This document shows, piece after piece, positions 1 through 64,000 of a stretch of 64,000 nucleotides of DNA. The stretch is taken from positions 1-64,000 of IMG/VR virus record IMGVR_UViG_3300042673_001787. One strand, 5' to 3'. A model generated the notes under the pieces. The model was not told the DNA's origin. It did not search any database and was given only the letters and a program-made list of their open reading frames with translations. This DNA is from a virus. A program made the translations under genes and the position numbers. Each line of letters opens with the position of its first letter. The stretch's first letter is position 1.

Positions 1-2
1 AA

Positions 3-242
3 ACAGTAAACGGAACAGTTGATGTTGGTAATTTCCCAGCTACACAAACAGTAAACGGAACAGTTGATGTTGGTAATTTCCCAGCTACACAAACAGTAAA
101 CGGAACAGTTGATGTTGGTAATTTCCCGGCAACTCAAACTGTAAACGGAACAGTTGATGTTGGTAATTTCCCGGCAACTCAAACTGTAAACGGAACAGTT
201 GATGTTGGTAATTTCCCGGCAACTCAAACTGTAAACGGAACA
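3..242 (+). repeat. 45-bp in-frame tandem repeat
   Basis: Units begin at 3, 48, 93, 138, 183 and 228. The sixth diverges after TVNGTV. The first two full units end in CCAGCTACACAA and the next three in CCGGCAACTCAA, so two sequence subtypes are visible. This suggests unit duplication in blocks. More copies may lie upstream of the window. Confidence 0.95.
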
Positions 243-1520
243 GTTACTGCAAATCAAGGAACAAATCCGTGGGTAGTATCCGGATCTGTTTTTACAACTC
301 CTGGGGTCGGCACACTAGATGCTTTTGCAAGACAAAGAGTGAGCGAGCCGTATACCCTTGGAGACTATAAACATCTCTACGGAATAGACCCAAATTTCAT
401 AGACTATACATTAAATGGTGGAACTATTTCATTTCAATCAAATAAAGCATGCGCGAGATTGACTACCAGCAGTGATGTTAATAGTAAGGCGATACACCAG
501 ACCAAATGCTATCATCATTATATGCCAGGAAAAAGCCAGCTAATAATGTCATCCTTTAATTTTTATTCAAGTACTTCAGGGGTGACAAAAAGAACTGGGC
601 TGTTTGATGATAATAATGGAATTTACTTTGAACAAACCGGAAACGGAACCTTAAATATTGTCTTAAGAAGCTATATTAATGGTGCCGTCAATGAAAATAG
701 AGTTTCTCAGTTAAATTGGAATGTTGACAAGTGCGATGGAACTGGAATTAGTTCTTTAAACTTAGATATTACAAAAACTCAGTTGCTTTTTATAGATTTT
801 CAATGGCTTGGCGTGGGAAGAGTCAGGGTTGGGTTTTCTCATGAGGGTAAATATATTGAGGCGCATCATTTTGATGGCGAAAATAATCTTACTACAGTTT
901 ATATGAGTAATCCAAATTTGCCAGTTCGCTGCGAAATATTTAACACCGGAGTTACAACTGGTGCATATATGGATCAAATTTGTAGTACAGTTGTTAGTGA
1001 AGGCGGATATGTTGAGGCTGGAATTGATTGGGCGCTTGCAAGTCCCACACCAAGACTTTTGGGCACAGGTCAAACTTTACCAATATTAGCAATTAGATTG
1101 AAAAATAATTATAAAACATATTTAAATCGTATGTTAGCTAGACTAGGACAAGTTACAGTTTTCACTGATTCTGGTAACGTTCAATTTTCTATAGCAAAAT
1201 TACAAAATGCGTCTAACTTAACAGGTGGAGCTGGAGTGTGGACCAGTACTAACTCTGAAAGTGGCGTTGAATATCTAGCTAATGCGACTGGATATACAAA
1301 TGCAGACATACTAAGCGTTGGGTTTGCAGCATCTGCGTCACAAGGCGGAAGTAAGGCTGGAAGCGATTCAAATGCAGTAATTCCAAGTTCGGCTAAAAAG
1401 AACTATATAGTGCAAAATTTTGATTCTACTAACTCGGAAGTTTATGTCATAATTGTTAAAAATATTGATACAAAAGCCACAAATATATCAGCTGGATTAC
1501 AATGGCGAGAGATATATTAA
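3..1520 (+). CDS. virion structural protein with 15-residue repeats (5' end outside window)
   Basis: The reading frame is open from the first bases of the window, so the gene begins upstream. An internal GTG near 339 is not needed as a start. Five full copies of a 15-residue unit, TVNGTVDVGNFPATQ, are followed by a partial sixth and then TPGVGTLDAFARQRVSEPYTLGDYK. A run of NFPATQ-type repeats followed by a 'DAFxRxRVSxPxTL' segment is, from memory, a common arrangement in phage minor virion proteins. The roughly 390 residues after the repeats look beta-rich and have no membrane segment. The repeat may form a beta-helical or stalk spacer. The position upstream of small membrane proteins and the tail module fits a virion or fibre-like part. 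The exact role is not known. Confidence 0.75.
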   Translation, partial: TVNGTVDVGNFPATQTVNGTVDVGNFPATQTVNGTVDVGNFPATQTVNGTVDVGNFPATQTVNGTVDVGNFPATQTVNGTVTANQGTNPWVVSGSVFTTPGVGTLDAFARQRVSEPYTLGDYKHLYGIDPNFIDYTLNGGTISFQSNKACARLTTSSDVNSKAIHQTKCYHHYMPGKSQLIMSSFNFYSSTSGVTKRTGLFDDNNGIYFEQTGNGTLNIVLRSYINGAVNENRVSQLNWNVDKCDGTGISSLNLDITKTQLLFIDFQWLGVGRVRVGFSHEGKYIEAHHFDGENNLTTVYMSNPNLPVRCEIFNTGVTTGAYMDQICSTVVSEGGYVEAGIDWALASPTPRLLGTGQTLPILAIRLKNNYKTYLNRMLARLGQVTVFTDSGNVQFSIAKLQNASNLTGGAGVWTSTNSESGVEYLANATGYTNADILSVGFAASASQGGSKAGSDSNAVIPSSAKKNYIVQNFDSTNSEVYVIIVKNIDTKATNISAGLQWREIY

Positions 1521-1532
1521 AGGATAATTAAA

Positions 1533-1853
1533 ATGAAATTAAAAGATAAATGGTTACAAATAATAAATAATATGAATTCTAAGGGAATTCCAATTCCAAT
1601 GGTTAGGGATGAGGGTAGGGCAAGCGAAAGCCTAACTTTAGTTGTTATAAGCAGTTTGCTAGTAATTATTGGTATTGTGGGAAAATACGGCCTAGACCTT
1701 AAAATAGACGTAAATCAGGCCCTACAATTCTTCTATGCTTCCGCTGGGTTACACTTCGGAAGAACGTGGATTAATGGCAGTAACCGCATAGAAGGTACAA
1801 ATAAAGAAGAAAAAGAGAAAAATACCTCTGAAAACGATAATATTAATACCTAA
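1533..1853 (+). CDS. small membrane protein, possible holin
   Basis: A 106-residue protein with one clear hydrophobic segment at about residues 33-50 (LTLVVISSLLVIIGIVGKYG). A second moderately hydrophobic stretch, VNQALQFFYASAGLHFGRTW, and a charged Lys/Glu/Asn tail follow. The order 'short cytoplasmic N-terminus, one membrane segment, xALxFFYxxxGLxFGRxW' resembles small holin-like phage proteins, but I cannot name a family. It follows the preceding virion gene by 12 bases and is followed by another small membrane protein. The pair could serve lysis or sit in the virion. The endolysin candidate is far away, at 59 kb, so the lysis assignment is inference. Confidence 0.5.
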   Translation: MKLKDKWLQIINNMNSKGIPIPMVRDEGRASESLTLVVISSLLVIIGIVGKYGLDLKIDVNQALQFFYASAGLHFGRTWINGSNRIEGTNKEEKEKNTSENDNINT

Positions 1854-1870
1854 TCTACTTATTGTAAGGT
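1849..1870 (+). promoter_or_regulatory. putative late promoter motif (CCTAATCTACTTATTG)
   Basis: The CCTAATCT core overlaps the stop codon of the upstream gene and lies 49 bases before the ATG at 1898. It matches the core found at nine other plus-strand junctions, with a weaker downstream part (ACTTATT in place of TATANATA). Confidence 0.5.
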
Positions 1871-1897
1871 ATTAGGGTTTTAGTAAAGGTAATTGAA

Positions 1898-2293
1898 ATG
1901 GATGACGTAAGAAGAAGCATAGAACTTCTAGATCAAAAACAAACTGACATGCAAAATCAGTTTCACGATGAATTACGTGAGATTTCAAATTCTGTCGTAA
2001 AACAAACGACCCTTCTTGAGGCCCACTTTGATGCAGATTCTGAGATGGCTAGAGAGATCACAGATATCAGCAGATCTTTGCAGGACATTAACACAACTTT
2101 AGCAAAAAATAATGTTTTATTAGATAAGCAAGAAGAAAACTTAAGAGAACACATGAAGAGAACTGCTCTCTTAGAAGAGAGAATGGAGCCAATTGAAGAC
2201 CATGTAAGCATGGTCTCTATAAGCATAAAAGCCATTATTTGGCTAGTCGGTGCAATCGCGACTGTTCTTGGTATTGTACAAGCACTAAAATAA
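1898..2293 (+). CDS. coiled-coil protein with C-terminal membrane anchor (XhlA-like)
   Basis: A 131-residue protein. Residues 1-105 are a long, highly charged helical region with heptad-like spacing and no proline until residue 99. The C-terminal 20 residues (AIIWLVGAIATVLGIVQALK) form one membrane segment. This architecture matches haemolysin XhlA-like proteins that work with holins in some phages, and also some tail-anchored structural proteins. It ends 8 bases before the convergent minus-strand gene at 2302. No terminator is visible between them. Assignment rests on architecture only. Confidence 0.5.
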   Translation: MDDVRRSIELLDQKQTDMQNQFHDELREISNSVVKQTTLLEAHFDADSEMAREITDISRSLQDINTTLAKNNVLLDKQEENLREHMKRTALLEERMEPIEDHVSMVSISIKAIIWLVGAIATVLGIVQALK

Positions 2294-2301
2294 TTAAAAT
2301 A

Positions 2302-2676
2302 CTATTCCCGTATCTCAGACACTTCCTTAGAGATCTGTCTAAAATAAACTACTTCAATTAGAGTGGCGATTAGAAACACGTCATTCTTTTCAACTTCAAC
2401 CTTATCTAAGGTGCTTGTTAAATATGCAGTTATCTCATTATTTTCCCAATAAGCACCCATTAGGCAAACACCTTTAGAAACAAGATCTTTTGGTAACGAG
2501 AAGTCTAAATCTAATTTTCCACCAGACAATGATTTGACAGAAAAAGGAAATCTAACCATCACGCCGTGTTTATCAATCGAAAACGGCAAGATTTCAATAT
2601 CGTTTACCTCAAATTTAATTTTAGACCCACTTATCTCATTGATCAATTCATTTTTTTCTATTAACACTTGTCTCAT
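2302..2676 (-). CDS. hypothetical protein, beta-rich
   Basis: A 124-residue soluble protein without recognisable motifs, with alternating hydrophobic/polar stretches that suggest beta strands (VMVRFPFSVKSLSGGKLDLDFSLP). The ATG is preceded by a strong GGAGG at a good distance. A sigma70-like promoter lies directly upstream at 2698-2725, so the gene can be read separately from the exonuclease gene. It is the last gene of the minus-strand block and converges on the coiled-coil membrane gene. Function unknown. Confidence 0.7.
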   Translation of the reverse strand: MRQVLIEKNELINEISGSKIKFEVNDIEILPFSIDKHGVMVRFPFSVKSLSGGKLDLDFSLPKDLVSKGVCLMGAYWENNEITAYLTSTLDKVEVEKNDVFLIATLIEVVYFRQISKEVSEIRE

Positions 2677-2697
2677 TTTAGTTCCTCCACAGTTGTC

Positions 2698-2725
2698 ATT
2701 GTAACAGATAATTAATAATTTTCAA
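2698..2725 (-). promoter_or_regulatory. sigma70-like promoter, TTGAAA-16-TACAAT
   Basis: On the minus strand: -35 TTGAAA (2720-2725), 16-base spacer, extended -10 TGTTACAAT with TACAAT at 2698-2703. It drives the gene starting at 2676. The -35 box touches the end of the exonuclease gene. Confidence 0.65.
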
Positions 2726-3616
2726 TCACTTTCTTGTTCCAAATTCTATACCGTTTAGGATAAGAATTTGTGCGCCAAAAAATATTTTTTCAAAGTCTCT
2801 GAATTCTAACATTCTAAGCAATGGTTTAAGCTTATCGGCATTTACTTCACCGTACGCAAATTGCGTTACGTCTAAGTCTTCAGGTATGTCCGATGGCCAA
2901 TGCAATGCTACTAGCCTCCTAGCCAATTTAACGTCTTCTATTGAATTAGAAAATTTCTTAGCTAGGCTAGGCTTTAGGGCTCCTATGTTGTTATATATAT
3001 TTTCTAATGTACCAAATGACTGAAGAGCTTGGGCGGCTCCTTTTGGTCCAACTCCAGATACGCCTTTGATATTATCTGCCGTATCGCCAACAATTGCCAG
3101 ATAATCTTGGAATTGATTTGTAGTTATGCCGTACTTCTCTAAGACGGATTGACTCGTGACATATTTATCAGCACCTAAATTATACATAGAAACATTTTCG
3201 CCCAATAAACAATTAAAATCTTTATCGCTGCTTACTATAACAACTTCAAGATTTTGCTTTTGTCCTAATTTAACCATAGCATTAATTACATCATCAGCCT
3301 CAAACCCACGGCTAGACCAACTTGGATATCCCATAGCAGATATTAGTTCAGGTAATAAATCTTTTTGCCATTTGATATCTTCCTCAAGTGGAGGTCTGTT
3401 TGCTTTATAGTTCGGGTCGATGCTTTTTCTGAGCTGGTTGCCGCCCTCTAATGCAAATAGCATATAATCCGGCTTGTGATCTTTTATAATCCCTTGAGAA
3501 ATTTGGATGAATCCGTGCAATCCCTGTACAGGACGACCTTCAGACGTTGTTAATTGAGATCCATAGATACCACGATAGAATAGATTTGAAACATCAAATA
3601 CATAAAACTTTTTCAT
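2726..3616 (-). CDS. 5'-3' exonuclease / flap endonuclease
   Basis: A 296-residue member of the FEN/Pol I N-terminal nuclease family, the type used by phages to remove RNA primers and flaps during replication. Visible motifs: DVSN at the N-terminus (D8), YKANRPP at 70-76, GFEADD at 104-109, SSDKD at 129-133, GDTADN at 177-182 and a helix-hairpin-helix GVSGVGPKGA at 185-194 for DNA backbone binding. The usual 'FDxxGxxxR' segment reads FALEGGNQLR. The metal-binding Asp after Phe is replaced and a Glu (E57) sits two residues later, with one extra residue. The length fits stand-alone phage enzymes. Its ATG overlaps the stop of the gene at 3613 by ATGA, so it is part of the small-gene operon. It is the only clear replication gene in the window. 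Confidence 0.95.
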   Translation of the reverse strand: MKKFYVFDVSNLFYRGIYGSQLTTSEGRPVQGLHGFIQISQGIIKDHKPDYMLFALEGGNQLRKSIDPNYKANRPPLEEDIKWQKDLLPELISAMGYPSWSSRGFEADDVINAMVKLGQKQNLEVVIVSSDKDFNCLLGENVSMYNLGADKYVTSQSVLEKYGITTNQFQDYLAIVGDTADNIKGVSGVGPKGAAQALQSFGTLENIYNNIGALKPSLAKKFSNSIEDVKLARRLVALHWPSDIPEDLDVTQFAYGEVNADKLKPLLRMLEFRDFEKIFFGAQILILNGIEFGTRK

Positions 3617-3810
3617 TTTGAAATTCTGTCCTTAATTACGTCTTTAACTTTATCTTTCATATTATCTTTTAGTTGGTAGGCGAGTTTTTCCCAAATTTCC
3701 ATCCACACATCTCTTGTAAGATCGCCATGCATTTGTGTTGAAAAATAATTATGAAATACTGTCCTCAGCTCATAATCAAATGAAATGGTGTGTTGATCTC
3801 TCTTATTCAT
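3613..3810 (-). CDS. array-family small protein (outlying member 1)
   Basis: 65 residues beginning MNKRDQ, with the M-x-K-R-x-Q start and a charged helical C-terminus (LKDNMKDKVKDVIKDRISK) like the 28-34 kb array proteins. It overlaps both neighbours by ATGA (3810/3807 and 3616/3613), the same junction type as in the array. Position 7 is His rather than Ile/Leu. The spacer between start motif and C-terminal helix is rich in aromatic residues. Sitting directly before a replication nuclease gene, it shows the family is not confined to one site. Function unknown. Confidence 0.75.
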   Translation of the reverse strand: MNKRDQHTISFDYELRTVFHNYFSTQMHGDLTRDVWMEIWEKLAYQLKDNMKDKVKDVIKDRISK

Positions 3811-3980
3811 TTTTGGGGTTTCTCGTATAAGTATGAACGTAGTTTAATTGCAATACTATAGTTTAAATCTTTATAGAGCTTCGTGTACAAATGATTTAAT
3901 AGATCGTATCCGACTTGATCGCCGATTACTAAACTTATTTTACCATTAAGACCAAGACTAATGCGCTCTCTTTTAACCAT
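3807..3980 (-). CDS. array-family small protein (outlying member 2)
   Basis: 57 residues starting MVKRERISLGL. A longer frame begins at 4007, but the ATG at 3980 forms a TAATG stop-start overlap with the upstream gene and places the family start motif at the N-terminus, so I choose it. The C-terminus, LYKDLNYSIAIKLRSYLYE, has the period-4 hydrophobic pattern seen in array members. It overlaps the next gene by ATGA. Confidence 0.7.
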   Translation of the reverse strand: MVKRERISLGLNGKISLVIGDQVGYDLLNHLYTKLYKDLNYSIAIKLRSYLYEKPQK

Positions 3981-4168
3981 TACATCCCAGCTTTTTTGTA
4001 AAAACATTTACAATATTGCATATCTGCGTCTTTAACATCCGCCGGGTAGCACTGATCTTCACAAGCTTGAGAAATTTGTTGTTTTGTCTGATAAACACCA
4101 TAAGCAAAATAGCATATAATAAAAGTAACCAATATGTAAACAGATGCGGACAATTCGCGCTTAGTCAT
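3980..4168 (-). CDS. small membrane protein with four cysteines
   Basis: 62 residues. A membrane segment lies at about 9-26 (VYILVTFIICYFAYGVYQ) and is followed by a short tail with the pattern C-x3-C-x12-C-x-C. That tail could bind a metal or form disulfides on the outside of the membrane. The first residues, MTKREL, resemble the start of the array family, but the rest does not, so I do not count it as a member. It sits one base after the upstream gene and shares a TAATG overlap with the next. Function unknown. Confidence 0.65.
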   Translation of the reverse strand: MTKRELSASVYILVTFIICYFAYGVYQTKQQISQACEDQCYPADVKDADMQYCKCFYKKAGM

Positions 4169-4169
4169 C

Positions 4170-4364
4170 TTAAACCTCGATATCGTTCTCTAGCTTAGAA
4201 CCTTTTAAATTTTTAAGTTTTAATTCAGCAACTTGCTTTCTAAGGTGTCTTACCCTTTGTTGTGTTAAAAGATCTAAATCGCTTAATTCTTTTCGTAAAA
4301 ACAAAATAGAACTAACAACATACGCCATAAATAATAAAACCACAAAACCGATTAAATTAATCAT
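4170..4364 (-). CDS. small membrane protein with coiled-coil tail
   Basis: 64 residues. The N-terminal membrane segment is at 2-23 (INLIGFVVLLFMAYVVSSILF), followed by a charged helix (LRKELSDLDLLTQQRVRHLRKQ) likely to be a coiled coil in the cytoplasm. The shape resembles small phage inner-membrane proteins, but no family is recognised. Its ATG overlaps the stop of the upstream gene by ATGA. Confidence 0.65.
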   Translation of the reverse strand: MINLIGFVVLLFMAYVVSSILFLRKELSDLDLLTQQRVRHLRKQVAELKLKNLKGSKLENDIEV

Positions 4365-4648
4365 AAATCACCCATGTCTTCATCATATTCGTCAAAAGAA
4401 TCATCGTGCCAAAAGTCTAAGTCGTCAGCCATATCCTTTAAGTTCTCTAATTCGTTGGCTAATTTCTCAGCATCTTGTTGTTCCAATTTTCCAGCAAACT
4501 CTACACCGGTCTCTTTATCTGTTAAATATACATCTGTAATTGTCACTTTGCCTCTTTTTCTGTTAACATAACCATCAACATAAAATTTTTTAACATAATC
4601 GCCGAAACAATCAGCCTCAAATGTTAATCTAAATTCTCTTGAGTACAT
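4361..4648 (-). CDS. acidic hypothetical protein
   Basis: 95 residues from the ATG at 4648, chosen because GGAGG lies 4 bases upstream. An ATG at 4696 opens the same frame but lies inside the promoter region. Residues 1-60 alternate in a beta-like way (FRLTFEADCFGDYVKKFYVDGYV). The C-terminal 40 residues are strongly acidic, ending DDSFDEYDEDMGDL. Acidic tails of this kind occur on phage DNA-mimic or decoy proteins, but that is only a thought. First gene behind a strong sigma70-like promoter. Confidence 0.7.
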   Translation of the reverse strand: MYSREFRLTFEADCFGDYVKKFYVDGYVNRKRGKVTITDVYLTDKETGVEFAGKLEQQDAEKLANELENLKDMADDLDFWHDDSFDEYDEDMGDL

Positions 4649-4667
4649 GTAACCTCCTGACAATATA

Positions 4668-4696
4668 ATTATACCTTGCTTTAATGCAAAAGTCAA
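4668..4696 (-). promoter_or_regulatory. sigma70-like promoter, TTGACT-17-TATAAT
   Basis: On the minus strand: -35 TTGACT (4691-4696), 17-base spacer, -10 TATAAT (4668-4673), about 20 bases before the ATG at 4648. Almost consensus. It drives the 4648-2726 operon, including the exonuclease. Confidence 0.75.
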
Positions 4697-5161
4697 CTAA
4701 ATTCCAGAACGTTTCTTTTCAGTTTGTATCTCAGACATGCTATATGTAAATTGGTAAGATTCTTGAACTTTTTGGGTTAAATCTTTGATATGTATCTCAA
4801 CCCATCTCAAATCATCGTTATTTAAATAACAATTATCTTTATCATAGCCTTCAACTGCTTTAACGATTGATTTCATCATACTTGGCTGTATAGTTAATAT
4901 TTTAGAGTCAGCTGTCCTAACTTGATCTTCTGTAGCCAATAAGTCATTTAAATCATTAAATTTTTTAAAATAAAGAATAGACATGTGGGTATTATGTACT
5001 GCTGTAGACTCATCATTATTATCGTAGACTTTTTTAATGGCATCTGTTAAAAAGTGGCAAAAAAGATTTTGCATTAGTAACTTTAAAGAATATTGCTGAT
5101 CGGGAGTTAACATGATTACGTGGTACATCTCTTGCTTAGCTGAAGGTAAACTATCAGACAT
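4697..5161 (-). CDS. hypothetical protein
   Basis: 154 residues from the ATG at 5161, which has AAAGGAGA at the right distance. The longer frame from 5194 would start inside the promoter. The protein looks helical and soluble: an N-terminal stretch MYHVIMLTPDQQYSLKLLMQNLFCHFLTDAIKKVY, a middle 'STAVHNTHMSILYFKKFNDLNDLLA' and a polar C-terminus. It has no motif I recognise. It is the first gene of a minus-strand unit diverging from the tail chaperone gene. Confidence 0.7.
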   Translation of the reverse strand: MSDSLPSAKQEMYHVIMLTPDQQYSLKLLMQNLFCHFLTDAIKKVYDNNDESTAVHNTHMSILYFKKFNDLNDLLATEDQVRTADSKILTIQPSMMKSIVKAVEGYDKDNCYLNNDDLRWVEIHIKDLTQKVQESYQFTYSMSEIQTEKKRSGI

Positions 5162-5182
5162 ATATTCTCCTTTAATTAAACA

Positions 5183-5193
5183 AATATACCACA
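5183..5193 (-). promoter_or_regulatory. extended -10 promoter, TGTGGTATATT
   Basis: On the minus strand TTTTGTGGTATATTTG, with TATATT at 5183-5188 preceded by TGG. The same TGTGGTA block recurs at 5232 (+), 34503 (-) and near 62074 (-), each before a first gene. No good -35 is present. It would drive the gene starting at 5161. Confidence 0.55.
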
Positions 5194-5231
5194 AAATTAA
5201 ATTGAAACTAAATTAAATTCAAACTAAATAA

Positions 5232-5242
5232 TGTGGTATATT
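5232..5242 (+). promoter_or_regulatory. extended -10 promoter, TGTGGTATATT
   Basis: TGTGGTATATT with TATATT at 5237-5242, mirror partner of the minus-strand copy 40 bases away. Initiation near 5249 would give a leader of only about 12 bases, with the GGAGG at 5251-5255 almost at the mRNA 5' end. It would drive the tail chaperone genes. Confidence 0.5.
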
Positions 5243-5260
5243 ATATTACCGGAGGTTTAA

Positions 5261-5638
5261 ATGGAAGAAGTTGGTATCATTAATTTTAGTGAAGTTGGAT
5301 CTGAAACAGGAAGCATTTTTGAAGGCAAATTCAAAGTAAAAACTTTACTAAGCAGAAGAGATCAGTTTGTTTCTGACGAAAAACGTCGCTTTGTATTGGG
5401 CAATGATTCCCAAGCTGCTCCGCCAGCTTTACAAGGTGAAGCTTACATGATTGCTGAATTGTCTGTCAGAATCCTCGAAGCCCCAGCTTGGTGGACAAAT
5501 TCAAATAGCGGATTAGATTTAGTAGATGAAAATCTTATCCCACTTCTTTTTGAAGCATGTTTAAAAGAAGAGAAAAAACGCAAAGAAGAATTAAAAGATA
5601 AAGCCAAAAAAGCTTTAGAGCAACTTGCAAAAGGCTAG
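5261..5638 (+). CDS. tail assembly chaperone (first)
   Basis: 125 residues with GGAGG before the ATG. The middle, ELSVRILEAPAWWTNSNSGLDL, with an aPxWW..s..GxdL core and a Lys/Glu-rich C-terminal helix, resembles phage tail assembly chaperones. The position, directly upstream of a second small gene and the tape measure gene, is the classical one. Such proteins coat the tape measure during tail tube polymerisation and are not in the finished virion. A -1 shift near the A6 run at 5606-5611 could join it to the next frame, which is open from 5602, but the slippery site is not canonical. Confidence 0.7.
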   Translation: MEEVGIINFSEVGSETGSIFEGKFKVKTLLSRRDQFVSDEKRRFVLGNDSQAAPPALQGEAYMIAELSVRILEAPAWWTNSNSGLDLVDENLIPLLFEACLKEEKKRKEELKDKAKKALEQLAKG

Positions 5639-5640
5639 TA

Positions 5641-6057
5641 ATGATTACTCAGGACGAACTCCTAGTTATTAAAAACACGGCAATTGCTGACACTAAAAAT
5701 CCAACTTTTGATAGTTGGTATAGAAGCATTTGCCGCTGGTTTAGCAGAGAATTTAGCACCCCGTTAAAAACGGTATTAGATTATCCGTATGAGTTTGTCC
5801 TGCAAAATTATTATGAAGAACAGTTTTATAAACTAGCAAACGGTTCAGAAGAAGAGAAGAAGATCTTTGAAGAAGTTATCGAAGATGCAGTTAGAGGCTC
5901 TGTTCTTGACGAAGAGGCTGAACAAGTTTACCTTGAAGATGACGAATGGTATAAACAAGAATTGGCCAATATAGATAAAGAGTTTGATAAAAACCAAGTA
6001 GTTGAAGTTAATGAAGAAATACCTTTTGAAGAATTTCAAGATTCTGATGAATTTTGA
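5641..6057 (+). CDS. tail assembly chaperone (second)
   Basis: 138 residues, starting 2 bases after the first chaperone's stop. The core 'SWYRSICRWFSREFSTPLKTVLDYPYEFVLQNYYEE' has the R-x-x-C-R-W-F-S-x-x-F-x-T-P-L and V-L-x-x-Y-Y pattern of chaperones that precede tape measure genes. The C-terminal half is very acidic. It lies in the -1 frame relative to its partner, as in gpG/gpGT-type pairs, yet has its own ATG and needs no shift to be made. It lacks a strong ribosome binding site, so coupling to the first gene is likely. Confidence 0.7.
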   Translation: MITQDELLVIKNTAIADTKNPTFDSWYRSICRWFSREFSTPLKTVLDYPYEFVLQNYYEEQFYKLANGSEEEKKIFEEVIEDAVRGSVLDEEAEQVYLEDDEWYKQELANIDKEFDKNQVVEVNEEIPFEEFQDSDEF

Positions 6058-6082
6058 CCTAATCTTATATATACAAGATACA
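6058..6082 (+). promoter_or_regulatory. putative late promoter motif (CCTAATCTTATATATA)
   Basis: CCTAATCTTATATATA directly abuts the TGA of the preceding gene and lies 43 bases before the GTG at 6101. A full match to the consensus TARCCTAATCTTATANATA. Confidence 0.65.
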
Positions 6083-6100
6083 ATTAAAAGAGGTTAAACC

Positions 6101-8338
6101 GTGGCTGCCAAGTTAACATTTTCAGCAGGAATCGAAGGCTTAGACAATGTGAATACATTGTTAAAAGAGGCTGAGTCGCGCCTAAATAGCTTGGGTAATG
6201 CTGGCGGTACATCATTTGATGGTATTGACAAAAAAATGCAATCAATCACTAAAGCATTAGAATCTTTGACAAAATCTCAAAGCGGTCTAGGTGGAATAAC
6301 TAATGCTTTTGATGAACTAACCCGTAAATCGAATGAATTCCTAGGAAAAAGCTATAAAGGAATAATTGATGCTGCTAAAATTGAAGTCAAACACTTCGAG
6401 CAGCAATCAGACGAAATTTTAAGAAAATTAAAAGATAATGAGGCGGAATTAGAAAAGTTTAGAGCTAAAAAAGCGTCTATGTCTGAATCTGATTTTCAAG
6501 CTGGGGAAGCTCTAAGACAAAAAGAACTTGCCGCTACACAAGCATCTGCTGTAGCAATTGCACAACAAAAACAACAACTTGAGCAACAAATTAGAGTTGC
6601 TAGCCCAATAAACGAAAGATTATATTCATCAATGTCGTCTGTTGGTTTAGGCGAATACGCTACTCGTGGCGCATTAATGCAATATGGTCCTAGATTATTG
6701 GCTGGAGTTGGTGGAGCTTATGTTGGAGCTGAAAGAGCTTGGGGCTTATACAATGAAGGAAGCATCAGACAAGATTATACTATGGGGACTGATGCATACT
6801 TAGCGCAAAGACGTCTGAGACTTGGCGCTGCTCAGGGTGCTATGCAAGGCGACCCAACTGCCTTACTTTTACAAGAATCAGGTGTTGGATTAGAAGCAAA
6901 TATTACCAATGACCCAGCATATTCAAATATGGTTAGCTCAAAAACAAGATTACAAACTGCCTGGGCCAGAGCTTTACAAGGCGCAGGGGCTGGAGCTGTT
7001 GCTGGTACATTTATGGGCGGTCCAGTTGGAACATTGCTCGGTGGTTTAATTGGTGGCGCTGGCGGTTTTTTTGCTGGTCGTGCTACAGAAAAAACTAGAG
7101 AACAAATTGAAGCTGAAACTCGTGGCGAATATAGATCTAGAGATTTAGAATTATATGGACTTGCTGGACGAGAAGCTGGTTCAAACAGAATGACTCGTGA
7201 TGCTGATTTAGAAAAAATCCAAAGGCTTTTGGGAGTGGCTGCAACTGATACTTTGTCTGCTTTAATCAGTAGACAGGGCGTTAGTATGACAAGAGCTAAT
7301 CCAATTTTAAATGCAATGGTTGCACAAGGTATTAATCCAATGGGAAGAGAAGCTGAGATTGCATCATTTTCATTCGCAAATGCAGCTTATGGATTTAGTG
7401 CCGCAACTCAACAGGCACAATTAAGAAATGCAGCTTTAAATAGAATCAGTTTACCTGCTGCACAAGCTGGGTATAATACACTTGGTGCTATATCTGGATT
7501 AACTTCTGTTTTAGATCAACCGGCTAGAAGTGCCATGAATGATTACATAGCCGCTCGCGCTGGCCAACGTGGTTTGGGCGAAAGCGAATTGACAGTTGGC
7601 GGAGCAGTTGCCGGCGCAGTATCTGCAGTTAACCCTATGTTGCCGGGAGTTGAAAAAACATTCCAAGGCATAACAAATTTTGAAGCATTGCAACAAAGAA
7701 TGGGGATCGGCGGCGGCGGAATCAATACTATCATGATTCAAAAACTTGCATCAATGGGCATAACAAATGCCTTTGCTGTGGAAACGTTCTCTAAAATGGA
7801 TTTAACTGCATCAAGCACACATGAAGCAATTTCTAAATATTTGGGCGGCAAAATGTCGCCTAAAGAAGTTGCCGCTGCTTTGGGCTCAAGTTTAGATATA
7901 GCTAAAACTGCATTTGCAAGCAGTGTTGGCGCACCTGAATTAGAGAGATTAAATAGAGCGACCGGAAAAGACGTATCAACTTTATACATGACAGGATCTC
8001 TTAAAGCTTTTGATAATACAAAAGGCGGAGGCGGATTCTTCGATGTAGCTAAAGCTTCATTCACTCCTCCAGAAGGTTCTAAGCCAGTGGAAGTTGCCGC
8101 TGTTTCTGGTGCTGATATTACAGATAGAGGAAGAGCTGGAGTTGAAGCAGGCGCAGATACTGCAATGCAAAATATGTTAAATAAAACAGGCGCTCAGGTA
8201 TCCGACGCTATAACAAGAGCTGTTATAAAAGGATACCAAAATACAATAGATGAAATACAAAAACTAGGGGCAAAAGGTCCAGTTGGGACAAGTAATGCTC
8301 CGCCACAGGTCGTAACCGGACCACAAAAGAATAGATAA
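6101..8338 (+). CDS. tail tape measure protein
   Basis: 745 residues, GTG start with AGAGG upstream. Residues 1-170 are a long helical, coiled-coil region rich in Lys/Glu/Gln (SDEILRKLKDNEAELEKFRAKK). Around 290-325 is a Gly/Ala-rich hydrophobic segment (GAVAGTFMGGPVGTLLGGLIGG) of the kind tape measures carry for membrane passage of DNA. The remainder is Ala/Gly-rich helical sequence. Position after the chaperone pair and before the hub is canonical. By the usual rule of about 0.15 nm per residue this corresponds to a tail of roughly 110 nm, which is an inference. Stop and next start overlap as TAATG. Confidence 0.85.
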   Translation: MAAKLTFSAGIEGLDNVNTLLKEAESRLNSLGNAGGTSFDGIDKKMQSITKALESLTKSQSGLGGITNAFDELTRKSNEFLGKSYKGIIDAAKIEVKHFEQQSDEILRKLKDNEAELEKFRAKKASMSESDFQAGEALRQKELAATQASAVAIAQQKQQLEQQIRVASPINERLYSSMSSVGLGEYATRGALMQYGPRLLAGVGGAYVGAERAWGLYNEGSIRQDYTMGTDAYLAQRRLRLGAAQGAMQGDPTALLLQESGVGLEANITNDPAYSNMVSSKTRLQTAWARALQGAGAGAVAGTFMGGPVGTLLGGLIGGAGGFFAGRATEKTREQIEAETRGEYRSRDLELYGLAGREAGSNRMTRDADLEKIQRLLGVAATDTLSALISRQGVSMTRANPILNAMVAQGINPMGREAEIASFSFANAAYGFSAATQQAQLRNAALNRISLPAAQAGYNTLGAISGLTSVLDQPARSAMNDYIAARAGQRGLGESELTVGGAVAGAVSAVNPMLPGVEKTFQGITNFEALQQRMGIGGGGINTIMIQKLASMGITNAFAVETFSKMDLTASSTHEAISKYLGGKMSPKEVAAALGSSLDIAKTAFASSVGAPELERLNRATGKDVSTLYMTGSLKAFDNTKGGGGFFDVAKASFTPPEGSKPVEVAAVSGADITDRGRAGVEAGADTAMQNMLNKTGAQVSDAITRAVIKGYQNTIDEIQKLGAKGPVGTSNAPPQVVTGPQKNR

Positions 8339-10416
8339 TGACGGCACCATCTTACCTTTTAACAGCAACAAAAGACAGTGAGGGGGATTTCTTTGAAAGC
8401 AGAAACCCTTCATGGTGCGTTGCGTTTGTAAGATTTAAAACTCCAGGCTTTATGTATTCAGGTAATGAAAAGCCATTCGCAGAAAAACCACTAATGGTAG
8501 TAGAAAATGATTGCGTATCTGTTTCTATCAATAATTCCAAATCATCATTTGCCAAAACTTGCTCATTAACAATGAAACCGGGTGATATATGGTACCCACA
8601 CGCAGTTGCCCCAGGTGATTACGTTTTTGTGTGGATGTCTGATCAACAAAATCATATTGACGGTATAGTTGACGCTCTTTTCGGTAAAGGCAAAGTATCT
8701 TTAAATGATTGGAGATCTGGACTTAAGTTCTTTGGAAGAGTTTTAAGTGTACAGAATTCTGACTCTATTTCTTCAAGTGGACAAAGATCTATAAATCAAA
8801 CAGTTTCGTGTCAATCCTTTTTAGAATTAAGCTCAAGTGTTTATTATAGTTTCGTAGCGCAAGATGTTATCAGCGGTCTTAATTCAAGAGATTCTAATCT
8901 AGCTGCCCAATCCTTTTTACAAAATGAATTGGAAAAACTAGGAGATTCATTAAATCCTGGCCAAAAAGCAAGCATTCCACAAAAAGGCGTAACAAATGGC
9001 ATGGACGCAGCTTTAACCAACTTAAGTAAAGCGTTCCTGAATTTCTATAGAGCAAACCCAAGCGGAAGTGGAATAACTGGGGATACATCTCCAGAGGCGA
9101 TCATTGGATTATTGTTTATTATAACAATGGGTGTTGATACAAGTTCAAACTTAGCCAACAATGTTATACCGGGAGCAAAAGGGGTTTTCTCTGATGCTAT
9201 TGGAATACCCGATAGCGTAGCTAACATTTTCCATGCGCCAAAGGCTAGCAAATTGTGGCAATTATACAATTTAAACTTGGGCTTACAAAAATATAAAAAT
9301 ACAGGTAAAAATACTTGGGAACAATTCTCCCCAGACTTTACTCCAGAATCATCTGCTGAAGGTGTTTTCCATAGAAGTAAAACTCGCTGCAAAGGGTATG
9401 TCCCATTTTTAATGCCACCTATTTGGGACAATAACTCATTTTGGAATATATATTCCCAATTCTTAAATCCAGTTGTAAACGAAATGTACACTGTATTAAG
9501 GTGCAATAGACAAGGACAAATAAGACCTCATTTAATAGTTAGAGAGAAACCATTAAGCACCGGGCTATTTCCATATCTATTAAAAAAGGCTCCAGTGTTA
9601 CAAGAAAAGAAAGCTGGATCTCCAAAAAAGAAAAGCATTGCTGATCAAATCAAAGATAAGATAGCAAAAGAGAAAGAGAACAAGGTTCCGAACACTTCTG
9701 ATATGGCTAAAACTTATGAAAAGATAGCAAAGGTTGCTCCAGATCTAGCTGAAAGAACAATGTTCGGAGAATTGCCGCGTTGGATAATTGACGAATCTGT
9801 CCTTTTAAGTATTGATACAGCATCAAGCGAATCTAATAGAATTAACTTTGTTCAAGTTTGGGGAAGAAATAGAGCTGCTGAAATATCAGGCGGAGCTGTT
9901 AGCCCTGAAACAATGAAAAGAGTTCAGTTCCTAAAACCGAACTATGTATCTGATGATGGGGACATTAAACGTCACGGATTAAGAGCTGATATTACTGAGA
10001 CTAATTACGACGTTGCGTCTGATGACTTCGGAACCATAGTTGATATATTAGCTAGACAAAGAGCTGACTGGCTATTTAATGGACACCTAAAACATTTCGG
10101 ATCTGTGTCATTGCAAGGAATTCAAGAGCCAATCTGTGAAGGAGATAATCTCCAAGTAAGGGGAGTCCTATTCCATATTGACGCAGTTTCTCACACAGGA
10201 TCTTTGGATGCTTCAGGAAGAAAAATGTTTAGAACAGTTTGTCAAGTTTCAAATGGAATGATAGCGTCCTCAGTTAGCGGAATTCCACAATACCCAACTG
10301 GCAATATAGATTTTGAAACTACTAACTCTATGATTGATCAAAATAATTTACCAGGATTTACTGATATACAGTACACGGGCGCACGTAAGAACAGAGATGA
10401 TGAAGGTGAGTTATGA
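8338..10416 (+). CDS. baseplate hub protein (gp27/gpD-like)
   Basis: 692 residues. The N-terminal part (VENDCVSVSINNSKSSFAKTCSLTMKPGD...FFGRVLSVQNSDS...INQTVSCQSFLELSSS) has the strand pattern of hub proteins that thread the tail tube onto the spike. A lysine-rich linker lies near 430-450. The C-terminal part (VQVWGRNRA...ETNYD...QRADWLFNGHLKHFGSVSLQGIQEPICEGDNLQVRGVLFHIDAVSHTGSLD) matches the end of gp27-type hubs, where a field of strands carries the spike. The next gene is an OB-fold spike overlapping by ATGA, as expected for a hub-spike pair. Confidence 0.75.
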   Translation: MTAPSYLLTATKDSEGDFFESRNPSWCVAFVRFKTPGFMYSGNEKPFAEKPLMVVENDCVSVSINNSKSSFAKTCSLTMKPGDIWYPHAVAPGDYVFVWMSDQQNHIDGIVDALFGKGKVSLNDWRSGLKFFGRVLSVQNSDSISSSGQRSINQTVSCQSFLELSSSVYYSFVAQDVISGLNSRDSNLAAQSFLQNELEKLGDSLNPGQKASIPQKGVTNGMDAALTNLSKAFLNFYRANPSGSGITGDTSPEAIIGLLFIITMGVDTSSNLANNVIPGAKGVFSDAIGIPDSVANIFHAPKASKLWQLYNLNLGLQKYKNTGKNTWEQFSPDFTPESSAEGVFHRSKTRCKGYVPFLMPPIWDNNSFWNIYSQFLNPVVNEMYTVLRCNRQGQIRPHLIVREKPLSTGLFPYLLKKAPVLQEKKAGSPKKKSIADQIKDKIAKEKENKVPNTSDMAKTYEKIAKVAPDLAERTMFGELPRWIIDESVLLSIDTASSESNRINFVQVWGRNRAAEISGGAVSPETMKRVQFLKPNYVSDDGDIKRHGLRADITETNYDVASDDFGTIVDILARQRADWLFNGHLKHFGSVSLQGIQEPICEGDNLQVRGVLFHIDAVSHTGSLDASGRKMFRTVCQVSNGMIASSVSGIPQYPTGNIDFETTNSMIDQNNLPGFTDIQYTGARKNRDDEGEL

Positions 10417-11129
10417 AACTTAACGGATATTATTTCGGAACAATAACAAATGTTTATGCGCCAAAAGATAAGATCAACTCATCTGGCTATCAGTACCAAT
10501 ACCAAGTTCTTATCACAGCGGATGAATATGCTCAATTACCTTGTCGCTGTATACGTGGCGATGTATTCGGAACAAATGATGATTTCGAGGATATAGTATT
10601 AGAAGTTGGCGCTAAGGTTATGGTTATGTTTCCACGCGGAGATACTTCACTTGGAATTATTCAAGGCGGTACCAGGCATTATCCAGCTAGTCAAAATGCT
10701 AGCTTAGGAAAACATTGGCGCAATAGATTTAATAGCATTGTTAGATATATAGACAAAGACGGCAATTATTCTGTCACATCTGATTCTGGACCTAGTTTTA
10801 AATTAACTAAAAATACCATAGAGTTAAATGATTCTGTTGGCGAAAAAATAGTTTTAGATAAAGCAAGTAATACTATTACAATAGATGCCAAAGATTTAAA
10901 GATTAATATTAAGAATGCTATGTCGGTTACAGTGGCCGGAGATGTTACTTTAAACTGTAAAAATGTAGATGTAACTGCTTCAAATAATGCAACAATTACT
11001 GCAAAAGAGATAAACTTAAATGGCGATATGGGCGAAGTGTTAACTACTAAGACTATGCCGCTAGTAGATAATATCACTGGTCAGCCGTCAATTGGTGTTA
11101 GAAACGTAAAAGCTGGAGGCCCATTTTAA
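10413..11129 (+). CDS. baseplate spike with OB fold and beta-helix
   Basis: 238 residues. Residues 1-95 look like the OB fold of gpV/gp5-type spikes (YYFGTITNVYAPKD...YQVLITADE...GAKVMVMFPRGDTSLGIIQGG). Residues about 115-205 are short repeating strands of a triple-stranded beta-helix (ITIDAKDLKINIKNAMSVTV then GDVTLNCKNVDVTASNNATI). The C-terminus GQPSIGVRNVKAGGPF is short, and there is no lysozyme domain like that of T4 gp5. Three copies would form the membrane-piercing needle on the hub. No PAAR gene is obvious next to it. Confidence 0.85.
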   Translation: MKLNGYYFGTITNVYAPKDKINSSGYQYQYQVLITADEYAQLPCRCIRGDVFGTNDDFEDIVLEVGAKVMVMFPRGDTSLGIIQGGTRHYPASQNASLGKHWRNRFNSIVRYIDKDGNYSVTSDSGPSFKLTKNTIELNDSVGEKIVLDKASNTITIDAKDLKINIKNAMSVTVAGDVTLNCKNVDVTASNNATITAKEINLNGDMGEVLTTKTMPLVDNITGQPSIGVRNVKAGGPF

Positions 11130-11860
11130 TGGCAATCATTCCAGACGTTTTTAGTAACATGATTCAAACCAATATCAGAACTAATATGACAAAAATTAGT
11201 GGATATGACCCAATGGCCCAAGAAAATCCAATATACTTTACACAAATGTGTCAATCAATTGGACGGGGCATAGCAGCATCAACTACGTCATTGTCTTTCA
11301 CAACTTCAGATAACGGATTTACTTCAGCTCCGTTAGTTCCGCCAGGAGTTGGGACTGGATCTGGGATAATAGTAGATCAAAATCTTATCAGCAAGAATAT
11401 ATACAATTCTGCTAGAGATGCTATTGTTAGTAAGTACGGTGGGACTATGCACGATAGCTGGCCACCTAAACCAAAAAACTCTGGGGAATATTTGAAAGCA
11501 ATTTCTGATGGTATAGCAAAAGCTGTGAAAGAACACTTTGCTGTAGCTTGGACGTTGAATTCCACTCATACTATTATATATTCAGGATCAGGCCAAGTTG
11601 ACCCACTTTTAAACCATAAATTCACTGGAATTATGCCAGATTTAGTTGGCACAAGTATTCAAAGCTTTTCACCTAATCTTAAAGGTGAGTTCTGGCCAGA
11701 TTTTTGTAATGCGATAGCTAAAGGTTACGCTGATGGTGTTATGTCAAGCGCGAAAGCTAACGTAACAATAATCGGTGTATGTATACCACTAGTTCCTCCA
11801 GCAGGAGCGCAAGTGTGTGGATTGCCGGCAGTTGGCACAGGAACGGGAGTTGCAATTTGA
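11129..11860 (+). CDS. baseplate-module protein of unknown function
   Basis: 243 residues between spike and wedge genes, TAATG-coupled to the spike. Two related Pro/Gly-rich segments flank the centre: APLVPPGVGTGSG near 70 and IPLVPPAGAQVCGLPAVGTGTG at the C-terminus. Helices such as AISDGIAKAVKEHFAVAW lie between. The repeated PLVPPxG motif hints at an internal duplication. It could be a spike-tip or hub accessory protein; I do not recognise a family. Confidence 0.6.
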   Translation: MAIIPDVFSNMIQTNIRTNMTKISGYDPMAQENPIYFTQMCQSIGRGIAASTTSLSFTTSDNGFTSAPLVPPGVGTGSGIIVDQNLISKNIYNSARDAIVSKYGGTMHDSWPPKPKNSGEYLKAISDGIAKAVKEHFAVAWTLNSTHTIIYSGSGQVDPLLNHKFTGIMPDLVGTSIQSFSPNLKGEFWPDFCNAIAKGYADGVMSSAKANVTIIGVCIPLVPPAGAQVCGLPAVGTGTGVAI

Positions 11861-14385
11861 GTACCAATAACTTATTAGGCAAAGCTGGGGATTTAGCTAA
11901 GAAAACACTTAGCAGTACTGCTGCGTCTTTGCAGGGTAAAAAACCAAATAGTGCAATTAGTGGATTGTCTACGGTAGATTCATCTACTGTTATGTCGTCT
12001 GATACATTCTTCCGATTCTCTAAACTTAACAATACTAACTTCAATAAGTCTCTTTCTTATGAATTCCAAATAGTTGATAAGTCTAAAGGTGTTATAGCTG
12101 TATATACTTTTCCAATTCCACCACAAGCTATTCAAAAGAGCGTACCTTCAACTGAGACATTAGAAGCAACAATGAAGGGAATATACAGCACAGCAAACGG
12201 TGCTCCTTTCAGACAAATATCTATAGCTGGGACATCTGGGACTATACACCCAACTGCTCCAAATTCTGCTGCTAATAATGCCGGAACTAGTGATATTCTT
12301 AAGTTTGCATTTAAAAATACTATCAAATCTATTGACAATCTTCAAAACCAAGCAAACGCAGCTCTTAATGCTGTTAAGGTTGCTTTTGGTGCTGATGCTG
12401 CATTCAATGCCCCACTTAATTATTCAAGTGATGCTGGCCTATTAACTGGATACCAAACTATCCACGATATGACCAGATTCTTTGATTATTATTTGGCCGG
12501 CAAAAAATTAGCTGCCAATAAAGGTTGGAGACTAGTGTTTTTAATGAACAAAGACAATGAGTATTACGCTTGTTCATTAAATAGTTATTCTATTAATAAA
12601 AGTGCTGGAACTAATGAGTATAGCTACAACATTAATCTAATAGCTTATAAAAGGTACCCAAATGTCAAATCTATTGGCAAAGTATCTATACCAAAAGCTC
12701 CATCAAAACCAGTAACTAACAAAATGTCAGCAGCCCTTGTAGCTTTAAGAAGAGCTAGAGATACTGTGGCTGGAGTGCATGGGGTATTATCTGGTATTAG
12801 ATCTGACATACATGATTCTTTAGTAACTCCAATGGGTCAAGCTACTGCATTTGCTAGGGAACTTGGATCTGCAACTAAAACAGTTGGCGATTACGTTTGG
12901 AATTCTACTTTTATTAAACAAGATTTAAGAGAGCCACTAAGACAATATTTCAGCAATTCTTGGTCTGTTAATCAAGACGTTATTATAACTATTGATAGAA
13001 CGTCAGCATCTAATGACATAACTACTGCTACAACTAACAGTAAGTTAAACGATGGCCAACCGGATGACTACACAAAACCGGGCGATAGTTCAGACCCATT
13101 TGATGCGTTCTTAGATAATGCTGTTAAGCACCCAGAGATATTAGATAAAATTCCAATGGAATCATTGACTCTATCACCAAACGAACAAGAGGCATTAGAT
13201 TTAATAGATGCATCAATTGATTCTTTAACATCTGCTGATATGATCGCTAAGCGTAAAATGGTAGAAGATTTTTCTAGATCTATCTCTGAATCATTCGGTG
13301 GCGGTTCATCTAGTTATAACTTATCTAAAGGATATGGCTCTGTTACTAAAACGTATAAAAAGTTGACAACTGATGATATTAACTTATTGAATGAATTAAA
13401 TAATGCAATAAGTGCAATGGACTCCATCATAGCTGTAATGGATGACACTGAAACAACTCAAGATGATTACTTTAAATTCTATTCTGACTATGCTGTTTCA
13501 AGTGGCATTAGATTTGAACAAAACAGTCAATCAAGATTCCTAGTTCCTTTTCCATTAAACGGAACATTAGAGCAAGTCGCAATGAAGTATCTTGGTTCAT
13601 CTGAGCGTTGGGTTGAACTAGCTGCATTAAATGCTTTAAAGGCTCCTTATGTAGATGAAGAAGGTACGTATGTAACTGTAACTTCTTCAGTTGGTGGAGA
13701 CACATTATCAGTAGCTTCTCCGTTTGGATTCTATGTAGGGCAAACTGTTGAAATCTCTTCTGATAACGAAAGAGCGACGGTGAGAAAAATTAAATCAATA
13801 GACGTAGTTAATGCTATATCTACTCTTTTGACATTTGAGCCGGGCCAAACACTACTAAGTATATATAAAGTATCACAAAATGCTAAGATAAAAGTCTACG
13901 CTCCGGATACTATTAATTCAAGTATGCTTATAGCTATCCCATCTCTAATTCCACCTAACTTCACTTCAATGCTTAAAACAAGCCCAGAAGTGTCTGATTT
14001 AACTGGTATTGCTAGAATGGCTAAGGTTGACTTTTTACTAGATCAAAATGGTGATATGGTATTCTCTAGTGCAGGTGACGTTAAACTTGCTTACGGTATG
14101 ACCAATTTAATCCAAGCAGCATTGATGAAAATTAAAACGAATACAAATACTTTACTACAAGATCCAGGGTTTGGTAATCCGGTACAAGTTGGTCAGCCAA
14201 ACTCTGAAATAGATGTTAAAGAGGTTATGAGATCGTTAGAGCAGTCATTTGCCAATGATCCAAGATTTGCAGGTGTTTCTGGCGGAGAGGTCCAGCTTAA
14301 AGGAACCTCTATTGATATTAAATTATTGGTAGAAATCTCTGATACTAGCATATCGCTTCCTATAGGCGCAGAAATTCCTAGATAA
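11857..14385 (+). CDS. baseplate wedge protein: LysM-like plus C-terminal gp25 domain
   Basis: 842 residues from a TTG at 11857, chosen because it overlaps the upstream stop (TTGA) and has CGGGAG 7 bases upstream. A longer frame from 11779 would overlap the previous gene by 82 bases. The N-terminal part (KGVIAVYTFPIPPQAIQKSVPS) resembles a domain in contractile-tail baseplate proteins. Around 560-600, FPLNGTLEQVAMKYLGSSERWVELAALN is a LysM/gp53-like module. Residues about 720-842 (DVKLAYGMTNLIQAALMKIK, TNTNTLLQDPGFGNP, then SIDIKLLVEI) form a gpW/gp25 domain, which in T4 joins wedge and sheath start. In many phages these are separate genes, so this is a fusion. Confidence 0.8.
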   Translation: MSTNNLLGKAGDLAKKTLSSTAASLQGKKPNSAISGLSTVDSSTVMSSDTFFRFSKLNNTNFNKSLSYEFQIVDKSKGVIAVYTFPIPPQAIQKSVPSTETLEATMKGIYSTANGAPFRQISIAGTSGTIHPTAPNSAANNAGTSDILKFAFKNTIKSIDNLQNQANAALNAVKVAFGADAAFNAPLNYSSDAGLLTGYQTIHDMTRFFDYYLAGKKLAANKGWRLVFLMNKDNEYYACSLNSYSINKSAGTNEYSYNINLIAYKRYPNVKSIGKVSIPKAPSKPVTNKMSAALVALRRARDTVAGVHGVLSGIRSDIHDSLVTPMGQATAFARELGSATKTVGDYVWNSTFIKQDLREPLRQYFSNSWSVNQDVIITIDRTSASNDITTATTNSKLNDGQPDDYTKPGDSSDPFDAFLDNAVKHPEILDKIPMESLTLSPNEQEALDLIDASIDSLTSADMIAKRKMVEDFSRSISESFGGGSSSYNLSKGYGSVTKTYKKLTTDDINLLNELNNAISAMDSIIAVMDDTETTQDDYFKFYSDYAVSSGIRFEQNSQSRFLVPFPLNGTLEQVAMKYLGSSERWVELAALNALKAPYVDEEGTYVTVTSSVGGDTLSVASPFGFYVGQTVEISSDNERATVRKIKSIDVVNAISTLLTFEPGQTLLSIYKVSQNAKIKVYAPDTINSSMLIAIPSLIPPNFTSMLKTSPEVSDLTGIARMAKVDFLLDQNGDMVFSSAGDVKLAYGMTNLIQAALMKIKTNTNTLLQDPGFGNPVQVGQPNSEIDVKEVMRSLEQSFANDPRFAGVSGGEVQLKGTSIDIKLLVEISDTSISLPIGAEIPR

Positions 14386-14408
14386 CCTAATCTTACATCT
14401 ATAAAGAC
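14386..14408 (+). promoter_or_regulatory. putative late promoter motif (CCTAATCTTACATCTATAA)
   Basis: Directly abuts the TAA of the preceding gene, 37 bases before the ATG at 14423. The leader ends in TTAGAGGTTATC, a usable ribosome binding site. Confidence 0.6.
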
Positions 14409-14422
14409 AATTAGAGGTTATC

Positions 14423-17400
14423 ATGCCAAAACTTCCTGAATTAAGGTCGAAAGAGCAAATTGCTGGTGAAATTCTAGATTCTGTTAGAGCTAGAGTTCGT
14501 AAAGACATTGACATCACAGATAATTCTGTTTTGATGCAATTTATTGAAGCTATTGCACAAAATTTATTTAAATCTAGTGCTGATATTATCACAATGATCG
14601 ACTCTAATTCAGTTGATAGAGCCACAGGCGAAAGCTTGCAAAGATTGGCCTTAGATAGAAACGTACCAATACTTTCTGCTATGCCGGCAACTGGTCGCGT
14701 CACTATTACTGATACAACCTTTACTAAAATCTCTACTTCTATCTACCCTGGCCAACCAGCTCCTGTTGCTGGTTCAGTTAAGATATATGTTGCTGACGCA
14801 TCTAAGTTCTCTTCAACTGGTGGACAAATCTATATTGGAAGACAAACTAATAATGTAGAAGGCCCATTGACTTACACTGCTGTAACTCCAGAAGCTGGTG
14901 GAGCTTATTGGTCAATTACTTTGGCTGGAACTTCACCGACTACTAGATATCACAATATCGGTGAATCAATAGTTTTTGCTCAAGGTGGAAATAGATACAT
15001 TCAAGCTAACACAACTTTACAAACAGCACAAGGTGCATCTGTATCTGCGGTCGGCTTTATTACGACTTCTGCTGCAACTATTTTAGACGGTGAAACATCC
15101 ATCTCAAACGTTCCAGTCAAGTGTTCAAGTCCTGGCACTTTGGGTAACATTGCTCGCGGTGCGCTTAAAGAAGTTCTCGGCTTATCTTTTAATGCAGTAT
15201 CTTATAATGATTCAGCTTTTTCAAATGGATCTGATGCAGACTATGACGATGTTATCAGAGATAGAATTAAAAAGTATGAGCAGGCTAAAGCTAAGGGTAT
15301 CGAAGTAGCTATTCAGTACGCGTCAATCGGCGTTACAGCTAAAGACGAACTTAAGAAAGTTAAATCTTCATCTATAGTTAGATACCCAGATAACTCAAGC
15401 GAATTAGTATTTGATGATGGTAGCGGATATGAGCCAAACTTTGTTGGTTCACCATTTGAAACTGTAGTAGATCAAGCTGTGGGTGGAGAGAAAGAACTCC
15501 AACTAAGACAAAAGCCAATTGCTCAAGCTAGATTAAAAAGTGCTGCGATCTCACCATTTTACGTAAATGACTTATCATTTCTAGCAGTAGAGATTGATGG
15601 CGTTGAAACTCAACACCAATTTAAAGCTACTGATTTCAAAGTACTTAGTTCTGGTACAGCGGCAGAGATTGCTGCATCTATCAACGGTAATTACAACCTT
15701 AATTTCTTATGCTCAACTTTTGGTGGTGGAGCTAATGTAGTTATTTACCCCAAAGATCGTTTCTCTAATAATATCAAGATCAAAACACCGATCTCTGGTG
15801 AGAATGCTAATGATATTCTACAATTCCCTTTAAATGAAACAACTACACTAAGACTATACAAAAACGACTTGCCTTTATATCAAGATGGATACGAAGCTGA
15901 GGTTTCTAGTTTATCAAAAAGCTTATGGCAACCATCAATTACTGCTGGAGATACATTAACTTACCAAGTTGACGGTACACCTGCAGTGACTACTACGTTT
16001 ACACTTGAGGCATTCCAAGCAATCGACATCTCTCAAACAGTTTCATCAAGCACTTCTATTGACGTGTGGGCTCAAGTATGTAATAACTTAATGCCTGGCG
16101 TTTTAACATCTGTTGTTGGCGATGTGCTTGTATTCAAATCAGCTCGTGGATTTTCTAACTCTGCGTCAATTGCTATTACTGGCGGAACTATCATAGGGAA
16201 ATTATTCTCTACTTCTGCCACTTTATCTAAAACAGGTAAATCATCTGATTATACTTTAAACAAACAAACTGGTCAACTATCTTTAACTACTACTTTAGTT
16301 GCTGGCGATAAAGTCACAGTTGGATCTCAATATACCCGTGGGAATTTAATTACTTCTCAATTATATACTGGACCAGCGGCTGCAGGTAAACTTTGGTTAA
16401 TAGCTGACGGTTCGGTTGAATCTATAGTAAATGGACTCAAAACTGATACTTTGATTACTTTCTCTAAAACTGGAACTAAACTAACAATTGATGGCCAATC
16501 CCCTTCTGCCGTACCTGAAGGATTTGAATTAGCTAAAAAAGGCGATTGGTTAGTTGTATGGGCAAACGATACAGACCCATCAGCATTAATAAACAACCAA
16601 GGTTTTTGGAGAATTGAATCAACTGCTACAGGTTCAATAACTGTAGACGACGGCACAACTGTTAGAACTCCAGGCTTTACTACTGTATCTAGCGATAGAA
16701 TATTGATAGTAAGATCTGACGCACCGGTGCAAGAGCTTAACTTCACTGCTGGTAGTTTGTCTAATTTCTTGACAGAAGTATCTAATCAATTAGTTGGCGT
16801 TCAAACAGACGTAATCGGAACTCGCGTTAGACTATCAACTAAAACGCTAGCTAATGACGGTGAATTATACTTAGTTGCTGCAGATGCTAACGGTGGAGCT
16901 TTGGGTTTAACTAAAGATCTAGCTATGGCTAATAGTCAATCACATTTCGGATTCGTAGCTACAACTGATGGCGAAGTTAACGTACCTTCATTTACTTACG
17001 GAACTTTAGGCTCTGCACTATCTGATAGCACTTTTGCATTTCCAGACCCTAATGTAGTTAAATCTTTTGACGGCGACTTCATTGAGATACTAAATAAAAA
17101 CGGTAACATATCTTCTCCATCTGATATAATTGATTCTAACAAATCAAGAAGATCATTCATGACTAATTATGTTGGCGGCTTAGCTAGTTTTAAAGTACCG
17201 CAATACATGAGATCTGGCGAATCTTTAATGCAGCAAGACGATAGATTCTTTTTGAGAAAACCTTACATGTTTGATTCAAAAGATACTGTTGGCGTTATCG
17301 TTGATAGTGACCTGTCTACAAAGACTTATGCATTACCTGTGTCAAGATTATTGACAGTTTCAAATCATTCAACTCCATCAACTGCAGACTTCTCTGCAAG

Positions 17401-20400
17401 CGATGCTGAGTCTTCTTTAGCTATGAATGACCCAGCTTCATTCTATGATTTTGATTTCAGTAACTTCAAAGTACACAGACAAGCTAGAACAGTTCTAACT
17501 AATGGAACTTATTCTATTTCAATTAAAAACATTGATTATGGACCCCAAGGAAATAAAGTAAGAGTTGGTTTCGTCTACCCAGACGGATCTTCTCAAACTG
17601 AACTAAGCCACAGCTTTGATACATCAGAATTATCTGACATCAAAATTACTCTACCTGTGGGTGACATCAGAACTCCTAATTGGGATTATACTACTTCATT
17701 CAGCGTAAGTAAAACAACTACTGGTGGAAAAGACTCAATTACATTTACTTATAGATCTGGAACTCAACCAGATTTCAGCGTTACTGGCTCAAGCGTTCTT
17801 TTGGGCGACATCGTTACAATCTCTGCTAATTCAGATTTCTTGTCTGTAAACAAAGGTATAACTGGTAGAATCTCAAACGTAACGGCTACTTCTTTTACAG
17901 TTCAAATGCCAACTGGCGCTTACGAAAATGACGATACTCCTTTATTGGGTTTCTTAAATACTGGGGCAACAACTCTTTGCACGACTTCAGCTAGCCACAA
18001 CTTAACAACTGGCCAAAGAATTGGTATTTGGAACACTGACGCAAGTTATGGTTCAACGTATCCATTTAATGAAACTAGTATTGTTACTGTTTTAAGTTCA
18101 AACACTTTTACTATTAATACTCCAACTGCAGTTCCTAGCAGCCCTATACAATATGGCACACATATTGCTGGAACTGTTACGTTAAATACAAGTACACCAC
18201 ATGGCTTTACTGCAGGTAATCTAATCTTAGTTACTGGCGCTGGTGGAAGTTATGACGGTTTATTTACAATTAGTGGTATACCAACTCCTACTCAAATTGA
18301 ATACTCAGTTGCTGGAGCTAGCTCTCCAATTAGTTCTGGAAACATTTACTTCCAAAGTGCGACTGCTTCAATGGCTAGATCTTTAGGCGGAAATGCTGGC
18401 AATAACTTACAATTCTTTAGCGTAACAACCACAGCTCAAGAAGTAGTAGATTACATTTCTAGCAATCTTTCTGATAAGTTAGTTGCAACCTCTATTGGCA
18501 ATTCATCTGCTGTTATTAGTATATCTACACAAGATCTTGGTCTTGCAAGTAACTATATCAACATTAGTGTTGACGGAATGAACTTCTACGCTAACTCTAG
18601 AAAAGCTTATTTAAAATCTACTAGTGAGATATTGGCTGGATCTTTCATTAAACTATCTGGCACAATCGGTGAGCCAAATGACGTTGCTATTTTAGCTAGT
18701 ACTTATGTAGTTTTAGATTCTTTTTATGATGTTTCAACTGGTAGATACTTTGCTGAAATATGCTTACCTATCGTATCTGTGGCCACTTCGTCTCATGCGG
18801 TTACTGTTACTGCTACTGGGTCTTTACCACTTAGAACTATGGTTGATGGCGAAAACAGCGTACTAATCAGTAACTTAAGCTCAGGTCCAGCAATCCCAAT
18901 GTTTGCTATGAAAAAATCTTGGTCATATGCACCTGAAATAGGCGAAAACCTCAAGTTAGTCGCTGTTACTAATGACCATTTAAATAGATTCTGGAACAAG
19001 CTAATAGTTACTGGATTTTCTAATACCGGTAACATTGCTCAATCAAGATATGGCAGAGATATGCAGCTTTCAACTAAAACGTTTGGTGGCAATGGGTCTG
19101 TTCAAATTACTGGCGGAACTGCTAACTCAACTGACTTAGCCGTACAATCAGGCGCGACTGAACTTAACTATAAACTTGGTTTACTCAAAGTTCCATACGA
19201 AACTCGCCAAGGTTTATTGCCTAACCAATGGATTAACGTATATAATACCGTTAGACAAAACAAAGTATTAAACTTCGATAATACTACCACTATTAAATTA
19301 TACACTAATGGCGTTGAGATAACTGCTGGTTCTGGTATATTCCAAACTCCTAAAACTGTTGCGGCAACTGACCTTACTTTGCTTAAAACTGAAAAGCATG
19401 GGGATTTCTTAGCGATTATCCCTGTTGACGGCTTGTTCAACATAACTGCTGGCGGAATCACTGAGGGCGACTGGGTAAGATTTAAAAACATCCAAGCAAC
19501 TGATTGGTCTGTGTCTACTTTCTATCCAATCGGAAGTTATGTAAACTATTTAGGAATTCGTTATTATGCTATATTGGCTAACAACGGACAACAACCTGAT
19601 ATCAATCCAAACAGTTGGGAACGTAGAGAATTCAACCAAGCTAACCAAGGTATATTCCAAGTTGTTAGAACATTTGGTAACTCATTCTGGATTAAACATT
19701 CAAATGCAGTTGAAGAGACTTTCTTTTTAGGAAATGCTAACAACATACAATTTTATTCTTATGATTCTGTTATGCCAGGCGACACTGTAGTTATTACTAC
19801 TGATAACTTTGGTACGCAAAACATTGGAAGATATACTGTTTTAGATGATTCTACTACTACATCATTCCCAACAGCGACTAGACTTTATACAACTGCAATT
19901 CCAACCGCCGTTTCTTCTTTGACTTTAGGCGGAGACTATTCTCAGTTTAACGTAGAAGAAAAAGATCCAACTTCTTTGTGGAAAAACATAATGGCATTGG
20001 GCCCAGCTAATTCTCAATTGTATAACATCATTGTTGATTCTCCTAATTTAATCACTAAAATATCTAACTCATTAGGCGCTGGAATCTCTGTTAAAGGTAA
20101 GCTTGGTTTCACTACTTCTGCAGCTTACGGTATTGATGGATATCAAAGTTATAAAGGTTTGATCCAAGAATTAAACAGAATCATTTACGGAGATCCAACT
20201 GATACAACTAATTACCCAGGCGTTAGAGCTGCAGGTACTTCAATAGGCATTAAAGAGGCGATTCTTAGACGAATTACTGCTGATTTTGTGGTTAGAGTTA
20301 AATCAGGCGTTCCATTCGGTGAGATCAGAGACAGGTGTAAAGCTGCAGTAGCTGGGTATGTCAATTCTTTAGACGTTGGTGAGTCAGTAAGTATTTCTAG

Positions 20401-20554
20401 CATGATAGCCGCTTGTGGTTCAATCCCAGGGGTTGTTTCGGTTGCTGTGACTTATCCGATTTATGATTCATCTAATGATTTAATTACAGTTGCTCCAAAT
20501 GAAAGAGCTTTTGTTTTAGATACTAGTGATATTAGTATTTCGGCATTAAATTAA
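14423..20554 (+). CDS. giant baseplate J / gp6-like wedge protein
   Basis: 2043 residues. Residues 1-310 (IAGEILDSVRARV...DITDNSVLMQFIEAIAQNLF...RATGESLQRLALDRNVPILSA...GTLGNIARGALKEV...GSDADYDDVIRDRIKKYEQAKAKG) match the baseplate J family (P2 gpJ, T4 gp6), which forms the ring that links wedges. The last 110 residues (IKEAILRRITADFVVRVKSG...RCKAAVAGYVNSLDVGESVSISSMIAACGSIPGV) are the matching C-terminus. About 1600 residues of beta-rich material are inserted between. They include HNL/HGF-type strands near 1180 and 1256 and a carbohydrate-binding-like WSVSTFYPIGSYVNYLG...QQPDINPNSWE near 1690-1735. P2 gpJ has about 300 residues, so this version is exceptionally large. Confidence 0.85.
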   Translation: MPKLPELRSKEQIAGEILDSVRARVRKDIDITDNSVLMQFIEAIAQNLFKSSADIITMIDSNSVDRATGESLQRLALDRNVPILSAMPATGRVTITDTTFTKISTSIYPGQPAPVAGSVKIYVADASKFSSTGGQIYIGRQTNNVEGPLTYTAVTPEAGGAYWSITLAGTSPTTRYHNIGESIVFAQGGNRYIQANTTLQTAQGASVSAVGFITTSAATILDGETSISNVPVKCSSPGTLGNIARGALKEVLGLSFNAVSYNDSAFSNGSDADYDDVIRDRIKKYEQAKAKGIEVAIQYASIGVTAKDELKKVKSSSIVRYPDNSSELVFDDGSGYEPNFVGSPFETVVDQAVGGEKELQLRQKPIAQARLKSAAISPFYVNDLSFLAVEIDGVETQHQFKATDFKVLSSGTAAEIAASINGNYNLNFLCSTFGGGANVVIYPKDRFSNNIKIKTPISGENANDILQFPLNETTTLRLYKNDLPLYQDGYEAEVSSLSKSLWQPSITAGDTLTYQVDGTPAVTTTFTLEAFQAIDISQTVSSSTSIDVWAQVCNNLMPGVLTSVVGDVLVFKSARGFSNSASIAITGGTIIGKLFSTSATLSKTGKSSDYTLNKQTGQLSLTTTLVAGDKVTVGSQYTRGNLITSQLYTGPAAAGKLWLIADGSVESIVNGLKTDTLITFSKTGTKLTIDGQSPSAVPEGFELAKKGDWLVVWANDTDPSALINNQGFWRIESTATGSITVDDGTTVRTPGFTTVSSDRILIVRSDAPVQELNFTAGSLSNFLTEVSNQLVGVQTDVIGTRVRLSTKTLANDGELYLVAADANGGALGLTKDLAMANSQSHFGFVATTDGEVNVPSFTYGTLGSALSDSTFAFPDPNVVKSFDGDFIEILNKNGNISSPSDIIDSNKSRRSFMTNYVGGLASFKVPQYMRSGESLMQQDDRFFLRKPYMFDSKDTVGVIVDSDLSTKTYALPVSRLLTVSNHSTPSTADFSASDAESSLAMNDPASFYDFDFSNFKVHRQARTVLTNGTYSISIKNIDYGPQGNKVRVGFVYPDGSSQTELSHSFDTSELSDIKITLPVGDIRTPNWDYTTSFSVSKTTTGGKDSITFTYRSGTQPDFSVTGSSVLLGDIVTISANSDFLSVNKGITGRISNVTATSFTVQMPTGAYENDDTPLLGFLNTGATTLCTTSASHNLTTGQRIGIWNTDASYGSTYPFNETSIVTVLSSNTFTINTPTAVPSSPIQYGTHIAGTVTLNTSTPHGFTAGNLILVTGAGGSYDGLFTISGIPTPTQIEYSVAGASSPISSGNIYFQSATASMARSLGGNAGNNLQFFSVTTTAQEVVDYISSNLSDKLVATSIGNSSAVISISTQDLGLASNYINISVDGMNFYANSRKAYLKSTSEILAGSFIKLSGTIGEPNDVAILASTYVVLDSFYDVSTGRYFAEICLPIVSVATSSHAVTVTATGSLPLRTMVDGENSVLISNLSSGPAIPMFAMKKSWSYAPEIGENLKLVAVTNDHLNRFWNKLIVTGFSNTGNIAQSRYGRDMQLSTKTFGGNGSVQITGGTANSTDLAVQSGATELNYKLGLLKVPYETRQGLLPNQWINVYNTVRQNKVLNFDNTTTIKLYTNGVEITAGSGIFQTPKTVAATDLTLLKTEKHGDFLAIIPVDGLFNITAGGITEGDWVRFKNIQATDWSVSTFYPIGSYVNYLGIRYYAILANNGQQPDINPNSWERREFNQANQGIFQVVRTFGNSFWIKHSNAVEETFFLGNANNIQFYSYDSVMPGDTVVITTDNFGTQNIGRYTVLDDSTTTSFPTATRLYTTAIPTAVSSLTLGGDYSQFNVEEKDPTSLWKNIMALGPANSQLYNIIVDSPNLITKISNSLGAGISVKGKLGFTTSAAYGIDGYQSYKGLIQELNRIIYGDPTDTTNYPGVRAAGTSIGIKEAILRRITADFVVRVKSGVPFGEIRDRCKAAVAGYVNSLDVGESVSISSMIAACGSIPGVVSVAVTYPIYDSSNDLITVAPNERAFVLDTSDISISALN

Positions 20555-20572
20555 CCTTAATCTTTTAGGTAT
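20555..20572 (+). promoter_or_regulatory. variant late promoter motif overlapping start region
   Basis: CCTTAATCTTTTAGGTAT abuts the TAA of the giant wedge gene and lies immediately before the ATG at 20573. The extra T and the lack of a separate leader make it the weakest plus-strand copy. A promoter here would give a leaderless or nearly leaderless mRNA. Confidence 0.35.
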
Positions 20573-22798
20573 ATGGATAAATTAACTCAACTTAGACAAT
20601 ACATAAGTAATTGGATAACAGGGCCCAACTCAGAGGCCCTACTGCAAGCTATTGCAGACCAGTTACAAAAGCAAGATGATTTATCCGTTTCGGTAAACAA
20701 TCAATTATATAAATCAACGGCAGAAGATATCTACTTGGACAAACAGTTTTCAGAAATTGGAATAGTTAGACCACAAGAACTTGGGATGTCGGATGTAGCA
20801 TACAGACAATTGGGTATATCTATTAATCAATCTAAACAGGTTATAGAATCAATCCATAATATTCTGACCACGTTCTATGGGAATGAGGCAGTCAGAGCGC
20901 ATGTAACATCCGGTGTCCCAGGCTCTTATTCATTTGAAGCTGGTGATGATTTAATATTTGAACTAGAAAACGGTGAAGCGCTAACTCTTACCTTGATCGG
21001 TGATGAGTTTGAAAATATTCAGAATGCTACCCCAGGTGAAGTGGCCGATATCATTACACGATTCATCAGACAAAATGGCTCTAATGGATTTGCTCAAGTT
21101 TACACTGACCAAGATACACAATTACAATATGTTGAGATATACGGTGGGGCAAAAGGTCCTTTTTCTTATATTAAAGTTCTTGGCGGCAAGATCCAATCTA
21201 AATTAGAATTTCCAACAATGAGAGCAACCGTTTTAACTTATAATGACACTGTTTGGGAAATAACTAGAAACGTCGGTTCAACTCATCGCTTCCGCTGGGT
21301 TTCTGGCTCTGCCCCACTTTTAGATAAAGTATTAGTTGGCGACACATTGTTATTATATGGACCACAGTTTGAAACTGCTGGTTTCGTTGGTACTTACACT
21401 ATTACGGCAGTTGTTCCGCCGGCTAACACTATTTCATATAGTGCTGGGTATTTTGAGTTTTCTATGGAAGGCAACTCTCCACTAGCATCAAGCACACCCA
21501 ACTTGCCGGCACCGATTAACACTCCGTCTAAAACTTATACAATTACTCTTACGCAAAGCTCTTATGATGATTTGAAGTTTTTCTTACCTAAGAAAGCGAC
21601 TCCTTATTCTCAGATGAGATATTCGTTAGCATGGGAGCCACAGGATTCTTTATTAAAAGTTTACATGCCGGCTACCACAAATGTGGTTGAAAGAAACTTG
21701 ATTGGTGCAGCTCACTTACATTTAAAATATGGTGATAGTGAATTAAACGGATCTTTCGGGTCAGCTACAGTTGATTCAGAAAAGGTTCACGTTGTTTCTT
21801 ATAATACTGTTAGGTATCAAACAAATGGTTACGATGTTTCATCTACTAATGGAACACTTACTTGGGATTCTAATGTAATAGACATAGAGACGATCACTAG
21901 AGAAAATGGTTACGTAACTATTATTACTAAAACTAATCACAATCTTCCTTATGGCGTTATCAATGGAATGCAACTAACTGATAAGATTATTGGAATTCAA
22001 ACAGTTGTGGCCACAGACGATACAGCAAATTCGTTCCTAGGACCTTATATTGTAAACTCTGAAAACAAGTTTACTTTGACGTCTACAATGGTTAAGTTAA
22101 GAGAAAAGGTTTTAGCTGGGGAGAAAAGAAACACGCTTTTAATTGAAGGTGTTTTGCCTAATGAGCAAGGTAACTTATTGTTTTCATTAAACCAAGACAA
22201 TGAAGAGAGCCCAGTTAAATACATCGCAGCTCAAACTGCTTCTGGTGTTGCTGCTGTAACAATAAGCTCTATATCTCAGGTTGGAAATACTGTAACTGTT
22301 ACAACTGCTAGTTCACATGGCGCTGTTGTTGGCCAAGACGTGCTAATAGCTGGCACAACTAATTTCAATAATTCTTGGACGGTTGAATCAGTTCCATCTG
22401 CTAATATCTATACTTTCACTAATCCAGTATCTGGTACTTTTTATGAAAATTCTGGGACATCAACTCCTTTAGTTGAATCTGCTGTTAGTACCTTAGTTAT
22501 GGATTCGTCTTATTCTTTTAAATATACACAAGAAGTTGGTACAGACATAACGCTTCTATCTGACATTATTGCTTATGAGCCAGAAATGGACGGGTCAGAT
22601 TATGCTCCGTATATCACAGGAACAAGTGGTGGAAGAATTTTTGCCAACGATTTAATTATACAAATCACGGCTTTAGGTATTAAATTAGAAGTTATTATTA
22701 TTTATCCTGGCGATGTTGGTCTAGGTAACGCAGGCGAATCTCTTGTTAGTACTGATACAAAGGTTAGCGATGCTCTATGGGTGTGGGGTCCTGAATGA
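20573..22798 (+). CDS. large baseplate-associated protein
   Basis: 741 residues. The N-terminus (LTQLRQYISNWITGPNSEALLQAIADQLQKQDDLSVSVNNQLYKSTAEDIYLDKQFSEIGIVRP) is helical and resembles the start of wedge proteins that follow gpJ-type genes. The rest is beta-rich, with HNLPYG near 451 and SHGAVVGQDVLIAG near 579. These belong to the same HGL-type strand module as in the neighbouring wedge proteins. Position between the J-like gene and a small tube-like gene supports a baseplate role similar to T4 gp7/gpI, though sequence does not prove it. Ends with an ATGA overlap. Confidence 0.65.
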   Translation: MDKLTQLRQYISNWITGPNSEALLQAIADQLQKQDDLSVSVNNQLYKSTAEDIYLDKQFSEIGIVRPQELGMSDVAYRQLGISINQSKQVIESIHNILTTFYGNEAVRAHVTSGVPGSYSFEAGDDLIFELENGEALTLTLIGDEFENIQNATPGEVADIITRFIRQNGSNGFAQVYTDQDTQLQYVEIYGGAKGPFSYIKVLGGKIQSKLEFPTMRATVLTYNDTVWEITRNVGSTHRFRWVSGSAPLLDKVLVGDTLLLYGPQFETAGFVGTYTITAVVPPANTISYSAGYFEFSMEGNSPLASSTPNLPAPINTPSKTYTITLTQSSYDDLKFFLPKKATPYSQMRYSLAWEPQDSLLKVYMPATTNVVERNLIGAAHLHLKYGDSELNGSFGSATVDSEKVHVVSYNTVRYQTNGYDVSSTNGTLTWDSNVIDIETITRENGYVTIITKTNHNLPYGVINGMQLTDKIIGIQTVVATDDTANSFLGPYIVNSENKFTLTSTMVKLREKVLAGEKRNTLLIEGVLPNEQGNLLFSLNQDNEESPVKYIAAQTASGVAAVTISSISQVGNTVTVTTASSHGAVVGQDVLIAGTTNFNNSWTVESVPSANIYTFTNPVSGTFYENSGTSTPLVESAVSTLVMDSSYSFKYTQEVGTDITLLSDIIAYEPEMDGSDYAPYITGTSGGRIFANDLIIQITALGIKLEVIIIYPGDVGLGNAGESLVSTDTKVSDALWVWGPE

Positions 22799-23043
22799 TG
22801 TCTTCTGATGAATACACTATTAGATCTTTATATGAGGCTGAGCTTTATAAGTACATCAACCTTGCTGAAGAGCTTAGTGATTTAGAAGACTTAGGTCCAT
22901 ACGCAGGAAACATTGATGATATTAAAGATGCGTTATCGCGTTCACGGGAAAAGCTTAAGATTATCGCAAACTTAAGCAAAAGCAAGTTTGGAATAGATTT
23001 TGGTACTATTCCACCTTACGTTAATTTTGGAGGTAACGCATGA
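22795..23043 (+). CDS. small baseplate-module protein
   Basis: 82 residues, helical and acidic (IRSLYEAELYKYINLAEELSDLEDLG...DIKDALSRSREKLKIIANLSKSKFG), ending in a Gly/Pro-rich PPYVNFGGNA. It overlaps both neighbours by ATGA, so the three genes are translationally coupled. It could be a chaperone or a small structural part. No family recognised. Confidence 0.6.
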   Translation: MMSSDEYTIRSLYEAELYKYINLAEELSDLEDLGPYAGNIDDIKDALSRSREKLKIIANLSKSKFGIDFGTIPPYVNFGGNA

Positions 23044-23528
23044 CACCGAAAACACATACTGGCGCGTCGCTAGTTATGCGCGTGGCCTATGAATCAGGCG
23101 ATGAAAAAACTATTGGATTCGTTAAGAATTTGAACTTCTCTGTTGTAAATGGTCAGAAGGTAACTTATGGAGTTGACTCAGTTTTACCTACTGAAATAGC
23201 TCAAGGTGCGGCTGCATCTTTTGTTAAAGGGTCAATGACTATATTCTTACCAAAAGGCTCGACAGTTGAAAGCATGGGGCTAGTTCCCCACAGACAAAAA
23301 TCTGGCCCATCATCTAATGATGTTGAGGGCGGAAAACAGAGCAATAACATTGCTGCTTTATCTAAATACATGCACATTAGAATATACGACAGATCTACCC
23401 AAAACCTAGTACTTTCGGCTGATTATTGTAAAATTGGCTCATATACTCTTGGGGTTTCTGCCAAAGGATTAGTTGAGGTTGCGCTACAGTTTGACGGTAT
23501 GTACGCCACTCCTGGATTTGCAATTTAG
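23040..23528 (+). CDS. tail tube-like / tube initiator protein
   Basis: 162 residues with beta-barrel-like alternation. The C-terminal part (LVLSADYCKIGSYTLGVSAKGLVEVALQFDGMYATPG) resembles the closing strands of tail-tube-fold proteins, and IVKNLNFSVVNGQKV-type strands (here FVKNLNFSVVNGQKV) open it. In contractile tails, tube-fold paralogues such as gp48/gp54 cap the baseplate and start the tube, and this position in the baseplate operon fits such a role. The major tube gene is probably elsewhere. Assignment is by fold impression only. Confidence 0.5.
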   Translation: MTPKTHTGASLVMRVAYESGDEKTIGFVKNLNFSVVNGQKVTYGVDSVLPTEIAQGAAASFVKGSMTIFLPKGSTVESMGLVPHRQKSGPSSNDVEGGKQSNNIAALSKYMHIRIYDRSTQNLVLSADYCKIGSYTLGVSAKGLVEVALQFDGMYATPGFAI

Positions 23529-23550
23529 CCTAATCTTATAGATACATAAA
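23529..23550 (+). promoter_or_regulatory. putative late promoter motif (CCTAATCTTATAGATA)
   Basis: A full consensus copy abutting the TAG of the preceding gene, 37 bases before the GTG at 23566. The spacing matches the copy at 14386. Confidence 0.65.
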
Positions 23551-23565
23551 ATTCGAGGTATTGCC

Positions 23566-26500
23566 GTGAGCGTAAAACGTAGACTAAATTTTTTTAGTGG
23601 TGCAAGATTAGATGTTTCTCATGTAAAGAGCATCGAGTCTTCGGTTGCATATGATTTTGATTCTTTTATCCGAGGTATGGTAACTGGTTTAAATAAACCT
23701 TATCTTATCAGAGGATTCAGAATAAAAATTCCTCAAAATGCAATTGCTGCAACTAACCTTGAAATAGAAGTTTCTGATTCAGCAATCTTACATTCAACTG
23801 CATCTGAATCTGGAACAATCTTGACCGTACCTGCTGGAACTGCAAACGATATCTTAGATTCAAGCAATAATAAAGTTATCGGTTCATTCCAATCAGGTGT
23901 TGCGAACTATGTCTCTTTGGATTACAGACGCGTTACAGATACTTCGACTATCGACGCAATGAGCGGATGGTCTGCATCTCAAAAATTAGAATACCAAAGA
24001 AGCACAGCTATCGGTAAAGTATTAGAATACCGTTATATTATTTCTCCAATTGGTTTCAGTACTTATTTACCTCTATACATAGTTTATACTGATGTTAACG
24101 GTAAAGTTTCTTCTATTACAAAAGCAACTCAAAACTTATTTCGTTTAGGTTCTGGTGGAGCTAACCCAGATCCAGCTAATTCTTTCAACTGGGGCAACTT
24201 AACAAATACCCAAACATTAGATGGAAGAAAAGAATGGACTTCAGACGTTGTTGGAGCTAATCCAGTTTCTGTAACTCCTGGTAAAGACGTTCAAGCTTTT
24301 GACTACGGTGATTTTGCTATCAAAAATCTTAAGGATTGGATGGATAGCATCATGACCCGATTAAAAGAGATAACTGGGTCAAACTACTGGTATACAAACT
24401 CTGTTGCAGGTTCTGGTTCACCAACTATTAATAGCGTTTGGTGGGATTCTGTTGGATCAGTTTTAACTGGTTCTGGCGCTATTTCTTACAACTTAGTTTT
24501 AGAGACTACTACTCCAACTGATGGTAACTATCAGTCATCATTCACTGATTCAACTGTTTTATCTGGTGATGCGTATGTTGAGGGTGCTACTTCTGGTGTT
24601 AAAGCTACAGTTACTTCATTTAATAATAACAGCACCTTAATTAACTCATTGACTTCTGCTGGTTTTGTTTATTCAGAGAGCTTAAGATTCAGACGCAAGT
24701 TTAGACCATCTTCTGCTAGCTGGCTTTTAATTGATGAGCCACATAACACAGCTAGACTTGGTACTTTACAAAGAAAATCATCTAGCACTACTGCTGGTAA
24801 TATCAATAGCTGGAGTTATGAGAACGTAACTAACTCTGTATCAGATTTTTCGTTTTCTTTAATTAGTATCAATGTTTCTAACATCGCCAACTTCGCGCCT
24901 GGTCAATTCATTAAAGTTTCTGGCATTTCTGCAGCAGATGATTCAGCTACTGGAACACACAGAATTTTAAAGATCCAAGGCAATGTTTTAACTTATGCTG
25001 TTAATAAACAACAAAGCGGTGTAGCAACTGTAAGCGGTACCAATGGCGTTGATTTAACTGATCAAACAGTTAGACATCCATTTACTTCACCGTTAGAAAT
25101 CACAAATGCTACTATGGATGCAACCCCTGGCTTTGCTGTTTTAACTATTCCAAGAAATACGTTTAAAGCTCCAGTTACAGGTACAACTGTTTTTGTTGGT
25201 GGCGCTAACTATATAGCAGTAACTTCTGGTAATATCTCTTCATTTGAAAACGGTATGAAAATTACTGATGCAAACATCACTGGCGGTTATGCTTACATCT
25301 TAGATATTAATGTTGCTACAAATACTTTATTTATCTCATCTACTATAGTTGCCTTACCATCTGGCACTAGCTTTATTGCTAAACAAGTTGTTTTATTATC
25401 TGACTTAGTAGTTATCGGCGCTCCTAATAGAGAAGCTAGCGGTATTAAAACTATTGAAAGCATTGGGGTAAGTGAAGATATCACAGTTGATCTAGGATAT
25501 CCAGCAATTACACAAATTAATACTGGCGGTTACGCTGAGATAGCTTTCCACAAAGTTATTACAACTGTTACTGGCGCTATTTCAAATACTTACAATACAA
25601 CTAATCAAGCAATTTTCTGTATCGCTGGCGATAAAGCTCAATACACAGTTGGACAAGATAGCGCATTACCTGAATTATTCAGTGCTAGTGGTGATATCTG
25701 TTTTGATACAGTTGTTGCTGAAACTACTGTAGCTAATCCAAATAGAATTGTTTCTATCCAAAAGCTTTCTGCTACTGAAGTTAAAGTAACTACTACTGTT
25801 GATCATGGTTTAGTTTCTAACCCATCAACTACAGTTGTTATTCATGGCGATTCAAATTTATCTCCTTTTATTAAAGCATATAAGCTAGTTACGTTAACTT
25901 ACATTGATGCTACATCATTTAAATTAACTAGCACTACTGAGATCCCAAGCGGAACTGATTTCACTAACACTGGTATCCAAAATGTATTCTTAAATTTCGA
26001 CAATAATCCATACGCAGGTCCGGTTCAATGGACTGGTGACATGGTTGTTAAGTCTGTTGTCGGTGATTTAGCTATCACTATTCCACAAACTGCTACAGTA
26101 GATACTACTGGATCTTCACCTGAAGCTAACAAGTTTAACACAAGTGGCGTAACTGGCACAGCTTTCTTGGAAGATGGCGAAGTTGCTTTTGTTAAGTTAG
26201 AAAGAAATCAACCAATCTCTAATGGTGTTGTTTACAGTACATTGGGCGGAAGTGCTACAATTGCTGGTAACTTCTTAGATATCAGCGGTAATCTATTAGA
26301 AGTAGGAGACTTTGTTAAGTTTGCTAATGAAGAAGATTCTCATTGGTTAAAAATTGGCAGCATCTCAACATCATCTATGATCTTAGTCGGAAACGATGGC
26401 CAAGCACCTAGCACAGTACACAGACCAGCTAACACTGGCGCTATGGTTTATACTAAAGGTGTTTACTCTGACGTTTTTGTTACTAAGCATTATCTAGTTG

Positions 26501-28317
26501 AAAACTCTTCAGATATCTACTGGTTTGCATTACGTAGAGATAACAATAATTCTGCTAAAGTTTACTTCAGATCTTTAGAGATGGAGCCAGGTGAAGTAAG
26601 ACAGGTTAACGATAACCAAGGTTCAAACCACTTAGTTTACACTGGTGCGATGACTGAATCTGCAGTTAATCCAAACTACAGTATTGCAGATGCTAGCGGA
26701 TCTTACATCTATAAATCTCAAGTTGAGGTTATAGCATTAGACGCTAAAACTCAAATGATTACTTTGAGTGCTTCAAACCTTTTAGGTTATCAAACTGGTG
26801 ATAAGCTTGAGTTTATTGACTTAAGTGGAAATCACCATTATTACACAGTTAAATTCCCATTGTCGTCTATTACAGTTATAGTTGATCAAAATATTTCAGC
26901 TTTAAGTGTTAGTGATACTTTGGCTTATTACCAAGTTAATCAGCACATTGAAGACCAAGACAATTTGACTTTGGCACATAGAAAACAGGACAGGAATGTT
27001 GGGAGCATCAATACTGCTCTTAAGAGACCAGTATACGATGAGTCTGTCTATATACAAAAAATGGATTTTACGCCAAATTTTGGCGGAGATATTATACGCT
27101 CAGGCAGTTACATCTACCAAGGTTCAATCGAAAGTCCCACCTCCCTAGCCTGGGTTCTTCACGGAAGTGCCGATGTAACTGAAACAATAGAATCTGCTTC
27201 TATCGTTATGCCGGGCGGTCTACAAGGTAGTAATTCAATTGTCATTAACATAGTTAATGGTACCTTTGCTGATGGTACAAGCATTTACCAAAACGGCAAT
27301 ATGGTAGGAACCGTGAATAACCCAGGTGATGGTCCTTTTGCTGGCGTATCACTTTATGGAGATCCAGCACCACTTGGTGATACTGGAACAGAATTAGTTC
27401 TTCCACCGAATAAACGTACAGAAGTTCTTTCTGCTGGCGGTATCGGTACTTACGGAGCACATTCAGTTTATAAACAAACAACTGAGTTGAGCTTAACTGG
27501 CGAAGAGCTTTTAGTTATTGTTAATGATGGAATCAGAGAAGCTGGTTACGATTACGTTGAAACGTTTGGTGGCCCAAAAGCTAAGATCAGACTTAAGCGT
27601 ACTTTACCACCTAATACTAGACTCCGTTTCAGAGCCATGGCTTCTTATGGATCTGTATTAGCAGCTAAATCTGCTGACATCAGTTTACAAGCGGCTTATA
27701 ATACTGGCGCTGATATTCAAACTTCCCCAGGAAGACCGGTTAATATAACTGCTTCAAACGTAAACGGTGGCGAAACAAGTTTCATTAACAGAGGTTCAAT
27801 TGCAATCGCTGGCGGAACAAGTGCGCTTGGTGGAATATTCAATGAATCTACAGACCAAAGCTTTGTAATCGGTAGAGAAAACAATAAACCAAAAGAAGTT
27901 TGGACTGGTGTAGAGAAACTTAAAACTCATTCATCTCATCCAGACTCAGCGGTAACTAGAAAAACTGCTGCGCAAGTTGTTGTTGGAGCTACTGGTACAA
28001 TCATTAGCGGATCTGAAGTTACTTTATCTGATAACTATTCTTATAGAATTAAAGTTAATGCAGTTGCTAGAAGAAGCGATGGCCCACTCGGTGTTAGTTC
28101 ATTTGCTTTAGAGGGAACTTTCTACAGATCAGGTGGAACGGCTCAAGCTGCTGGAAGCCCTATCTCAAACATCAATGGATATGATGGCGATGGTAGCGAC
28201 TATGCAATTACATTTGCTCTTTCAGGTAATGATGTTGTTGCGGTTGTTTATGGTACTAGTGGTGCGACTATTCAATGGGCAATTTCTGTTGAATATCAAC
28301 CAGTTGGTGTTGCTTAA
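23566..28317 (+). CDS. giant baseplate/fibre-connecting virion protein
   Basis: 1583 residues, GTG start with CGAGG upstream. The N-terminus (VKRRLNFFSGARLDVSHVKSIESSVAYDFDSFIRGMVTGLNKPYLIRGFRI) and the segment FNWGNLTNTQTLDGRKEWTSDV are typical of large baseplate periphery proteins. The central region is beta-rich with an HGL-type module near 740 (VDHGLVSNPSTTVVIHG). The C-terminus (VVVGATGTIISGSEVTLSDNYSYRIKVNAVARRSDG) resembles a fibre end domain. It has its own late motif and is the last plus-strand gene before the minus-strand array. Its stop overlaps the stop end of the last array gene by 4 bases. It may play the gp7/gp10 role of linking wedge and fibres. Confidence 0.7.
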   Translation: MSVKRRLNFFSGARLDVSHVKSIESSVAYDFDSFIRGMVTGLNKPYLIRGFRIKIPQNAIAATNLEIEVSDSAILHSTASESGTILTVPAGTANDILDSSNNKVIGSFQSGVANYVSLDYRRVTDTSTIDAMSGWSASQKLEYQRSTAIGKVLEYRYIISPIGFSTYLPLYIVYTDVNGKVSSITKATQNLFRLGSGGANPDPANSFNWGNLTNTQTLDGRKEWTSDVVGANPVSVTPGKDVQAFDYGDFAIKNLKDWMDSIMTRLKEITGSNYWYTNSVAGSGSPTINSVWWDSVGSVLTGSGAISYNLVLETTTPTDGNYQSSFTDSTVLSGDAYVEGATSGVKATVTSFNNNSTLINSLTSAGFVYSESLRFRRKFRPSSASWLLIDEPHNTARLGTLQRKSSSTTAGNINSWSYENVTNSVSDFSFSLISINVSNIANFAPGQFIKVSGISAADDSATGTHRILKIQGNVLTYAVNKQQSGVATVSGTNGVDLTDQTVRHPFTSPLEITNATMDATPGFAVLTIPRNTFKAPVTGTTVFVGGANYIAVTSGNISSFENGMKITDANITGGYAYILDINVATNTLFISSTIVALPSGTSFIAKQVVLLSDLVVIGAPNREASGIKTIESIGVSEDITVDLGYPAITQINTGGYAEIAFHKVITTVTGAISNTYNTTNQAIFCIAGDKAQYTVGQDSALPELFSASGDICFDTVVAETTVANPNRIVSIQKLSATEVKVTTTVDHGLVSNPSTTVVIHGDSNLSPFIKAYKLVTLTYIDATSFKLTSTTEIPSGTDFTNTGIQNVFLNFDNNPYAGPVQWTGDMVVKSVVGDLAITIPQTATVDTTGSSPEANKFNTSGVTGTAFLEDGEVAFVKLERNQPISNGVVYSTLGGSATIAGNFLDISGNLLEVGDFVKFANEEDSHWLKIGSISTSSMILVGNDGQAPSTVHRPANTGAMVYTKGVYSDVFVTKHYLVENSSDIYWFALRRDNNNSAKVYFRSLEMEPGEVRQVNDNQGSNHLVYTGAMTESAVNPNYSIADASGSYIYKSQVEVIALDAKTQMITLSASNLLGYQTGDKLEFIDLSGNHHYYTVKFPLSSITVIVDQNISALSVSDTLAYYQVNQHIEDQDNLTLAHRKQDRNVGSINTALKRPVYDESVYIQKMDFTPNFGGDIIRSGSYIYQGSIESPTSLAWVLHGSADVTETIESASIVMPGGLQGSNSIVINIVNGTFADGTSIYQNGNMVGTVNNPGDGPFAGVSLYGDPAPLGDTGTELVLPPNKRTEVLSAGGIGTYGAHSVYKQTTELSLTGEELLVIVNDGIREAGYDYVETFGGPKAKIRLKRTLPPNTRLRFRAMASYGSVLAAKSADISLQAAYNTGADIQTSPGRPVNITASNVNGGETSFINRGSIAIAGGTSALGGIFNESTDQSFVIGRENNKPKEVWTGVEKLKTHSSHPDSAVTRKTAAQVVVGATGTIISGSEVTLSDNYSYRIKVNAVARRSDGPLGVSSFALEGTFYRSGGTAQAAGSPISNINGYDGDGSDYAITFALSGNDVVAVVYGTSGATIQWAISVEYQPVGVA

Positions 28318-28508
28318 TTAGAATTGGAGCTTTTCTTTTCATTCATGTGATAGTAAAGCTCTATCTTAAGTGGGTTATGCGTATAGTGCTGAAGCTTATG
28401 GTTTAAGCTGTCTCTTAGCCTATGATACAATATTGGCTCAAGTTGAGAATACAGGCAATCGTGGAACAAAGTCTTAAAATTGTATTGTATCATTTTTCTT
28501 TTAATCAT
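28314..28508 (-). CDS. array member 1 (promoter-distal end)
   Basis: 64 residues, begins MIKRKMIQ. The period-4 part (CLYSQLEPILYHRLRDSLNHKLQHY) sits unusually early and is followed by a polar tail ending NEKKSSNSN. The Gln at position 6 is replaced by Met. Its stop overlaps the convergent stop of the virion gene ending at 28317. Confidence 0.75.
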   Translation of the reverse strand: MIKRKMIQYNFKTLFHDCLYSQLEPILYHRLRDSLNHKLQHYTHNPLKIELYYHMNEKKSSNSN

Positions 28509-28684
28509 TTCATTTCCATTAAATGGGTTTTAACGTGAAGCCTAAGTTGGTGTAACAATTCATCCCTAAGCTTATCTTTTAACTGAGTTTCTACCGCCTC
28601 TTCAACTGAAGACGGAAGTGGCATACCCATTTTAGTAAATACGCGGTTATATTCCTTCAAGAAAATCTGTTTACGTTTCTTCAT
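28505..28684 (-). CDS. array member 2
   Basis: 59 residues from the ATG at 28684 (MKKRKQIF). An in-frame ATG at 28753 would add 23 residues but bury the start motif and overlap the member upstream, so I reject it. The C-terminus (LKDKLRDELLHQLRLHVKTHL) is one of the clearest period-4 patterns. Confidence 0.75.
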   Translation of the reverse strand: MKKRKQIFLKEYNRVFTKMGMPLPSSVEEAVETQLKDKLRDELLHQLRLHVKTHLMEMK

Positions 28685-28860
28685 TTGCAATTGCCCGTAA
28701 TATGCTCCCTGATTTGCTGCCTCATTTCTAGAAAAAATGGAATTAGCATACACATGAGCTTTTGATCTGTTTCAAATATAATTTTGTTAGAAGAAAAATA
28801 TGACGATCTCATTATTATACGAGTATAATCAAATATTTCTATGTTTTCTCTCGACTCCAT
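28681..28860 (-). CDS. array member 3 (hidden, divergent start)
   Basis: 59 residues starting MESRENIEIF. It overlaps the end of member 4 by 32 bases and the start of member 2 by ATGA, filling what looks like a 144-base gap. Arg4 is kept but Lys3 is lost. The C-terminus FLEMRQQIREHITGNCK has the family pattern. The overlap and weaker N-terminus lower confidence. Confidence 0.6.
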   Translation of the reverse strand: MESRENIEIFDYTRIIMRSSYFSSNKIIFETDQKLMCMLIPFFLEMRQQIREHITGNCK

Positions 28861-29074
28861 ATACTTGCGTCCTTAAATGATGTCTTAGTTGATTATTCAT
28901 TTGATCTACTAACCGATCATAAAACTTAATTCTTAACTCACTTCTAAACTCATAATATAACTTATCATCTAACTGACAACCCAAATAATCCACTATCTTA
29001 TTCTCAAGCCTGTCTTCTAAAAGATCTATTAACCGACTCATTGTGTTATCTAGTAACCGATCTCGCTTTTTCAT
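28829..29074 (-). CDS. array member 4
   Basis: 81 residues, one of the two longest. Starts MKKRDRLL. Near-continuous helical sequence with repeated L-x-D-x-L/Y-x-x-[FL] spacing (LIDLLEDRLENKIVDYL, DKLYYEFRSELRIKFYDRL, DQMNNQLRHHLRTQVYG). The extra length comes from two additional turns of the repeating pattern. Confidence 0.8.
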   Translation of the reverse strand: MKKRDRLLDNTMSRLIDLLEDRLENKIVDYLGCQLDDKLYYEFRSELRIKFYDRLVDQMNNQLRHHLRTQVYGVERKHRNI

Positions 29075-29271
29075 TTTGACACTACCAATTCTCTCATGAC
29101 ATAATATATATTATTATATAATTGATCGTATACAATCAAGAAAAGTTCTGGGTATAGGTTAGACCTAATGTCATTGTAAGCATAATAATTAAATTGATTA
29201 CTAAGCTTTACGTAAAAAGGGTCTCTGAGATTCTCATTAATTTGTCTGTCTATCTGTACTCTTTTCCTCAT
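29071..29271 (-). CDS. array member 5
   Basis: 66 residues, MRKRVQID start. Rich in Tyr and Asn (NQFNYYAYNDIRSNLYPELF). C-terminus YDQLYNNIYYVMRELVVSK. Its ATG overlaps the TAA of the upstream member as TAATG. Confidence 0.8.
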   Translation of the reverse strand: MRKRVQIDRQINENLRDPFYVKLSNQFNYYAYNDIRSNLYPELFLIVYDQLYNNIYYVMRELVVSK

Positions 29272-29450
29272 TATTTAACCTTTTGTGTACTTATATAGTA
29301 ATATATAAAATGTAGCAGATCAGCCCTTGCGCTAACATTTCTATAAATACGTGAAAACATTTGATTTCTAAAGTTAGAGCCCAAGCTGACATTCAAAATG
29401 TCTCTTATATTGTCATCCAATGTGTTGTCAATCTGCTCTCTTTTTCTCAT
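29271..29450 (-). CDS. array member 6 (short)
   Basis: 59 residues: MRKREQID start, identical in eight residues to member 18. The middle (NTLDDNIRDILNVSLGS) is helical and the C-terminus IYRNVSARADLLHFIYYYI is more hydrophobic than in most members. Shorter than 60 residues, so easily missed. Confidence 0.75.
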   Translation of the reverse strand: MRKREQIDNTLDDNIRDILNVSLGSNFRNQMFSRIYRNVSARADLLHFIYYYISTQKVK

Positions 29451-29668
29451 TTCAACACCTTTTTCTCTAGATCAGTTAAAACGATGTTTACCAAAGAGCT
29501 GTACTGGCCATCTGATGATAAGTTATAATACTGCAAAGTTAAACTACTGTAAACATAGTCAAATGTCCATTTACCGCACGTGACGCTAATTTGACCATAT
29601 AGCTGATTGTATAAATCATCATAGATAAAAGTATATATATGACTATCAATCTGCTCGCGTTTTATCAC
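29447..29668 (-). CDS. array member 7
   Basis: 73 residues, MIKREQID start, same eight residues as member 9. The sequence after residue 30 (SVTCGKWTFDYVYSSLTLQY) looks more strand-like than helical, which is unusual here. Ends in LEKKVLK. Confidence 0.75.
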   Translation of the reverse strand: MIKREQIDSHIYTFIYDDLYNQLYGQISVTCGKWTFDYVYSSLTLQYYNLSSDGQYSSLVNIVLTDLEKKVLK

Positions 29669-29850
29669 TTTGGTACCTCTGCTCTCAGATAGGCACTTAG
29701 CTGAGTTCTAACATTTTGGTGAACCTCTTTCACGAGAGTTTTTTTTACATGAGCGTATATTAAATGGTGTTGGCCATCTTGTAACTCATTATAATATTTG
29801 AAAGCTAGTTTATCACCTAATTTCATCTCTAAACATTCTCTCTTCTTCAT
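29665..29850 (-). CDS. array member 8
   Basis: 61 residues, MKKRECLE start, with Cys in place of Gln6. C-terminus VHQNVRTQLSAYLRAEVPK keeps the period-4 hydrophobic/Arg pattern. ATGA overlaps on both sides. Confidence 0.75.
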   Translation of the reverse strand: MKKRECLEMKLGDKLAFKYYNELQDGQHHLIYAHVKKTLVKEVHQNVRTQLSAYLRAEVPK

Positions 29851-30044
29851 CTTAATACCCCATTATTTAGATATCTGTACAGCTCAAGACGAAGATTTAT
29901 ATCAAGCTCCGTATATAATTGGTCATCAAGCTCTTCTCTCAAGAAATTTTCAAAAAGCTTATCCAATTGATAATAAATTTGTTCATCAACGTATGCATAT
30001 AATATAATATCTATCTGGCTGTCGATCTGCTCTCTTTTAATCAT
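29847..30044 (-). CDS. array member 9
   Basis: 65 residues, MIKREQIDSQID. A model member: continuous helical potential, strongly acidic middle (DEQIYYQLDKLFENFLREEL) and a C-terminal run of four-residue steps, LYTELDINLRLELYRYL. Confidence 0.8.
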   Translation of the reverse strand: MIKREQIDSQIDIILYAYVDEQIYYQLDKLFENFLREELDDQLYTELDINLRLELYRYLNNGVLR

Positions 30045-30232
30045 TTTAGTTCACTTTGCTTTAACGATTCGATACTGTTGCGAACGTGTTCTCTAAGTTG
30101 ATCCCTAAGTTGTAAATAAATGGGATTATAAATTTCATCAAGCAGCATGTCATATACCCAAGAAGAGGACGGCATGTATACTCTTAGTACGCTGGTATAT
30201 AATCTGTCTGTTAATTGATATCTTTTAGTCAT
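30041..30232 (-). CDS. array member 10
   Basis: 63 residues, MTKRYQLT start. C-terminus YLQLRDQLREHVRNSIESL is the clearest example of the conserved end motif. A Pro/Ser/Trp segment (MPSSSWVYDML) separates the start motif from it. One base separates the stop of member 11 from its ATG. Confidence 0.8.
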   Translation of the reverse strand: MTKRYQLTDRLYTSVLRVYMPSSSWVYDMLLDEIYNPIYLQLRDQLREHVRNSIESLKQSELK

Positions 30233-30233
30233 T

Positions 30234-30428
30234 TTAATTCACTTTACTTATCATATGTATTTCGTCGTAAACCTTGCTTCTAATCTGCCCCCAACTAATT
30301 TCATATAGTTTTTCAGTAAGCCTGTCATGAATTGCGAAGTAAACATTGTTGGGTAATTTTAATTTAGAAAAGCACACTTTGAGTAGTCTACTATGTACTT
30401 TGTCGTTAATCTGCTTACGCTTTATCAT
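30234..30428 (-). CDS. array member 11
   Basis: 64 residues, MIKRKQIN start. The middle (LPNNVYFAIHDRLTEKLYEISWGQIRSKVYDEI) keeps Leu/Ile every third or fourth residue. The end KVN lacks the usual Arg-rich motif. Confidence 0.75.
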   Translation of the reverse strand: MIKRKQINDKVHSRLLKVCFSKLKLPNNVYFAIHDRLTEKLYEISWGQIRSKVYDEIHMISKVN

Positions 30429-30622
30429 GACAAACCCTTAAAATCTCTCACAAAACCTTTAAGATGCCATCTAATTTCACCGTAAAACATATCATAAAGT
30501 GCTGTTCTTGTTGCAGTATTAATTACGTAATAATCATTTGTTGATGATAACTTTGGATACAGTTTATTAAATTCAAAGTATAGCTCATAAAGTTGATAGT
30601 TAATTTGATCACGTTTTTTCAT
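30425..30622 (-). CDS. array member 12
   Basis: 65 residues, MKKRDQIN start. Contains LPKLSSTNDYYVINTATRTALYDMFYGEIRWHL, in which 'DYYVINxAxRxALYD' aligns with 'NVYFAIHDRLTEKLYE' in member 11, so a middle motif [YF]xxI...R...LY[DE] is shared by the pair. Confidence 0.75.
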   Translation of the reverse strand: MKKRDQINYQLYELYFEFNKLYPKLSSTNDYYVINTATRTALYDMFYGEIRWHLKGFVRDFKGLS

Positions 30623-30816
30623 AGTGTTTCCCTTTCAATGCGCCAAATTACTGCCGACATTATAAGATTGACGGAATTGTTTGCGTCAGATTCCTCAAGA
30701 TCATCTAAGAATTTCTTGTATAGCGACCGATCAATTCTCTTATCGAAATAAAAATTAAAAAGATGCTCCTGAATCTTATCAAAAACCATGGAATCAATCT
30801 CAATCCTTTTTTTCAT
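30619..30816 (-). CDS. array member 13
   Basis: 65 residues, MKKRIEID start. More acidic than most (FLDDLEESDANNS). C-terminus VNLIMSAVIWRIERETL has Arg at the usual distance from the end but lacks Gln-Leu steps. Confidence 0.75.
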   Translation of the reverse strand: MKKRIEIDSMVFDKIQEHLFNFYFDKRIDRSLYKKFLDDLEESDANNSVNLIMSAVIWRIERETL

Positions 30817-31004
30817 TTTGTCACCCTCTCATTGAGGTAATAAGCCGTATGCATATACAGTTGGTCTAATAGTTCATTTAAAAGATTGTCGCGCAATCTG
30901 CTAACAATCTGATTACGTACAGGCGTACCTACTTGAATAAGCATTTTGTTTCTAGAAATCTGGTCTATGCTGTTTATAACACTTATTTCTTCGCGCTTTC
31001 TCAT
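30813..31004 (-). CDS. array member 14
   Basis: 63 residues, MRKREEIS start. QIVSRLRDNLLNELLDQLYMH in the second half shows perfect four-residue hydrophobic spacing. Ends LNERVTK. Confidence 0.8.
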   Translation of the reverse strand: MRKREEISVINSIDQISRNKMLIQVGTPVRNQIVSRLRDNLLNELLDQLYMHTAYYLNERVTK

Positions 31005-31171
31005 TTTCCCAACAATTCCTGCAAATTAATAAGATCATACTTGACAGTATTTCCTATGTTTCGCCCAATATGATAAAACAACCACTCATCAAATTGATTT
31101 CTATACAAACACTTTAGTTCATAATCTAAATGCGAAGAAAAATGTCTATATATTTGATCGCGTTGTCTCAT
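31001..31171 (-). CDS. array member 15 (shortest)
   Basis: 56 residues, MRQRDQIY start. The middle has CLYRNQFDEWLFYHIGRNIG, and the C-terminus LINLQELLGK is truncated relative to others. Overlaps both neighbours by ATGA, which supports it as a real gene despite its length. Confidence 0.75.
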   Translation of the reverse strand: MRQRDQIYRHFSSHLDYELKCLYRNQFDEWLFYHIGRNIGNTVKYDLINLQELLGK

Positions 31172-31377
31172 TTTCTAATCCCACTGTTAAATCTAAGGTG
31201 GCAATAAACATTTTTTCTAAGGTGGCAATGCGCCGCAGCAGTGTCATATTCATCAACTAAACTAGAGTTTGCTAAAACCATTTTAAGCTTGAATCTTAAT
31301 TGACCGCTCATGGTGTAAGCCAGTTGTTCCCACAATTTGTCACCAAGATGCCCAGGTATTTGAACTCGTTTTTTCAT
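31168..31377 (-). CDS. array member 16
   Basis: 69 residues, MKKRVQIP start. Carries an insert with AAAHCHLRKNVYCHLRFN, where CHLRxNVYCHLRFN is a short internal duplication of a His-Leu-Arg step. Two Cys and three His in this stretch could bind a metal, though no defined motif is present. Confidence 0.75.
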   Translation of the reverse strand: MKKRVQIPGHLGDKLWEQLAYTMSGQLRFKLKMVLANSSLVDEYDTAAAHCHLRKNVYCHLRFNSGIRK

Positions 31378-31571
31378 TTCGCTTCTTTCTTAATAGTATG
31401 ACAATAAAGTTGATCGAATAACTCCCCACGAACAGGATACCAAATCTGTCTATTTAACTTATCGCCAAGTTCTCCGTTGATTATATCAAAAGTTTCCTCA
31501 TTTGGCAAATCGTTATATTTCTTATAAAATTTAAAATATAAGTTAGTTATCAGTTGTTCTCGTTTCTTCAT
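31374..31571 (-). CDS. array member 17
   Basis: 65 residues, MKKREQLI start. LPNEETFDIINGELGDKLNRQIW aligns with the middle of members 11 and 12. Ends ELFDQLYCHTIKKEAK. Confidence 0.8.
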   Translation of the reverse strand: MKKREQLITNLYFKFYKKYNDLPNEETFDIINGELGDKLNRQIWYPVRGELFDQLYCHTIKKEAK

Positions 31572-31741
31572 CTCAACACCTGTGATTCTAATTGTCTATA
31601 AAGTTCGCCAACTAATTCCCCTTGTAATGCCAGCATTATCTTATAAAAAAATGGCATGCTTACATTGTCCCCAAATGAGTCTTTAAGCACATCTGTAAAT
31701 TGAACAAATAAAATGTTATCAATCTGCTCTCTTTTCCTCAT
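31568..31741 (-). CDS. array member 18 (short)
   Basis: 57 residues, MRKREQID start. Middle VSMPFFYKIMLALQGELVGE, end LYRQLESQVLR. The 8-residue start equals that of member 6, which suggests a fairly recent common origin or conversion of the 5' ends. Confidence 0.75.
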   Translation of the reverse strand: MRKREQIDNILFVQFTDVLKDSFGDNVSMPFFYKIMLALQGELVGELYRQLESQVLR

Positions 31742-31742
31742 C

Positions 31743-31922
31743 TTATGCCCTGTTTTTTAAAGATATTCTGACATTTCTTTCAAGTTGATCCCTAATTTCG
31801 TCCCAAAGAACAACGAAAAGCTTTTCACGAAGCAGCGTATAGACTTTGTACTCTAACTGGCAGTTAAAAGCACTGTCTATTTTAACATATAATCCGTCTT
31901 TGAGTGGGATTCTTTTAACCAT
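31743..31922 (-). CDS. array member 19 (KRIP subtype)
   Basis: 59 residues, MVKRIPLKDG. With member 22 (MIKRIPIS) it forms a subtype in which the E/K-Q of the start motif is I-P. C-terminus WDEIRDQLERNVRISLKNRA is a good family end. Confidence 0.75.
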   Translation of the reverse strand: MVKRIPLKDGLYVKIDSAFNCQLEYKVYTLLREKLFVVLWDEIRDQLERNVRISLKNRA

Positions 31923-32105
31923 TTAGAACAAACCTATAATCAAGTATCGTATTTGATATCCAAGAGTCTGATTTACTAATTTAGAGGTCAGTTGCTCATC
32001 AATTATGCAATTATACTTTAAGTCACTTTTTTTATAAATCTGTGTAATAAATGCTTCTCTGAAAACATTAAATGATATGTCTGCAATTTGTTTTCGCTTT
32101 TTCAT
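31923..32105 (-). CDS. array member 20
   Basis: 60 residues, MKKRKQIADI. Its ATG is embedded in a 33-base segment that is repeated exactly at the start of member 21. C-terminus LVNQTLGYQIRYLIIGLF contains the QxxGYQ-type step seen in member 21's repeat. Confidence 0.75.
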   Translation of the reverse strand: MKKRKQIADISFNVFREAFITQIYKKSDLKYNCIIDEQLTSKLVNQTLGYQIRYLIIGLF

Positions 32106-32121
32106 ATTAATTAACCCTCTT
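32089..32121 (-). repeat. 33-bp direct repeat, copy 1
   Basis: Identical to 32339-32371, 250 bases away. Each copy spans the end of one array gene (RVN-stop) and the first eight codons of the next (MKKRKQ start). It marks a recent tandem duplication or conversion of one gene unit. Confidence 0.9.
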
Positions 32122-32355
32122 GTAAACAGTTTCAGTTTTTCTCAACTGATTCACCAACTGATCCCTCAACTGATACCTCAACTGATACCTCAACTGATTC
32201 TCCAACTGATTCACCAACTGATTCTCCAACTGATACACCAACTGATACACCAACTGATACACCAACTGATACCTCAACTGATTCACCAACTGATTCACCG
32301 ACTCATACCCCAACTGATACCCGAACTGATTCTCCAACTGTTTTCGCTTTTTCAT
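32107..32355 (-). CDS. array member 21, built of a QLxx tetrapeptide repeat
   Basis: 82 residues from the ATG at 32355 (MKKRKQLENQ). Almost the whole body is a four-residue repeat QL-x-x with x-x mostly VN, VY, EN, RY or RD, for example QLRYQLVYQLVYQL. It comes from a 12-base tandem DNA repeat. The repeat unit equals the period-4 pattern at the C-termini of other members, as if that element alone had been amplified. A longer start at 32382 would precede the family motif and is rejected. Confidence 0.8.
   Translation of the reverse strand: MKKRKQLENQFGYQLGYESVNQLVNQLRYQLVYQLVYQLVYQLENQLVNQLENQLRYQLRYQLRDQLVNQLRKTETVYKRVN
32143..32340 (-). repeat. 12-bp tandem repeat inside an array gene
   Basis: Sixteen units of the type CAACTGATNNNN (plus strand) plus a final CAACTG, without any length change between 32143 and 32340. 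Only unit 14 (CGACTCAT) and unit 16 (GAACTGAT) differ in the first eight bases. Variation is concentrated in the last four bases (ACAC, TCTC, TCAC, ACCT), so the encoded QL is kept and the other two residues vary. Confidence 0.95.
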
Positions 32356-32371
32356 ATTAATTAACCCTCTT
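32339..32371 (-). repeat. 33-bp direct repeat, copy 2
   Basis: Exact copy of 32089-32121 at the 5' end of the tetrapeptide-repeat gene. Confidence 0.9.
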
Positions 32372-32536
32372 TTGATAGGCAATAGGCAAAATCAATTCCT
32401 GATATAATTGGTTACTGAGCTTAACACTAAGTTGATTACGAATACGCTTTCGCATTCCATAATAAGGTTGACTATACACCATATCAAAAAGCTTATCGCT
32501 AATCTTTTCACTAGAAATAGGAATTCTTTTTATCAT
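32357..32536 (-). CDS. array member 22 (KRIP subtype)
   Basis: 59 residues, MIKRIPISSEK. Contains an internal GMRKRIRNQL, so a second start-like MRKR lies at residue 28, followed by LSVKLSNQLYQELILPI. This might be a fused or shuffled copy. Ends KRVN, like member 21. Confidence 0.75.
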   Translation of the reverse strand: MIKRIPISSEKISDKLFDMVYSQPYYGMRKRIRNQLSVKLSNQLYQELILPIAYQKRVN

Positions 32537-32537
32537 C

Positions 32538-32747
32538 TTAAATCCCTTCAGTATTTCTTACATGTAATCTCAAATTACACTTAAGCTGTCCATATATCTG
32601 TTCTTTAAGTTCAACACCAATATGGTTTTTAATAAATGGTATCAATACCTTAGTTCTCTCGCTTCCAAGTTGATACCAAAGCTTATCAATCCATTGGCTT
32701 TCGTTCCAAATATAAAACTGCTGGTTAAGTATTTCTCTTCGCCTCAT
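32538..32747 (-). CDS. array member 23
   Basis: 69 residues from the ATG at 32747 (MRRREILNQQ). A start at 32822 would add a hydrophobic N-terminus (YLKWVLLIGLYIAY) and overlap the upstream gene by 98 bases; the family start overlaps by 23. C-terminus ELKEQIYGQLKCNLRLHVRN is a strong family end. Confidence 0.75.
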   Translation of the reverse strand: MRRREILNQQFYIWNESQWIDKLWYQLGSERTKVLIPFIKNHIGVELKEQIYGQLKCNLRLHVRNTEGI

Positions 32748-32937
32748 TTGATGCCTTTTTTGAATCATAGTCTTGTATGCAATGTATAAGCCTATTAATA
32801 ATACCCACTTTAAGTATATCATACATATCAGCGGCTTTAAAGCTGATTCTGCTTGTTAACCCAGCCGTAAGTATATCGCATGGTATGTAATCTACTAACC
32901 TTCTAACCTGAAGGTTGGCCCTCTCCCTCTTCCTCAT
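32725..32937 (-). CDS. array member 24
   Basis: 70 residues, MRKRERAN start. Less typical after residue 10 (LVDYIPCDILTAGLTSRISFKAADMYDIL), and the end (SKKASNEAKRNT) runs into the next gene. The tail may be a degraded extension past a lost stop. Confidence 0.7.
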   Translation of the reverse strand: MRKRERANLQVRRLVDYIPCDILTAGLTSRISFKAADMYDILKVGIINRLIHCIQDYDSKKASNEAKRNT

Positions 32938-33119
32938 TCTTCGCCCTCGATTTCTGATTTAATTAACAATATAATACCGCTACATACAGAATTGTTTGTC
33001 AAAGATGAATCAATATAATGATTTACGCGGCCACTAGAATATAAACGAAATGGTATGTCTTTATTCAACCTCATTCGTGTTCTGAAAAAGAATTTATCTA
33101 ATTGCTTACGTTTCTTCAC
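32934..33119 (-). CDS. array member 25
   Basis: 61 residues, MKKRKQLDKFFF. The body is divergent and strand-like (VNHYIDSSLTNNSVCSGIILLI). It ends EIEGEE, similar to the QREGEE end of the leader gene at 34239, and has no typical family end. Confidence 0.7.
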   Translation of the reverse strand: MKKRKQLDKFFFRTRMRLNKDIPFRLYSSGRVNHYIDSSLTNNSVCSGIILLIKSEIEGEE

Positions 33120-33120
33120 A

Positions 33121-33300
33121 TTAGCTCCAATTAGCTACTATGTTCCTAACTTGTTTATATAATTCCCAATAAATGTCTTCACGTAGTTCGTGGTATATTT
33201 TTTGGTGTAATTTAAAATGCAAATTTGCATCAAGTTGATCGTGGTATTTTTCATAGATTTTTTCATGAAAATTTTTTTCAATAAATTCTCGTTTTCTCAT
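33121..33300 (-). CDS. array member 26
   Basis: 59 residues from the ATG at 33300, which forms an ATGA overlap and starts MRKREFIE. An ATG at 33309 would add MAQ. The body (IYEKYHDQLDANLHFKLHQKIYHELREDIYWELYKQVRN) is one of the best period-4 examples, with many His and Tyr. Confidence 0.8.
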   Translation of the reverse strand: MRKREFIEKNFHEKIYEKYHDQLDANLHFKLHQKIYHELREDIYWELYKQVRNIVANWS

Positions 33301-33479
33301 CTGTGCCATCTTACGAGAGAATTTGCTATATGTCTTCTCAATTCACGCCTAATGCAATTCATCTTGTCGTCTAAAAATATAAAATACAATCTATCGTACA
33401 AACTATCATCTAATCTAGACTTTATGGCTGTATGCATTTTTATATAAAACATGTCGTCCATGTGAATATGTTTCTTCAT
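33297..33479 (-). CDS. array member 27
   Basis: 60 residues, MKKHIHMD, the only member without Arg4 (His instead). The rest is typical: SRLDDSLYDRLYFIFLDDKMN and the end CIRRELRRHIANSLVRWHR, strongly basic. Confidence 0.75.
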   Translation of the reverse strand: MKKHIHMDDMFYIKMHTAIKSRLDDSLYDRLYFIFLDDKMNCIRRELRRHIANSLVRWHR

Positions 33480-33655
33480 TTTGACCTCACATCTTTTAAA
33501 TAGGCATAGAGCTTAATTTTCATTTCTTGGTTAGCCCCTTCGCGAACTATATCCATAAGTCTGTTAAAATAGTCATCTTTTACGACTTTACCTGAATTCT
33601 TAGCAAGAGAGAGCAATAGTCTATGGTATGCATCAATTGAATTTCTTCTTCTCAT
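33476..33655 (-). CDS. array member 28 (short)
   Basis: 59 residues, MRRRNSID start. Middle LLLSLAKNSGKVVKDDYFNRLMDIV, end MKIKLYAYLKDVRSK. ATGA overlaps on both sides. A short frame easily missed by size cut-offs. Confidence 0.75.
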   Translation of the reverse strand: MRRRNSIDAYHRLLLSLAKNSGKVVKDDYFNRLMDIVREGANQEMKIKLYAYLKDVRSK

Positions 33656-33843
33656 TTTAATTCCTCTTGCCTTAAGAAATCGCTTATGTGTCTATACAAG
33701 TGATAGTAAAGGTTATCATCTAAATTGTCGCGAAATTGCCATCTAAGATATGCCCCAAGTTCATCGTCTATGCGCCAAGATAAGGTGCGGTCAACTAATC
33801 GCCAAAAAAATTTAGAATCATCAATCTGGTCTCTTTTCCTCAT
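33652..33843 (-). CDS. array member 29
   Basis: 63 residues, MRKRDQID start. ELGAYLRWQFRDNLDDNLYYHLYRHISDFLRQE shows uninterrupted four-residue hydrophobic steps over more than 30 residues. Tryptophan-rich for its size. Confidence 0.8.
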   Translation of the reverse strand: MRKRDQIDDSKFFWRLVDRTLSWRIDDELGAYLRWQFRDNLDDNLYYHLYRHISDFLRQEELK

Positions 33844-34037
33844 TTAGTGGCCTTAATTTGTCTTATGTGTTTAGTAATTTCTATTTCGATATTAACATGA
33901 AGCAATAGGTAGAGATCAGGTCTAGTGCTGTACCATACTTTGTCCCAAACGTATTCAGTTGTGATCATAGACTGGCTATAAAGCTTATTGTAGAGATACT
34001 TTTTAAGAAAATCACTTAGCTGCCTTCTTTTGACCAT
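33840..34037 (-). CDS. array member 30
   Basis: 65 residues, MVKRRQLSDF. Middle TTEYVWDKVWYSTRPDLYLLL; end HVNIEIEITKHIRQIKATK, in which the period-4 steps are Ile/Val rather than Leu. Four bases separate it from the upstream member. Confidence 0.75.
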   Translation of the reverse strand: MVKRRQLSDFLKKYLYNKLYSQSMITTEYVWDKVWYSTRPDLYLLLHVNIEIEITKHIRQIKATK

Positions 34038-34041
34038 ATAT

Positions 34042-34242
34042 TTACCTTATATTCCGATTCGCAATAAAATATCTTACTTGCTTTTGCAACTCAGCAACAT
34101 CAACAGGTCTGAGTCGATTATCTAACAAGATATCCATAATAGTATATTCTGTAACTTCTTCAGGTTCTTGAATTACATCTAGAATGTACCTTACTTGATA
34201 GAACAAGGCGTTATGTACTTCTGCCTGCTCGCGTTTCCTCAT
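34042..34242 (-). CDS. array member 31 (promoter-proximal)
   Basis: 66 residues, MRKREQAE start. The middle (DVIQEPEEVTEYTIMDILLDN) is acidic. The end VAELQKQVRYFIANRNIR fits the family. Its ATG overlaps the leader gene's stop by ATGA. Confidence 0.8.
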   Translation of the reverse strand: MRKREQAEVHNALFYQVRYILDVIQEPEEVTEYTIMDILLDNRLRPVDVAELQKQVRYFIANRNIR

Positions 34243-34418
34243 TCTTCACCCTCACGCTGCACTTCAACCAATAACACTGGAACTGGATCGAAATAAACGT
34301 CGTTATTATAAATAGTTGCCCAATCTGTCTTTGCTACAGACACCTCTTCTTTGCTCAAGTTTTCGGCAATAACCTTCTTTTCTCTATTTCTAACAACTAA
34401 AAGCTTATATAATTCCAT
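34239..34418 (-). CDS. leader gene of the array operon (not a family member)
   Basis: 59 residues from the ATG at 34418, preceded by GGAAATAATT; an ATG at 34430 would add four residues. The sequence (MELYKLLVVRNREKKVIAENLSKEEVSVAKTDW...VPVLLVEVQREGEE) looks like a small beta-rich fold and lacks the family start. As first gene behind the array promoter it may be a regulator or an unrelated early protein. ATGA coupling to member 31 makes all downstream translation depend on it. Confidence 0.65.
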   Translation of the reverse strand: MELYKLLVVRNREKKVIAENLSKEEVSVAKTDWATIYNNDVYFDPVPVLLVEVQREGEE

Positions 34419-34453
34419 AATTATTTCCATAACTTAATGATGTTAATGCAATT

Positions 34454-34486
34454 CCGCACAAATTGTTTGAGCAACTTTGTATGCGG
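34454..34486 (-). other. 5'-leader hairpin of array transcript
   Basis: On the minus strand CCGCA(TA)CAAA pairs with TTTGTGCGG across a short loop, with further pairing inside. Transcription from the promoter at 34499-34509 would start near 34492, so the hairpin would sit close to the mRNA 5' end. There it could protect a long polycistronic message. Confidence 0.45.
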
Positions 34487-34498
34487 CACCACCTAATA

Positions 34499-34509
34499 AT
34501 ATTACCACA
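34499..34509 (-). promoter_or_regulatory. extended -10 promoter of the array operon, TGTGGTAATAT
   Basis: Minus-strand TTTTGTGGTAATATTATT with -10 TAATAT at 34499-34504, preceded by TGG. Shares the TGTGGTA block with three other probable early promoters. About 75 bases of leader follow before the ATG at 34418. Confidence 0.55.
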
Positions 34510-34574
34510 AAACTTGAATAAAATCAACCTGAAATGCCATATACCCTAATATATTGTAATATATAGCAGTTTAA

Positions 34575-34592
34575 CCTAATCTTATAGATAAT
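34575..34592 (+). promoter_or_regulatory. putative late promoter motif (CCTAATCTTATAGATA)
   Basis: A full consensus copy, 79 bases before the GTG at 34654. It restarts plus-strand virion transcription after the array. The 223 bases between 34431 and 34653 hold only this, the array promoter, the hairpin and a leader ending AGAGAGGAGTAAA. Confidence 0.65.
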
Positions 34593-34653
34593 TCCTGCAA
34601 TCAGAAATGCTTGTTGGTCTTTTGGCCCAGATGGTCCCAAAGAGAGGAGTAAA

Positions 34654-35301
34654 GTGGCATTACAAAAAATAGACTCATTAGCTTTAGGTCGAGGTTCTTT
34701 AACCGATAACGCGAACGCTGCTATTGTATTTTCTTCAAACAACCTAGTAGATTACTGGGATGTTTCAACTACTTACTCACAATATAATTGCTTAGAATAC
34801 TCTGGAAAGATGTACCGTTCCAAAGTAAATTCAAACGTAGGTCTACAGCCCGATACTAACCCAAACAGTTGGGAAGTATTATATACCGGAACAAAAGATG
34901 GCGATGTAGCTATTGTTATTCAAGGGTCTTCTTCAACTATTTATCAAAGAGCTGCTAACATTTGGACTGGCGTCGGCGAAGTTCCGTTAACAATCACCTT
35001 AGTAGATGGCCAAGCTACGTTAGCAGATGCTTTGGTTTTCGTTGGTTCATCTAAACCATTTGCAAATATCGAATACACATTACAAAGAACTACTGGTAAT
35101 GGCCGTAAAAGAAAAGGCGATTTCAACATATTAAATGACGGCTTTAGCTCCGTTGCTTATGATCATTCCTTTACAGAAATCGGTAACGATGTAAGCGCTT
35201 GGCTCTCTATTGTTATGGAATCTGGAAGCGTTAAATTAAAATATACTTCTGATCTAGAAGGGGTTCCACTCACTCTTAAATATGTTTTAAAAGGATTCTA
35301 A
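34654..35301 (+). CDS. fibre/adhesin protein with carbohydrate-binding-like module
   Basis: 215 residues, GTG start with GAGGAG upstream. Residues about 28-72 (VDYWDVSTTYSQYNCLEYSGKMYRSKVNSNVGLQPDTNPNSWEVLY) resemble a CBM5/12-type fold (W-x-x-x-x-x-Y-x-x-x-x-x-V-x-Y-x-G-x-x-Y-x-...-P-x-x-x-x-x-W). The same module is inserted in the giant wedge protein near residue 1690. The C-terminal half (VPLTITLVDGQATLADALVF...YTLQRTTGNGRKRKGDFNIL...TEIGNDVSAWLSI) looks like a compact beta domain. It is the first gene of the adhesin unit and is TAATG-coupled to the next. Probably a virion surface protein. Confidence 0.65.
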   Translation: MALQKIDSLALGRGSLTDNANAAIVFSSNNLVDYWDVSTTYSQYNCLEYSGKMYRSKVNSNVGLQPDTNPNSWEVLYTGTKDGDVAIVIQGSSSTIYQRAANIWTGVGEVPLTITLVDGQATLADALVFVGSSKPFANIEYTLQRTTGNGRKRKGDFNILNDGFSSVAYDHSFTEIGNDVSAWLSIVMESGSVKLKYTSDLEGVPLTLKYVLKGF

Positions 35302-35531
35302 TGAGCAGTCCAATTGAACAATTACTACGAGAGCAAGTTGTTGAGCTTACCAAGCTTTTAGAACTTAAAGATGCTAGAATTAGAGAGCTTGAGGCTTTAC
35401 GAAGTATCCCTGGGAATATAATTTTTCCAGTGGACATATTGACTACTACATTTGAACCAGCCAATGCTAACGCTATCGAAACAGTCACTGCTGCAAATAT
35501 TGATATCTCCAAATTTCTTAGGGGGGAATAA
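35301..35531 (+). CDS. small coiled-coil protein
   Basis: 76 residues. Residues 4-34 form a strong coiled coil (IEQLLREQVVELTKLLELKDARIRELEAL). A hydrophobic/polar tail with a run of Thr, Ala and Asn follows. TAATG overlaps join it to both neighbours. It could trimerise an adjacent fibre or act as its assembly factor. No family recognised. Confidence 0.6.
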   Translation: MSSPIEQLLREQVVELTKLLELKDARIRELEALRSIPGNIIFPVDILTTTFEPANANAIETVTAANIDISKFLRGE

Positions 35532-36685
35532 TGAGTTACGATTCTAATCAGCCCAAAAATCAAGGCAATACTAAATTATCAGAAATAGCAATCGACAGAC
35601 AAATTCCTTTTTTAGCTAACTCTGATGAGCAGGAAAACGCTTTAGTTACTTTAGAAAATACTTTTAAAGCAATCGCTGAATTGTCTAGAAAAACTAATTA
35701 CATACTTCATTCTGAAGGTGGTCAAATCACTTGGACTGGAACACAGCTTCGTTTCGATGCCAACACTCTTGTTAATTCTATGAGCATGGAAATATTAGCA
35801 ACTGAAGGTTCTGTAAATAGCTCTATGGTATTAAGACTTCAAGGTGGAGCTACAAACACGCTTACAACTTTTGAATACATTGATATCGCTGACGGCGAAT
35901 TAGTTTATCTAGAATTAGATTCTGCATTGTTAGTTGACCAAGGAAGTTCTTTCAATCTTGAAAACGGAATTAACGGCGGTTCAACTAGCACTGGATTTAG
36001 AGTTGTTAAGCAACCTATGTCTACTGCAATGCCAAAACTTGAAATAACTACTACTGGTTCGTCTTCAATATTTAGTATTCCATTGGCCTTAAGACGCGGT
36101 AACGACTTGTTATTTGTTCCGCATGGTATCATGTGGCCAGCAGGAACTACTTCTCAATTGGGAGCAGTTTTAGTTTCTGGCGCAACTGCTTATCCAGAAA
36201 AATTTGCTTCTAATCAAACAGAATTACAACAAGCTATCACAGACTTAACTGCTTTGGGTGGCGGAATTATTCTTATAACGAAAACTTTTACCATATCTTC
36301 TGGCGTTACTTTAACTAATGGCATTAAAATTTTAGGTCGAGGAATGGACAAACTTTCAAGCTCAGTTGATTCTGGCGCTATTAAAATTGCATCTGGCGGA
36401 TATATTGAATTAGGTAACAGATGTATTTTAGACGGTTTAAACATTGAGACATTAGCTGGGCACAATAGCTATACAGTTCTTGTAACCGGAAACTATTGCA
36501 GAATTAGAGATTGCCGTATTAACTTAACTAATTCAACTAATAATACATCAACTGTCGGTGCATTAGTTAACGGATCGAATAATAGAATAAATGATTGCGC
36601 TTTTAATGACGTAGTTTCTACTAATAAAATTGGTATAAACTATGTTGGTTCTAACAACGCAGATTTGGATTGTGAAGACACATAA
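35531..36685 (+). CDS. tail spike with right-handed beta-helix
   Basis: 384 residues. The N-terminal 200 residues are a beta-rich connector (ALVTLENTFKAIAELSRKTNYILHSEGG...). From about 215 a pectate-lyase-like beta-helix begins: NQTELQQAITDLTALGGGIILITKTFTISSGVTLTNGIKILGRG, then coils such as NYCRIRDCRINLTNS and SNNRINDCAFNDVV. Only four to five coils are present and the protein ends soon after, so catalytic capacity is uncertain. It may bind rather than cleave polysaccharide. TAATG overlap with the first collar protein. Confidence 0.7.
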   Translation: MSYDSNQPKNQGNTKLSEIAIDRQIPFLANSDEQENALVTLENTFKAIAELSRKTNYILHSEGGQITWTGTQLRFDANTLVNSMSMEILATEGSVNSSMVLRLQGGATNTLTTFEYIDIADGELVYLELDSALLVDQGSSFNLENGINGGSTSTGFRVVKQPMSTAMPKLEITTTGSSSIFSIPLALRRGNDLLFVPHGIMWPAGTTSQLGAVLVSGATAYPEKFASNQTELQQAITDLTALGGGIILITKTFTISSGVTLTNGIKILGRGMDKLSSSVDSGAIKIASGGYIELGNRCILDGLNIETLAGHNSYTVLVTGNYCRIRDCRINLTNSTNNTSTVGALVNGSNNRINDCAFNDVVSTNKIGINYVGSNNADLDCEDT

Positions 36686-37371
36686 TGGCAGCAAGATCAG
36701 GTTTAAATATAAATAACTCTACAATGCAAGGCCACCTTGGTTACGAAAAGCCAGGGACTGTAAAGCCGTGGTCTTCAAATGTCTATCCTCCTGGGTGGAT
36801 AGAGTGTAATGGTATACCAGTTTCAAGGACTTTGTATCCAAATCTTTTTGGTATATACGGTACAACTTATGGAGCTGGTGACGGTTCAACAACTTTTGGT
36901 ATTCCAAATTTGGTTGGCAGAGTTCCAGTTGGTGCTGGTACTTATACTGATCCAGTATCTGGTTCTGTAACTAGAGTATTAGGTGCATCGAATGGTGCTG
37001 AAAAACATTTATTGCTTTCAGCAGAAAGTGCATTGGTTCAACACAAACACAACATAAATGTAAATTCTGTTTCATCAAATAGCCATCAACATTATGGAGT
37101 GTACCATAGCACATCTCAGACGAATGTAGACCCAGCCGTGTATCCAAATGAAAATCTGCCATTAGCTTTACATTACAGTGATTTTGGTGCATGGTTTGCT
37201 TATTCAATAAGAGGACACGAATCTGCCGCAGATAGAGGGGCTAGCTCAACTTCTGGTAATCATTATCATGTGACTTCGGGGGGCGTTATGTCTTCAGCTG
37301 CTGCCAATGCAGCAAATTCACATAACAATATGCAACCATATTTAGTTCAAAGATGGATAGTGAAGGTTTAA
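36685..37371 (+). CDS. phage tail collar-domain protein A
   Basis: 228 residues. The collar domain at about 20-90 (GTVKPWSSNVYPPGWIECNGIPVSRTLYPNLFGIYGTTYGAGDGSTTFGIPNLVGRVPVGAG) has the PxGWxxCxG and FxxPxxxGR motifs. Then come TYTDPVSGSVTRVLGASNGAEKH, a variable His-rich head, and the shared end HNNMQPYLVQRWIVKV. Such proteins sit at fibre tips, where paired His residues may bind iron. First of three tandem paralogues. Confidence 0.85.
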   Translation: MAARSGLNINNSTMQGHLGYEKPGTVKPWSSNVYPPGWIECNGIPVSRTLYPNLFGIYGTTYGAGDGSTTFGIPNLVGRVPVGAGTYTDPVSGSVTRVLGASNGAEKHLLLSAESALVQHKHNINVNSVSSNSHQHYGVYHSTSQTNVDPAVYPNENLPLALHYSDFGAWFAYSIRGHESAADRGASSTSGNHYHVTSGGVMSSAAANAANSHNNMQPYLVQRWIVKV

Positions 37372-37372
37372 T

Positions 37373-38110
37373 ATGGCAGCAAGACTTGGATTAAATACAA
37401 CAACTCAATCAATACAAATAACAGACGGTGCAGTTACTACAGGAACAGTAATTTGTTGGGGCGGAGCTACTATTCCATCTGGTTGGTTAGAATTAGATGG
37501 ATCATCTTTATCTCGAACTGATTACGCTAGACTGTTTTCTATTTTAGGTACAATTTACGGATCTGCAGACAGTTCACATTTTAATCTTCCCAATTTGGCA
37601 GGGAGAGTTCCAATTGGTTCTGGTACTTACACTGACCCAGTGTCTGGTTCAGTCATTAGATTTTTAGGAACTTCAAATGGCGCTGAAAAGCACAAAGTAT
37701 TAAATGCAGAATCAGGAGAAGTTGCCCATTCGCATGCAAGAGGGTCTGTGCTTTCAGTATCGGCAGGAAATCATACACACTATACAATGTCAAAATATTT
37801 TGGAACTGGAATAATTGAATTTCACACAGTTCCAAATTATGGCAATGTTGCATATTCATTAATGGGCGGTATGGTTTTTGGTGGCGCTGCTTCAAAAGTT
37901 TCTTTTTCATCAGTTCTTGGTATTTATACTGGACTTGAGCCATCAAGAATACAAACATCGTATGCTGTTGGCTCTGGATATAATAGTTCTGGTCAACATA
38001 CGCACACAGGTCCTAATACTGATTTATCTTTTACAAGCATATCTGAATTAGCAACTGCGCATAATAATATGCAGCCATATATAGTACAAAAATGGATTAT
38101 AAAGGTGTAA
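37373..38110 (+). CDS. phage tail collar-domain protein B
   Basis: 245 residues, paralogue of its neighbours. Collar part (GTVICWGGATIPSGWLELDGSSLSRTDYARLFSILGTIYGSADSSHFNLPNLAGRVPIGSG) and the end AHNNMQPYIVQKWIIKV are conserved. The region between about residues 115 and 225 differs almost completely from A and C, and carries pairs of His (SHARG..., NHTHYTM, QHTHTG). One base separates it from A. Confidence 0.85.
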   Translation: MAARLGLNTTTQSIQITDGAVTTGTVICWGGATIPSGWLELDGSSLSRTDYARLFSILGTIYGSADSSHFNLPNLAGRVPIGSGTYTDPVSGSVIRFLGTSNGAEKHKVLNAESGEVAHSHARGSVLSVSAGNHTHYTMSKYFGTGIIEFHTVPNYGNVAYSLMGGMVFGGAASKVSFSSVLGIYTGLEPSRIQTSYAVGSGYNSSGQHTHTGPNTDLSFTSISELATAHNNMQPYIVQKWIIKV

Positions 38111-38111
38111 T

Positions 38112-38789
38112 ATGGCAAAAAGATCAGGATTAACCACAAATAATCATTCAATAAAAAAAGGCGAAGGTTTAGAGCCATCTGGAACTATTAAAGTATGGTC
38201 CATGGCTACCATTCCATCTGGTTGGTTAGAATTAGATGGGTCTGCGATTACACAGGCTCAATACCCACTATTATATAGTATATTTGGTGCAAATCTTCCT
38301 AACATGATTGGAAGAACAGTAATTGGTGCTGGTACTTACACTGACCCAGTGTCTGGTTCTGTAACCAGAATTCTCGGAAGTTTTAATGGTGCCGAGAAGC
38401 ATCAATTAACTGCTGATGAAATTGGAAATCCAACTCATTCTCACAATACAAGCACTATTACTTTAGATTACGCAGGTGAACATAAGCATTATATGTTTAT
38501 GAAAGACACTGACCCTATTACGTTTTCGGTAGAACAATCAAATGATATAACTTCATTAAATCCATCTTATAAAACAGATATGTCATGGTATTTTAGTGGC
38601 GCTACAGATTATGGATATTATTTCTATTCAACACCTAGCGGCCAGGCTGATGCCGGAGCAAGCAGTATAAGCGGTGCCCATTCTCACACACTGACTGGGG
38701 ATTTGGCCAATTCTACACCTGCATCAGCAGTAAACAAACACAATAACATGCAACCATACTTAGTCCAAAAGTGGATAGTTAAAATATAA
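38112..38789 (+). CDS. phage tail collar-domain protein C
   Basis: 225 residues. The collar part is slightly shortened: the strand segment around 'YGxADxSxFxLPNLxGR' reads FGANLPNMIGRTVIGAG. The variable region has HSHNTS, EHKHYMFMK and AHSHTLTG. It ends KHNNMQPYLVQKWIVKI. SGWLELDGS is shared exactly with B, so B and C are the closer pair in the collar part. The three genes may supply alternative tips. Confidence 0.85.
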   Translation: MAKRSGLTTNNHSIKKGEGLEPSGTIKVWSMATIPSGWLELDGSAITQAQYPLLYSIFGANLPNMIGRTVIGAGTYTDPVSGSVTRILGSFNGAEKHQLTADEIGNPTHSHNTSTITLDYAGEHKHYMFMKDTDPITFSVEQSNDITSLNPSYKTDMSWYFSGATDYGYYFYSTPSGQADAGASSISGAHSHTLTGDLANSTPASAVNKHNNMQPYLVQKWIVKI

Positions 38790-38800
38790 AGGATAATATT

Positions 38801-40990
38801 ATGTCAAATCCAACCAAAAATTTTGAATTTATTAGATTATATCCTCGACTTAATGCTGATCCATTAACTGGAAAAGTTGGAGAAATTTATTTTAATACTG
38901 ATCTTAATAGACTAAGAATTTGTACAGACATTTTTCCTATTTGGGAAGATCTATCTGTATCACAAACTGAGGCATTCCAAGACAAGAACGCAAAACTTGT
39001 TCAAGGCGGAGTGTGGATTGCTGGTGTTGACGAATTAACTATATCAGACGATGCTTTTATACAATTGCCCGGTAGGCCATTGGCTTCAAATACGATTTCT
39101 GCACAAACAATTGCTGGTCTAGCCGATGGATATTGTGCTTATGTAACTTTAGACAGAACTGGTGTAAGTTCTATATTGCCAGTTACCGTTGCACAAACTT
39201 CTACATTGCCACAAGACAGAGATGTTCTTATTGTTGCTCTTAAAAGCGGTAATGAGTTCCATGTCGGGTCAATGGTATTATTTGAAGGCCAATCTAAAAC
39301 AATCGAAGGAACTTCCAGAGAAATACTAGCTGCAATTGGTGCTTCTTCTGAAACAGATTCATCTGGACAATTAAGATTAATAGCAAGGGATGCTTCTACT
39401 TTAGTAGACGTTACTGCTGTAAACAAGTTATCAATTGATGGTACTGAATTTGGAATGGCTTTCCAAAATAAATTTTTAAATTTCAGTGGAGCAGTAATCA
39501 ATTTCTTTACTGGCCAAATCTATAAAGAAGATGGAGTTACTCCGCTTGGCGATAACTTTATGTCTCCATTAATTACTGTGGCGCCAGGCTACGGACGATG
39601 GTATTCTGTAACTTTAGCGGCAAATTCTGTTAATTCATTTAATGAAATAGATGGAAAACTTTTAGTAGTTTCAGCTGATACAGACGCTACTGGCATAACA
39701 ACTGCTGTTAAAGCAAACTATCCAACTGGTATTAACTTAGGACAAGTATTTGTTTTCAATGATGGCGGCACTATTATTAATATTATACAAAATGATATTG
39801 TACAAAATGCTGCAGCAGGAGGTTCATCTTCTACTACAAGCGGTGGATTGATTCAAATAACTGCAAATGACCCATTGTCAATGGCTATACCAACTGGAAC
39901 AACTTATACTGTTGATAATGTCGCGATGGTGAATGGCGATTTAATACTATTCCCAAATTTGAATTTTGATCCAGGCGTTTATAAAATAAGTGGTGTTGGA
40001 ACCTCTATTTCTTTTGAAATACAAAGTGTTTTCAATGATTCAGTTAATCCAACTAAAGGTGATCAAATATACATACAAAAAGGCGACATTTTTGGTAATC
40101 AGATCGGTATGTACAATGGATCAATCTTTGCTTTTAATGATGTTGTTCGTTATTTTGATGACACATCTGTAGATTTTTGGGAACAAACATCTGTTAAAAC
40201 AACAGAAATTGTTAATAATACAGATGGAATTATTTTCTCCGTAAGTGTTGCTGGTTCAGAAAACTTTATTCTTTCTTATTCAATTATTAGAGGAACTGGT
40301 AAAGAGGCCGGTCAACTGACTATAACTTCAGACGGAACAACTGCCAATGTTGCCCAACATAATTCATCTACTGAAGTTACTGGCGTTAGTTTTTATGCTG
40401 AAATTGATACCGGCATTATAACTTTATACTATTCTACAACTGATACTGGTTCAGATGGTATAATGAAATACTTTGCTCAAAGATGGTCTGATGCTGATGG
40501 CGGTCCAAGCGGAATGCCTAATTATTCATCTTACTATAGCCCTACTTTAGGTGCTGCTGGTAATCAGGGCGAAGTTCAATTCAATGGCTCTGGTCAATTG
40601 TCTTCAAATTCTCATTTTAAATGGGATGGAGTTAATAATGCCATTAATCTAAATGGTCTTCAATTAATGTCTTTATCAGATACGATTACTCTTTTAGACA
40701 ATCAATCAGATCCAGTTACTATTATTACTTATGCAGCAGCAGAATACACTAACGTAGTTGTGGATTACGGTATTCGTCGAGGTCCAGACATGAGAACCGG
40801 AGAAATGTTAATTGCTTCTAATGAAACAGTAGCAGAAATCTGGGATGACTATGTTGAAACTAACGATACCGGCGTCATTTTTAATATTATTAATGACGGT
40901 TCTACAGTATCAATTCAATATGTGTCAACAGACTCTACTTATGACGCTACCATGAAGATATTCATACGTCGTTGGTTAATGGAACCATAA
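38801..40990 (+). CDS. tail fibre with shared anchor and duplicated beta domain
   Basis: 729 residues, start with AAGGAT upstream. The first 52 residues (FIRLYPRLNADPLTGKVGEIYFNTDLNRLRICTDIFPIWEDL) are the most divergent copy of an N-terminal domain found in five other fibres here. The C-terminal part contains two copies of a beta domain, near 467-570 and 630-729, with the pattern 'DxGIRRGxxxRxGExxI...VxxNDTGVxFxxxxDGxxVxIxYxSTDSxxDATMKxFxRRW'. A related domain ends the giant fibre at 41124. The middle has no repeats. Probably a trimeric fibre. Confidence 0.7.
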   Translation: MSNPTKNFEFIRLYPRLNADPLTGKVGEIYFNTDLNRLRICTDIFPIWEDLSVSQTEAFQDKNAKLVQGGVWIAGVDELTISDDAFIQLPGRPLASNTISAQTIAGLADGYCAYVTLDRTGVSSILPVTVAQTSTLPQDRDVLIVALKSGNEFHVGSMVLFEGQSKTIEGTSREILAAIGASSETDSSGQLRLIARDASTLVDVTAVNKLSIDGTEFGMAFQNKFLNFSGAVINFFTGQIYKEDGVTPLGDNFMSPLITVAPGYGRWYSVTLAANSVNSFNEIDGKLLVVSADTDATGITTAVKANYPTGINLGQVFVFNDGGTIINIIQNDIVQNAAAGGSSSTTSGGLIQITANDPLSMAIPTGTTYTVDNVAMVNGDLILFPNLNFDPGVYKISGVGTSISFEIQSVFNDSVNPTKGDQIYIQKGDIFGNQIGMYNGSIFAFNDVVRYFDDTSVDFWEQTSVKTTEIVNNTDGIIFSVSVAGSENFILSYSIIRGTGKEAGQLTITSDGTTANVAQHNSSTEVTGVSFYAEIDTGIITLYYSTTDTGSDGIMKYFAQRWSDADGGPSGMPNYSSYYSPTLGAAGNQGEVQFNGSGQLSSNSHFKWDGVNNAINLNGLQLMSLSDTITLLDNQSDPVTIITYAAAEYTNVVVDYGIRRGPDMRTGEMLIASNETVAEIWDDYVETNDTGVIFNIINDGSTVSIQYVSTDSTYDATMKIFIRRWLMEP

Positions 40991-41019
40991 TACCCATAAA
41001 AAATATAATAAAATCAATA

Positions 41020-41063
41020 CTTTGGCCTATAGTTTGGAGGTAATCCTAACAATTGGGCCAAAG
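41020..41063 (+). terminator. hairpin before the giant fibre unit
   Basis: CTTTGGCC (41020-41027) pairs exactly with GGCCAAAG (41056-41063), with partial inner pairing (GGAGG with CCTAAC). It directly abuts the late motif at 41064, whose CTTTTA follows. Probably ends the adhesin unit, although a true U-tract is missing. Confidence 0.5.
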
Positions 41064-41083
41064 CCTAATCTTTTACGTGTATA
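41064..41083 (+). promoter_or_regulatory. putative late promoter motif (CCTAATCTTTTACGTGTATA)
   Basis: CCTAATCTTTTA followed by GTGTATAG, 60 bases before the ATG at 41124. The leader has a run of nine A before AAGGAAAAACC. Confidence 0.55.
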
Positions 41084-41123
41084 GTTTCTATACACCAAAC
41101 CCCTTAAAAAAAAAGGAAAAACC

Positions 41124-44100
41124 ATGTCAAATTTATTAAAAGTTTCCGGCGGTATACAACTCCGCGGTTTAACTAACCCACCAGCGAAAGCTGTTGACGG
41201 ACAGTTATATTTTGATACTACGTCAAATAGTTTCAAGATTAGAACTGGCGGTCAATGGAAAACGCTTATTGATTCAGCTGTATTTAATTATACAGTAGGT
41301 AGTTTAACTCAAGGAGTTAACTATACTGCTAGTGATGCAAATGTTATTGCATCTCACTTAGCTGGTATTGATGCTGCATTAAATTCGCAAGCTGCTGCTT
41401 TCCAAACTGCAATTTCTGGCGTTCAAGCCGATTTAGCTACTGAACAATCTGCTCGTATTGCTGCTGTTGCTGCTGAACAATCAGCACGTATTGCTGCTGA
41501 CGCACAACTTGCTAGCGATTTAGCTGCTGAGCAAACTGCTCGTGCTGCTGCTGTTGCTGCTGAACAATCAGCACGTATTGCTGCTGATGATGTTCTTACT
41601 GCTGCTGTAGCTACTGAGCAATCTGCTCGTGTTGCTGCTGTTGCTGCTGAAGAGTCTGCAAGAATTGCTGCTGACGCTGCTGAATTAACTTCACGTCAAG
41701 CTGCTGTATCTGCTGAAGCTTCTGCTCGTATTGCTGCTGATGCTCAACTTACTAGCGATCTAGCTGCTGAAGTATCATCTAGACAAGCCGCTGTATCTGC
41801 TGAAGCTTCTGCTCGTGTTGCTGCTGTTTCTGCTGAAGAGTCTGCAAGAATTGCTGCTGATACTGCAGAACAATCTGCACGTATTGCTGCTGACGCTAGC
41901 TTACAAAGCCAAATCGACAATGTTCTCTCTAACATTGATCCAACAGCTCTTGATTCGTTAACTGAAATCGTTGATGCATTCCAAACTGCTGATGGCAATT
42001 TAAACAGTGCTATTACTACTTTAGCTGGCGCTGCTGCTACTAATTTAGCTAACGAAACTGCTGCTCGTGTTGCTGCAGAAAACACTATTACTAGTGATTT
42101 AGCTGCTGAACAATCTGCACGTATTGCTGCTGATGCACAACTTACTGCTGATTTAGCTGCTGAAGTTAGTTCACGTCAAGCTGCTGTAGCTGCTGCTATT
42201 GATGCTGTTGAAGGTTATACAGATACTTCTGTTGCTGCTGAAGCTTCTGCTCGTGTTGCTGCTGTTTCTGCTGAAGAATCTGCTCGTATTGCTGCTGATG
42301 CTGCTGAGCAATCTGCTCGCGTTGCTGCTGATGCTACTCTTACTGCTGATCTAGCTACTGAGCAATCTGCTCGTATTGCTGCTGATGCCGCTGAACAATC
42401 TGCTCGTATTGCTGGCGATGCTACTTTAAATAGTGCATTAAATGCTGAAGTTTCTAGAGCAACTGCTGCTGAAGGCGTATTAACTGCTGATCTAGCTGCT
42501 GAAGTATCATCTAGACAAGCTGCTGTAACTGCTGAGCAATCTGCTCGTGTTGCTGCTGATTCTGCAGAACAATCTGCAAGAATTGCTGGTGATGCTGCTC
42601 TTGCTGCTGATTTAGCTACTGAGCAATCTGCTCGTATTGCTGCTGATGCACAACTTGCTTCTGATCTAGCTACTGAGCAATCTGCACGTCAAGCTGCTGT
42701 TGCTGCTGAACAAGCTGCAAGAATTGCTGGTGATGTAGTTGTTACTGATGCATTAAATGCTGAAGTTTCTAGAGCAACTGCTGCTGAAGCTGGTATCGCT
42801 GCTGATTTAGCTGCTGAAGCTTCTGCTCGCATCGCTGCTATTGCGGCTGAAGCAAGTTCACGTACTAATGCTGTAGATGCAGAAGCGTCTGCTCGTATTG
42901 CTGCTGACCAATCTTTACAATCACAAATCGACAATATTGTTTCTAATATTGATCCTGTTGCTCTCGATTCATTAACTGAAATCGTAAGCGCATTCCAAAA
43001 TGCTGACGGTAGTATCAACACTACTCTTAGCCAATTAGCTGATAGTGCTTCTAATAATTTAGCTGCTGAAGTTTCTAGAGCTGTTGCTGCTGAAGGAGTT
43101 TTAACTTCTGCTGTAGCTACTGAGCAATCTGCGCGTATTGCTGGTGATGCTCAACTTGCTGCTGATTTAGCTGCTGAACAATCTGCTCGTATTGCTGCTG
43201 ATGCTGCTGAAACTACTTCTAGACAAAACGCTGTAGCTGCTGCTATTGATGCTGCTGAAGTCTATACAGATACTTCTGTTGCTGCTGAAGCTTCTGCTCG
43301 TGTTGCTGCTGTTAATGCTGAACAATCTAGAGCAATGGCTGCTGAAGCTCTTCTTGCTGCTGATATCACTACATTACAACAGTCTACTACTCAAGGTATT
43401 ACAGTATCTATTAATGCTGAGCAATCTGCACGTATTGCTGCTGATGCTCAACTTACTGCTGATTTAGCTGCTGAGCAATCTGCTCGTATTGCTGCTGATG
43501 CTACTCTTACTGCTGATCTAGCTGCTGAAGTTAGTTCACGTCAAGCTGCTGTATCTGCTGAGCAATCTAGAGCAATGGCTGCTGAGGCTCTTGAACAATC
43601 TGCACGTATTGCTGCTGTAGATGCTGAAGCTTCTGCACGTATTGCTGCTGATGCCACTGAACAATCTAGAGCAATGGCTGCTGAGGCTGCTGAGCAATCT
43701 AGAGCAATGGCTGCTGAGGCTGTTCTTACTGCTGCTGATGCTACTGAGCAATCTGCACGTATTGCTGCTGATTCTGCTCTTACAGATGCATTAAATGCTG
43801 AAGTGTCATCTAGACAAGCTGCAGTTTCTGCTGAAGCTACTTCTAGACAAAACGCTGTAGCTGCTGCTGAGTTAGCTGCTTCTAATGCAATGGCTGCAGA
43901 ACAATCTGCACGTATTGCTGCTGACGCTGCTGAGCAATCTGCAAGAATTGCTGCTGATGCACAACTTACTGCTGATTTAGCTGCTGAGGTTTCTAGAGCT
44001 ACTGCTGCTGAAGGTGTTTTAACTTCTGCAATCACTGCTGAGGTTTCTAGAGCTACTTCTGCTGAGCAATCTTTACAAGCTCAAATTGATAATGTTCTTT

Positions 44101-46316
44101 CTAATGTTGATCCTACTGCTCTTGATTCATTAACTGAAATTGTTAGTGCATTCCAAGCTGCTGATAGCAACTTAAATGGCGCTATTACTACTTTAGCTGA
44201 TTCTGCTGCTTCTAACTTAGCTGCTGAGCAATCTGCTCGTATTGCTGGTGATGCTGCTCTTGCTGCTGATTTATCTGCTGAAGTTTCTTCTCGTCAAGCT
44301 GCTGTTGCTGCTGCTGAGTTAGCTGCTTCTAACGCTGTTGCTGCTGAAGCTTCTGCTCGTGTTGCTGCTGTTGCTGCTGAAGAGTCTGCAAGAATTGCTG
44401 CTGATGCTACTGAGCAATCTGCTAGAATCGCTGCTGATGCTCAACTTACTAGCGATCTAGCTGCTGAACAATCTGCACGTATTGCTGCTGATGCCGCTGA
44501 AATGTCTTCTAGACAAGCTGCTGTTACTGCTGTTTCTAACAGCTTAGCTGCTGAAATTGCTAGAGCTGGTGCTGCTGAGGGTGTTCTTACTGCTGCTGTA
44601 GCTACTGAGCAATCTGCTCGCATGGCTGCTGTTGCTGCTGAAGAGTCTGCAAGAATTGCTGCTGACAATGCAGAGCAATCTGCTCGTATGGCTGCTGATT
44701 CTGCTGAGCAATCTGCTAGAATCGCTGCTGATGATGTTCTTACTGCTGCTGTTGCTGCTGAAGTATCATCTAGACAAGCTGCTGTTGCTGCTGAAGAATC
44801 TGCAAGAATTGCTGCTGATGCTGCTCTTACTAGCGCATTAAACGCAGAAGTAACTAGAGCAAGTGCTGCTGAAGCAAACATTGCTTCTGATCTAGCTGCT
44901 GAGATTTCTAGAGCTACTGCTGCTGAAGGAGTTTTAACTTCTGCATTAAACGCTGAAGTATCATCTAGACAAGCTGCTGTTTCTGCTGAAGAATCTGCAC
45001 GTATTGCTGCTGATTCTGCTCTTACAGATGCATTAAATGCTGAGATCACTTCTCGTCAAGCTGCTATTGATGCTGAGCAATCTTTAAGATTGACTGCTGC
45101 TCAACTTGAACAATCACAACGTATTGCTGCTGATGCAAATCTTAACACAGCAATTAACGCTGAGGTTTCTAGAGCTACTGCTGCTGAAGGTGTATTAACT
45201 TCTGCAATCGCTGCTGAGCAATCTGCACGTGAAGCTGCTGACTTAGTTATCTCTGCTGATTTAGCTGCTGAAGTTTCTTCAAGACAAACTGCAGTTTCTG
45301 GTTTACAATCACAAATTGATAGTATTGTTTCTAACACTGACCCTGCTGCCCTTGATTCATTAACTGAAATCGTTAATGCTTTCCAAGCTGCTGATGGTAA
45401 CTTAAACAGTGCTATTACGACTCTTTCTACTGCTGCTTCTACTGCATTAAATGCAGAAATTACTAGAGCAACTGCTGCTGAGTCTAGTTTACAAACTGGC
45501 TTAAATGCTGAGCAATCTGCAAGAATTGCTGCTGATGCTGCTGAGCAATCTGCACGTATTGCTGCTGATGCTAGCTTACAAAGCCAAATCGACGCTTCAA
45601 ATGCTGCTAAAGACGACCTCGGCCTTCTTGTTGAAGATGCTCTTGCTCTTAAACTTGATTTAGCTGGCGGTACAATGTCTGGCGCTATTGATATGGGCGC
45701 AAACAAAGTTACTAACTTAGCTACACCAACTGCTTCTTCTGATGCAGCTACTAAAGGTTATGTTGATTCTGTTGTTGTTGACGAAGCTCACATCAACGCT
45801 TCTGCATTGTCTTCTAGCGGTGGTTTACAAGGTGGATCTGGCGATAAACTTGCAATCAAACTTGATGGAAGTTCTTTAACTACATCTAGTGCTGGATTGA
45901 AAGTTAACGCTGATGGTATCGTTGCTGATACTATGGTTGCTGCTGATCCATTGTTCAGAGGAACTGTTAAACGTGGTGCTGCTGGCGCTCTCGTTCAAGA
46001 ACAGTACTTTGATGCAATCGCCCTTGCTGCTGGAAAAACTGGCGAAGTTATCGCTGATTTAACTTTCAGTACTGCTTCTTTTGAAGGTTGTGAGATTACT
46101 TACAAAATGAAAGACAGTGCTGGTAAAGTAGTAATTGGAACATTCCGCGTAGTTACAAACGGTTCTGAGGTATCATACAATGATATGAGCGTTGAGACTG
46201 ATGCTACTGGAATCTCTTTTGCTGCTGTAGTTAGCGGTGGAAACATAAACGTTACTTATGATAGCGGTGCTACTACTGCTGTTGCAAGAATGGACGTTAA
46301 GCTAATTAAAGCTTAA
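41124..46316 (+). CDS. giant repeat-built long tail fibre
   Basis: 1730 residues. Residues 1-55 are the shared fibre anchor (GGIQLRGLTNPPAKAVDGQLYFDTTSNSFKIRTGGQWKTL). Residues about 90-1490 consist mostly of an 11-residue helical unit close to AEQSARIAADA or AEVSSRQAAVA, expected to form a long trimeric coiled coil. It is broken four times by a module LQSQIDNxxSNxDPxALDSLTEIVxAFQxADGNLNSAITTL. Then comes a fibre linker (DLAGGTMSGAIDMGANKVTNLATPTASSDAATKGYVDS) and a C-terminal beta domain related to those at the end of the preceding fibre. At 0.15 nm per residue the helical part alone could reach about 200 nm (inference). Confidence 0.85.
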   Translation: MSNLLKVSGGIQLRGLTNPPAKAVDGQLYFDTTSNSFKIRTGGQWKTLIDSAVFNYTVGSLTQGVNYTASDANVIASHLAGIDAALNSQAAAFQTAISGVQADLATEQSARIAAVAAEQSARIAADAQLASDLAAEQTARAAAVAAEQSARIAADDVLTAAVATEQSARVAAVAAEESARIAADAAELTSRQAAVSAEASARIAADAQLTSDLAAEVSSRQAAVSAEASARVAAVSAEESARIAADTAEQSARIAADASLQSQIDNVLSNIDPTALDSLTEIVDAFQTADGNLNSAITTLAGAAATNLANETAARVAAENTITSDLAAEQSARIAADAQLTADLAAEVSSRQAAVAAAIDAVEGYTDTSVAAEASARVAAVSAEESARIAADAAEQSARVAADATLTADLATEQSARIAADAAEQSARIAGDATLNSALNAEVSRATAAEGVLTADLAAEVSSRQAAVTAEQSARVAADSAEQSARIAGDAALAADLATEQSARIAADAQLASDLATEQSARQAAVAAEQAARIAGDVVVTDALNAEVSRATAAEAGIAADLAAEASARIAAIAAEASSRTNAVDAEASARIAADQSLQSQIDNIVSNIDPVALDSLTEIVSAFQNADGSINTTLSQLADSASNNLAAEVSRAVAAEGVLTSAVATEQSARIAGDAQLAADLAAEQSARIAADAAETTSRQNAVAAAIDAAEVYTDTSVAAEASARVAAVNAEQSRAMAAEALLAADITTLQQSTTQGITVSINAEQSARIAADAQLTADLAAEQSARIAADATLTADLAAEVSSRQAAVSAEQSRAMAAEALEQSARIAAVDAEASARIAADATEQSRAMAAEAAEQSRAMAAEAVLTAADATEQSARIAADSALTDALNAEVSSRQAAVSAEATSRQNAVAAAELAASNAMAAEQSARIAADAAEQSARIAADAQLTADLAAEVSRATAAEGVLTSAITAEVSRATSAEQSLQAQIDNVLSNVDPTALDSLTEIVSAFQAADSNLNGAITTLADSAASNLAAEQSARIAGDAALAADLSAEVSSRQAAVAAAELAASNAVAAEASARVAAVAAEESARIAADATEQSARIAADAQLTSDLAAEQSARIAADAAEMSSRQAAVTAVSNSLAAEIARAGAAEGVLTAAVATEQSARMAAVAAEESARIAADNAEQSARMAADSAEQSARIAADDVLTAAVAAEVSSRQAAVAAEESARIAADAALTSALNAEVTRASAAEANIASDLAAEISRATAAEGVLTSALNAEVSSRQAAVSAEESARIAADSALTDALNAEITSRQAAIDAEQSLRLTAAQLEQSQRIAADANLNTAINAEVSRATAAEGVLTSAIAAEQSAREAADLVISADLAAEVSSRQTAVSGLQSQIDSIVSNTDPAALDSLTEIVNAFQAADGNLNSAITTLSTAASTALNAEITRATAAESSLQTGLNAEQSARIAADAAEQSARIAADASLQSQIDASNAAKDDLGLLVEDALALKLDLAGGTMSGAIDMGANKVTNLATPTASSDAATKGYVDSVVVDEAHINASALSSSGGLQGGSGDKLAIKLDGSSLTTSSAGLKVNADGIVADTMVAADPLFRGTVKRGAAGALVQEQYFDAIALAAGKTGEVIADLTFSTASFEGCEITYKMKDSAGKVVIGTFRVVTNGSEVSYNDMSVETDATGISFAAVVSGGNINVTYDSGATTAVARMDVKLIKA
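41430..45590 (+). repeat. 33-bp coding repeat region (AEQSARIAADA units)
   Basis: Long run of imperfect 33-base units of the type GCTGAACAATCTGCTCGTATTGCTGCTGATGCT. Codon variation between neighbouring units (GCTCGT, GCACGT, GCAAGA) shows they are not freshly copied everywhere. Four interspersed LQSQIDN modules lie near 41900, 42910, 44070 and 45300. Confidence 0.9.
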
Positions 46317-46341
46317 TAATTTGACTGTATAGTTAGATTGT

Positions 46342-46370
46342 GGGACCGAGGATTTTCTTCGGTCCCTTTA
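46342..46370 (+). terminator. rho-independent terminator
   Basis: GGGACCGAGGA pairs with TCTTCGGTCCC (one G-T pair) around a TTT loop and is followed by TTTATTGT. It ends the giant fibre unit. No late motif is seen between it and the next gene at 46424. Confidence 0.8.
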
Positions 46371-46423
46371 TTGTAATTATACAACCTTGCTAATAAAGGC
46401 AAGATATTAAAAAGGAAAACGAA

Positions 46424-48067
46424 ATGGCTATACGTAGATTTCTTACATTAAGTTCAAATGTCTATCTATCTAATGGATTGACGTTTAAACCAATGGCAAC
46501 TGCACCGTCACCAGCTATGAATGGTGATATGTATTACAATAGTGTTTTAAATAAATTCCAAAAATATGAAAACGGTTCATGGAGCGATCTCGGAGCTACT
46601 TCTTCATCTGTAGATTTATATGGAATTTATTCTAGTTTAGATTTAAAGGCTCCTCTTGCTTCTCCAACTTTTACTGGTACAGTTTCTGGTATTACTGCTG
46701 CAATGGTTGGATTGGGTAATGTATCTAATGTTGCTCAAATGCCTCTTTATTTTTTAGATACTAATAGTAATTTAGCTGATAATTCAGATGCTAAAGTTCC
46801 TTCTCAAAAAGCTGTTAAATCTTATGTTGATCTTCAAATTGCTGCTATTAATTTAATGGGCGGATCTGCTGGTACTACAACAGTAACAAAAGAAGATGTT
46901 GGTCTTGGTAATGTTGATAACGTTGCTCAAATGCCACTTTCTTATTTAGATGTTGACGGCACTTTTGCTGCTAATTCAGATGTTAAGGTTGCTTCTCAAG
47001 CTGCTGTTAAAATTTATGTTGACGATGCTGTAGCTGGTAAAACTACCGAAGCTTATGTAGATGCTGCTGTAGCTGCCGAAGCTACTTCTCGTACAGCTTC
47101 TGTTACTGATTTACAAACTCAAATTACAAACATTATTTCTAATACTGATCCTGCTTCTCTTGATTCTTTAAGTGAAGTTGTTGCTGCTTTTGAAGCTGCT
47201 GATAGTAACTTAAATAATGCTATTACTAGCTTAGCTAGTTCTGCATCTACAGCTGCTAGTACAAAAATTCCTTTATCTTATTTAGATACTGATTCAACTT
47301 TTGCTGCCAATTCAGATATTAAAATTGCTTCTCAAGCAGCTACTAAAGTTTATGCTGATACTAAAGTAGCTAAAACTACAACTGTAAACGGTCACGTATT
47401 AAGTTCAAATATTACAATTTCTGCTAGCGATGTTGGTTTAGGAAATGTAGACAATACATCTGATGCTACAAAAAATAGCGCAGTTGCGACATTAACTAAC
47501 AAAACTTTAACAAGTCCAACTATTTCTAGTCCAACTTTTTCTGGAACAGTTACTGGACTTGCTTTATCATCATTGACTGGAACGCTAGCTATTTCTGCTG
47601 GTGGTACTGGACAAACTACTGCCGCTGGTGCTTTGAATGCATTATTGCCAGCTCAAACATCTAATTCTGGTAAAGTTTTACAAACAGACGGAACAACTGC
47701 TAGCTGGGTAACTCCTGCTGCATCTTCTACTCCAAATCCAACTTTGACTAATCCAACTTGGACTACTCAAAATTTAACTTTTGGTGCAACTACAAATTGG
47801 AACGCAGATAATGGTGGAGGAGCTGTTCTTACTTTAACTGGTAATACTACTATGGCAAATCCAACTAATCTTAAAAATGGCGCTACTTATGTATTAAAAG
47901 TAATCCAAGATTCAACTGGTAGCAGAATGATTACTTGGGATAGCATGTTTAAATGGCCAGCAGGAGCAGTTCCGGTTTTATCAACTTCTGCAAATAGCAT
48001 AGACTTGATCTCTTTTTATTACGATGGATCTATTTTGATCGGAAGTTACTTAAGAGGTATTGCGTAA
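46424..48067 (+). CDS. tail fibre with shared anchor
   Basis: 547 residues, AAAGGAAAA upstream. Anchor domain 1-55 (RRFLTLSSNVYLSNGLTFKPMATAPSPAMNGDMYYNSVLNKFQKYENGSWSDLG). Then come fibre repeats of the type GLGNVxNVAQMPLxYLDxxxxxAxNSDxKVxSQxAVKxYVD, one LQTQITNIISNTDPASLDSLSEVV module related to the giant fibre, and a C-terminal tip domain (NPTNLKNGATYVLKVIQDSTGSRMITWDSMFKWPAG) common in phage fibres. TAATG-coupled to the glycine-rich adhesin gene, suggesting that the adhesin caps this fibre. Confidence 0.8.
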   Translation: MAIRRFLTLSSNVYLSNGLTFKPMATAPSPAMNGDMYYNSVLNKFQKYENGSWSDLGATSSSVDLYGIYSSLDLKAPLASPTFTGTVSGITAAMVGLGNVSNVAQMPLYFLDTNSNLADNSDAKVPSQKAVKSYVDLQIAAINLMGGSAGTTTVTKEDVGLGNVDNVAQMPLSYLDVDGTFAANSDVKVASQAAVKIYVDDAVAGKTTEAYVDAAVAAEATSRTASVTDLQTQITNIISNTDPASLDSLSEVVAAFEAADSNLNNAITSLASSASTAASTKIPLSYLDTDSTFAANSDIKIASQAATKVYADTKVAKTTTVNGHVLSSNITISASDVGLGNVDNTSDATKNSAVATLTNKTLTSPTISSPTFSGTVTGLALSSLTGTLAISAGGTGQTTAAGALNALLPAQTSNSGKVLQTDGTTASWVTPAASSTPNPTLTNPTWTTQNLTFGATTNWNADNGGGAVLTLTGNTTMANPTNLKNGATYVLKVIQDSTGSRMITWDSMFKWPAGAVPVLSTSANSIDLISFYYDGSILIGSYLRGIA

Positions 48068-49143
48068 TGGCTATCATGTTTTTACCACCACGAACAGTCG
48101 TGGTAAATGTTGCTTCTGCGACAGATTATAATTTATATACTGCTGCAGGTTCTTTAAAGGAGCCAGTTGCTTGTCACGTAACTGTAACTGGAACTGTTTC
48201 TGCATCGAATATAAGTACGCCAGCATTTACAGTCGGATCTGATTGGAATGCTGCGTCATGGATACATATACTTAACAGTGGAACAATTGTTGGCGCAACT
48301 GGACGAACTGGTAGTACCGGAAGTAACGGTTCTGTCACTAGTGGTGCTGGTGGAGCTGGTGGAATTGGCGGAGGTTGGAATGCAAGCCGTGTTGCTTTTA
48401 GCCCAACTGCAGGATCTTCTGGTGGAAATGGAGTTGCGCAATCTGGTCTTTCTGCAAACGGCGGTAACGGTTATGCCGGAGGAGATGGCGGAATTGCATT
48501 TTTAGGTACTAATTCTAATAGAATTGTTACATGTCTAAAAAATTATGGAAATATTACTGGCGGAGCTGGCGGAATTGGCGGTGCTGGCGGAACTGGTGCC
48601 ACAGCTCCCGGCGGCGGAGGCGGAGGCGGCGGAGGCGCATGTGGTAGAAATGGACCTGTTGGGGGAGGATCTACAACTTATATTAGCGGAGGCGGCGGAG
48701 GCGGCGGAAGCGGATCAACTGGAGGACTTGGAGGTCACTCAGGATGGTGGCAATATAGCGTATCTACAGCGAATCAGCCTACTATTACAGATAATTTAAT
48801 TGGCGGAAACGGATCTTCATTTACATATGGTGCTGGCGGAAGCCGAGATTATAGTAATTTTAATACTAATTATTTTAATGGTAATGGCGGAAGAGGCGGC
48901 AATCGTGAAGAGAACGGAACTGTTGGTGGATACTCTACAAAAACTGATGGAGGAACATTTTGGACCCTAGCTATTACACCTGGGGTAGGAAATAGTTTCG
49001 GAGCAGCTGGCGGCGTAAAAGGCACTACATTGGTCGGAACCAATGGCGCTACTGGAGCAAGTGGATCGCGAGGATACAGTGTATCAAACGATTCTAATAT
49101 AACATGGTTAAATTTAGGCACAGTTAATGGAACGAAAGTATAA
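48067..49143 (+). CDS. glycine-rich tail tip adhesin
   Basis: 358 residues. The N-terminal 90 residues (VVVNVASATDYNLYTAAGSLKEPVACHVTVTGTVSAS...WIHILNSGTIVGATGR) form a beta domain often found before glycine-rich tips. Residues about 90-340 carry glycine-rich runs (GGAGGIGGAGGTGATAPGGG and GGGGGGGSGSTGGLGG) separated by variable loops. This is the design of gp38-type adhesins, in which polyglycine II helices hold receptor-binding loops. The partner fibre gene directly precedes it, as with gp37-gp38 pairs. Expected to decide host range. Confidence 0.8.
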   Translation: MAIMFLPPRTVVVNVASATDYNLYTAAGSLKEPVACHVTVTGTVSASNISTPAFTVGSDWNAASWIHILNSGTIVGATGRTGSTGSNGSVTSGAGGAGGIGGGWNASRVAFSPTAGSSGGNGVAQSGLSANGGNGYAGGDGGIAFLGTNSNRIVTCLKNYGNITGGAGGIGGAGGTGATAPGGGGGGGGGACGRNGPVGGGSTTYISGGGGGGGSGSTGGLGGHSGWWQYSVSTANQPTITDNLIGGNGSSFTYGAGGSRDYSNFNTNYFNGNGGRGGNREENGTVGGYSTKTDGGTFWTLAITPGVGNSFGAAGGVKGTTLVGTNGATGASGSRGYSVSNDSNITWLNLGTVNGTKV

Positions 49144-49154
49144 AAGGAGATTTT

Positions 49155-49499
49155 ATGAACATTAAATACAAAATATTACAAATAGATACAACAGAGCATT
49201 CTATAATAGTCAGATTTTATACTGATGTATTAACAGAGGAAATGCTGTCATCTGTTAAATATACAGATGGAACAGTTGAAAAAAATGATGATGGAACTGT
49301 AAAAAGTTGCAGAACAGATTACAACATTAATATTTGGCAAACACCATCTCCAACTGGAGAAGAGCTTGACCAATATATTTTACGACATGCTCCGGTTCAA
49401 TGGCTTGAATTGCAGGAGAGCATTATTAACCCACAAATAGACACGTCTATGTCTGGGTTAGAAGTATTAGTGGGAGTTGAAAAAACTGTCACTATTTAA
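49155..49499 (+). CDS. hypothetical protein after adhesin, possible fibre assembly factor
   Basis: 114 residues with AAGGAGA upstream. Mixed alpha/beta: KYKILQIDTTEHSIIVRFYTDVLTEEMLSS, then DYNINIWQTPSPTGEELDQYILRHAPVQWLELQESI. The placement as the third gene after a fibre and its adhesin is where many phages keep a fibre assembly chaperone, but I do not recognise the family. Last gene of the unit. Confidence 0.55.
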   Translation: MNIKYKILQIDTTEHSIIVRFYTDVLTEEMLSSVKYTDGTVEKNDDGTVKSCRTDYNINIWQTPSPTGEELDQYILRHAPVQWLELQESIINPQIDTSMSGLEVLVGVEKTVTI

Positions 49500-49524
49500 A
49501 TAGTTACAAAACAGGTTAAGATTA

Positions 49525-49545
49525 GCTTAATCTAAACTGCGTAGT
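49525..49545 (+). promoter_or_regulatory. variant late motif (GCTTAATCTAA) next to its inverse
   Basis: AGCTTAATCTAA lies 67 bases before the ATG at 49592. It is part of a near-palindrome TTAAGATTAGCTTAATCTAA, so it may also be a stem. A weak member of the late-motif set. Confidence 0.35.
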
Positions 49546-49559
49546 ATTTTACTGCGCAG
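49537..49559 (+). terminator. strong hairpin without T-run
   Basis: CTGCGTAGTA pairs with TACTGCGCAG (one G-T pair) around TTT. It is followed by ATATTAAC, not a T-run. It may be an RNA processing or stability element in the leader of the next fibre mRNA rather than a terminator. Confidence 0.45.
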
Positions 49560-49591
49560 ATATTAACATACGATGAAACAGGAGATATAAA

Positions 49592-51034
49592 ATGTCACGT
49601 CGTTTTCTTGGTATTAGTTCAAGTCTTTATTTAAATAAAGGCTTAGTATTAAAACCACAATCAAGTGCCCCAACTGAACCAGTTAATGGGGATATATATT
49701 ATGATTCAACAGATGGTAAAGTCAAAATTTACAAAATAAACCAATGGGTAGAGTTAGCCGGAAGTTCTTCTTCTAGCGGTAGTGTTTTCACTGCACAAGG
49801 CGCTCTAGTATTCCCAGATGGTTCTGAACAAACTACAGCTTACACAGGTCAAGCTAGCGGTGGCGGAAGCAGTGCTTCTCCAGCGACTGCATCTGCACTT
49901 GGATTAATCCAATTAGCTGGTGATTTAGGCGGAACTGCTAGTGCCCCAACTGTTCCAGGTTTAGCTGCTAAAGTTGATTCTTCAGAAAAAGGTATCGCTC
50001 TTGGTATTGCTACTTTAGATGCTGATGGTAAACTTGAATCAACTCAAATGCCTGCATTAACTAAAGCTATGGTTAGTTTAAGCAATGTTTCTGATGTTGC
50101 TCAAATGCCACTTTCTTATTTAGACACTGATGGTACTTTTGTTGCTAATTCAGATGTTAAGGTTGCTTCTCAAAAAGCTGTTAAAGCTTATGTAGACGCT
50201 GCTGTTGCTGGAAAAGCTACTGAAGCTTATGCAGACGCTGCTGTTGCTGGTAAAGCTACTACTGCTTATGTAGATGCTGCTGATGCTAGCTTACAAAGCC
50301 AAATCGACAATGTTCTCTCTAACATTGATCCTACTTCTCTTGATTCATTGAGCGAAGTTGTTGCTGCGTTTGAAGCTGCTGACACTAATTTAAATAATGC
50401 TATTACTAGCTTAGCTAGTTCTAAAATGCCTTTATCTTATTTAGACAATGTTGCCTTTACTTTAACTGGGGGCCCTAGTCCATCAATCGCAAAAGTTCCA
50501 TCTTCATATATTGTTAAAACTTATGTTGATGAAATGGGCGCTTATGCTATTAACACTGCCCATACATATACTTACAACCTCGTTGATGCTGAAGTTTCTT
50601 CTCGTCAAATTGCTGTTAATGCTGCTTTTAGTGAAATCACTACTGCTGTAGCTGCTGAAGCTTCTGCACGTGATGCTGCTATTACTGCTGCTGTTGCTGG
50701 AAAAGCTACTACTGCTTATGTAGATTCTGCTGTTGCTGGCGCAAGTTCAAATGTTGCTGTTGATACTGTAACTGCTGCTACTTACACAGCTACTGCATCT
50801 AACGGAGTTATCTTAGCTTCTGGCGCTGCTAATGCGATTACTATTACTTTACCAACTGCTGTAGGCTACACTGGTAAAAAATTAGACATCAAAAAAACAG
50901 ACGCTACTGCAAACGCAATCACTGTTTCTGCTGTTGCTGCACAAACAATTGATGGCGCTACTAGCAAAGTTATTACAACACAATATCAAAATATTACCCT
51001 TGTCTCTGACGGGGCTAACTGGTTTTTAATTTAA
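49592..51034 (+). CDS. tail fibre with shared anchor
   Basis: 480 residues, CAGGAGATATAAA upstream. Anchor 1-55 (RRFLGISSSLYLNKGLVLKPQSSAPTEPVNGDIYYDSTDGKVKIYKINQWVELA). Repeats similar to the 46424 fibre follow (LSNVSDVAQMPLSYLDTDGTFVANSDVKVASQKAVKAYVD), then a LQSQIDNVLSNIDPTSLDSLSEVV module with a 47-base stretch identical to the giant fibre. The C-terminal beta domain (AITITLPTAVGYTGKKLDIKKTDATANAITV...VSDGANWFLI) is shared with the 53310 fibre. Confidence 0.8.
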   Translation: MSRRFLGISSSLYLNKGLVLKPQSSAPTEPVNGDIYYDSTDGKVKIYKINQWVELAGSSSSSGSVFTAQGALVFPDGSEQTTAYTGQASGGGSSASPATASALGLIQLAGDLGGTASAPTVPGLAAKVDSSEKGIALGIATLDADGKLESTQMPALTKAMVSLSNVSDVAQMPLSYLDTDGTFVANSDVKVASQKAVKAYVDAAVAGKATEAYADAAVAGKATTAYVDAADASLQSQIDNVLSNIDPTSLDSLSEVVAAFEAADTNLNNAITSLASSKMPLSYLDNVAFTLTGGPSPSIAKVPSSYIVKTYVDEMGAYAINTAHTYTYNLVDAEVSSRQIAVNAAFSEITTAVAAEASARDAAITAAVAGKATTAYVDSAVAGASSNVAVDTVTAATYTATASNGVILASGAANAITITLPTAVGYTGKKLDIKKTDATANAITVSAVAAQTIDGATSKVITTQYQNITLVSDGANWFLI

Positions 51035-51044
51035 GGAGATTTTT

Positions 51045-53195
51045 ATGAGTTTTACACCAGACACAAGTAAATGGGCCGCTGGCATCGTTTACGGAGTAAA
51101 TGACACAACAAAATATGGGAAAAACATGTACACTTGTATTGCATTTCACACTGCAAGTGTATTTGAATCAGATTTAGCTTCTGGTTATTGGCAATTAGTT
51201 AACGAACCAGCTTTAGGTAAAAATTACCTTGCTGGTGCTGGTTTTGAAAGCAATGGAACAGGAATGTTCTCATTATTCAATACTACATTGACTAGCAAAA
51301 TCCCTACTGGAGCAATCACTGCAGGTGCTGCTTCTATTACTACTTTTAACACTACTTCTTCTGGCGCATTAGCTGGTGGATATAGTTTACAAACTGCTAT
51401 CGGATCTGGCACTATCACTGCTGGCCACGGTTTTATCTCTAACAACATGACTGTTGCTCCTGAAGATAAAGCTAAAGTAATGCAAGTAAGTTTCTCTTAC
51501 TCTGCAACTACTGGAAGTTCTTTGATGAACTTTTCTGGGACAAGTTCAAATACTTGGGCAGTTTATATCTATGATAACGCAAACTCAGCTTGGATTCAAC
51601 CGGCTGGCGTTTACAACATGGTACAAGGAAGCGGAGTAGGAAAATGTACTGCTACATTCCAAACTCCAAGTAACGCTACTACTGTAAGAGTTGCTATCAT
51701 CTGTATTACTGCTAATACAAGTGGTGCTGTTGCAATGTTATGGGATAGTTTCTACTTCGGTCCACAAAGCGTGTCTTACGGTCCAGCAATGAGTGATGCA
51801 AAATTATATACGCCGACTTTATCTACAGCTACGGGATCTATTACTAACACTACTACTTCAGCATATTGGATGCAGGTCGGGCAAAATATTAAAGTTAATG
51901 GACAAATAACATTTAGTGCAGCAAGTGCCGCATTTACAACACTATATGTATCTTTGCCGAGTGGATTTTCTGTTAATGATTCTGCAATTGCATCGTCAAA
52001 TCAAATATTTTGTGGAATTGTTAGGTTTGGCGACACAGGTGTAAATAATTATTTAGGCGTTGTTAGATATGTGAAGTCATCGGCAAAAATTGAATTAGTA
52101 TCTACGGTTACAAATACTTCTGACGCTGGATCTAGTGCCGATCCTGCTGTTCAAACGGCGATTTCTAACACAACTCCTTTTACTTATAATTCTGGCGATA
52201 TAATTGATTTTAGTTTTGAGTTACCAATCGTCGGCTGGTCATCAAACTCTGTGATGAGTGCTGATACTGACACGCGTGTGGTGGCTTTATCTAGAGCTTC
52301 TGGCGCTCAAATCAGTGTGCCGAACACAACATACACTTATGTTGATTTCACATCTGCGTATGTTGATACACACTCAGCTTGGCGTTCAGGTGTAGGTTAC
52401 AGTGCTGGAAGTTGGACAACTGCTCCAGCTTACGTTGTACCTGTGTCTGGCACTTACTCAATTAGCTGTGGCTTTTTCTTTGGTCCTTCTAATGGTTCTA
52501 AACAAGTTTTGATTTCAAAAAATGGTGCATCTATTGGTAATGGTGCAAATGATGGAACAACGACAAGCGGAGCAAATATCAATGCAAGCGCTATCCAAAA
52601 TTTTGTTGCTGGAGATTTAATTCAAGTTCAAATATGGCAAAATTCAGGCGCTGCTGTATTAGAACCTGGTTCCGTAACTGCTGCTTGGTCACATCTTGAA
52701 ATCCAAAGACTTTCAGGTCCAGCTACTATAGCTGCGACTGAGACTGTAAGTGCTAAATATGTTTCTAATTCTGCTTCATCCATGACTAATGATATAGCTA
52801 CAAGAATTGATTTTGCACAGAAATCTTGGGATACCCATTCAGCTGTGACTCCTACAGTCGGCGGATGGAAATTCGTAGCCCCCGTTTCTGGTATTTATCA
52901 AATTTCATCTGGTATTATTATAAATGTTACTTTAGCAAATACAGTGGCATTTTCTATGGATATGAGTCTTGAAAAAATAGCTATTAGTGGGTCATCGACT
53001 GTAGATACTAAAATGTCTAGGATTGATACTTTTGGAACAGGTAATTCTTTTCCTGGAATATCTGGAACTGTTACAATTAGACTTTTAGCAGGAGAAGGTT
53101 GCCGCATAACGGCTAAACAAACCTCTGGAGCAACAAGAAGCACAACTGGCTCGTCTACAGAGAATTATGTTACTGTAGACAGAATTGGCAACTAA
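51045..53195 (+). CDS. adhesin with two C1q-like domains
   Basis: 716 residues, AAGGAGATTTTT upstream. It has no shared fibre anchor. The N-terminus WAAGIVYGVNDTTKYGKNMYTCIAFHTAS...GYWQLV is another carbohydrate-binding-like module. A jelly-roll region (about 60-240) and a beta domain follow. Two C1q/TNF-like domains come last: residues about 425-560 (WRSGVGYSAGSWTTAPAYVVPVSGTYSISCGFFFG) and about 575-716 (HSAVTPTVGGWKFVAPVSGIYQISSGIIINV). Both carry the PVSGxYxIS strand. Probably a trimeric receptor-binding protein mounted on the preceding fibre. Confidence 0.75.
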   Translation: MSFTPDTSKWAAGIVYGVNDTTKYGKNMYTCIAFHTASVFESDLASGYWQLVNEPALGKNYLAGAGFESNGTGMFSLFNTTLTSKIPTGAITAGAASITTFNTTSSGALAGGYSLQTAIGSGTITAGHGFISNNMTVAPEDKAKVMQVSFSYSATTGSSLMNFSGTSSNTWAVYIYDNANSAWIQPAGVYNMVQGSGVGKCTATFQTPSNATTVRVAIICITANTSGAVAMLWDSFYFGPQSVSYGPAMSDAKLYTPTLSTATGSITNTTTSAYWMQVGQNIKVNGQITFSAASAAFTTLYVSLPSGFSVNDSAIASSNQIFCGIVRFGDTGVNNYLGVVRYVKSSAKIELVSTVTNTSDAGSSADPAVQTAISNTTPFTYNSGDIIDFSFELPIVGWSSNSVMSADTDTRVVALSRASGAQISVPNTTYTYVDFTSAYVDTHSAWRSGVGYSAGSWTTAPAYVVPVSGTYSISCGFFFGPSNGSKQVLISKNGASIGNGANDGTTTSGANINASAIQNFVAGDLIQVQIWQNSGAAVLEPGSVTAAWSHLEIQRLSGPATIAATETVSAKYVSNSASSMTNDIATRIDFAQKSWDTHSAVTPTVGGWKFVAPVSGIYQISSGIIINVTLANTVAFSMDMSLEKIAISGSSTVDTKMSRIDTFGTGNSFPGISGTVTIRLLAGEGCRITAKQTSGATRSTTGSSTENYVTVDRIGN

Positions 53196-53221
53196 TCTTT
53201 AGTTAAAATCTAACTAAATCT

Positions 53222-53254
53222 AGGGCTCAAGGGAAACCTTGGGCCCTTTTTTTT
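53222..53254 (+). terminator. rho-independent terminator
   Basis: AGGGCTCAAGG pairs with CCTTGGGCCCT (one G-T pair) across GAAA and is followed by a run of T. The clearest terminator in the window. It sits directly before the late motif at 53257. Confidence 0.9.
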
Positions 53255-53256
53255 AG

Positions 53257-53275
53257 CCTAATCTAATCTACAACA
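53257..53275 (+). promoter_or_regulatory. putative late promoter motif (CCTAATCTAATCTACAA)
   Basis: TAGCCTAATCTAATCTAC, 53 bases before the ATG at 53310 and only 2 bases after the terminator's T-run. Confidence 0.55.
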
Positions 53276-53309
53276 GAATATTAATTTTTGAGGATAGTAG
53301 GAATCAAAG

Positions 53310-56300
53310 ATGGCAATCAATTTTTTTGGCGTAAGGCACGGTTTAACTCTAGGATCTTTAACTTCAGCTCCATTATCACCACTAAACGGTGATATTTATT
53401 TTGATGGAACGCAAGGAAAATTCCAATTTTATCAAGATAATCAATGGACTACATACGGCGATCCATTAAAAGCTTATACTTTAGGTAAAATCTTACAAAG
53501 TAACAGTATTACTGGATTAATTGAAGCTTCTACAGTTGATTCTACAGTTCTAGCTTATCTAGATGCCACATCTTCAATTCAAAATCAATTAAATTCTAAA
53601 ATAGAAAAATCATTAATGACTGCTAAAGGTGACATTATCGTTAGAAATGCCACTGTACCAACTGTATTACCTGTTGGTTTAAACGATTATGTATTAACTG
53701 CTGATTCAACTACAGCAACTGGTTTAAAATGGGCTGCAGCAGTTTCTGGTGCTAATACTTCTCTTTCTAACTTAACTTCACCTACGTCTATTAACCAAAG
53801 TTTAGTTGCTTCTGATACTACTAAAACCTTGGGTACTTCTTTAACTCCTTGGCTTGAAACGTGGACTTATAACCAAAAATTAAAAGGTTCCACTACTGGC
53901 ATACTAACCATTAAAGCTGCAGATGCTACTACTCCATATACTTTGACTATGCCATCTGCTGTAGGATCAAACGGCCAAGTACTTACTACTGACATATCTG
54001 GCAATCTTTCTTGGACAACACCTTCTGGAACTGGAGCTAATACTAGTTTATCTAATTTAACTTTACCTACTTCTATTAATCAAGATTTAATTCCTTTTAA
54101 TGATCAATTGCAAAATTTAGGCACTAACTTAAAGGCTTGGAACAATTTATACGTAGGTAGAATTAGAGACAGCTACCTAGTTGATTCTATTAATCCATTT
54201 GCTAGGGTTTTAACTGATTCTGTAGGTGGCACAGCACTTGAGTGGGCTAACTCAGTTAACCCTGGCGTAGTTTCTTATTTGGATCTTGTTCCGGCAAGTA
54301 ATATTTTAAATTTTGGTAGTCTTGAAAAATATTGGGAATCTATCTATGGCCTTAATTATAAGTTTGTAGATTCAACTTCAACTAATTCAATTACTTTAAA
54401 AGCTCCAGACACATTTGCAGCTGATTTTACATTAACATTGCCATCCGATGATGGTGACGCTGGTCAAGTGTTAACTTCTGATGGTTCTGGCAATCTTTCT
54501 TGGACTACTCCTGCAACGACTGGCGCTAATACTGCTCTTTCTAACTTAACTTCTCCTACTTCAGTTAACCAAGATTTGGTACCACAGCTTAGTTCATTAA
54601 ATATGGGTTCAAGTGCAAGATATTGGAATAATATTTTCGTTAAAAGATTGTTTGCAATAGATAACACTGCAGCAATTGATATTAGCGATACTGGTTTAAC
54701 TCATACCAGATACTTAAAAGATTCTGGTACTCAAATTGCATTATCTTGGAACCAATACGGCGTTGGTATTCAAACTAAATTATTACCACTCCAAACTGGT
54801 GTTGATCTCGGAAGTGTTGTTGATAATGCGGTTTGGGCTAATGTATATAGCTCAAATTATAACTTCAATGATTTAGATGGAAATGTTTTAACATTAACAG
54901 CTCCGGCTGGAACTGCTGCAATTACATCACACACTTTAACTTTACCTGGTGCACAAGGCGCGGCGGCTACAGTATTAACTAATGATGGTGCAGGAAATCT
55001 CACTTGGTCTACTCCTGCTGGTACTGGTGCTAATAAATCTTTATCTAACTTAACTTCTCCAACCTCAGTTAATCAAGATTTAATTCCTAGTACTACTTCT
55101 ATTAATTTAGGAAGCTTACTTAAACCTTGGAATTTAGCCTACATTGGTTCTATACAAAATGCTTTAGACAACACAGCTATTGACGTAATTAATAATCTTT
55201 TAATTGCAACAGACGGGTCTGCTTCATTAGACTGGGATAGTAGGAATTTATCTGACTCAACTGGTGCGTATTCTCTTTATTGGAACACAAGACAACTAGT
55301 TAATTCAATCGGTGACATTATATTAGATTGGTCAGGCTTATCTGATTTATCTATTTATAAAAACATTATTCCAGCATCTGGGTATACGCCAACTCTTGGT
55401 ACAAATTCTGCTCCGTGGACTAACGTATATACTAAAGGACTTAAATTCCTTGATTCAACAATACACGAGATTTCAATTGTTGCACCAACTACTGTTACAG
55501 CTTATACCCTAACTTTACCTTCTGCTCACGGTTCTAACGGTGAAGTACTAACTACTGATGGTACTGGGCATCTTTCTTGGGGAACTCCTGCTGGAACTGG
55601 TGCTAATAAATCTTTATCTAACTTAACTTCTCCTACATCTGTTAATCAAGATCTAATCCCTAGCACAACATCTATGAATTTAGGTAGTTTGGCTAAGCCT
55701 TGGAATTTGACATATATTGGGTCAATACAAAATGCTTTAGATAATACCGCTATTGATGTAATCAACAATTCTTTAGTTGCAACAGATGGTAATATATCTT
55801 TAGATTGGTCTGCAAGAAAAATATATGACTTAAGTGGTTCCGTTTCATTAGACTGGTCAAGTATAAGTTATATTGCATCTAATAAGGACATTGTTCCAAT
55901 ATCTGGGCTTAGTAATGATCTTGGTACAAATATATCTCCATGGAATTACGTAAAAACTGGAACTGTTAGTTTAGTTAATGCATCGGCTCACTCTGTTAAT
56001 ATAACAGTTCCGTCATCAATTACACCGCATAATCTAGTAATGCCTTCTACTCAGGGCGCGGTTTCAACTGTATTGACTAACGATGGATCTGGTAATCTTT
56101 CATGGACTACTGTTTCTGGAACTGGAGCCAATACTGCCCTTTCTAACTTAACTTCGCCAACTGCTGTTAGTCAAGATTTAATCGCTGGAACTTCTGGTCT
56201 CAATTTAGGTAACAACACAACTAGATGGAATAGCTTGCACGTTAACACTATTTCAAATACTTCAAACACCACTGCCATTAATTTATCTAATGATAGACTA

Positions 56301-58301
56301 TTTGATTCTTCTACTAATCTGTCATTGGATTGGAATAATAGATATTTAGTTGACGGTGTTGGAGACATTGCTGCACACTGGGGAAGTAGATATTTACAGG
56401 ATGCGTCAAATCATACTTCATTAGATTGGTTAAATAGATATTTATATGATTCTGCTGGATCATTATCGCTACAATGGAGTGGTACAACTGAAATTTTTTC
56501 TTATAAAAACATTATTCCAGATTCTGCATTTAGTAGATCATTGGGAACATCTTTAAACCCTTGGGGTAGTACGTACTCATCTTCTTTCAGATTTGTAGAT
56601 GCTGGATCAAATGTTATTAGCCTTTTATCTCCATCTACAATTACGCCGTACAGTCTAACAATGCCGCCAGCTCAAGGGGCAGCTTCTACAGTACTGACTA
56701 ATGACGGTTTTGGTACTCTTTCTTGGGCAACGCCTTCTGGAAGCGGTGCAAATACTACTTTAAGCAATTTAACTTCTCCTACGTCTGTTAACCAAGATTT
56801 GATTCCATCTGCTAATAATACACACGATCTTGGTAGTACGGCAAAAATTTGGGGTAATTTATATACAAGCAGTCTAAAAGACACTAGCGATGTTTTAATC
56901 CTCGATACGGCTTCTAGGGAGCTATATGATTCGTCTGGGGTCAGTAGTATTCTTTTCGGAACTCGTTCATTGATAGATTCTTCTGGAATAGCAAGTGTTA
57001 ATTATGGTAGCCGTACTTTATATAATTCATCAGGAAATGTTCTTGATTGGTCTGGTTTTTCAGAAGCAGTTGTTCATAAGAATTTAATACCTGCTGGCAA
57101 CTTGTCGCAAAGTTTAGGTGATGCTAATTATGGTTGGTTAAATACCCACACTAAAAACGTAGTACTACACGATGCTTCAACACATACAGTTACCCTTACT
57201 GCTCCATCATCAGTTACATCATATACATTAACATTACCAGCAGCACAAGGCGCTAGTGGCCAAACTTTAACTAATGATGGACTTGGGGATCTTTCTTGGA
57301 CAACACCGGTTCCTTTTGCTTCTCCAACCTTTACTGGCACGGTTACGACTACAGACATTAAAGCCACTAACTTAGCATCTGCAAGTGATACTGCAAGAGG
57401 TATCGTTTATACTGATACTTTGGGTAATTTAGAGATTGACACTTTAGATTTAATATGGGACGAGACAAATAAGCGTTTAGGTATAAATCAACAAGGTTCT
57501 GTTTCTTCAGCAACAGTTGACATACACTCGACTACTTTCACTGTTCCAATAGCTCAATTCAATCAAAAAAGCACGACTCAAAATTCTAGCAGCGGCTCTA
57601 TAATCCAATTGCAAACTGACCCAAGCGCAGCTATGTTATCTGGATCTAGAATAGGCGTAATCCAATTTGCTGGGGCTACAGATGCAAGTCACACAACTGC
57701 AATTGGTTCTGGAATTAACTCTATTGCAACTGAAAACTGGACATCTTCTGCCAACGGTTCAAAAATGGGTTTTTATACAACCCTAAATGGAACAACTGGA
57801 AGAGTTTTAGCTTTACAATTAGATCACAATCAAAATGCATCATTTTCAGCAAATGTATCAATAACTGGGACAACTTCTTTAAGTAAAGAAATTGTTGCAA
57901 CTCAAATAACCACTCCAACAAGTCCATCAGCAGGAACTAATAAAATATACGCTAAATCAGATAACAAGTTGTATATTTTAAACTCTGCTGGTGTAGAATC
58001 ACAAGTAGGCGGTGGCGCAACTAGTTACCTAAGCGTTATAGTGAATTCTTCTTCTACTTATGCATTGACATCATCAAACGATGTTCTTGTTTGTGATTGC
58101 ACATCTACTAGCCAAACTATTACTCTTCCGTCGCCGACTGGCTTAAGCGGTAAGGTTTTCAATATCAAGAAAACTGATAGCACAGCTAACACTATTACTA
58201 TTAGTGGCGGCACAATTGATAGCGATGGAGCTATAATAATCAGTGCTAAAAATGAGTCAAAAACTTTAGTTACTGACGGTTCTGTTTGGTTCATAATCTA
58301 A
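53310..58301 (+). CDS. giant tail fibre with seven long repeats
   Basis: 1663 residues. Anchor 1-55 (FGVRHGLTLGSLTSAPLSPLNGDIYFDGTQGKFQFYQDNQWTTYG). From about 146 seven repeats follow, each of roughly 120-200 residues and opening GAN[TK]xLSNLTSPTSxNQDL. Each holds a 'LGTSLxPWxxxYxxxLKxxD' strand set and an 'xYTLTMPxAQGxxGQVLTxDGxGNLSWTTP' end. A linker and a region common in fibres (TDTLGNLEIDTLDLIWDETNKRLGI...) come next. The C-terminal beta domain (TITLPSPTGLSGKVFNIKKTDSTANTITI...VTDGSVWFII) is shared with the 49592 fibre. Unlike the 41124 fibre, this shaft is beta-structured. Confidence 0.85.
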   Translation: MAINFFGVRHGLTLGSLTSAPLSPLNGDIYFDGTQGKFQFYQDNQWTTYGDPLKAYTLGKILQSNSITGLIEASTVDSTVLAYLDATSSIQNQLNSKIEKSLMTAKGDIIVRNATVPTVLPVGLNDYVLTADSTTATGLKWAAAVSGANTSLSNLTSPTSINQSLVASDTTKTLGTSLTPWLETWTYNQKLKGSTTGILTIKAADATTPYTLTMPSAVGSNGQVLTTDISGNLSWTTPSGTGANTSLSNLTLPTSINQDLIPFNDQLQNLGTNLKAWNNLYVGRIRDSYLVDSINPFARVLTDSVGGTALEWANSVNPGVVSYLDLVPASNILNFGSLEKYWESIYGLNYKFVDSTSTNSITLKAPDTFAADFTLTLPSDDGDAGQVLTSDGSGNLSWTTPATTGANTALSNLTSPTSVNQDLVPQLSSLNMGSSARYWNNIFVKRLFAIDNTAAIDISDTGLTHTRYLKDSGTQIALSWNQYGVGIQTKLLPLQTGVDLGSVVDNAVWANVYSSNYNFNDLDGNVLTLTAPAGTAAITSHTLTLPGAQGAAATVLTNDGAGNLTWSTPAGTGANKSLSNLTSPTSVNQDLIPSTTSINLGSLLKPWNLAYIGSIQNALDNTAIDVINNLLIATDGSASLDWDSRNLSDSTGAYSLYWNTRQLVNSIGDIILDWSGLSDLSIYKNIIPASGYTPTLGTNSAPWTNVYTKGLKFLDSTIHEISIVAPTTVTAYTLTLPSAHGSNGEVLTTDGTGHLSWGTPAGTGANKSLSNLTSPTSVNQDLIPSTTSMNLGSLAKPWNLTYIGSIQNALDNTAIDVINNSLVATDGNISLDWSARKIYDLSGSVSLDWSSISYIASNKDIVPISGLSNDLGTNISPWNYVKTGTVSLVNASAHSVNITVPSSITPHNLVMPSTQGAVSTVLTNDGSGNLSWTTVSGTGANTALSNLTSPTAVSQDLIAGTSGLNLGNNTTRWNSLHVNTISNTSNTTAINLSNDRLFDSSTNLSLDWNNRYLVDGVGDIAAHWGSRYLQDASNHTSLDWLNRYLYDSAGSLSLQWSGTTEIFSYKNIIPDSAFSRSLGTSLNPWGSTYSSSFRFVDAGSNVISLLSPSTITPYSLTMPPAQGAASTVLTNDGFGTLSWATPSGSGANTTLSNLTSPTSVNQDLIPSANNTHDLGSTAKIWGNLYTSSLKDTSDVLILDTASRELYDSSGVSSILFGTRSLIDSSGIASVNYGSRTLYNSSGNVLDWSGFSEAVVHKNLIPAGNLSQSLGDANYGWLNTHTKNVVLHDASTHTVTLTAPSSVTSYTLTLPAAQGASGQTLTNDGLGDLSWTTPVPFASPTFTGTVTTTDIKATNLASASDTARGIVYTDTLGNLEIDTLDLIWDETNKRLGINQQGSVSSATVDIHSTTFTVPIAQFNQKSTTQNSSSGSIIQLQTDPSAAMLSGSRIGVIQFAGATDASHTTAIGSGINSIATENWTSSANGSKMGFYTTLNGTTGRVLALQLDHNQNASFSANVSITGTTSLSKEIVATQITTPTSPSAGTNKIYAKSDNKLYILNSAGVESQVGGGATSYLSVIVNSSSTYALTSSNDVLVCDCTSTSQTITLPSPTGLSGKVFNIKKTDSTANTITISGGTIDSDGAIIISAKNESKTLVTDGSVWFII
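53745..57320 (+). repeat. seven large coding repeats in the beta-structured fibre
   Basis: Start motif GAN[TK]xLSNLT occurs seven times, from near 53748 to near 56745. Repeats 4 and 5 (starting near 55020 and 55590) are the closest pair and share long stretches such as GANKSLSNLTSPTSVNQDLI and AYIGSIQNALDNTAIDVINN (second copy TYIGS), which suggests recent duplication. Confidence 0.85.
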
Positions 58302-58313
58302 CATAAAAATCAT

Positions 58314-58338
58314 GGACTGTCTAATTGTTAGACAGTCC
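58314..58338 (+). terminator. perfect 11-bp hairpin after giant fibre
   Basis: GGACTGTCTAA and TTAGACAGTCC pair perfectly around TTG. No immediate T-run, but TATTTTTT lies about 20 bases further. Likely the end of the fibre message. Confidence 0.65.
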
Positions 58339-58397
58339 TAAACTATTAAAAATAAGATATTTTTTAAAGAAAAAAATTCACTTTTTATTAAAATTAG

Positions 58398-58425
58398 CCT
58401 AATCTCATTCATATAAGATAAATAT
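58398..58425 (+). promoter_or_regulatory. putative late promoter motif (CCTAATCTCATTCATATAA)
   Basis: TAGCCTAATCTCATTCATATAAGATAAATA, 66 bases before the ATG at 58464. It serves the last plus-strand unit, with collar fibre, Cys/His protein and endolysin. The 162 bases from 58302 hold the hairpin, this motif and an AT-rich leader. Confidence 0.55.
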
Positions 58426-58463
58426 ATGAGTTAAGAAACACTTTTCAGGATTGGGAATGAAAA

Positions 58464-58832
58464 ATGCGCAATTTTCTTGTTGTTAAGAACGGCTTAAATT
58501 TACGTCCACAGGCTTCTCCACCATCGACTGCAATTGATGGAGATATTTACTATAATTCAATTGAAAATAAATTTAAACTTTATGAAGATGGGCAATGGAT
58601 TACTCCAGGAGAGCGCGGAAATACGCTACCATCAGGAACATTACTTGATTTTGCAGGCTCAACTGCACCATCTGGTTTTTTAATTTGCGCAGGACAAGAA
58701 ATTTCTAGAACTACATACTCTTCGCTTTTTTCAGCCATAGGTACATACTACGGATACGGAAATGGAACGACTACTTTTAATATCCCAGATTTAAGAGGAA
58801 CAATCATAATCAACAAGATTATCAAGATTTAA
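58464..58832 (+). CDS. short fibre: shared anchor fused to a collar domain
   Basis: 122 residues. Residues 1-52 are the shared anchor (NFLVVKNGLNLRPQASPPSTAIDGDIYYNSIENKFKLYEDGQWITPG). Residues 55-115 are a collar domain (GTLLDFAGSTAPSGFLICAGQEISRTTYSSLFSAIGTYYGYGNGTTTFNIPDLRG). The protein stops at GTIIINKIIKI, where the 36.7-38.8 kb collar proteins continue with a variable head and the HNNMQPY end. Either a naturally short fibre or the remnant of a longer one. It links the two adhesin classes in one chain. Confidence 0.75.
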   Translation: MRNFLVVKNGLNLRPQASPPSTAIDGDIYYNSIENKFKLYEDGQWITPGERGNTLPSGTLLDFAGSTAPSGFLICAGQEISRTTYSSLFSAIGTYYGYGNGTTTFNIPDLRGTIIINKIIKI

Positions 58833-58844
58833 TCTGAGGGAAGC

Positions 58845-59048
58845 ATGGATTCATACGACTGGCAAAATGAGTGGACTAGCCCTTGGGTTAATGATAATAA
58901 AAAAGACGAAGTAAAATGTGAATGTGGCGTTCATATTACATACGGTAAAGATTGTCCCGTAGAATACCATTCAGAATGGTGTCCGTTGCATATAAATAAG
59001 AACAAACCTGAGCCGGAAAAAGGTGATGGTTACGATGACTATTACTAA
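58845..59048 (+). CDS. small Cys/His-rich protein, probable zinc binder
   Basis: 67 residues with GAGGGAAGC upstream. Core: KCECGVHITYGKDCPVEYHSEWCPLH, four Cys and several His arranged C-x-C-x3-H-x6-C-x4-H-x3-W-C-x2-H. That order is consistent with one zinc site. The ends are acidic and polar. I recall similar short proteins in large phages but no function. It sits between a fibre and the endolysin in the late unit. Confidence 0.65.
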   Translation: MDSYDWQNEWTSPWVNDNKKDEVKCECGVHITYGKDCPVEYHSEWCPLHINKNKPEPEKGDGYDDYY

Positions 59049-59059
59049 TGGAGTAATGT

Positions 59060-59476
59060 ATGATTTCATTAAATGAATTATTGTCTGGAAATAAATTAGA
59101 AGAGCTACCTAAAGAGCATCAAGAAAACATCAAAAAGCTTTTGGAAAAAATTAACATGGTTAGAACTGCTTACGGTAAGCCAATGACTGTTACATCTGGA
59201 TATAGAAGCATGAAGCATCATTTAGAGATATATGCCGCTAAAGGAATTACCGATAAATCTAAAATACCAATGAAAAGTAAACATCTTTATGGATTTGCTG
59301 TAGACATTCACACTCCAAATCAAGATTTGCATAAATGGTGTAAAAATAATGTTAACGAGTTAAAGAAGATTGGTATTTGGATGGAAAGTTTCGATGCTAC
59401 ACCGAACTGGACCCACATGCAAATAGTGCCATATGGGTCGTATAAAGAGGGCTCATCTCTTTGGTTTAACCCTTGA
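59060..59476 (+). CDS. peptidase M15 endolysin
   Basis: 138 residues. A D-Ala-D-Ala carboxypeptidase/endopeptidase type zinc peptidase that would cut peptidoglycan cross-links or stems at lysis. Metal site: S-K-H75-L-Y-G-F-A-V-D82 (the SxHxxGxAxD motif) and W-T-H119-M-Q. TSGYRS near 45-50 is the usual substrate-side motif. No signal peptide or membrane segment, so it would need a holin. No cell wall binding domain. It is the last plus-strand gene and overlaps the convergent gene by 11 bases. Confidence 0.9.
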   Translation: MISLNELLSGNKLEELPKEHQENIKKLLEKINMVRTAYGKPMTVTSGYRSMKHHLEIYAAKGITDKSKIPMKSKHLYGFAVDIHTPNQDLHKWCKNNVNELKKIGIWMESFDATPNWTHMQIVPYGSYKEGSSLWFNP

Positions 59477-60164
59477 TTCTTGTTTCAATATAATTAATTA
59501 TAATTTCTGCAATTTCAGGTTGATCTCTAAACGGATACCCACTCCAATAATCTGTTATTGGTTTTTTCCAATTTGGATGCAATTTGCAATATAATTTGAT
59601 CCAAAAGCTACCAGATGTATTCATTACAGAGAGGATTTGGTTGCTTTCTCTGTATGGGGTTACAAATACGTTAACTAGTAATTCTAAGAGTAAGAATGGG
59701 TAGCAAAATATTAATAATGGATATAGGTACCTAATTCTAGCTGCTTGAATTAAGAATCCAATTTGACCTGGGTGCAAAGGATCTCTGCTTTTGTACCAAA
59801 GCTTCTTAACGTTTTTTTGGTCATGTGTATTTTGACAAAAGAAAGCTCTTTTTGCGTGACTATAGAATAATTTTTTTGCTGCTGATTCAGAAAATTCAGT
59901 TTTGCTTGAATTCAAACCTGCCATTAGGCACAGCAATTGATCTCTAGTAAAATTATTTGGATTATTGTTATTATTTCTTGTTTGTGTTGGGTGTCTAACT
60001 CCAAGACCATCTTCGTTAACAAAATCATCCACTAGAAATCTATCTAAAGACTCACCTGACATAGCAAGTAATCCCGTTACGCGAGCAGAATCTCCACCAT
60101 CCATATATGTTTCATCGAACGGATCATGTTGGCAAACTATGCCTTTTTCGCCTCTTCTAATCAT
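59466..60164 (-). CDS. hypothetical membrane-associated protein
   Basis: 232 residues. Residues 1-60 have a polar region with conserved-looking HDPFDETYMDGGDSARVTGLLAMSG, then a run of Asn (TRNNNNNPNNF). A hydrophobic segment at about 148-170 (YLYPLLIFCYPFLLLELLVNVFV) could be one or two membrane passes. The C-terminus is soluble and aromatic (HPNWKKPITDYWSGYPFRD). Start preceded by TAGGAGTTATT. It follows the 60173 gene in an operon. No enzymatic motif recognised. Confidence 0.65.
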   Translation of the reverse strand: MIRRGEKGIVCQHDPFDETYMDGGDSARVTGLLAMSGESLDRFLVDDFVNEDGLGVRHPTQTRNNNNNPNNFTRDQLLCLMAGLNSSKTEFSESAAKKLFYSHAKRAFFCQNTHDQKNVKKLWYKSRDPLHPGQIGFLIQAARIRYLYPLLIFCYPFLLLELLVNVFVTPYRESNQILSVMNTSGSFWIKLYCKLHPNWKKPITDYWSGYPFRDQPEIAEIIINYIETRIKG

Positions 60165-60172
60165 AATAACTC

Positions 60173-60364
60173 CTAGTGCTTAATAAGCTTTGTAGCTTCA
60201 TCCATTTTCATTTGGAACAATGCTTTTAAAATTTCGTATCTTTTAGATGGATCAGTTTCATATTGTAAAGCCATGTTAATGGCAGCTTGGAAATCCTGCA
60301 TGTTGTTAGAGATTTCTAAAATTTGTACTAATGTTGGATTTACGTCATAAGATGATTGTGCCAT
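60173..60364 (-). CDS. small helical protein
   Basis: 63 residues from the ATG at 60364, which has GGAGG 5 bases upstream. A start at 60376 would use the ATG that overlaps this GGAGG. Entirely helical in appearance (LVQILEISNNMQDFQAAINMALQYETDPSKRYEILKALFQMKMDEATKLIKH). First gene behind the best promoter in the window, so probably abundant early. Function unknown. Confidence 0.7.
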   Translation of the reverse strand: MAQSSYDVNPTLVQILEISNNMQDFQAAINMALQYETDPSKRYEILKALFQMKMDEATKLIKH

Positions 60365-60384
60365 TGTAACCTCCATATATTAAT

Positions 60385-60413
60385 ATTATATGTAAAAGTA
60401 TCAGTGTTGTCAA
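60385..60413 (-). promoter_or_regulatory. perfect sigma70 promoter, TTGACA-17-TATAAT
   Basis: Minus strand: -35 TTGACA (60408-60413), 17-base spacer, -10 TATAAT (60385-60390). Consensus in every base. Initiation near 60378 gives a leader of about 14 bases with GGAGG. Confidence 0.85.
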
Positions 60414-60423
60414 TCGTTTTAAG

Positions 60424-60639
60424 CTATTCTTCAGTATTTGGCTTAATTACAGTTAAAGATCCTCTATTTTTAGGTGTTTTTGGCTGTGGATCTAGAAAGT
60501 CTAATAAAATCTTTTGTCTGGCTAACGACTCTTCTCTAAGAATTGCTAATCTTTGTAGCTCAATTTCCATTTTCTTTCTTGAAAATCGTATGTAGACGCC
60601 TAAAATTATGATAACGCTTATTAAAAAAATATATTCCAT
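60424..60639 (-). CDS. small membrane protein with coiled-coil tail
   Basis: 71 residues from the ATG at 60639, with GGGGGATACA before it; a TTG at 60651 is less likely. Membrane segment 1-18 (MEYIFLISVIIILGVYIRF), then a charged coiled coil (KKMEIELQRLAILREESLARQK) and a Pro/Lys tail. Similar in plan to the 4170 gene. Last gene of the 61332-60424 unit. Function unknown. Confidence 0.65.
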   Translation of the reverse strand: MEYIFLISVIIILGVYIRFSRKKMEIELQRLAILREESLARQKILLDFLDPQPKTPKNRGSLTVIKPNTEE

Positions 60640-60651
60640 TGTATCCCCCAA

Positions 60652-60861
60652 TTAATCTTTTTCCCAAAGTAATTTTTTAGTAAAGTGATGTCTAATAAAA
60701 ATACGGCCATAATTATTAACAACTTCTCCTCTAAGCTTGCCAGCTCTCCATGAGTTTTTGGCAAACCTTCCAACAATAATTTCTATTTCGTCAAAATCTA
60801 ATTCAGTTAATTCCATTGCTAATTCAATATTATTTTCATCAGAAAGATAAAATGTTTCCAT
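60652..60861 (-). CDS. hypothetical protein
   Basis: 69 residues with AGGAGG upstream. The acidic N-terminal half (DENNIELAMELTELDFDEIEIIV) is followed by a basic, strand-like half (WRAGKLRGEVVNNYGRIFIRHHFTKKLLWEKD). No known motif. Confidence 0.65.
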   Translation of the reverse strand: METFYLSDENNIELAMELTELDFDEIEIIVGRFAKNSWRAGKLRGEVVNNYGRIFIRHHFTKKLLWEKD

Positions 60862-60870
60862 TTAAGCCTC

Positions 60871-61332
60871 CTATCTATACAATTCATCCAAATATTCATC
60901 CCAGTGTTCGTATAGATATATTGGAAATTCTTCGCTTACAGAGTATGTATTCATAATGCTAACTGGATAGCCATCAGCATTAACGGAATCATTGTGTCCT
61001 TTGCGCAAAAGGCAATGTGCTAATTCATGGTGTATAACAGTTTGCTTATCTAATTCGCTAGAAATGGCCCAATACTTTCTGTCAATAGTAACTTCTGGAG
61101 TAACCATATTGCTATTAACAAAACCAATAGTACAAACGCCCAATCTATGTGGAGGAAGATCACCAAATTCTAATATTAGATTGTCAGTCTTTGTAAGATC
61201 TACACCTCTAGACAGACCATCATTAATAAAATCTTGGTAATATGGCTGTAAGTCGGAATTAATTGTTAAAACTTTAACAAAAGACTTTCCACAACCTGCT
61301 AACACTAGAAATAATAATGGTAAATATTTCAT
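60871..61332 (-). CDS. lipoprotein with HExxH zinc peptidase motif
   Basis: 153 residues. N-terminus MKYLPLLFLVLAGCGKS is a lipoprotein signal peptide with lipobox L-A-G-C14. The mature part carries H102-E103-L-A-H106 and a following G112-H113-N-D, then S-I-M (125-127) as a possible Met-turn. This resembles metzincin-like peptidases, though the third His is one position further than in the classical HExxHxxGxxH. Predicted to be anchored on the cell surface side of the inner membrane or in the outer membrane during infection. It may cut envelope proteins or block superinfection; both are guesses. Preceded by its own promoter. Confidence 0.75.
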   Translation of the reverse strand: MKYLPLLFLVLAGCGKSFVKVLTINSDLQPYYQDFINDGLSRGVDLTKTDNLILEFGDLPPHRLGVCTIGFVNSNMVTPEVTIDRKYWAISSELDKQTVIHHELAHCLLRKGHNDSVNADGYPVSIMNTYSVSEEFPIYLYEHWDEYLDELYR

Positions 61333-61350
61333 GTTATCTCCAATGTAATA

Positions 61351-61379
61351 ATTTTAACACAAAATGATAGAAATAACAA
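61351..61379 (-). promoter_or_regulatory. sigma70-like promoter, TTGTTA-17-TAAAAT
   Basis: Minus strand: -35 TTGTTA (61374-61379), 17-base spacer, extended -10 TGTTAAAAT (TAAAAT at 61351-61356). About 19 bases before the lipoprotein ATG. Confidence 0.6.
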
Positions 61380-61411
61380 TATTTTTCATTAATTATTTCA
61401 AATTGATACAT

Positions 61412-61516
61412 CTAACTGTGAGACGCTATTAAGTAAAGTGTTGCAAATACTCCAGAAAAGGCCAGAATTCCCCAAATCGTAATCTCAATCCAACTAATTT
61501 CTCTATACTTACCCAT
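61412..61516 (-). CDS. 34-residue membrane peptide
   Basis: ATG at 61516 with AGAGGAAAA upstream. The peptide starts MGKYREISWIEIT and continues as one membrane segment (IWGILAFSGVFATLYLIAS), ending HS. It sits 9 bases after the 61526 gene. The good ribosome binding site and membrane-like composition support it. A longer frame across the region (61429-61617) is a shadow. Confidence 0.6.
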   Translation of the reverse strand: MGKYREISWIEITIWGILAFSGVFATLYLIASHS

Positions 61517-61525
61517 TTTTCCTCT

Positions 61526-61744
61526 CTATTCAACGTGATTTTTACGCTCTTCATCCATTGCTTCAGTGAGAGTATACCCAACAGTACTTTCAACAATAGA
61601 TCTAGCTTTAAATCCAATAATAAACGAAAGAATCATGCTTACTGGCATTGGGTTTTGTAAGAACTTTCCTGCCAACACACTTACGCTCATTGAACCAAGA
61701 ATTGCTAGCAACAAACTTAAAATAACAATATTCCATACTTTCAT
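61526..61744 (-). CDS. small membrane protein
   Basis: 72 residues from the ATG at 61744, with CGGAGATTAAA upstream. Two hydrophobic segments: WNIVILSLLLAILGSMSVSVLA (3-24) and PVSMILSFIIGFKA (34-47). The C-terminus YTLTEAMDEERKNHVE is charged. One base separates it from the gene upstream. Possible membrane-acting early protein. Confidence 0.65.
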   Translation of the reverse strand: MKVWNIVILSLLLAILGSMSVSVLAGKFLQNPMPVSMILSFIIGFKARSIVESTVGYTLTEAMDEERKNHVE

Positions 61745-61745
61745 T

Positions 61746-61994
61746 TTAATCTCCGTATAATCCATTATCTCTTAAGACTTCTCTGTATATTTCTGCCAAA
61801 AGGTCTATAGCTTTAGCTACATCTTCATTTTCAGTAAGATCATTCAATTCTTTATTTTTATAGCCATGTTTGTAAAACGGTCTAAACACTTCATTCCACA
61901 TATCGTCTATGGCGATGGACATTTTTACTGCTTTTTGGGCTAATTCAAAATCTTCTTTATCATCAGGCATGTCGTATTTAACATATATTTTCAT
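61746..61994 (-). CDS. acidic hypothetical protein
   Basis: 82 residues from the ATG at 61994, with CAGAGGA upstream; the frame can be extended to 62015, but without a ribosome binding site. Helical and acidic (FELAQKAVKMSIAIDDMWNEVFRPFYKHGYKNKELNDLTENEDVAKAIDLLAEIYREVL). The pattern resembles small phage proteins of unknown role that occur beside nucleotide metabolism genes, but nothing here confirms it. Confidence 0.7.
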   Translation of the reverse strand: MKIYVKYDMPDDKEDFELAQKAVKMSIAIDDMWNEVFRPFYKHGYKNKELNDLTENEDVAKAIDLLAEIYREVLRDNGLYGD

Positions 61995-62068
61995 AAAATC
62001 CTCTGCAACTGGCATTTTGTCTACTTACAGATGTTTTGAAATTAGAACCTCTGTATTTTGTACACTAT

Positions 62069-62079
62069 ATAATACCACA
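62069..62079 (-). promoter_or_regulatory. extended -10 promoter, TGTGGTATTAT
   Basis: Minus-strand AATTTGTGGTATTATATAG with TATTAT at 62069-62074, preceded by TGG. About 70 bases before the ATG at 61994. The same TGTGGTA block precedes the array and the 5.2 kb divergent genes. Confidence 0.55.
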
Positions 62080-62081
62080 AA

Positions 62082-62642
62082 TTATTTGCGTCTTTCTCCA
62101 CAGATGACACAATAGTCATAAGTATCTATGAACCCGACATATGTGGAATATTGATGCGTGTGGCCGTCATCGCCTTTGTCTTCATCTTGTGTCGATTGGG
62201 ACGTATTTGCTTGGCTTGGTGCGGTATTTGAGCTTGATTGTGTATTTTGATTGACAGCAGGTGCCGGATTGTATAAAGGATTAACTGTATTTCCAGTTGT
62301 GTGAAGTACGGAACCTGTTAATTCGTTTGCATATGGGAAGTGAAAATGGCTTAAAATTCTATAAATACCACTAAATATTTTTATATTAACTATATTATTT
62401 GATTGATCTATAATTGAATGGTTATCATATCGGAACATGAACTCAGTATTCTCTTTGTATACCGAGTTTTTAACTTCTATTAGAAATCTATAATCTATTC
62501 CGTAAGTCATTTCGGTAATTTTTACTAAATCACTTGAGCCAGGTAAGGCCATGCGTTCCAATAGAGAATCAGACTCAACTGTTGCAAAAGTTGGTTTCGG
62601 CTCATTTTTGTCATAGTATTTAATAAAATATATAGACTTCAT
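62082..62642 (-). CDS. hypothetical protein with C-terminal CxxC
   Basis: 186 residues. Residues 1-110 look folded (IYFIKYYDKNEPKPTFATVESDSLLERMALPGSSDLVKITEMTYGIDYRFLIEVKN). Residues about 120-160 are a low-complexity Asn/Gln/Ser/Thr linker. The end DTYDYCVICGERRK holds one CxxC with HTHQYST before it, possibly a small zinc knuckle. It follows the phosphoesterase gene by 8 bases and ends where the next promoter begins. Confidence 0.65.
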   Translation of the reverse strand: MKSIYFIKYYDKNEPKPTFATVESDSLLERMALPGSSDLVKITEMTYGIDYRFLIEVKNSVYKENTEFMFRYDNHSIIDQSNNIVNIKIFSGIYRILSHFHFPYANELTGSVLHTTGNTVNPLYNPAPAVNQNTQSSSNTAPSQANTSQSTQDEDKGDDGHTHQYSTYVGFIDTYDYCVICGERRK

Positions 62643-62650
62643 AAAATCTC

Positions 62651-64000
62651 TTATTTTTTATTTGATCGCCATTTGCCGTCTAAAGCGTTAATTAGCTGAA
62701 CCTGACCATTATCATAGACCAAGGCGCTACAGTGTACCCAAGAGCTAGGCCCTTTGTTATATCCTTGTCTTAGTTTGCTAGTTGTTCCAACTTGAAATGC
62801 TTTTTTGAAGATACCTGGCGTATGGCTATGTCCGAATACACCTTTAGAAAAAGACTTAGCTAAAGACTTAATGGCACCTTTAGACCCGTTGCTTGATCTA
62901 TCTCCATGCGCACCGGCATGTACGTCTCCAATTAAATAGTCTTCATTTACACCTAAGAACTTTATCTTTTTATGGTGTTTACCAACGCCTACAAGGTTAA
63001 TTCCATGCTCTAATACATCTTTATTCGTGTTTACAACTTCTGCTGCTAATTGGCAACCAAGTTTAAAGTTAATAGGGTCTTTCATGAATCCACCGCGTTT
63101 AAGATAACGATCTAAGAAGTCATCGTGGTTAGACTTAACAATTACACCTTTTTTAACAGATGGGATGGATAATACGTCATCTAAGATATCTCTGACTAAT
63201 TTAAGTTCGTTCTCTAGAGAATTTTCTCCAGACATAGCTAATTCAGCTCTAACTAAAGCATCTTGTTCTGTCCAGTGGCTAATGGATTTACCATCAAATG
63301 TATCGTGGAATACTACTTGGTATGCTTTAACTTCTTTAATAATTTCTTTCCAAGCATTAAGAGCTTTAATGTCATGCTCACCTGCGTGTAAGTCGCCCAT
63401 TATAAATGATACTTTTACTGGTACGCACTTGTTTTTAGAATACTCTTTACCCATATGGCAGAAAGATCCGTTCTTATCTGCTTGTACTTGTGTAAAGTGG
63501 AAAATGTTATTATCAGCAATTTCTACTATAATTCCACCAATAACATGTTGGAATGTTGCAATGTAGCTAGTTCTAAGGGAGTTGCCTTTAGTTGTATTGT
63601 AATTCGGTAAAGTTATAGCTCCTGTAGTCATACGTGCGTGTGGCAAACGATTAGCACTAACAGCATCGTACTCAAGAGATTGTTTAGGAGATGCAAAGAT
63701 ACAAGAGCCTTCTTTTTGCGATAATTCAGACAATCCCGTTACAGGGTTAATTTGCTTGGCAGTAACTCTAATTCCGCTAATCATTAAATTGCTATTAAGT
63801 CTTAAGTCTTCAAAAATGTAATCAAACTCAGTGTGCTTAATATTTTCATCAAACATCCAGTTAACTTCAGAATCAAGATTATGCGCTGGGTCATGGGATG
63901 GTAATAAGATTAATTTAGCTTTATTAATTTTGCAAAATTGGTTAATAGATGCTAAAAAATCTTTGTGTACAGCTTGTCCTGCAATCGCAGTTGTAATAAA
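62651..64000 (-). CDS. calcineurin-like metallophosphoesterase (5' end outside window)
   Basis: At least 449 residues; the frame stays open to 64000, so the ATG at 63856 is internal. Metal-binding motifs in order: LLPSHDP in the upstream part, MGDLHAGEHD, KSNHDDFLDRY, GDVHAGAHGDR and FGHSHTPGIF. These match the phosphoesterase set (GDxH, GNHD-like, GHxH), with SNHDD in place of GNHD. The end is WVHCSALVYDNGQVQLINALDGKW. In phages such enzymes act as nucleases, nucleotidases or DNA-transfer proteins; which applies is open. Confidence 0.85.
   Translation of the reverse strand, partial: FITTAIAGQAVHKDFLASINQFCKINKAKLILLPSHDPAHNLDSEVNWMFDENIKHTEFDYIFEDLRLNSNLMISGIRVTAKQINPVTGLSELSQKEGSCIFASPKQSLEYDAVSANRLPHARMTTGAITLPNYNTTKGNSLRTSYIATFQHVIGGIIVEIADNNIFHFTQVQADKNGSFCHMGKEYSKNKCVPVKVSFIMGDLHAGEHDIKALNAWKEIIKEVKAYQVVFHDTFDGKSISHWTEQDALVRAELAMSGENSLENELKLVRDILDDVLSIPSVKKGVIVKSNHDDFLDRYLKRGGFMKDPINFKLGCQLAAEVVNTNKDVLEHGINLVGVGKHHKKIKFLGVNEDYLIGDVHAGAHGDRSSNGSKGAIKSLAKSFSKGVFGHSHTPGIFKKAFQVGTTSKLRQGYNKGPSSWVHCSALVYDNGQVQLINALDGKWRSNKK

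Follow-up and report, generated by a model that had tools for sequence, protein, structure and literature searches.

Parts of the locus described here can be likened to known systems. PMC6873191 presents the host takeover module of phage SPO1 as a 26-gene cluster, a dense phage gene cluster of the panel kind. DUF6745 (PF20530) proteins, for which a full-text search on the term DUF6745 found no papers, carry a tetrapeptide repeat of the form x-x-Q-L or x-x-S-L between two parts, and canonical coiled coils combine regular hydrophobic spacing with a predicted helix. The locus lies in a window of 64,000 nucleotides (positions 1 to 64,000 of the virus record IMGVR_UViG_3300042673_001787) and consists of 31 contiguous minus-strand genes, here called array 1, running from 34242 down to 28314 (Table 1). 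In contrast to DUF6745 proteins, the array proteins lack the N- and C-terminal parts and are free-standing, 56 to 82 residues long and strongly diverged. The genes of the SPO1 module are not known to form one paralogous family, unlike those of array 1.

A preliminary description of this DNA had reported 31 tiny, consecutive, paralogous minus-strand genes within the virion gene region at 28314-34430, reading as a coupled unit through nineteen ATGA overlaps and sharing the start M-x-K-R-x-Q-[IL], with Arg4 in 30 of the 31. Our results agree on gene number, strand, setting, start and overlaps, but the family itself extends only to 34242 and the frame beyond is a minus-strand leader gene without the signature. 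The gene lengths given above were measured after four genes had been shortened to an internal signature ATG. Nineteen of the 30 junctions are of the ATGA type (-4) and six are +1, while 0, -1, +4, -23 and -32 occur once each. A Shine-Dalgarno match of at least 4 bases was present at 25 of the 31 starts versus 677 of 2000 random places. Neither promoter-like sites (35 against 31.3) nor terminator-like sites (3 against 2.7) were in excess. A two-gene start pattern had four matches in the window and none in 100 shuffles; this test, together with the tail profiles given below, rules out chance or unrelated frames. The sequence around array 1 is identical to the window in G002 (20,000 of 20,000 bases) and G001 (15,000 of 15,000), and hence the frames are undisrupted there. 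We are highly confident of this anatomy and of a single family.

Table 1. Positions, in the window, of the array 1 genes and of associated features
Feature	Position	Strand	Description
Leader gene	34239..34430	-	63 aa; without family signature; 4-base overlap with g01; unmatched in Pfam and PHROG at E 1
g01	34042..34242	-	66 aa; tail not separable from shuffles
g02	33840..34037	-	65 aa
g03	33652..33843	-	63 aa; tetrad phase shifted
g04	33476..33655	-	59 aa
g05	33297..33479	-	60 aa; His4, sole member of array 1 without Arg4
g06	33121..33300	-	59 aa; hydrophobic at 12/14 tetrad positions
g07	32934..33119	-	61 aa; GTG start
g08	32725..32937	-	70 aa; tail not separable from shuffles
g09	32538..32747	-	69 aa
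g10	32357..32536	-	59 aa; tetrad phase shifted
g11	32107..32355	-	82 aa; near-perfect [xxQL]n, arising from 12-bp tandem repeat
g12	31923..32105	-	60 aa
g13	31743..31922	-	59 aa
g14	31568..31741	-	57 aa; hydrophobic at 13/13 tetrad positions
g15	31374..31571	-	65 aa
g16	31168..31377	-	69 aa
g17	31001..31171	-	56 aa; tail not separable from shuffles
g18	30813..31004	-	63 aa; tetrad phase shifted
g19	30619..30816	-	65 aa; tail not separable from shuffles
g20	30425..30622	-	65 aa
g21	30234..30428	-	64 aa; mid-protein phase shift
g22	30041..30232	-	63 aa; mid-protein phase shift
g23	29847..30044	-	65 aa; hydrophobic at 14/14 tetrad positions
g24	29665..29850	-	61 aa
g25	29447..29668	-	73 aa; GTG start
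g26	29271..29450	-	59 aa
g27	29071..29271	-	66 aa; AlphaFold2 model, helices 2-26 and 29-65
g28	28829..29074	-	81 aa
g29	28681..28860	-	59 aa
g30	28505..28684	-	59 aa
g31	28314..28508	-	64 aa; last gene; end overlaps end of 1583-aa gene on opposite strand
12-bp tandem repeat	32143..32340		16.5 copies, within g11
33-nt exact direct repeat	32089..32121		One flank of g11; spans a gene end, a ribosome site and the next start
33-nt exact direct repeat	32339..32371		Other flank of g11
Outlying family member	3807..3980	-	57 aa counted from signature ATG
Outlying family member	3613..3810	-	65 aa
Flanking virion-region gene	23566..28317	+	1583 aa; homologues in relatives
Flanking gene	34654..35301	+	215 aa; present beyond the island in 2 relatives

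The family proved larger than the array: 47 copies stand at several sites and occupy 5.8% of the 157.6-kb record, 16 of them outside array 1. Within the array, Met1 is present in 31 of 31 genes, Lys3 in 27, Arg4 in 30, Gln6 in 18 and Ile or Leu at position 7 in 28. In a typical member this signature is the first tetrad, and about a dozen x-x-x-[LIVMF] tetrads come after it (family consensus [YR][DN][QKE]L), with hydrophobic residues at positions 7, 11, 15 and onwards to 55, an exact period of 4.0 residues. A period of 4 had been noted earlier at the C terminus; it is present but is not confined to that end, running from residue 7 on. Autocorrelation at lag 4 gave z 14.4 for the 30 array 1 proteins other than g11 and z 11.2 for the 16 other copies. 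Mean power at 90 degrees was 5.85 in the family versus 1.20 in 505 control pieces from the same phage, and 36 of 46 members lay above the control 95% point for the 4.0 period. With leave-one-out profiles, no more than 5 of 100 shuffles outscored the tail from residue 11 in 27 of 31 genes (more than 5 did so for g01, g08, g17 and g19); the relation thus persists past the first eight residues, in keeping with the one paralogous family proposed at the outset. A profile made from array 1 only recovered 14 of the 16 outside copies (E 3e-11 to 0.008). Five weak matches were also obtained with reversed proteins (E 0.00017-0.0074), indicating that periodicity, rather than ancestry, accounts for part of the profile score. 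Three of the 47 copies lack Lys-Arg-like residues at positions 3-4, or several have an unclear phase.

The tetrad pattern appears to be held by selection at the protein level, and we are confident on this point. The second base of the spine codon carries the period (z 44), and the third bases of the x1, x2 and spine codons show little of it (z 1.2-1.5); as synonymous sites carry little of the pattern, it is kept at the level of the protein. Counting against this conclusion, some period is visible in the third base of the Q-position codon (z 5.0). Leucine codons in phase and out of phase are drawn from the same six codons, and the signature codons are synonymously mixed, Arg4 being encoded by five. 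By this codon-position test, an echo of DNA slippage without selection is rejected for the diverged members and accepted for g11.

Slippage plainly gave rise to g11, which has a 33-nt exact repeat on either side; a long exact repeat was found only around this gene. New copies may arise by 12-bp slippage as x-x-Q-L repeats, of which g11 would be the fresh one, and copying may occur between start signatures, with divergence following. The same gene would fit a near-neutral spread, in which slippage of 12 bp and duplication keep making genes that linger without function. No family match at E 0.1 was found in the records of 21 of 22 terminase relatives (taken from 52 loci, many of the records being fragments), suggesting that the phage group does without the family, as such a spread would allow. 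However, the spine persists with most synonymous sites unconstrained, the 47 frames are open with the start signature mostly kept, and for a phage, whose genome has little room to spare, the share of the record that they occupy is a heavy burden. We consider near-neutral spread improbable.

Three options had been offered for the multiplicity of genes: a panel of inhibitors, a recombination reservoir and a multi-subunit assembly. The first and the last keep their standing, but the reservoir is disfavored. Copies serving as cassettes from which an expressed gene draws variation would be consistent with the short similarities at start junctions across array 1 (families D2-D6) and with the presence of copies at several places. 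Every copy, however, is complete as a gene and has a start of its own (with a Shine-Dalgarno match at 25 of the 31 in array 1), no master copy was seen, adjacent genes resemble each other scarcely more than random pairs do (p 0.026), the long exact repeat is limited to the surroundings of g11 and three records are identical over array 1. A role as a reservoir is, in our opinion, very improbable.

The exact 4.0 period distinguishes the family from canonical coiled coils; heptad and hendecad forms were rejected, with lags 7 and 11 depleted and no peak at 100 degrees. Two AlphaFold2 models consist of helices (pLDDT 88.1 and 92.5, pTM 0.44 and 0.46). An ordinary alpha helix turns 100 degrees per residue, and these models may be wrong because a 4.0 period misfits the face of such a helix. 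None of the ten proteins submitted found a convincing match in Pfam or PHROG, and the nine array proteins had none over the Pfam cut-off; the best, Integrase_H2C2 for g06 (E 0.00069), was below the cut-off of the model. Profile A3 had no match to solved structures at E 1, and two matches of the DUF6745 protein to solved structures were at chance level. Foldseek with the g27 model gave no PDB match at E 10, and from BFVD two matches (E 6.7 and 7.3). PADLOC gave no match at E 0.01 for three array proteins and the leader; weak matches for a DUF2201 protein (E 0.00044) and the G016 repeat (E 0.0019) were taken as chance.

The earlier statement that no family like this had been described needs to be qualified, given single-gene relatives in two lineages and the tetrad of DUF6745 proteins. 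A single gene with an M-x-K-R-x-Q start and xxQL tetrads was found in two other phage lineages, one comprising records IMGVR_UViG_3300020583_000407 and 3300050821_007042, where it is ATGA-coupled to a preceding 698-aa gene, and the other record 3300044993_000711. These genes share the start signature and tetrads of the array but differ in being present as one copy per record (profile A3, E 1), near-perfect in repeat and little diverged. The last DNA pattern run on viral contigs, which gave these matches, included K-R, and their K-R start is thus part of the search criterion; its 14 stretches comprised 4 from this phage, 3 true single genes (in 2 lineages) and 7 due to chance. With earlier DNA patterns, the only further arrays in viral contigs were on two longer contigs of the same phage; the other matches were read and rejected as false, and both matches of the two-gene pattern in genome contigs were rejected. 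Among the loci examined, tetrad runs occur in this phage, G016, L144/L153, L149, DUF6745 proteins and one marine virus, where a Gly-Asp-rich protein encoded on the opposite strand is the better reading of the run. A tblastn search of phage records with g11, with the simple-repeat filter on, gave no match.

The tetrads of the family resemble those of DUF6745 proteins. Two full-length DUF6745 proteins of other phages have [xxSL]n or [xxQL]n between their N- and C-terminal parts, and in one the repeat opens K-R-E-Q-L, as the family does; tetrads read by eye in three proteins were x-D-Q-L/x-G-Q-L, x-S-S-L and x-S-Q-L versus the family consensus. When one diverged member was compared by tblastn with 50,697 phage records, the best match was a DUF6745 repeat, but a weak one (E 0.06), and the L149 single gene matches a DUF6745 repeat at 3e-7. 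From such likeness in sequence, common descent is not separable from convergence. There was no match to PF20530 at E 1 among 10 window proteins (nine array members and the leader). DUF6745 is present in 4 of 149 genomes of one bacterial phylum, and neither a free-standing tetrad gene nor a functional clue was seen among the listed frames of at least 60 residues around those four genes. The DUF6745 gene of the phage itself (G002, 72741-73367) almost lacks a repeat between the N- and C-terminal parts and is followed directly, on the same strand, by the seven family genes of array 2, whose first possible ATG lies 11 bases and signature ATG 23 bases behind it. This arrangement, with the matches above, would suit detached DUF6745 repeat domains that act as subunits in trans and build a mixed helical complex or filament, either together with the repeat-poor DUF6745 protein or among themselves. 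However, a DUF6745-like protein of Ma-LMM01 is also without tetrads, so that a missing repeat does not by itself point to help in trans; some 32 kb separate array 1 from the DUF6745 gene; no DUF6745 gene was seen by eye near the single genes (12.8 kb in L144, 13.6 kb in L149); and simple repeats can converge. We judge assembly in trans to be unlikely, though worth serious consideration. A DUF6745 repeat set free and multiplied into 47 exchangeable subunits, which would form a combinatorial binder with a DUF6745 core or mutually and whose 4.0 period would represent an undescribed fold, seems less probable still.

The phage is distantly related to Myxococcus phage Mx1, in which no family match was found at E 10. 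Array 1 is read against the virion genes, and two relatives, G004 and G005, have other small genes at the same site, also read against the virion genes; on this basis, the site is an accessory island. The best overall explanation, to which we would give slightly less than an even chance, is that multiplied and diversified free-standing tetrapeptide-repeat proteins in an accessory island provide a panel of binders; the function as a panel of binding modules is suggested a little more tentatively. The counts of promoter-like and terminator-like sites, and the PADLOC result for three array proteins, speak against it. The products are small and probably form helical rods or hairpins in which the hydrophobic spine is fixed and the surface varies; they would be made together, perhaps early. 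Each module would most likely be fitted to a different partner among host or rival factors, for host takeover or counter-defence.

In summary, this phage commits 5.8% of a 157.6-kb record to one family of tiny proteins in which a strict 4.0-residue pattern is kept and nearly all else has changed. The 47 diverged variants of one minimal repeat constitute a natural library, in which the birth of genes from 12-bp slippage can be put to the test, and may give a way into the tetrapeptide repeat that DUF6745 proteins carry.

The window belongs to a 65.7-kb virus record, and this phage is represented by two longer contigs as well, IMGVR_UViG_3300035666_000004 (G001, 121.8 kb) and IMGVR_UViG_3300044731_001604 (G002, 157.6 kb), which carry the same 31-gene array (array 1, g01 to g31) and around it are identical to the window over 15,000 and 20,000 bases, respectively. 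At the record's very start (window 1-245) lies a 45-bp tandem repeat (5.4 copies, 98% match); it aligns to the longer contigs in several registers, which may be why the record ends at position 1. The gene listing bears out the 31 consecutive minus-strand genes of the preliminary description, with Arg4 in 30 of 31 proteins, and the nineteen ATGA overlaps: the 30 junctions comprise 19 overlaps of 4 bases, six one-base spacings and one each of 0, -1, +4, -23 and -32. Upstream of the starts, the Shine-Dalgarno core is matched over a longest run of 4.06 bases on average, versus 2.94 at 2000 random sites in the region; this run reaches at least 4 bases at 25/31 starts versus 677/2000 random sites.

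The paralogy that had been proposed extends at profile level past the first eight residues. When profiles built from 30 members minus their first ten residues were scored on the 31st against 100 shuffles, at most 5 shuffles equalled the real tail for 27 of the 31 members; g01, g08, g17 and g19 failed this test. Of the 16 copies that G002 has outside array 1, a profile built solely from array 1 recovers 14 (E 3e-11 to 0.008). The all-47 profile recovers 47 in the G002 stretches by construction and gives five weak matches to reversed proteins, as a period of four reads nearly alike backwards. The 47 genes occupy 9,204 bases (5.8% of G002), and the Lys3-Arg4 pair is present in 39.

Coordinates of the family genes and of the phage's DUF6745 gene
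Feature	Genes	Record	Position	Strand	Remarks
Array 1	31	window	34242 to 28314	-	56-82 residues; 63-residue leader gene ahead
Outside copies	2	window	3613-3980		
Outside copies	3	G002	69839-70478		
DUF6745 gene	1	G002	72741-73367		almost repeat-less; array 2 next, same strand
Outside copies (array 2)	7	G002	73379-74728		
Outside copies	3	G002	75.2-76.2 kb		
Outside copy	1	G002	105120-105311		

Without any alignment, hydrophobic residues are far commoner at positions 7, 11, 15 ... 55 than elsewhere. The period-4 pattern described earlier is real, and spans residues 7 to 55, not just the C-terminal part to which it had been assigned. Its unit is a tetrad with consensus [Y/R]-[D/N]-[Q/K/E]-L, the hydrophobic fourth position forming a spine; the first such tetrad is the start signature itself, M-x-K-R-x-Q-[IL]. 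Tetrad positions are hydrophobic at 14/14 in g23 (6/40 elsewhere in the protein), 13/13 in g14 (10/38) and 13/14 in the array-2 member b6 (4/40). Lags 4, 8, 12 and 16 show raised autocorrelation, and lags 7 and 11 show reduced autocorrelation; the power spectrum has a sharp 90-degree peak (5.85 versus 1.20 in 505 pieces of the phage's other proteins), with 36/46 members versus 26/505 control pieces above the control 95% point. In the standard phase some members fill few positions (e.g., g03 1/14, g20 2/14). The period is retained with shifted phase in g03, g10, g18, g21 and g22, as if insertions had happened and the period then resumed, and the phase is ambiguous in some members (g04, g08, g29 and b7 of array 2).

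Such a pattern could reflect slippage at the DNA level, which alone would mark all twelve bases of a tetrad. Among 360 tetrads of the 30 diverged members, the period sits in the spine codon's second base (z 44) and not in the third bases of the x1, x2 and spine codons (z 1.4, 1.5 and 1.2), which rules out a pure slippage echo for these members; in-phase and out-of-phase Leu residues use the same six codons. At the Q-position codon the third base has some period (z 5.0), as a Gln/Lys/Glu mixture would give. The trace is thus mainly at the protein level, and indicates that in diverged members the tetrad pattern is maintained there. We consider a near-neutral spread of tetrad genes improbable. 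Neighbours in array 1 are barely more similar than random pairs (p 0.026), and mean Z similarity is about the same between arrays (1.75) as within array 1 (1.62; 2.22 within array 2), which argues that array 1 is mostly old. The exception is g11, with a 12-bp repeat of 16.5 copies flanked by two exact 33-nt repeats, each covering one gene's end and the next gene's start; it looks like a young copy. A recombination reservoir, one of the options raised earlier, seems very improbable to us.

Myxococcus phage Mx1 is distantly related to this phage: tblastn gives 32.7% identity for DnaE and 33.5% for terminase, and the two share the gene order terminase, one further gene, portal. The phage also carries a 1730-aa virion-region gene with heavily repeated Ala-rich 33/54/87-bp units (window 41124-46316) and a chaperonin of the Cpn60/TCP-1 family (G002 135427-137208, L046). 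Mx1 gave no family match, and of 22 records from terminase relatives 21 likewise gave none. The 1583-aa flanking gene recurs in two related phages, G004 (47% identity) and G005 (46%), where other small genes, mostly opposite to the virion genes among those listed, lie between it and the 215-aa gene; G007, also related, has no 215-aa homologue in the 9.3 kb to the record end or in the last 15 kb. We take the array-1 site for an accessory island. Other small paralogs, starting M-K-R-S-E, occupy this site in G005 (L116 7197-10709) and G004 (L115 9861-10088); four carry G-M-L-P-P, and the three searched against Pfam and PHROG matched nothing at E 0.01.

The one terminase relative with a match, G016, owes it to an [x-S-Q-L]n repeat where its contig ends, the downstream part of which is DUF6745 by Pfam (48.6 bits). 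In two other phages, the DUF6745 protein has tetrads, [xxSL]n or [xxQL]n, between an N-terminal and a C-terminal part, the repeat of Mycobacterium phage prophiGD102-1 starting G-K-R-E-Q-L-W-G-Q-L; the DUF6745 protein of a third, Ma-LMM01, has no tetrads. With diverged b6 as tblastn query against 50,697 phage records, the best match fell in the repeat of prophiGD102-1, though weakly (E 0.06). None of the nine array proteins searched matched the DUF6745 model, so we do not count the array among the DUF6745 proteins. We regard the family tetrad and the DUF6745 repeat as one type, which may reflect either shared ancestry or convergence. Behind the phage's own DUF6745 stop, the first possible ATG follows at 11 bases and the signature ATG of the first family gene at 23 bases. 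That the products act as subunits in trans, with the DUF6745 protein or with one another, is possible, although we think it unlikely. Beside the DUF6745 gene (G002 69839-73367, L039) are genes for an AAA_5 ATPase and for a DUF2201 protein (VWA-like, metallopeptidase), with three family members directly behind the DUF2201 gene; these genes and the family members may form one system.

AlphaFold2 predicts two helices for g27 (33 sequences, pLDDT 88.1, pTM 0.44) and one for g11 (single sequence, pLDDT 92.5, pTM 0.46), and low Gly (3.0%) and Pro (1.3%) in the family are consistent with helix. Exact 4.0-residue steps would wind the spine round a 3.6 helix, so the real form may differ from an ordinary one; by reasoning rather than computation, a right-handed bundle with tight winding is one candidate, and a form not seen before is another.

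Array 1 consists of abutting or overlapping genes of one family, with a kept spine and variable surface, at a site that relatives use for small genes. Its products would be expressed jointly, perhaps early, as a panel of small binding proteins with a constant spine and variable surface. We propose this function tentatively, at somewhat less than an even chance, and keep some probability for explanations not yet conceived. By analogy only, the closest functional model is the host-takeover module of phage SPO1, a 26-gene cluster (PMC6873191). In literature covering few subscription papers, neither the term DUF6745 nor four typical repeat strings were found, and no such system appeared by title among the matches listed for phage paralog arrays or tetrapeptide repeats.

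Besides this phage, the start signature plus three tetrads matches single genes in two further lineages. One, in IMGVR_UViG_3300020583_000407 and 3300050821_007042 (1 difference in 4,248 bases, at the small gene's second codon), has 90 residues, 14/14 tetrad positions and an ATGA overlap with a preceding 698-aa gene, which we take to resemble a DNA polymerase. The other, in 3300044993_000711 (L149), has 62 residues and 13/14 positions. With the family profile A3, each of these three records (17-23 kb) yields a single copy. L149 also carries a diverged small gene of the M-K-K-R kind (12742-12972; E 3.6e-5 with the all-47 profile, no match with A3 at E 1); its two genes perhaps show the same diversification at an early stage. 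The single genes in two further lineages indicate that the family, though small, is spread more widely among phages, and that the 31-gene array is its extreme expansion.
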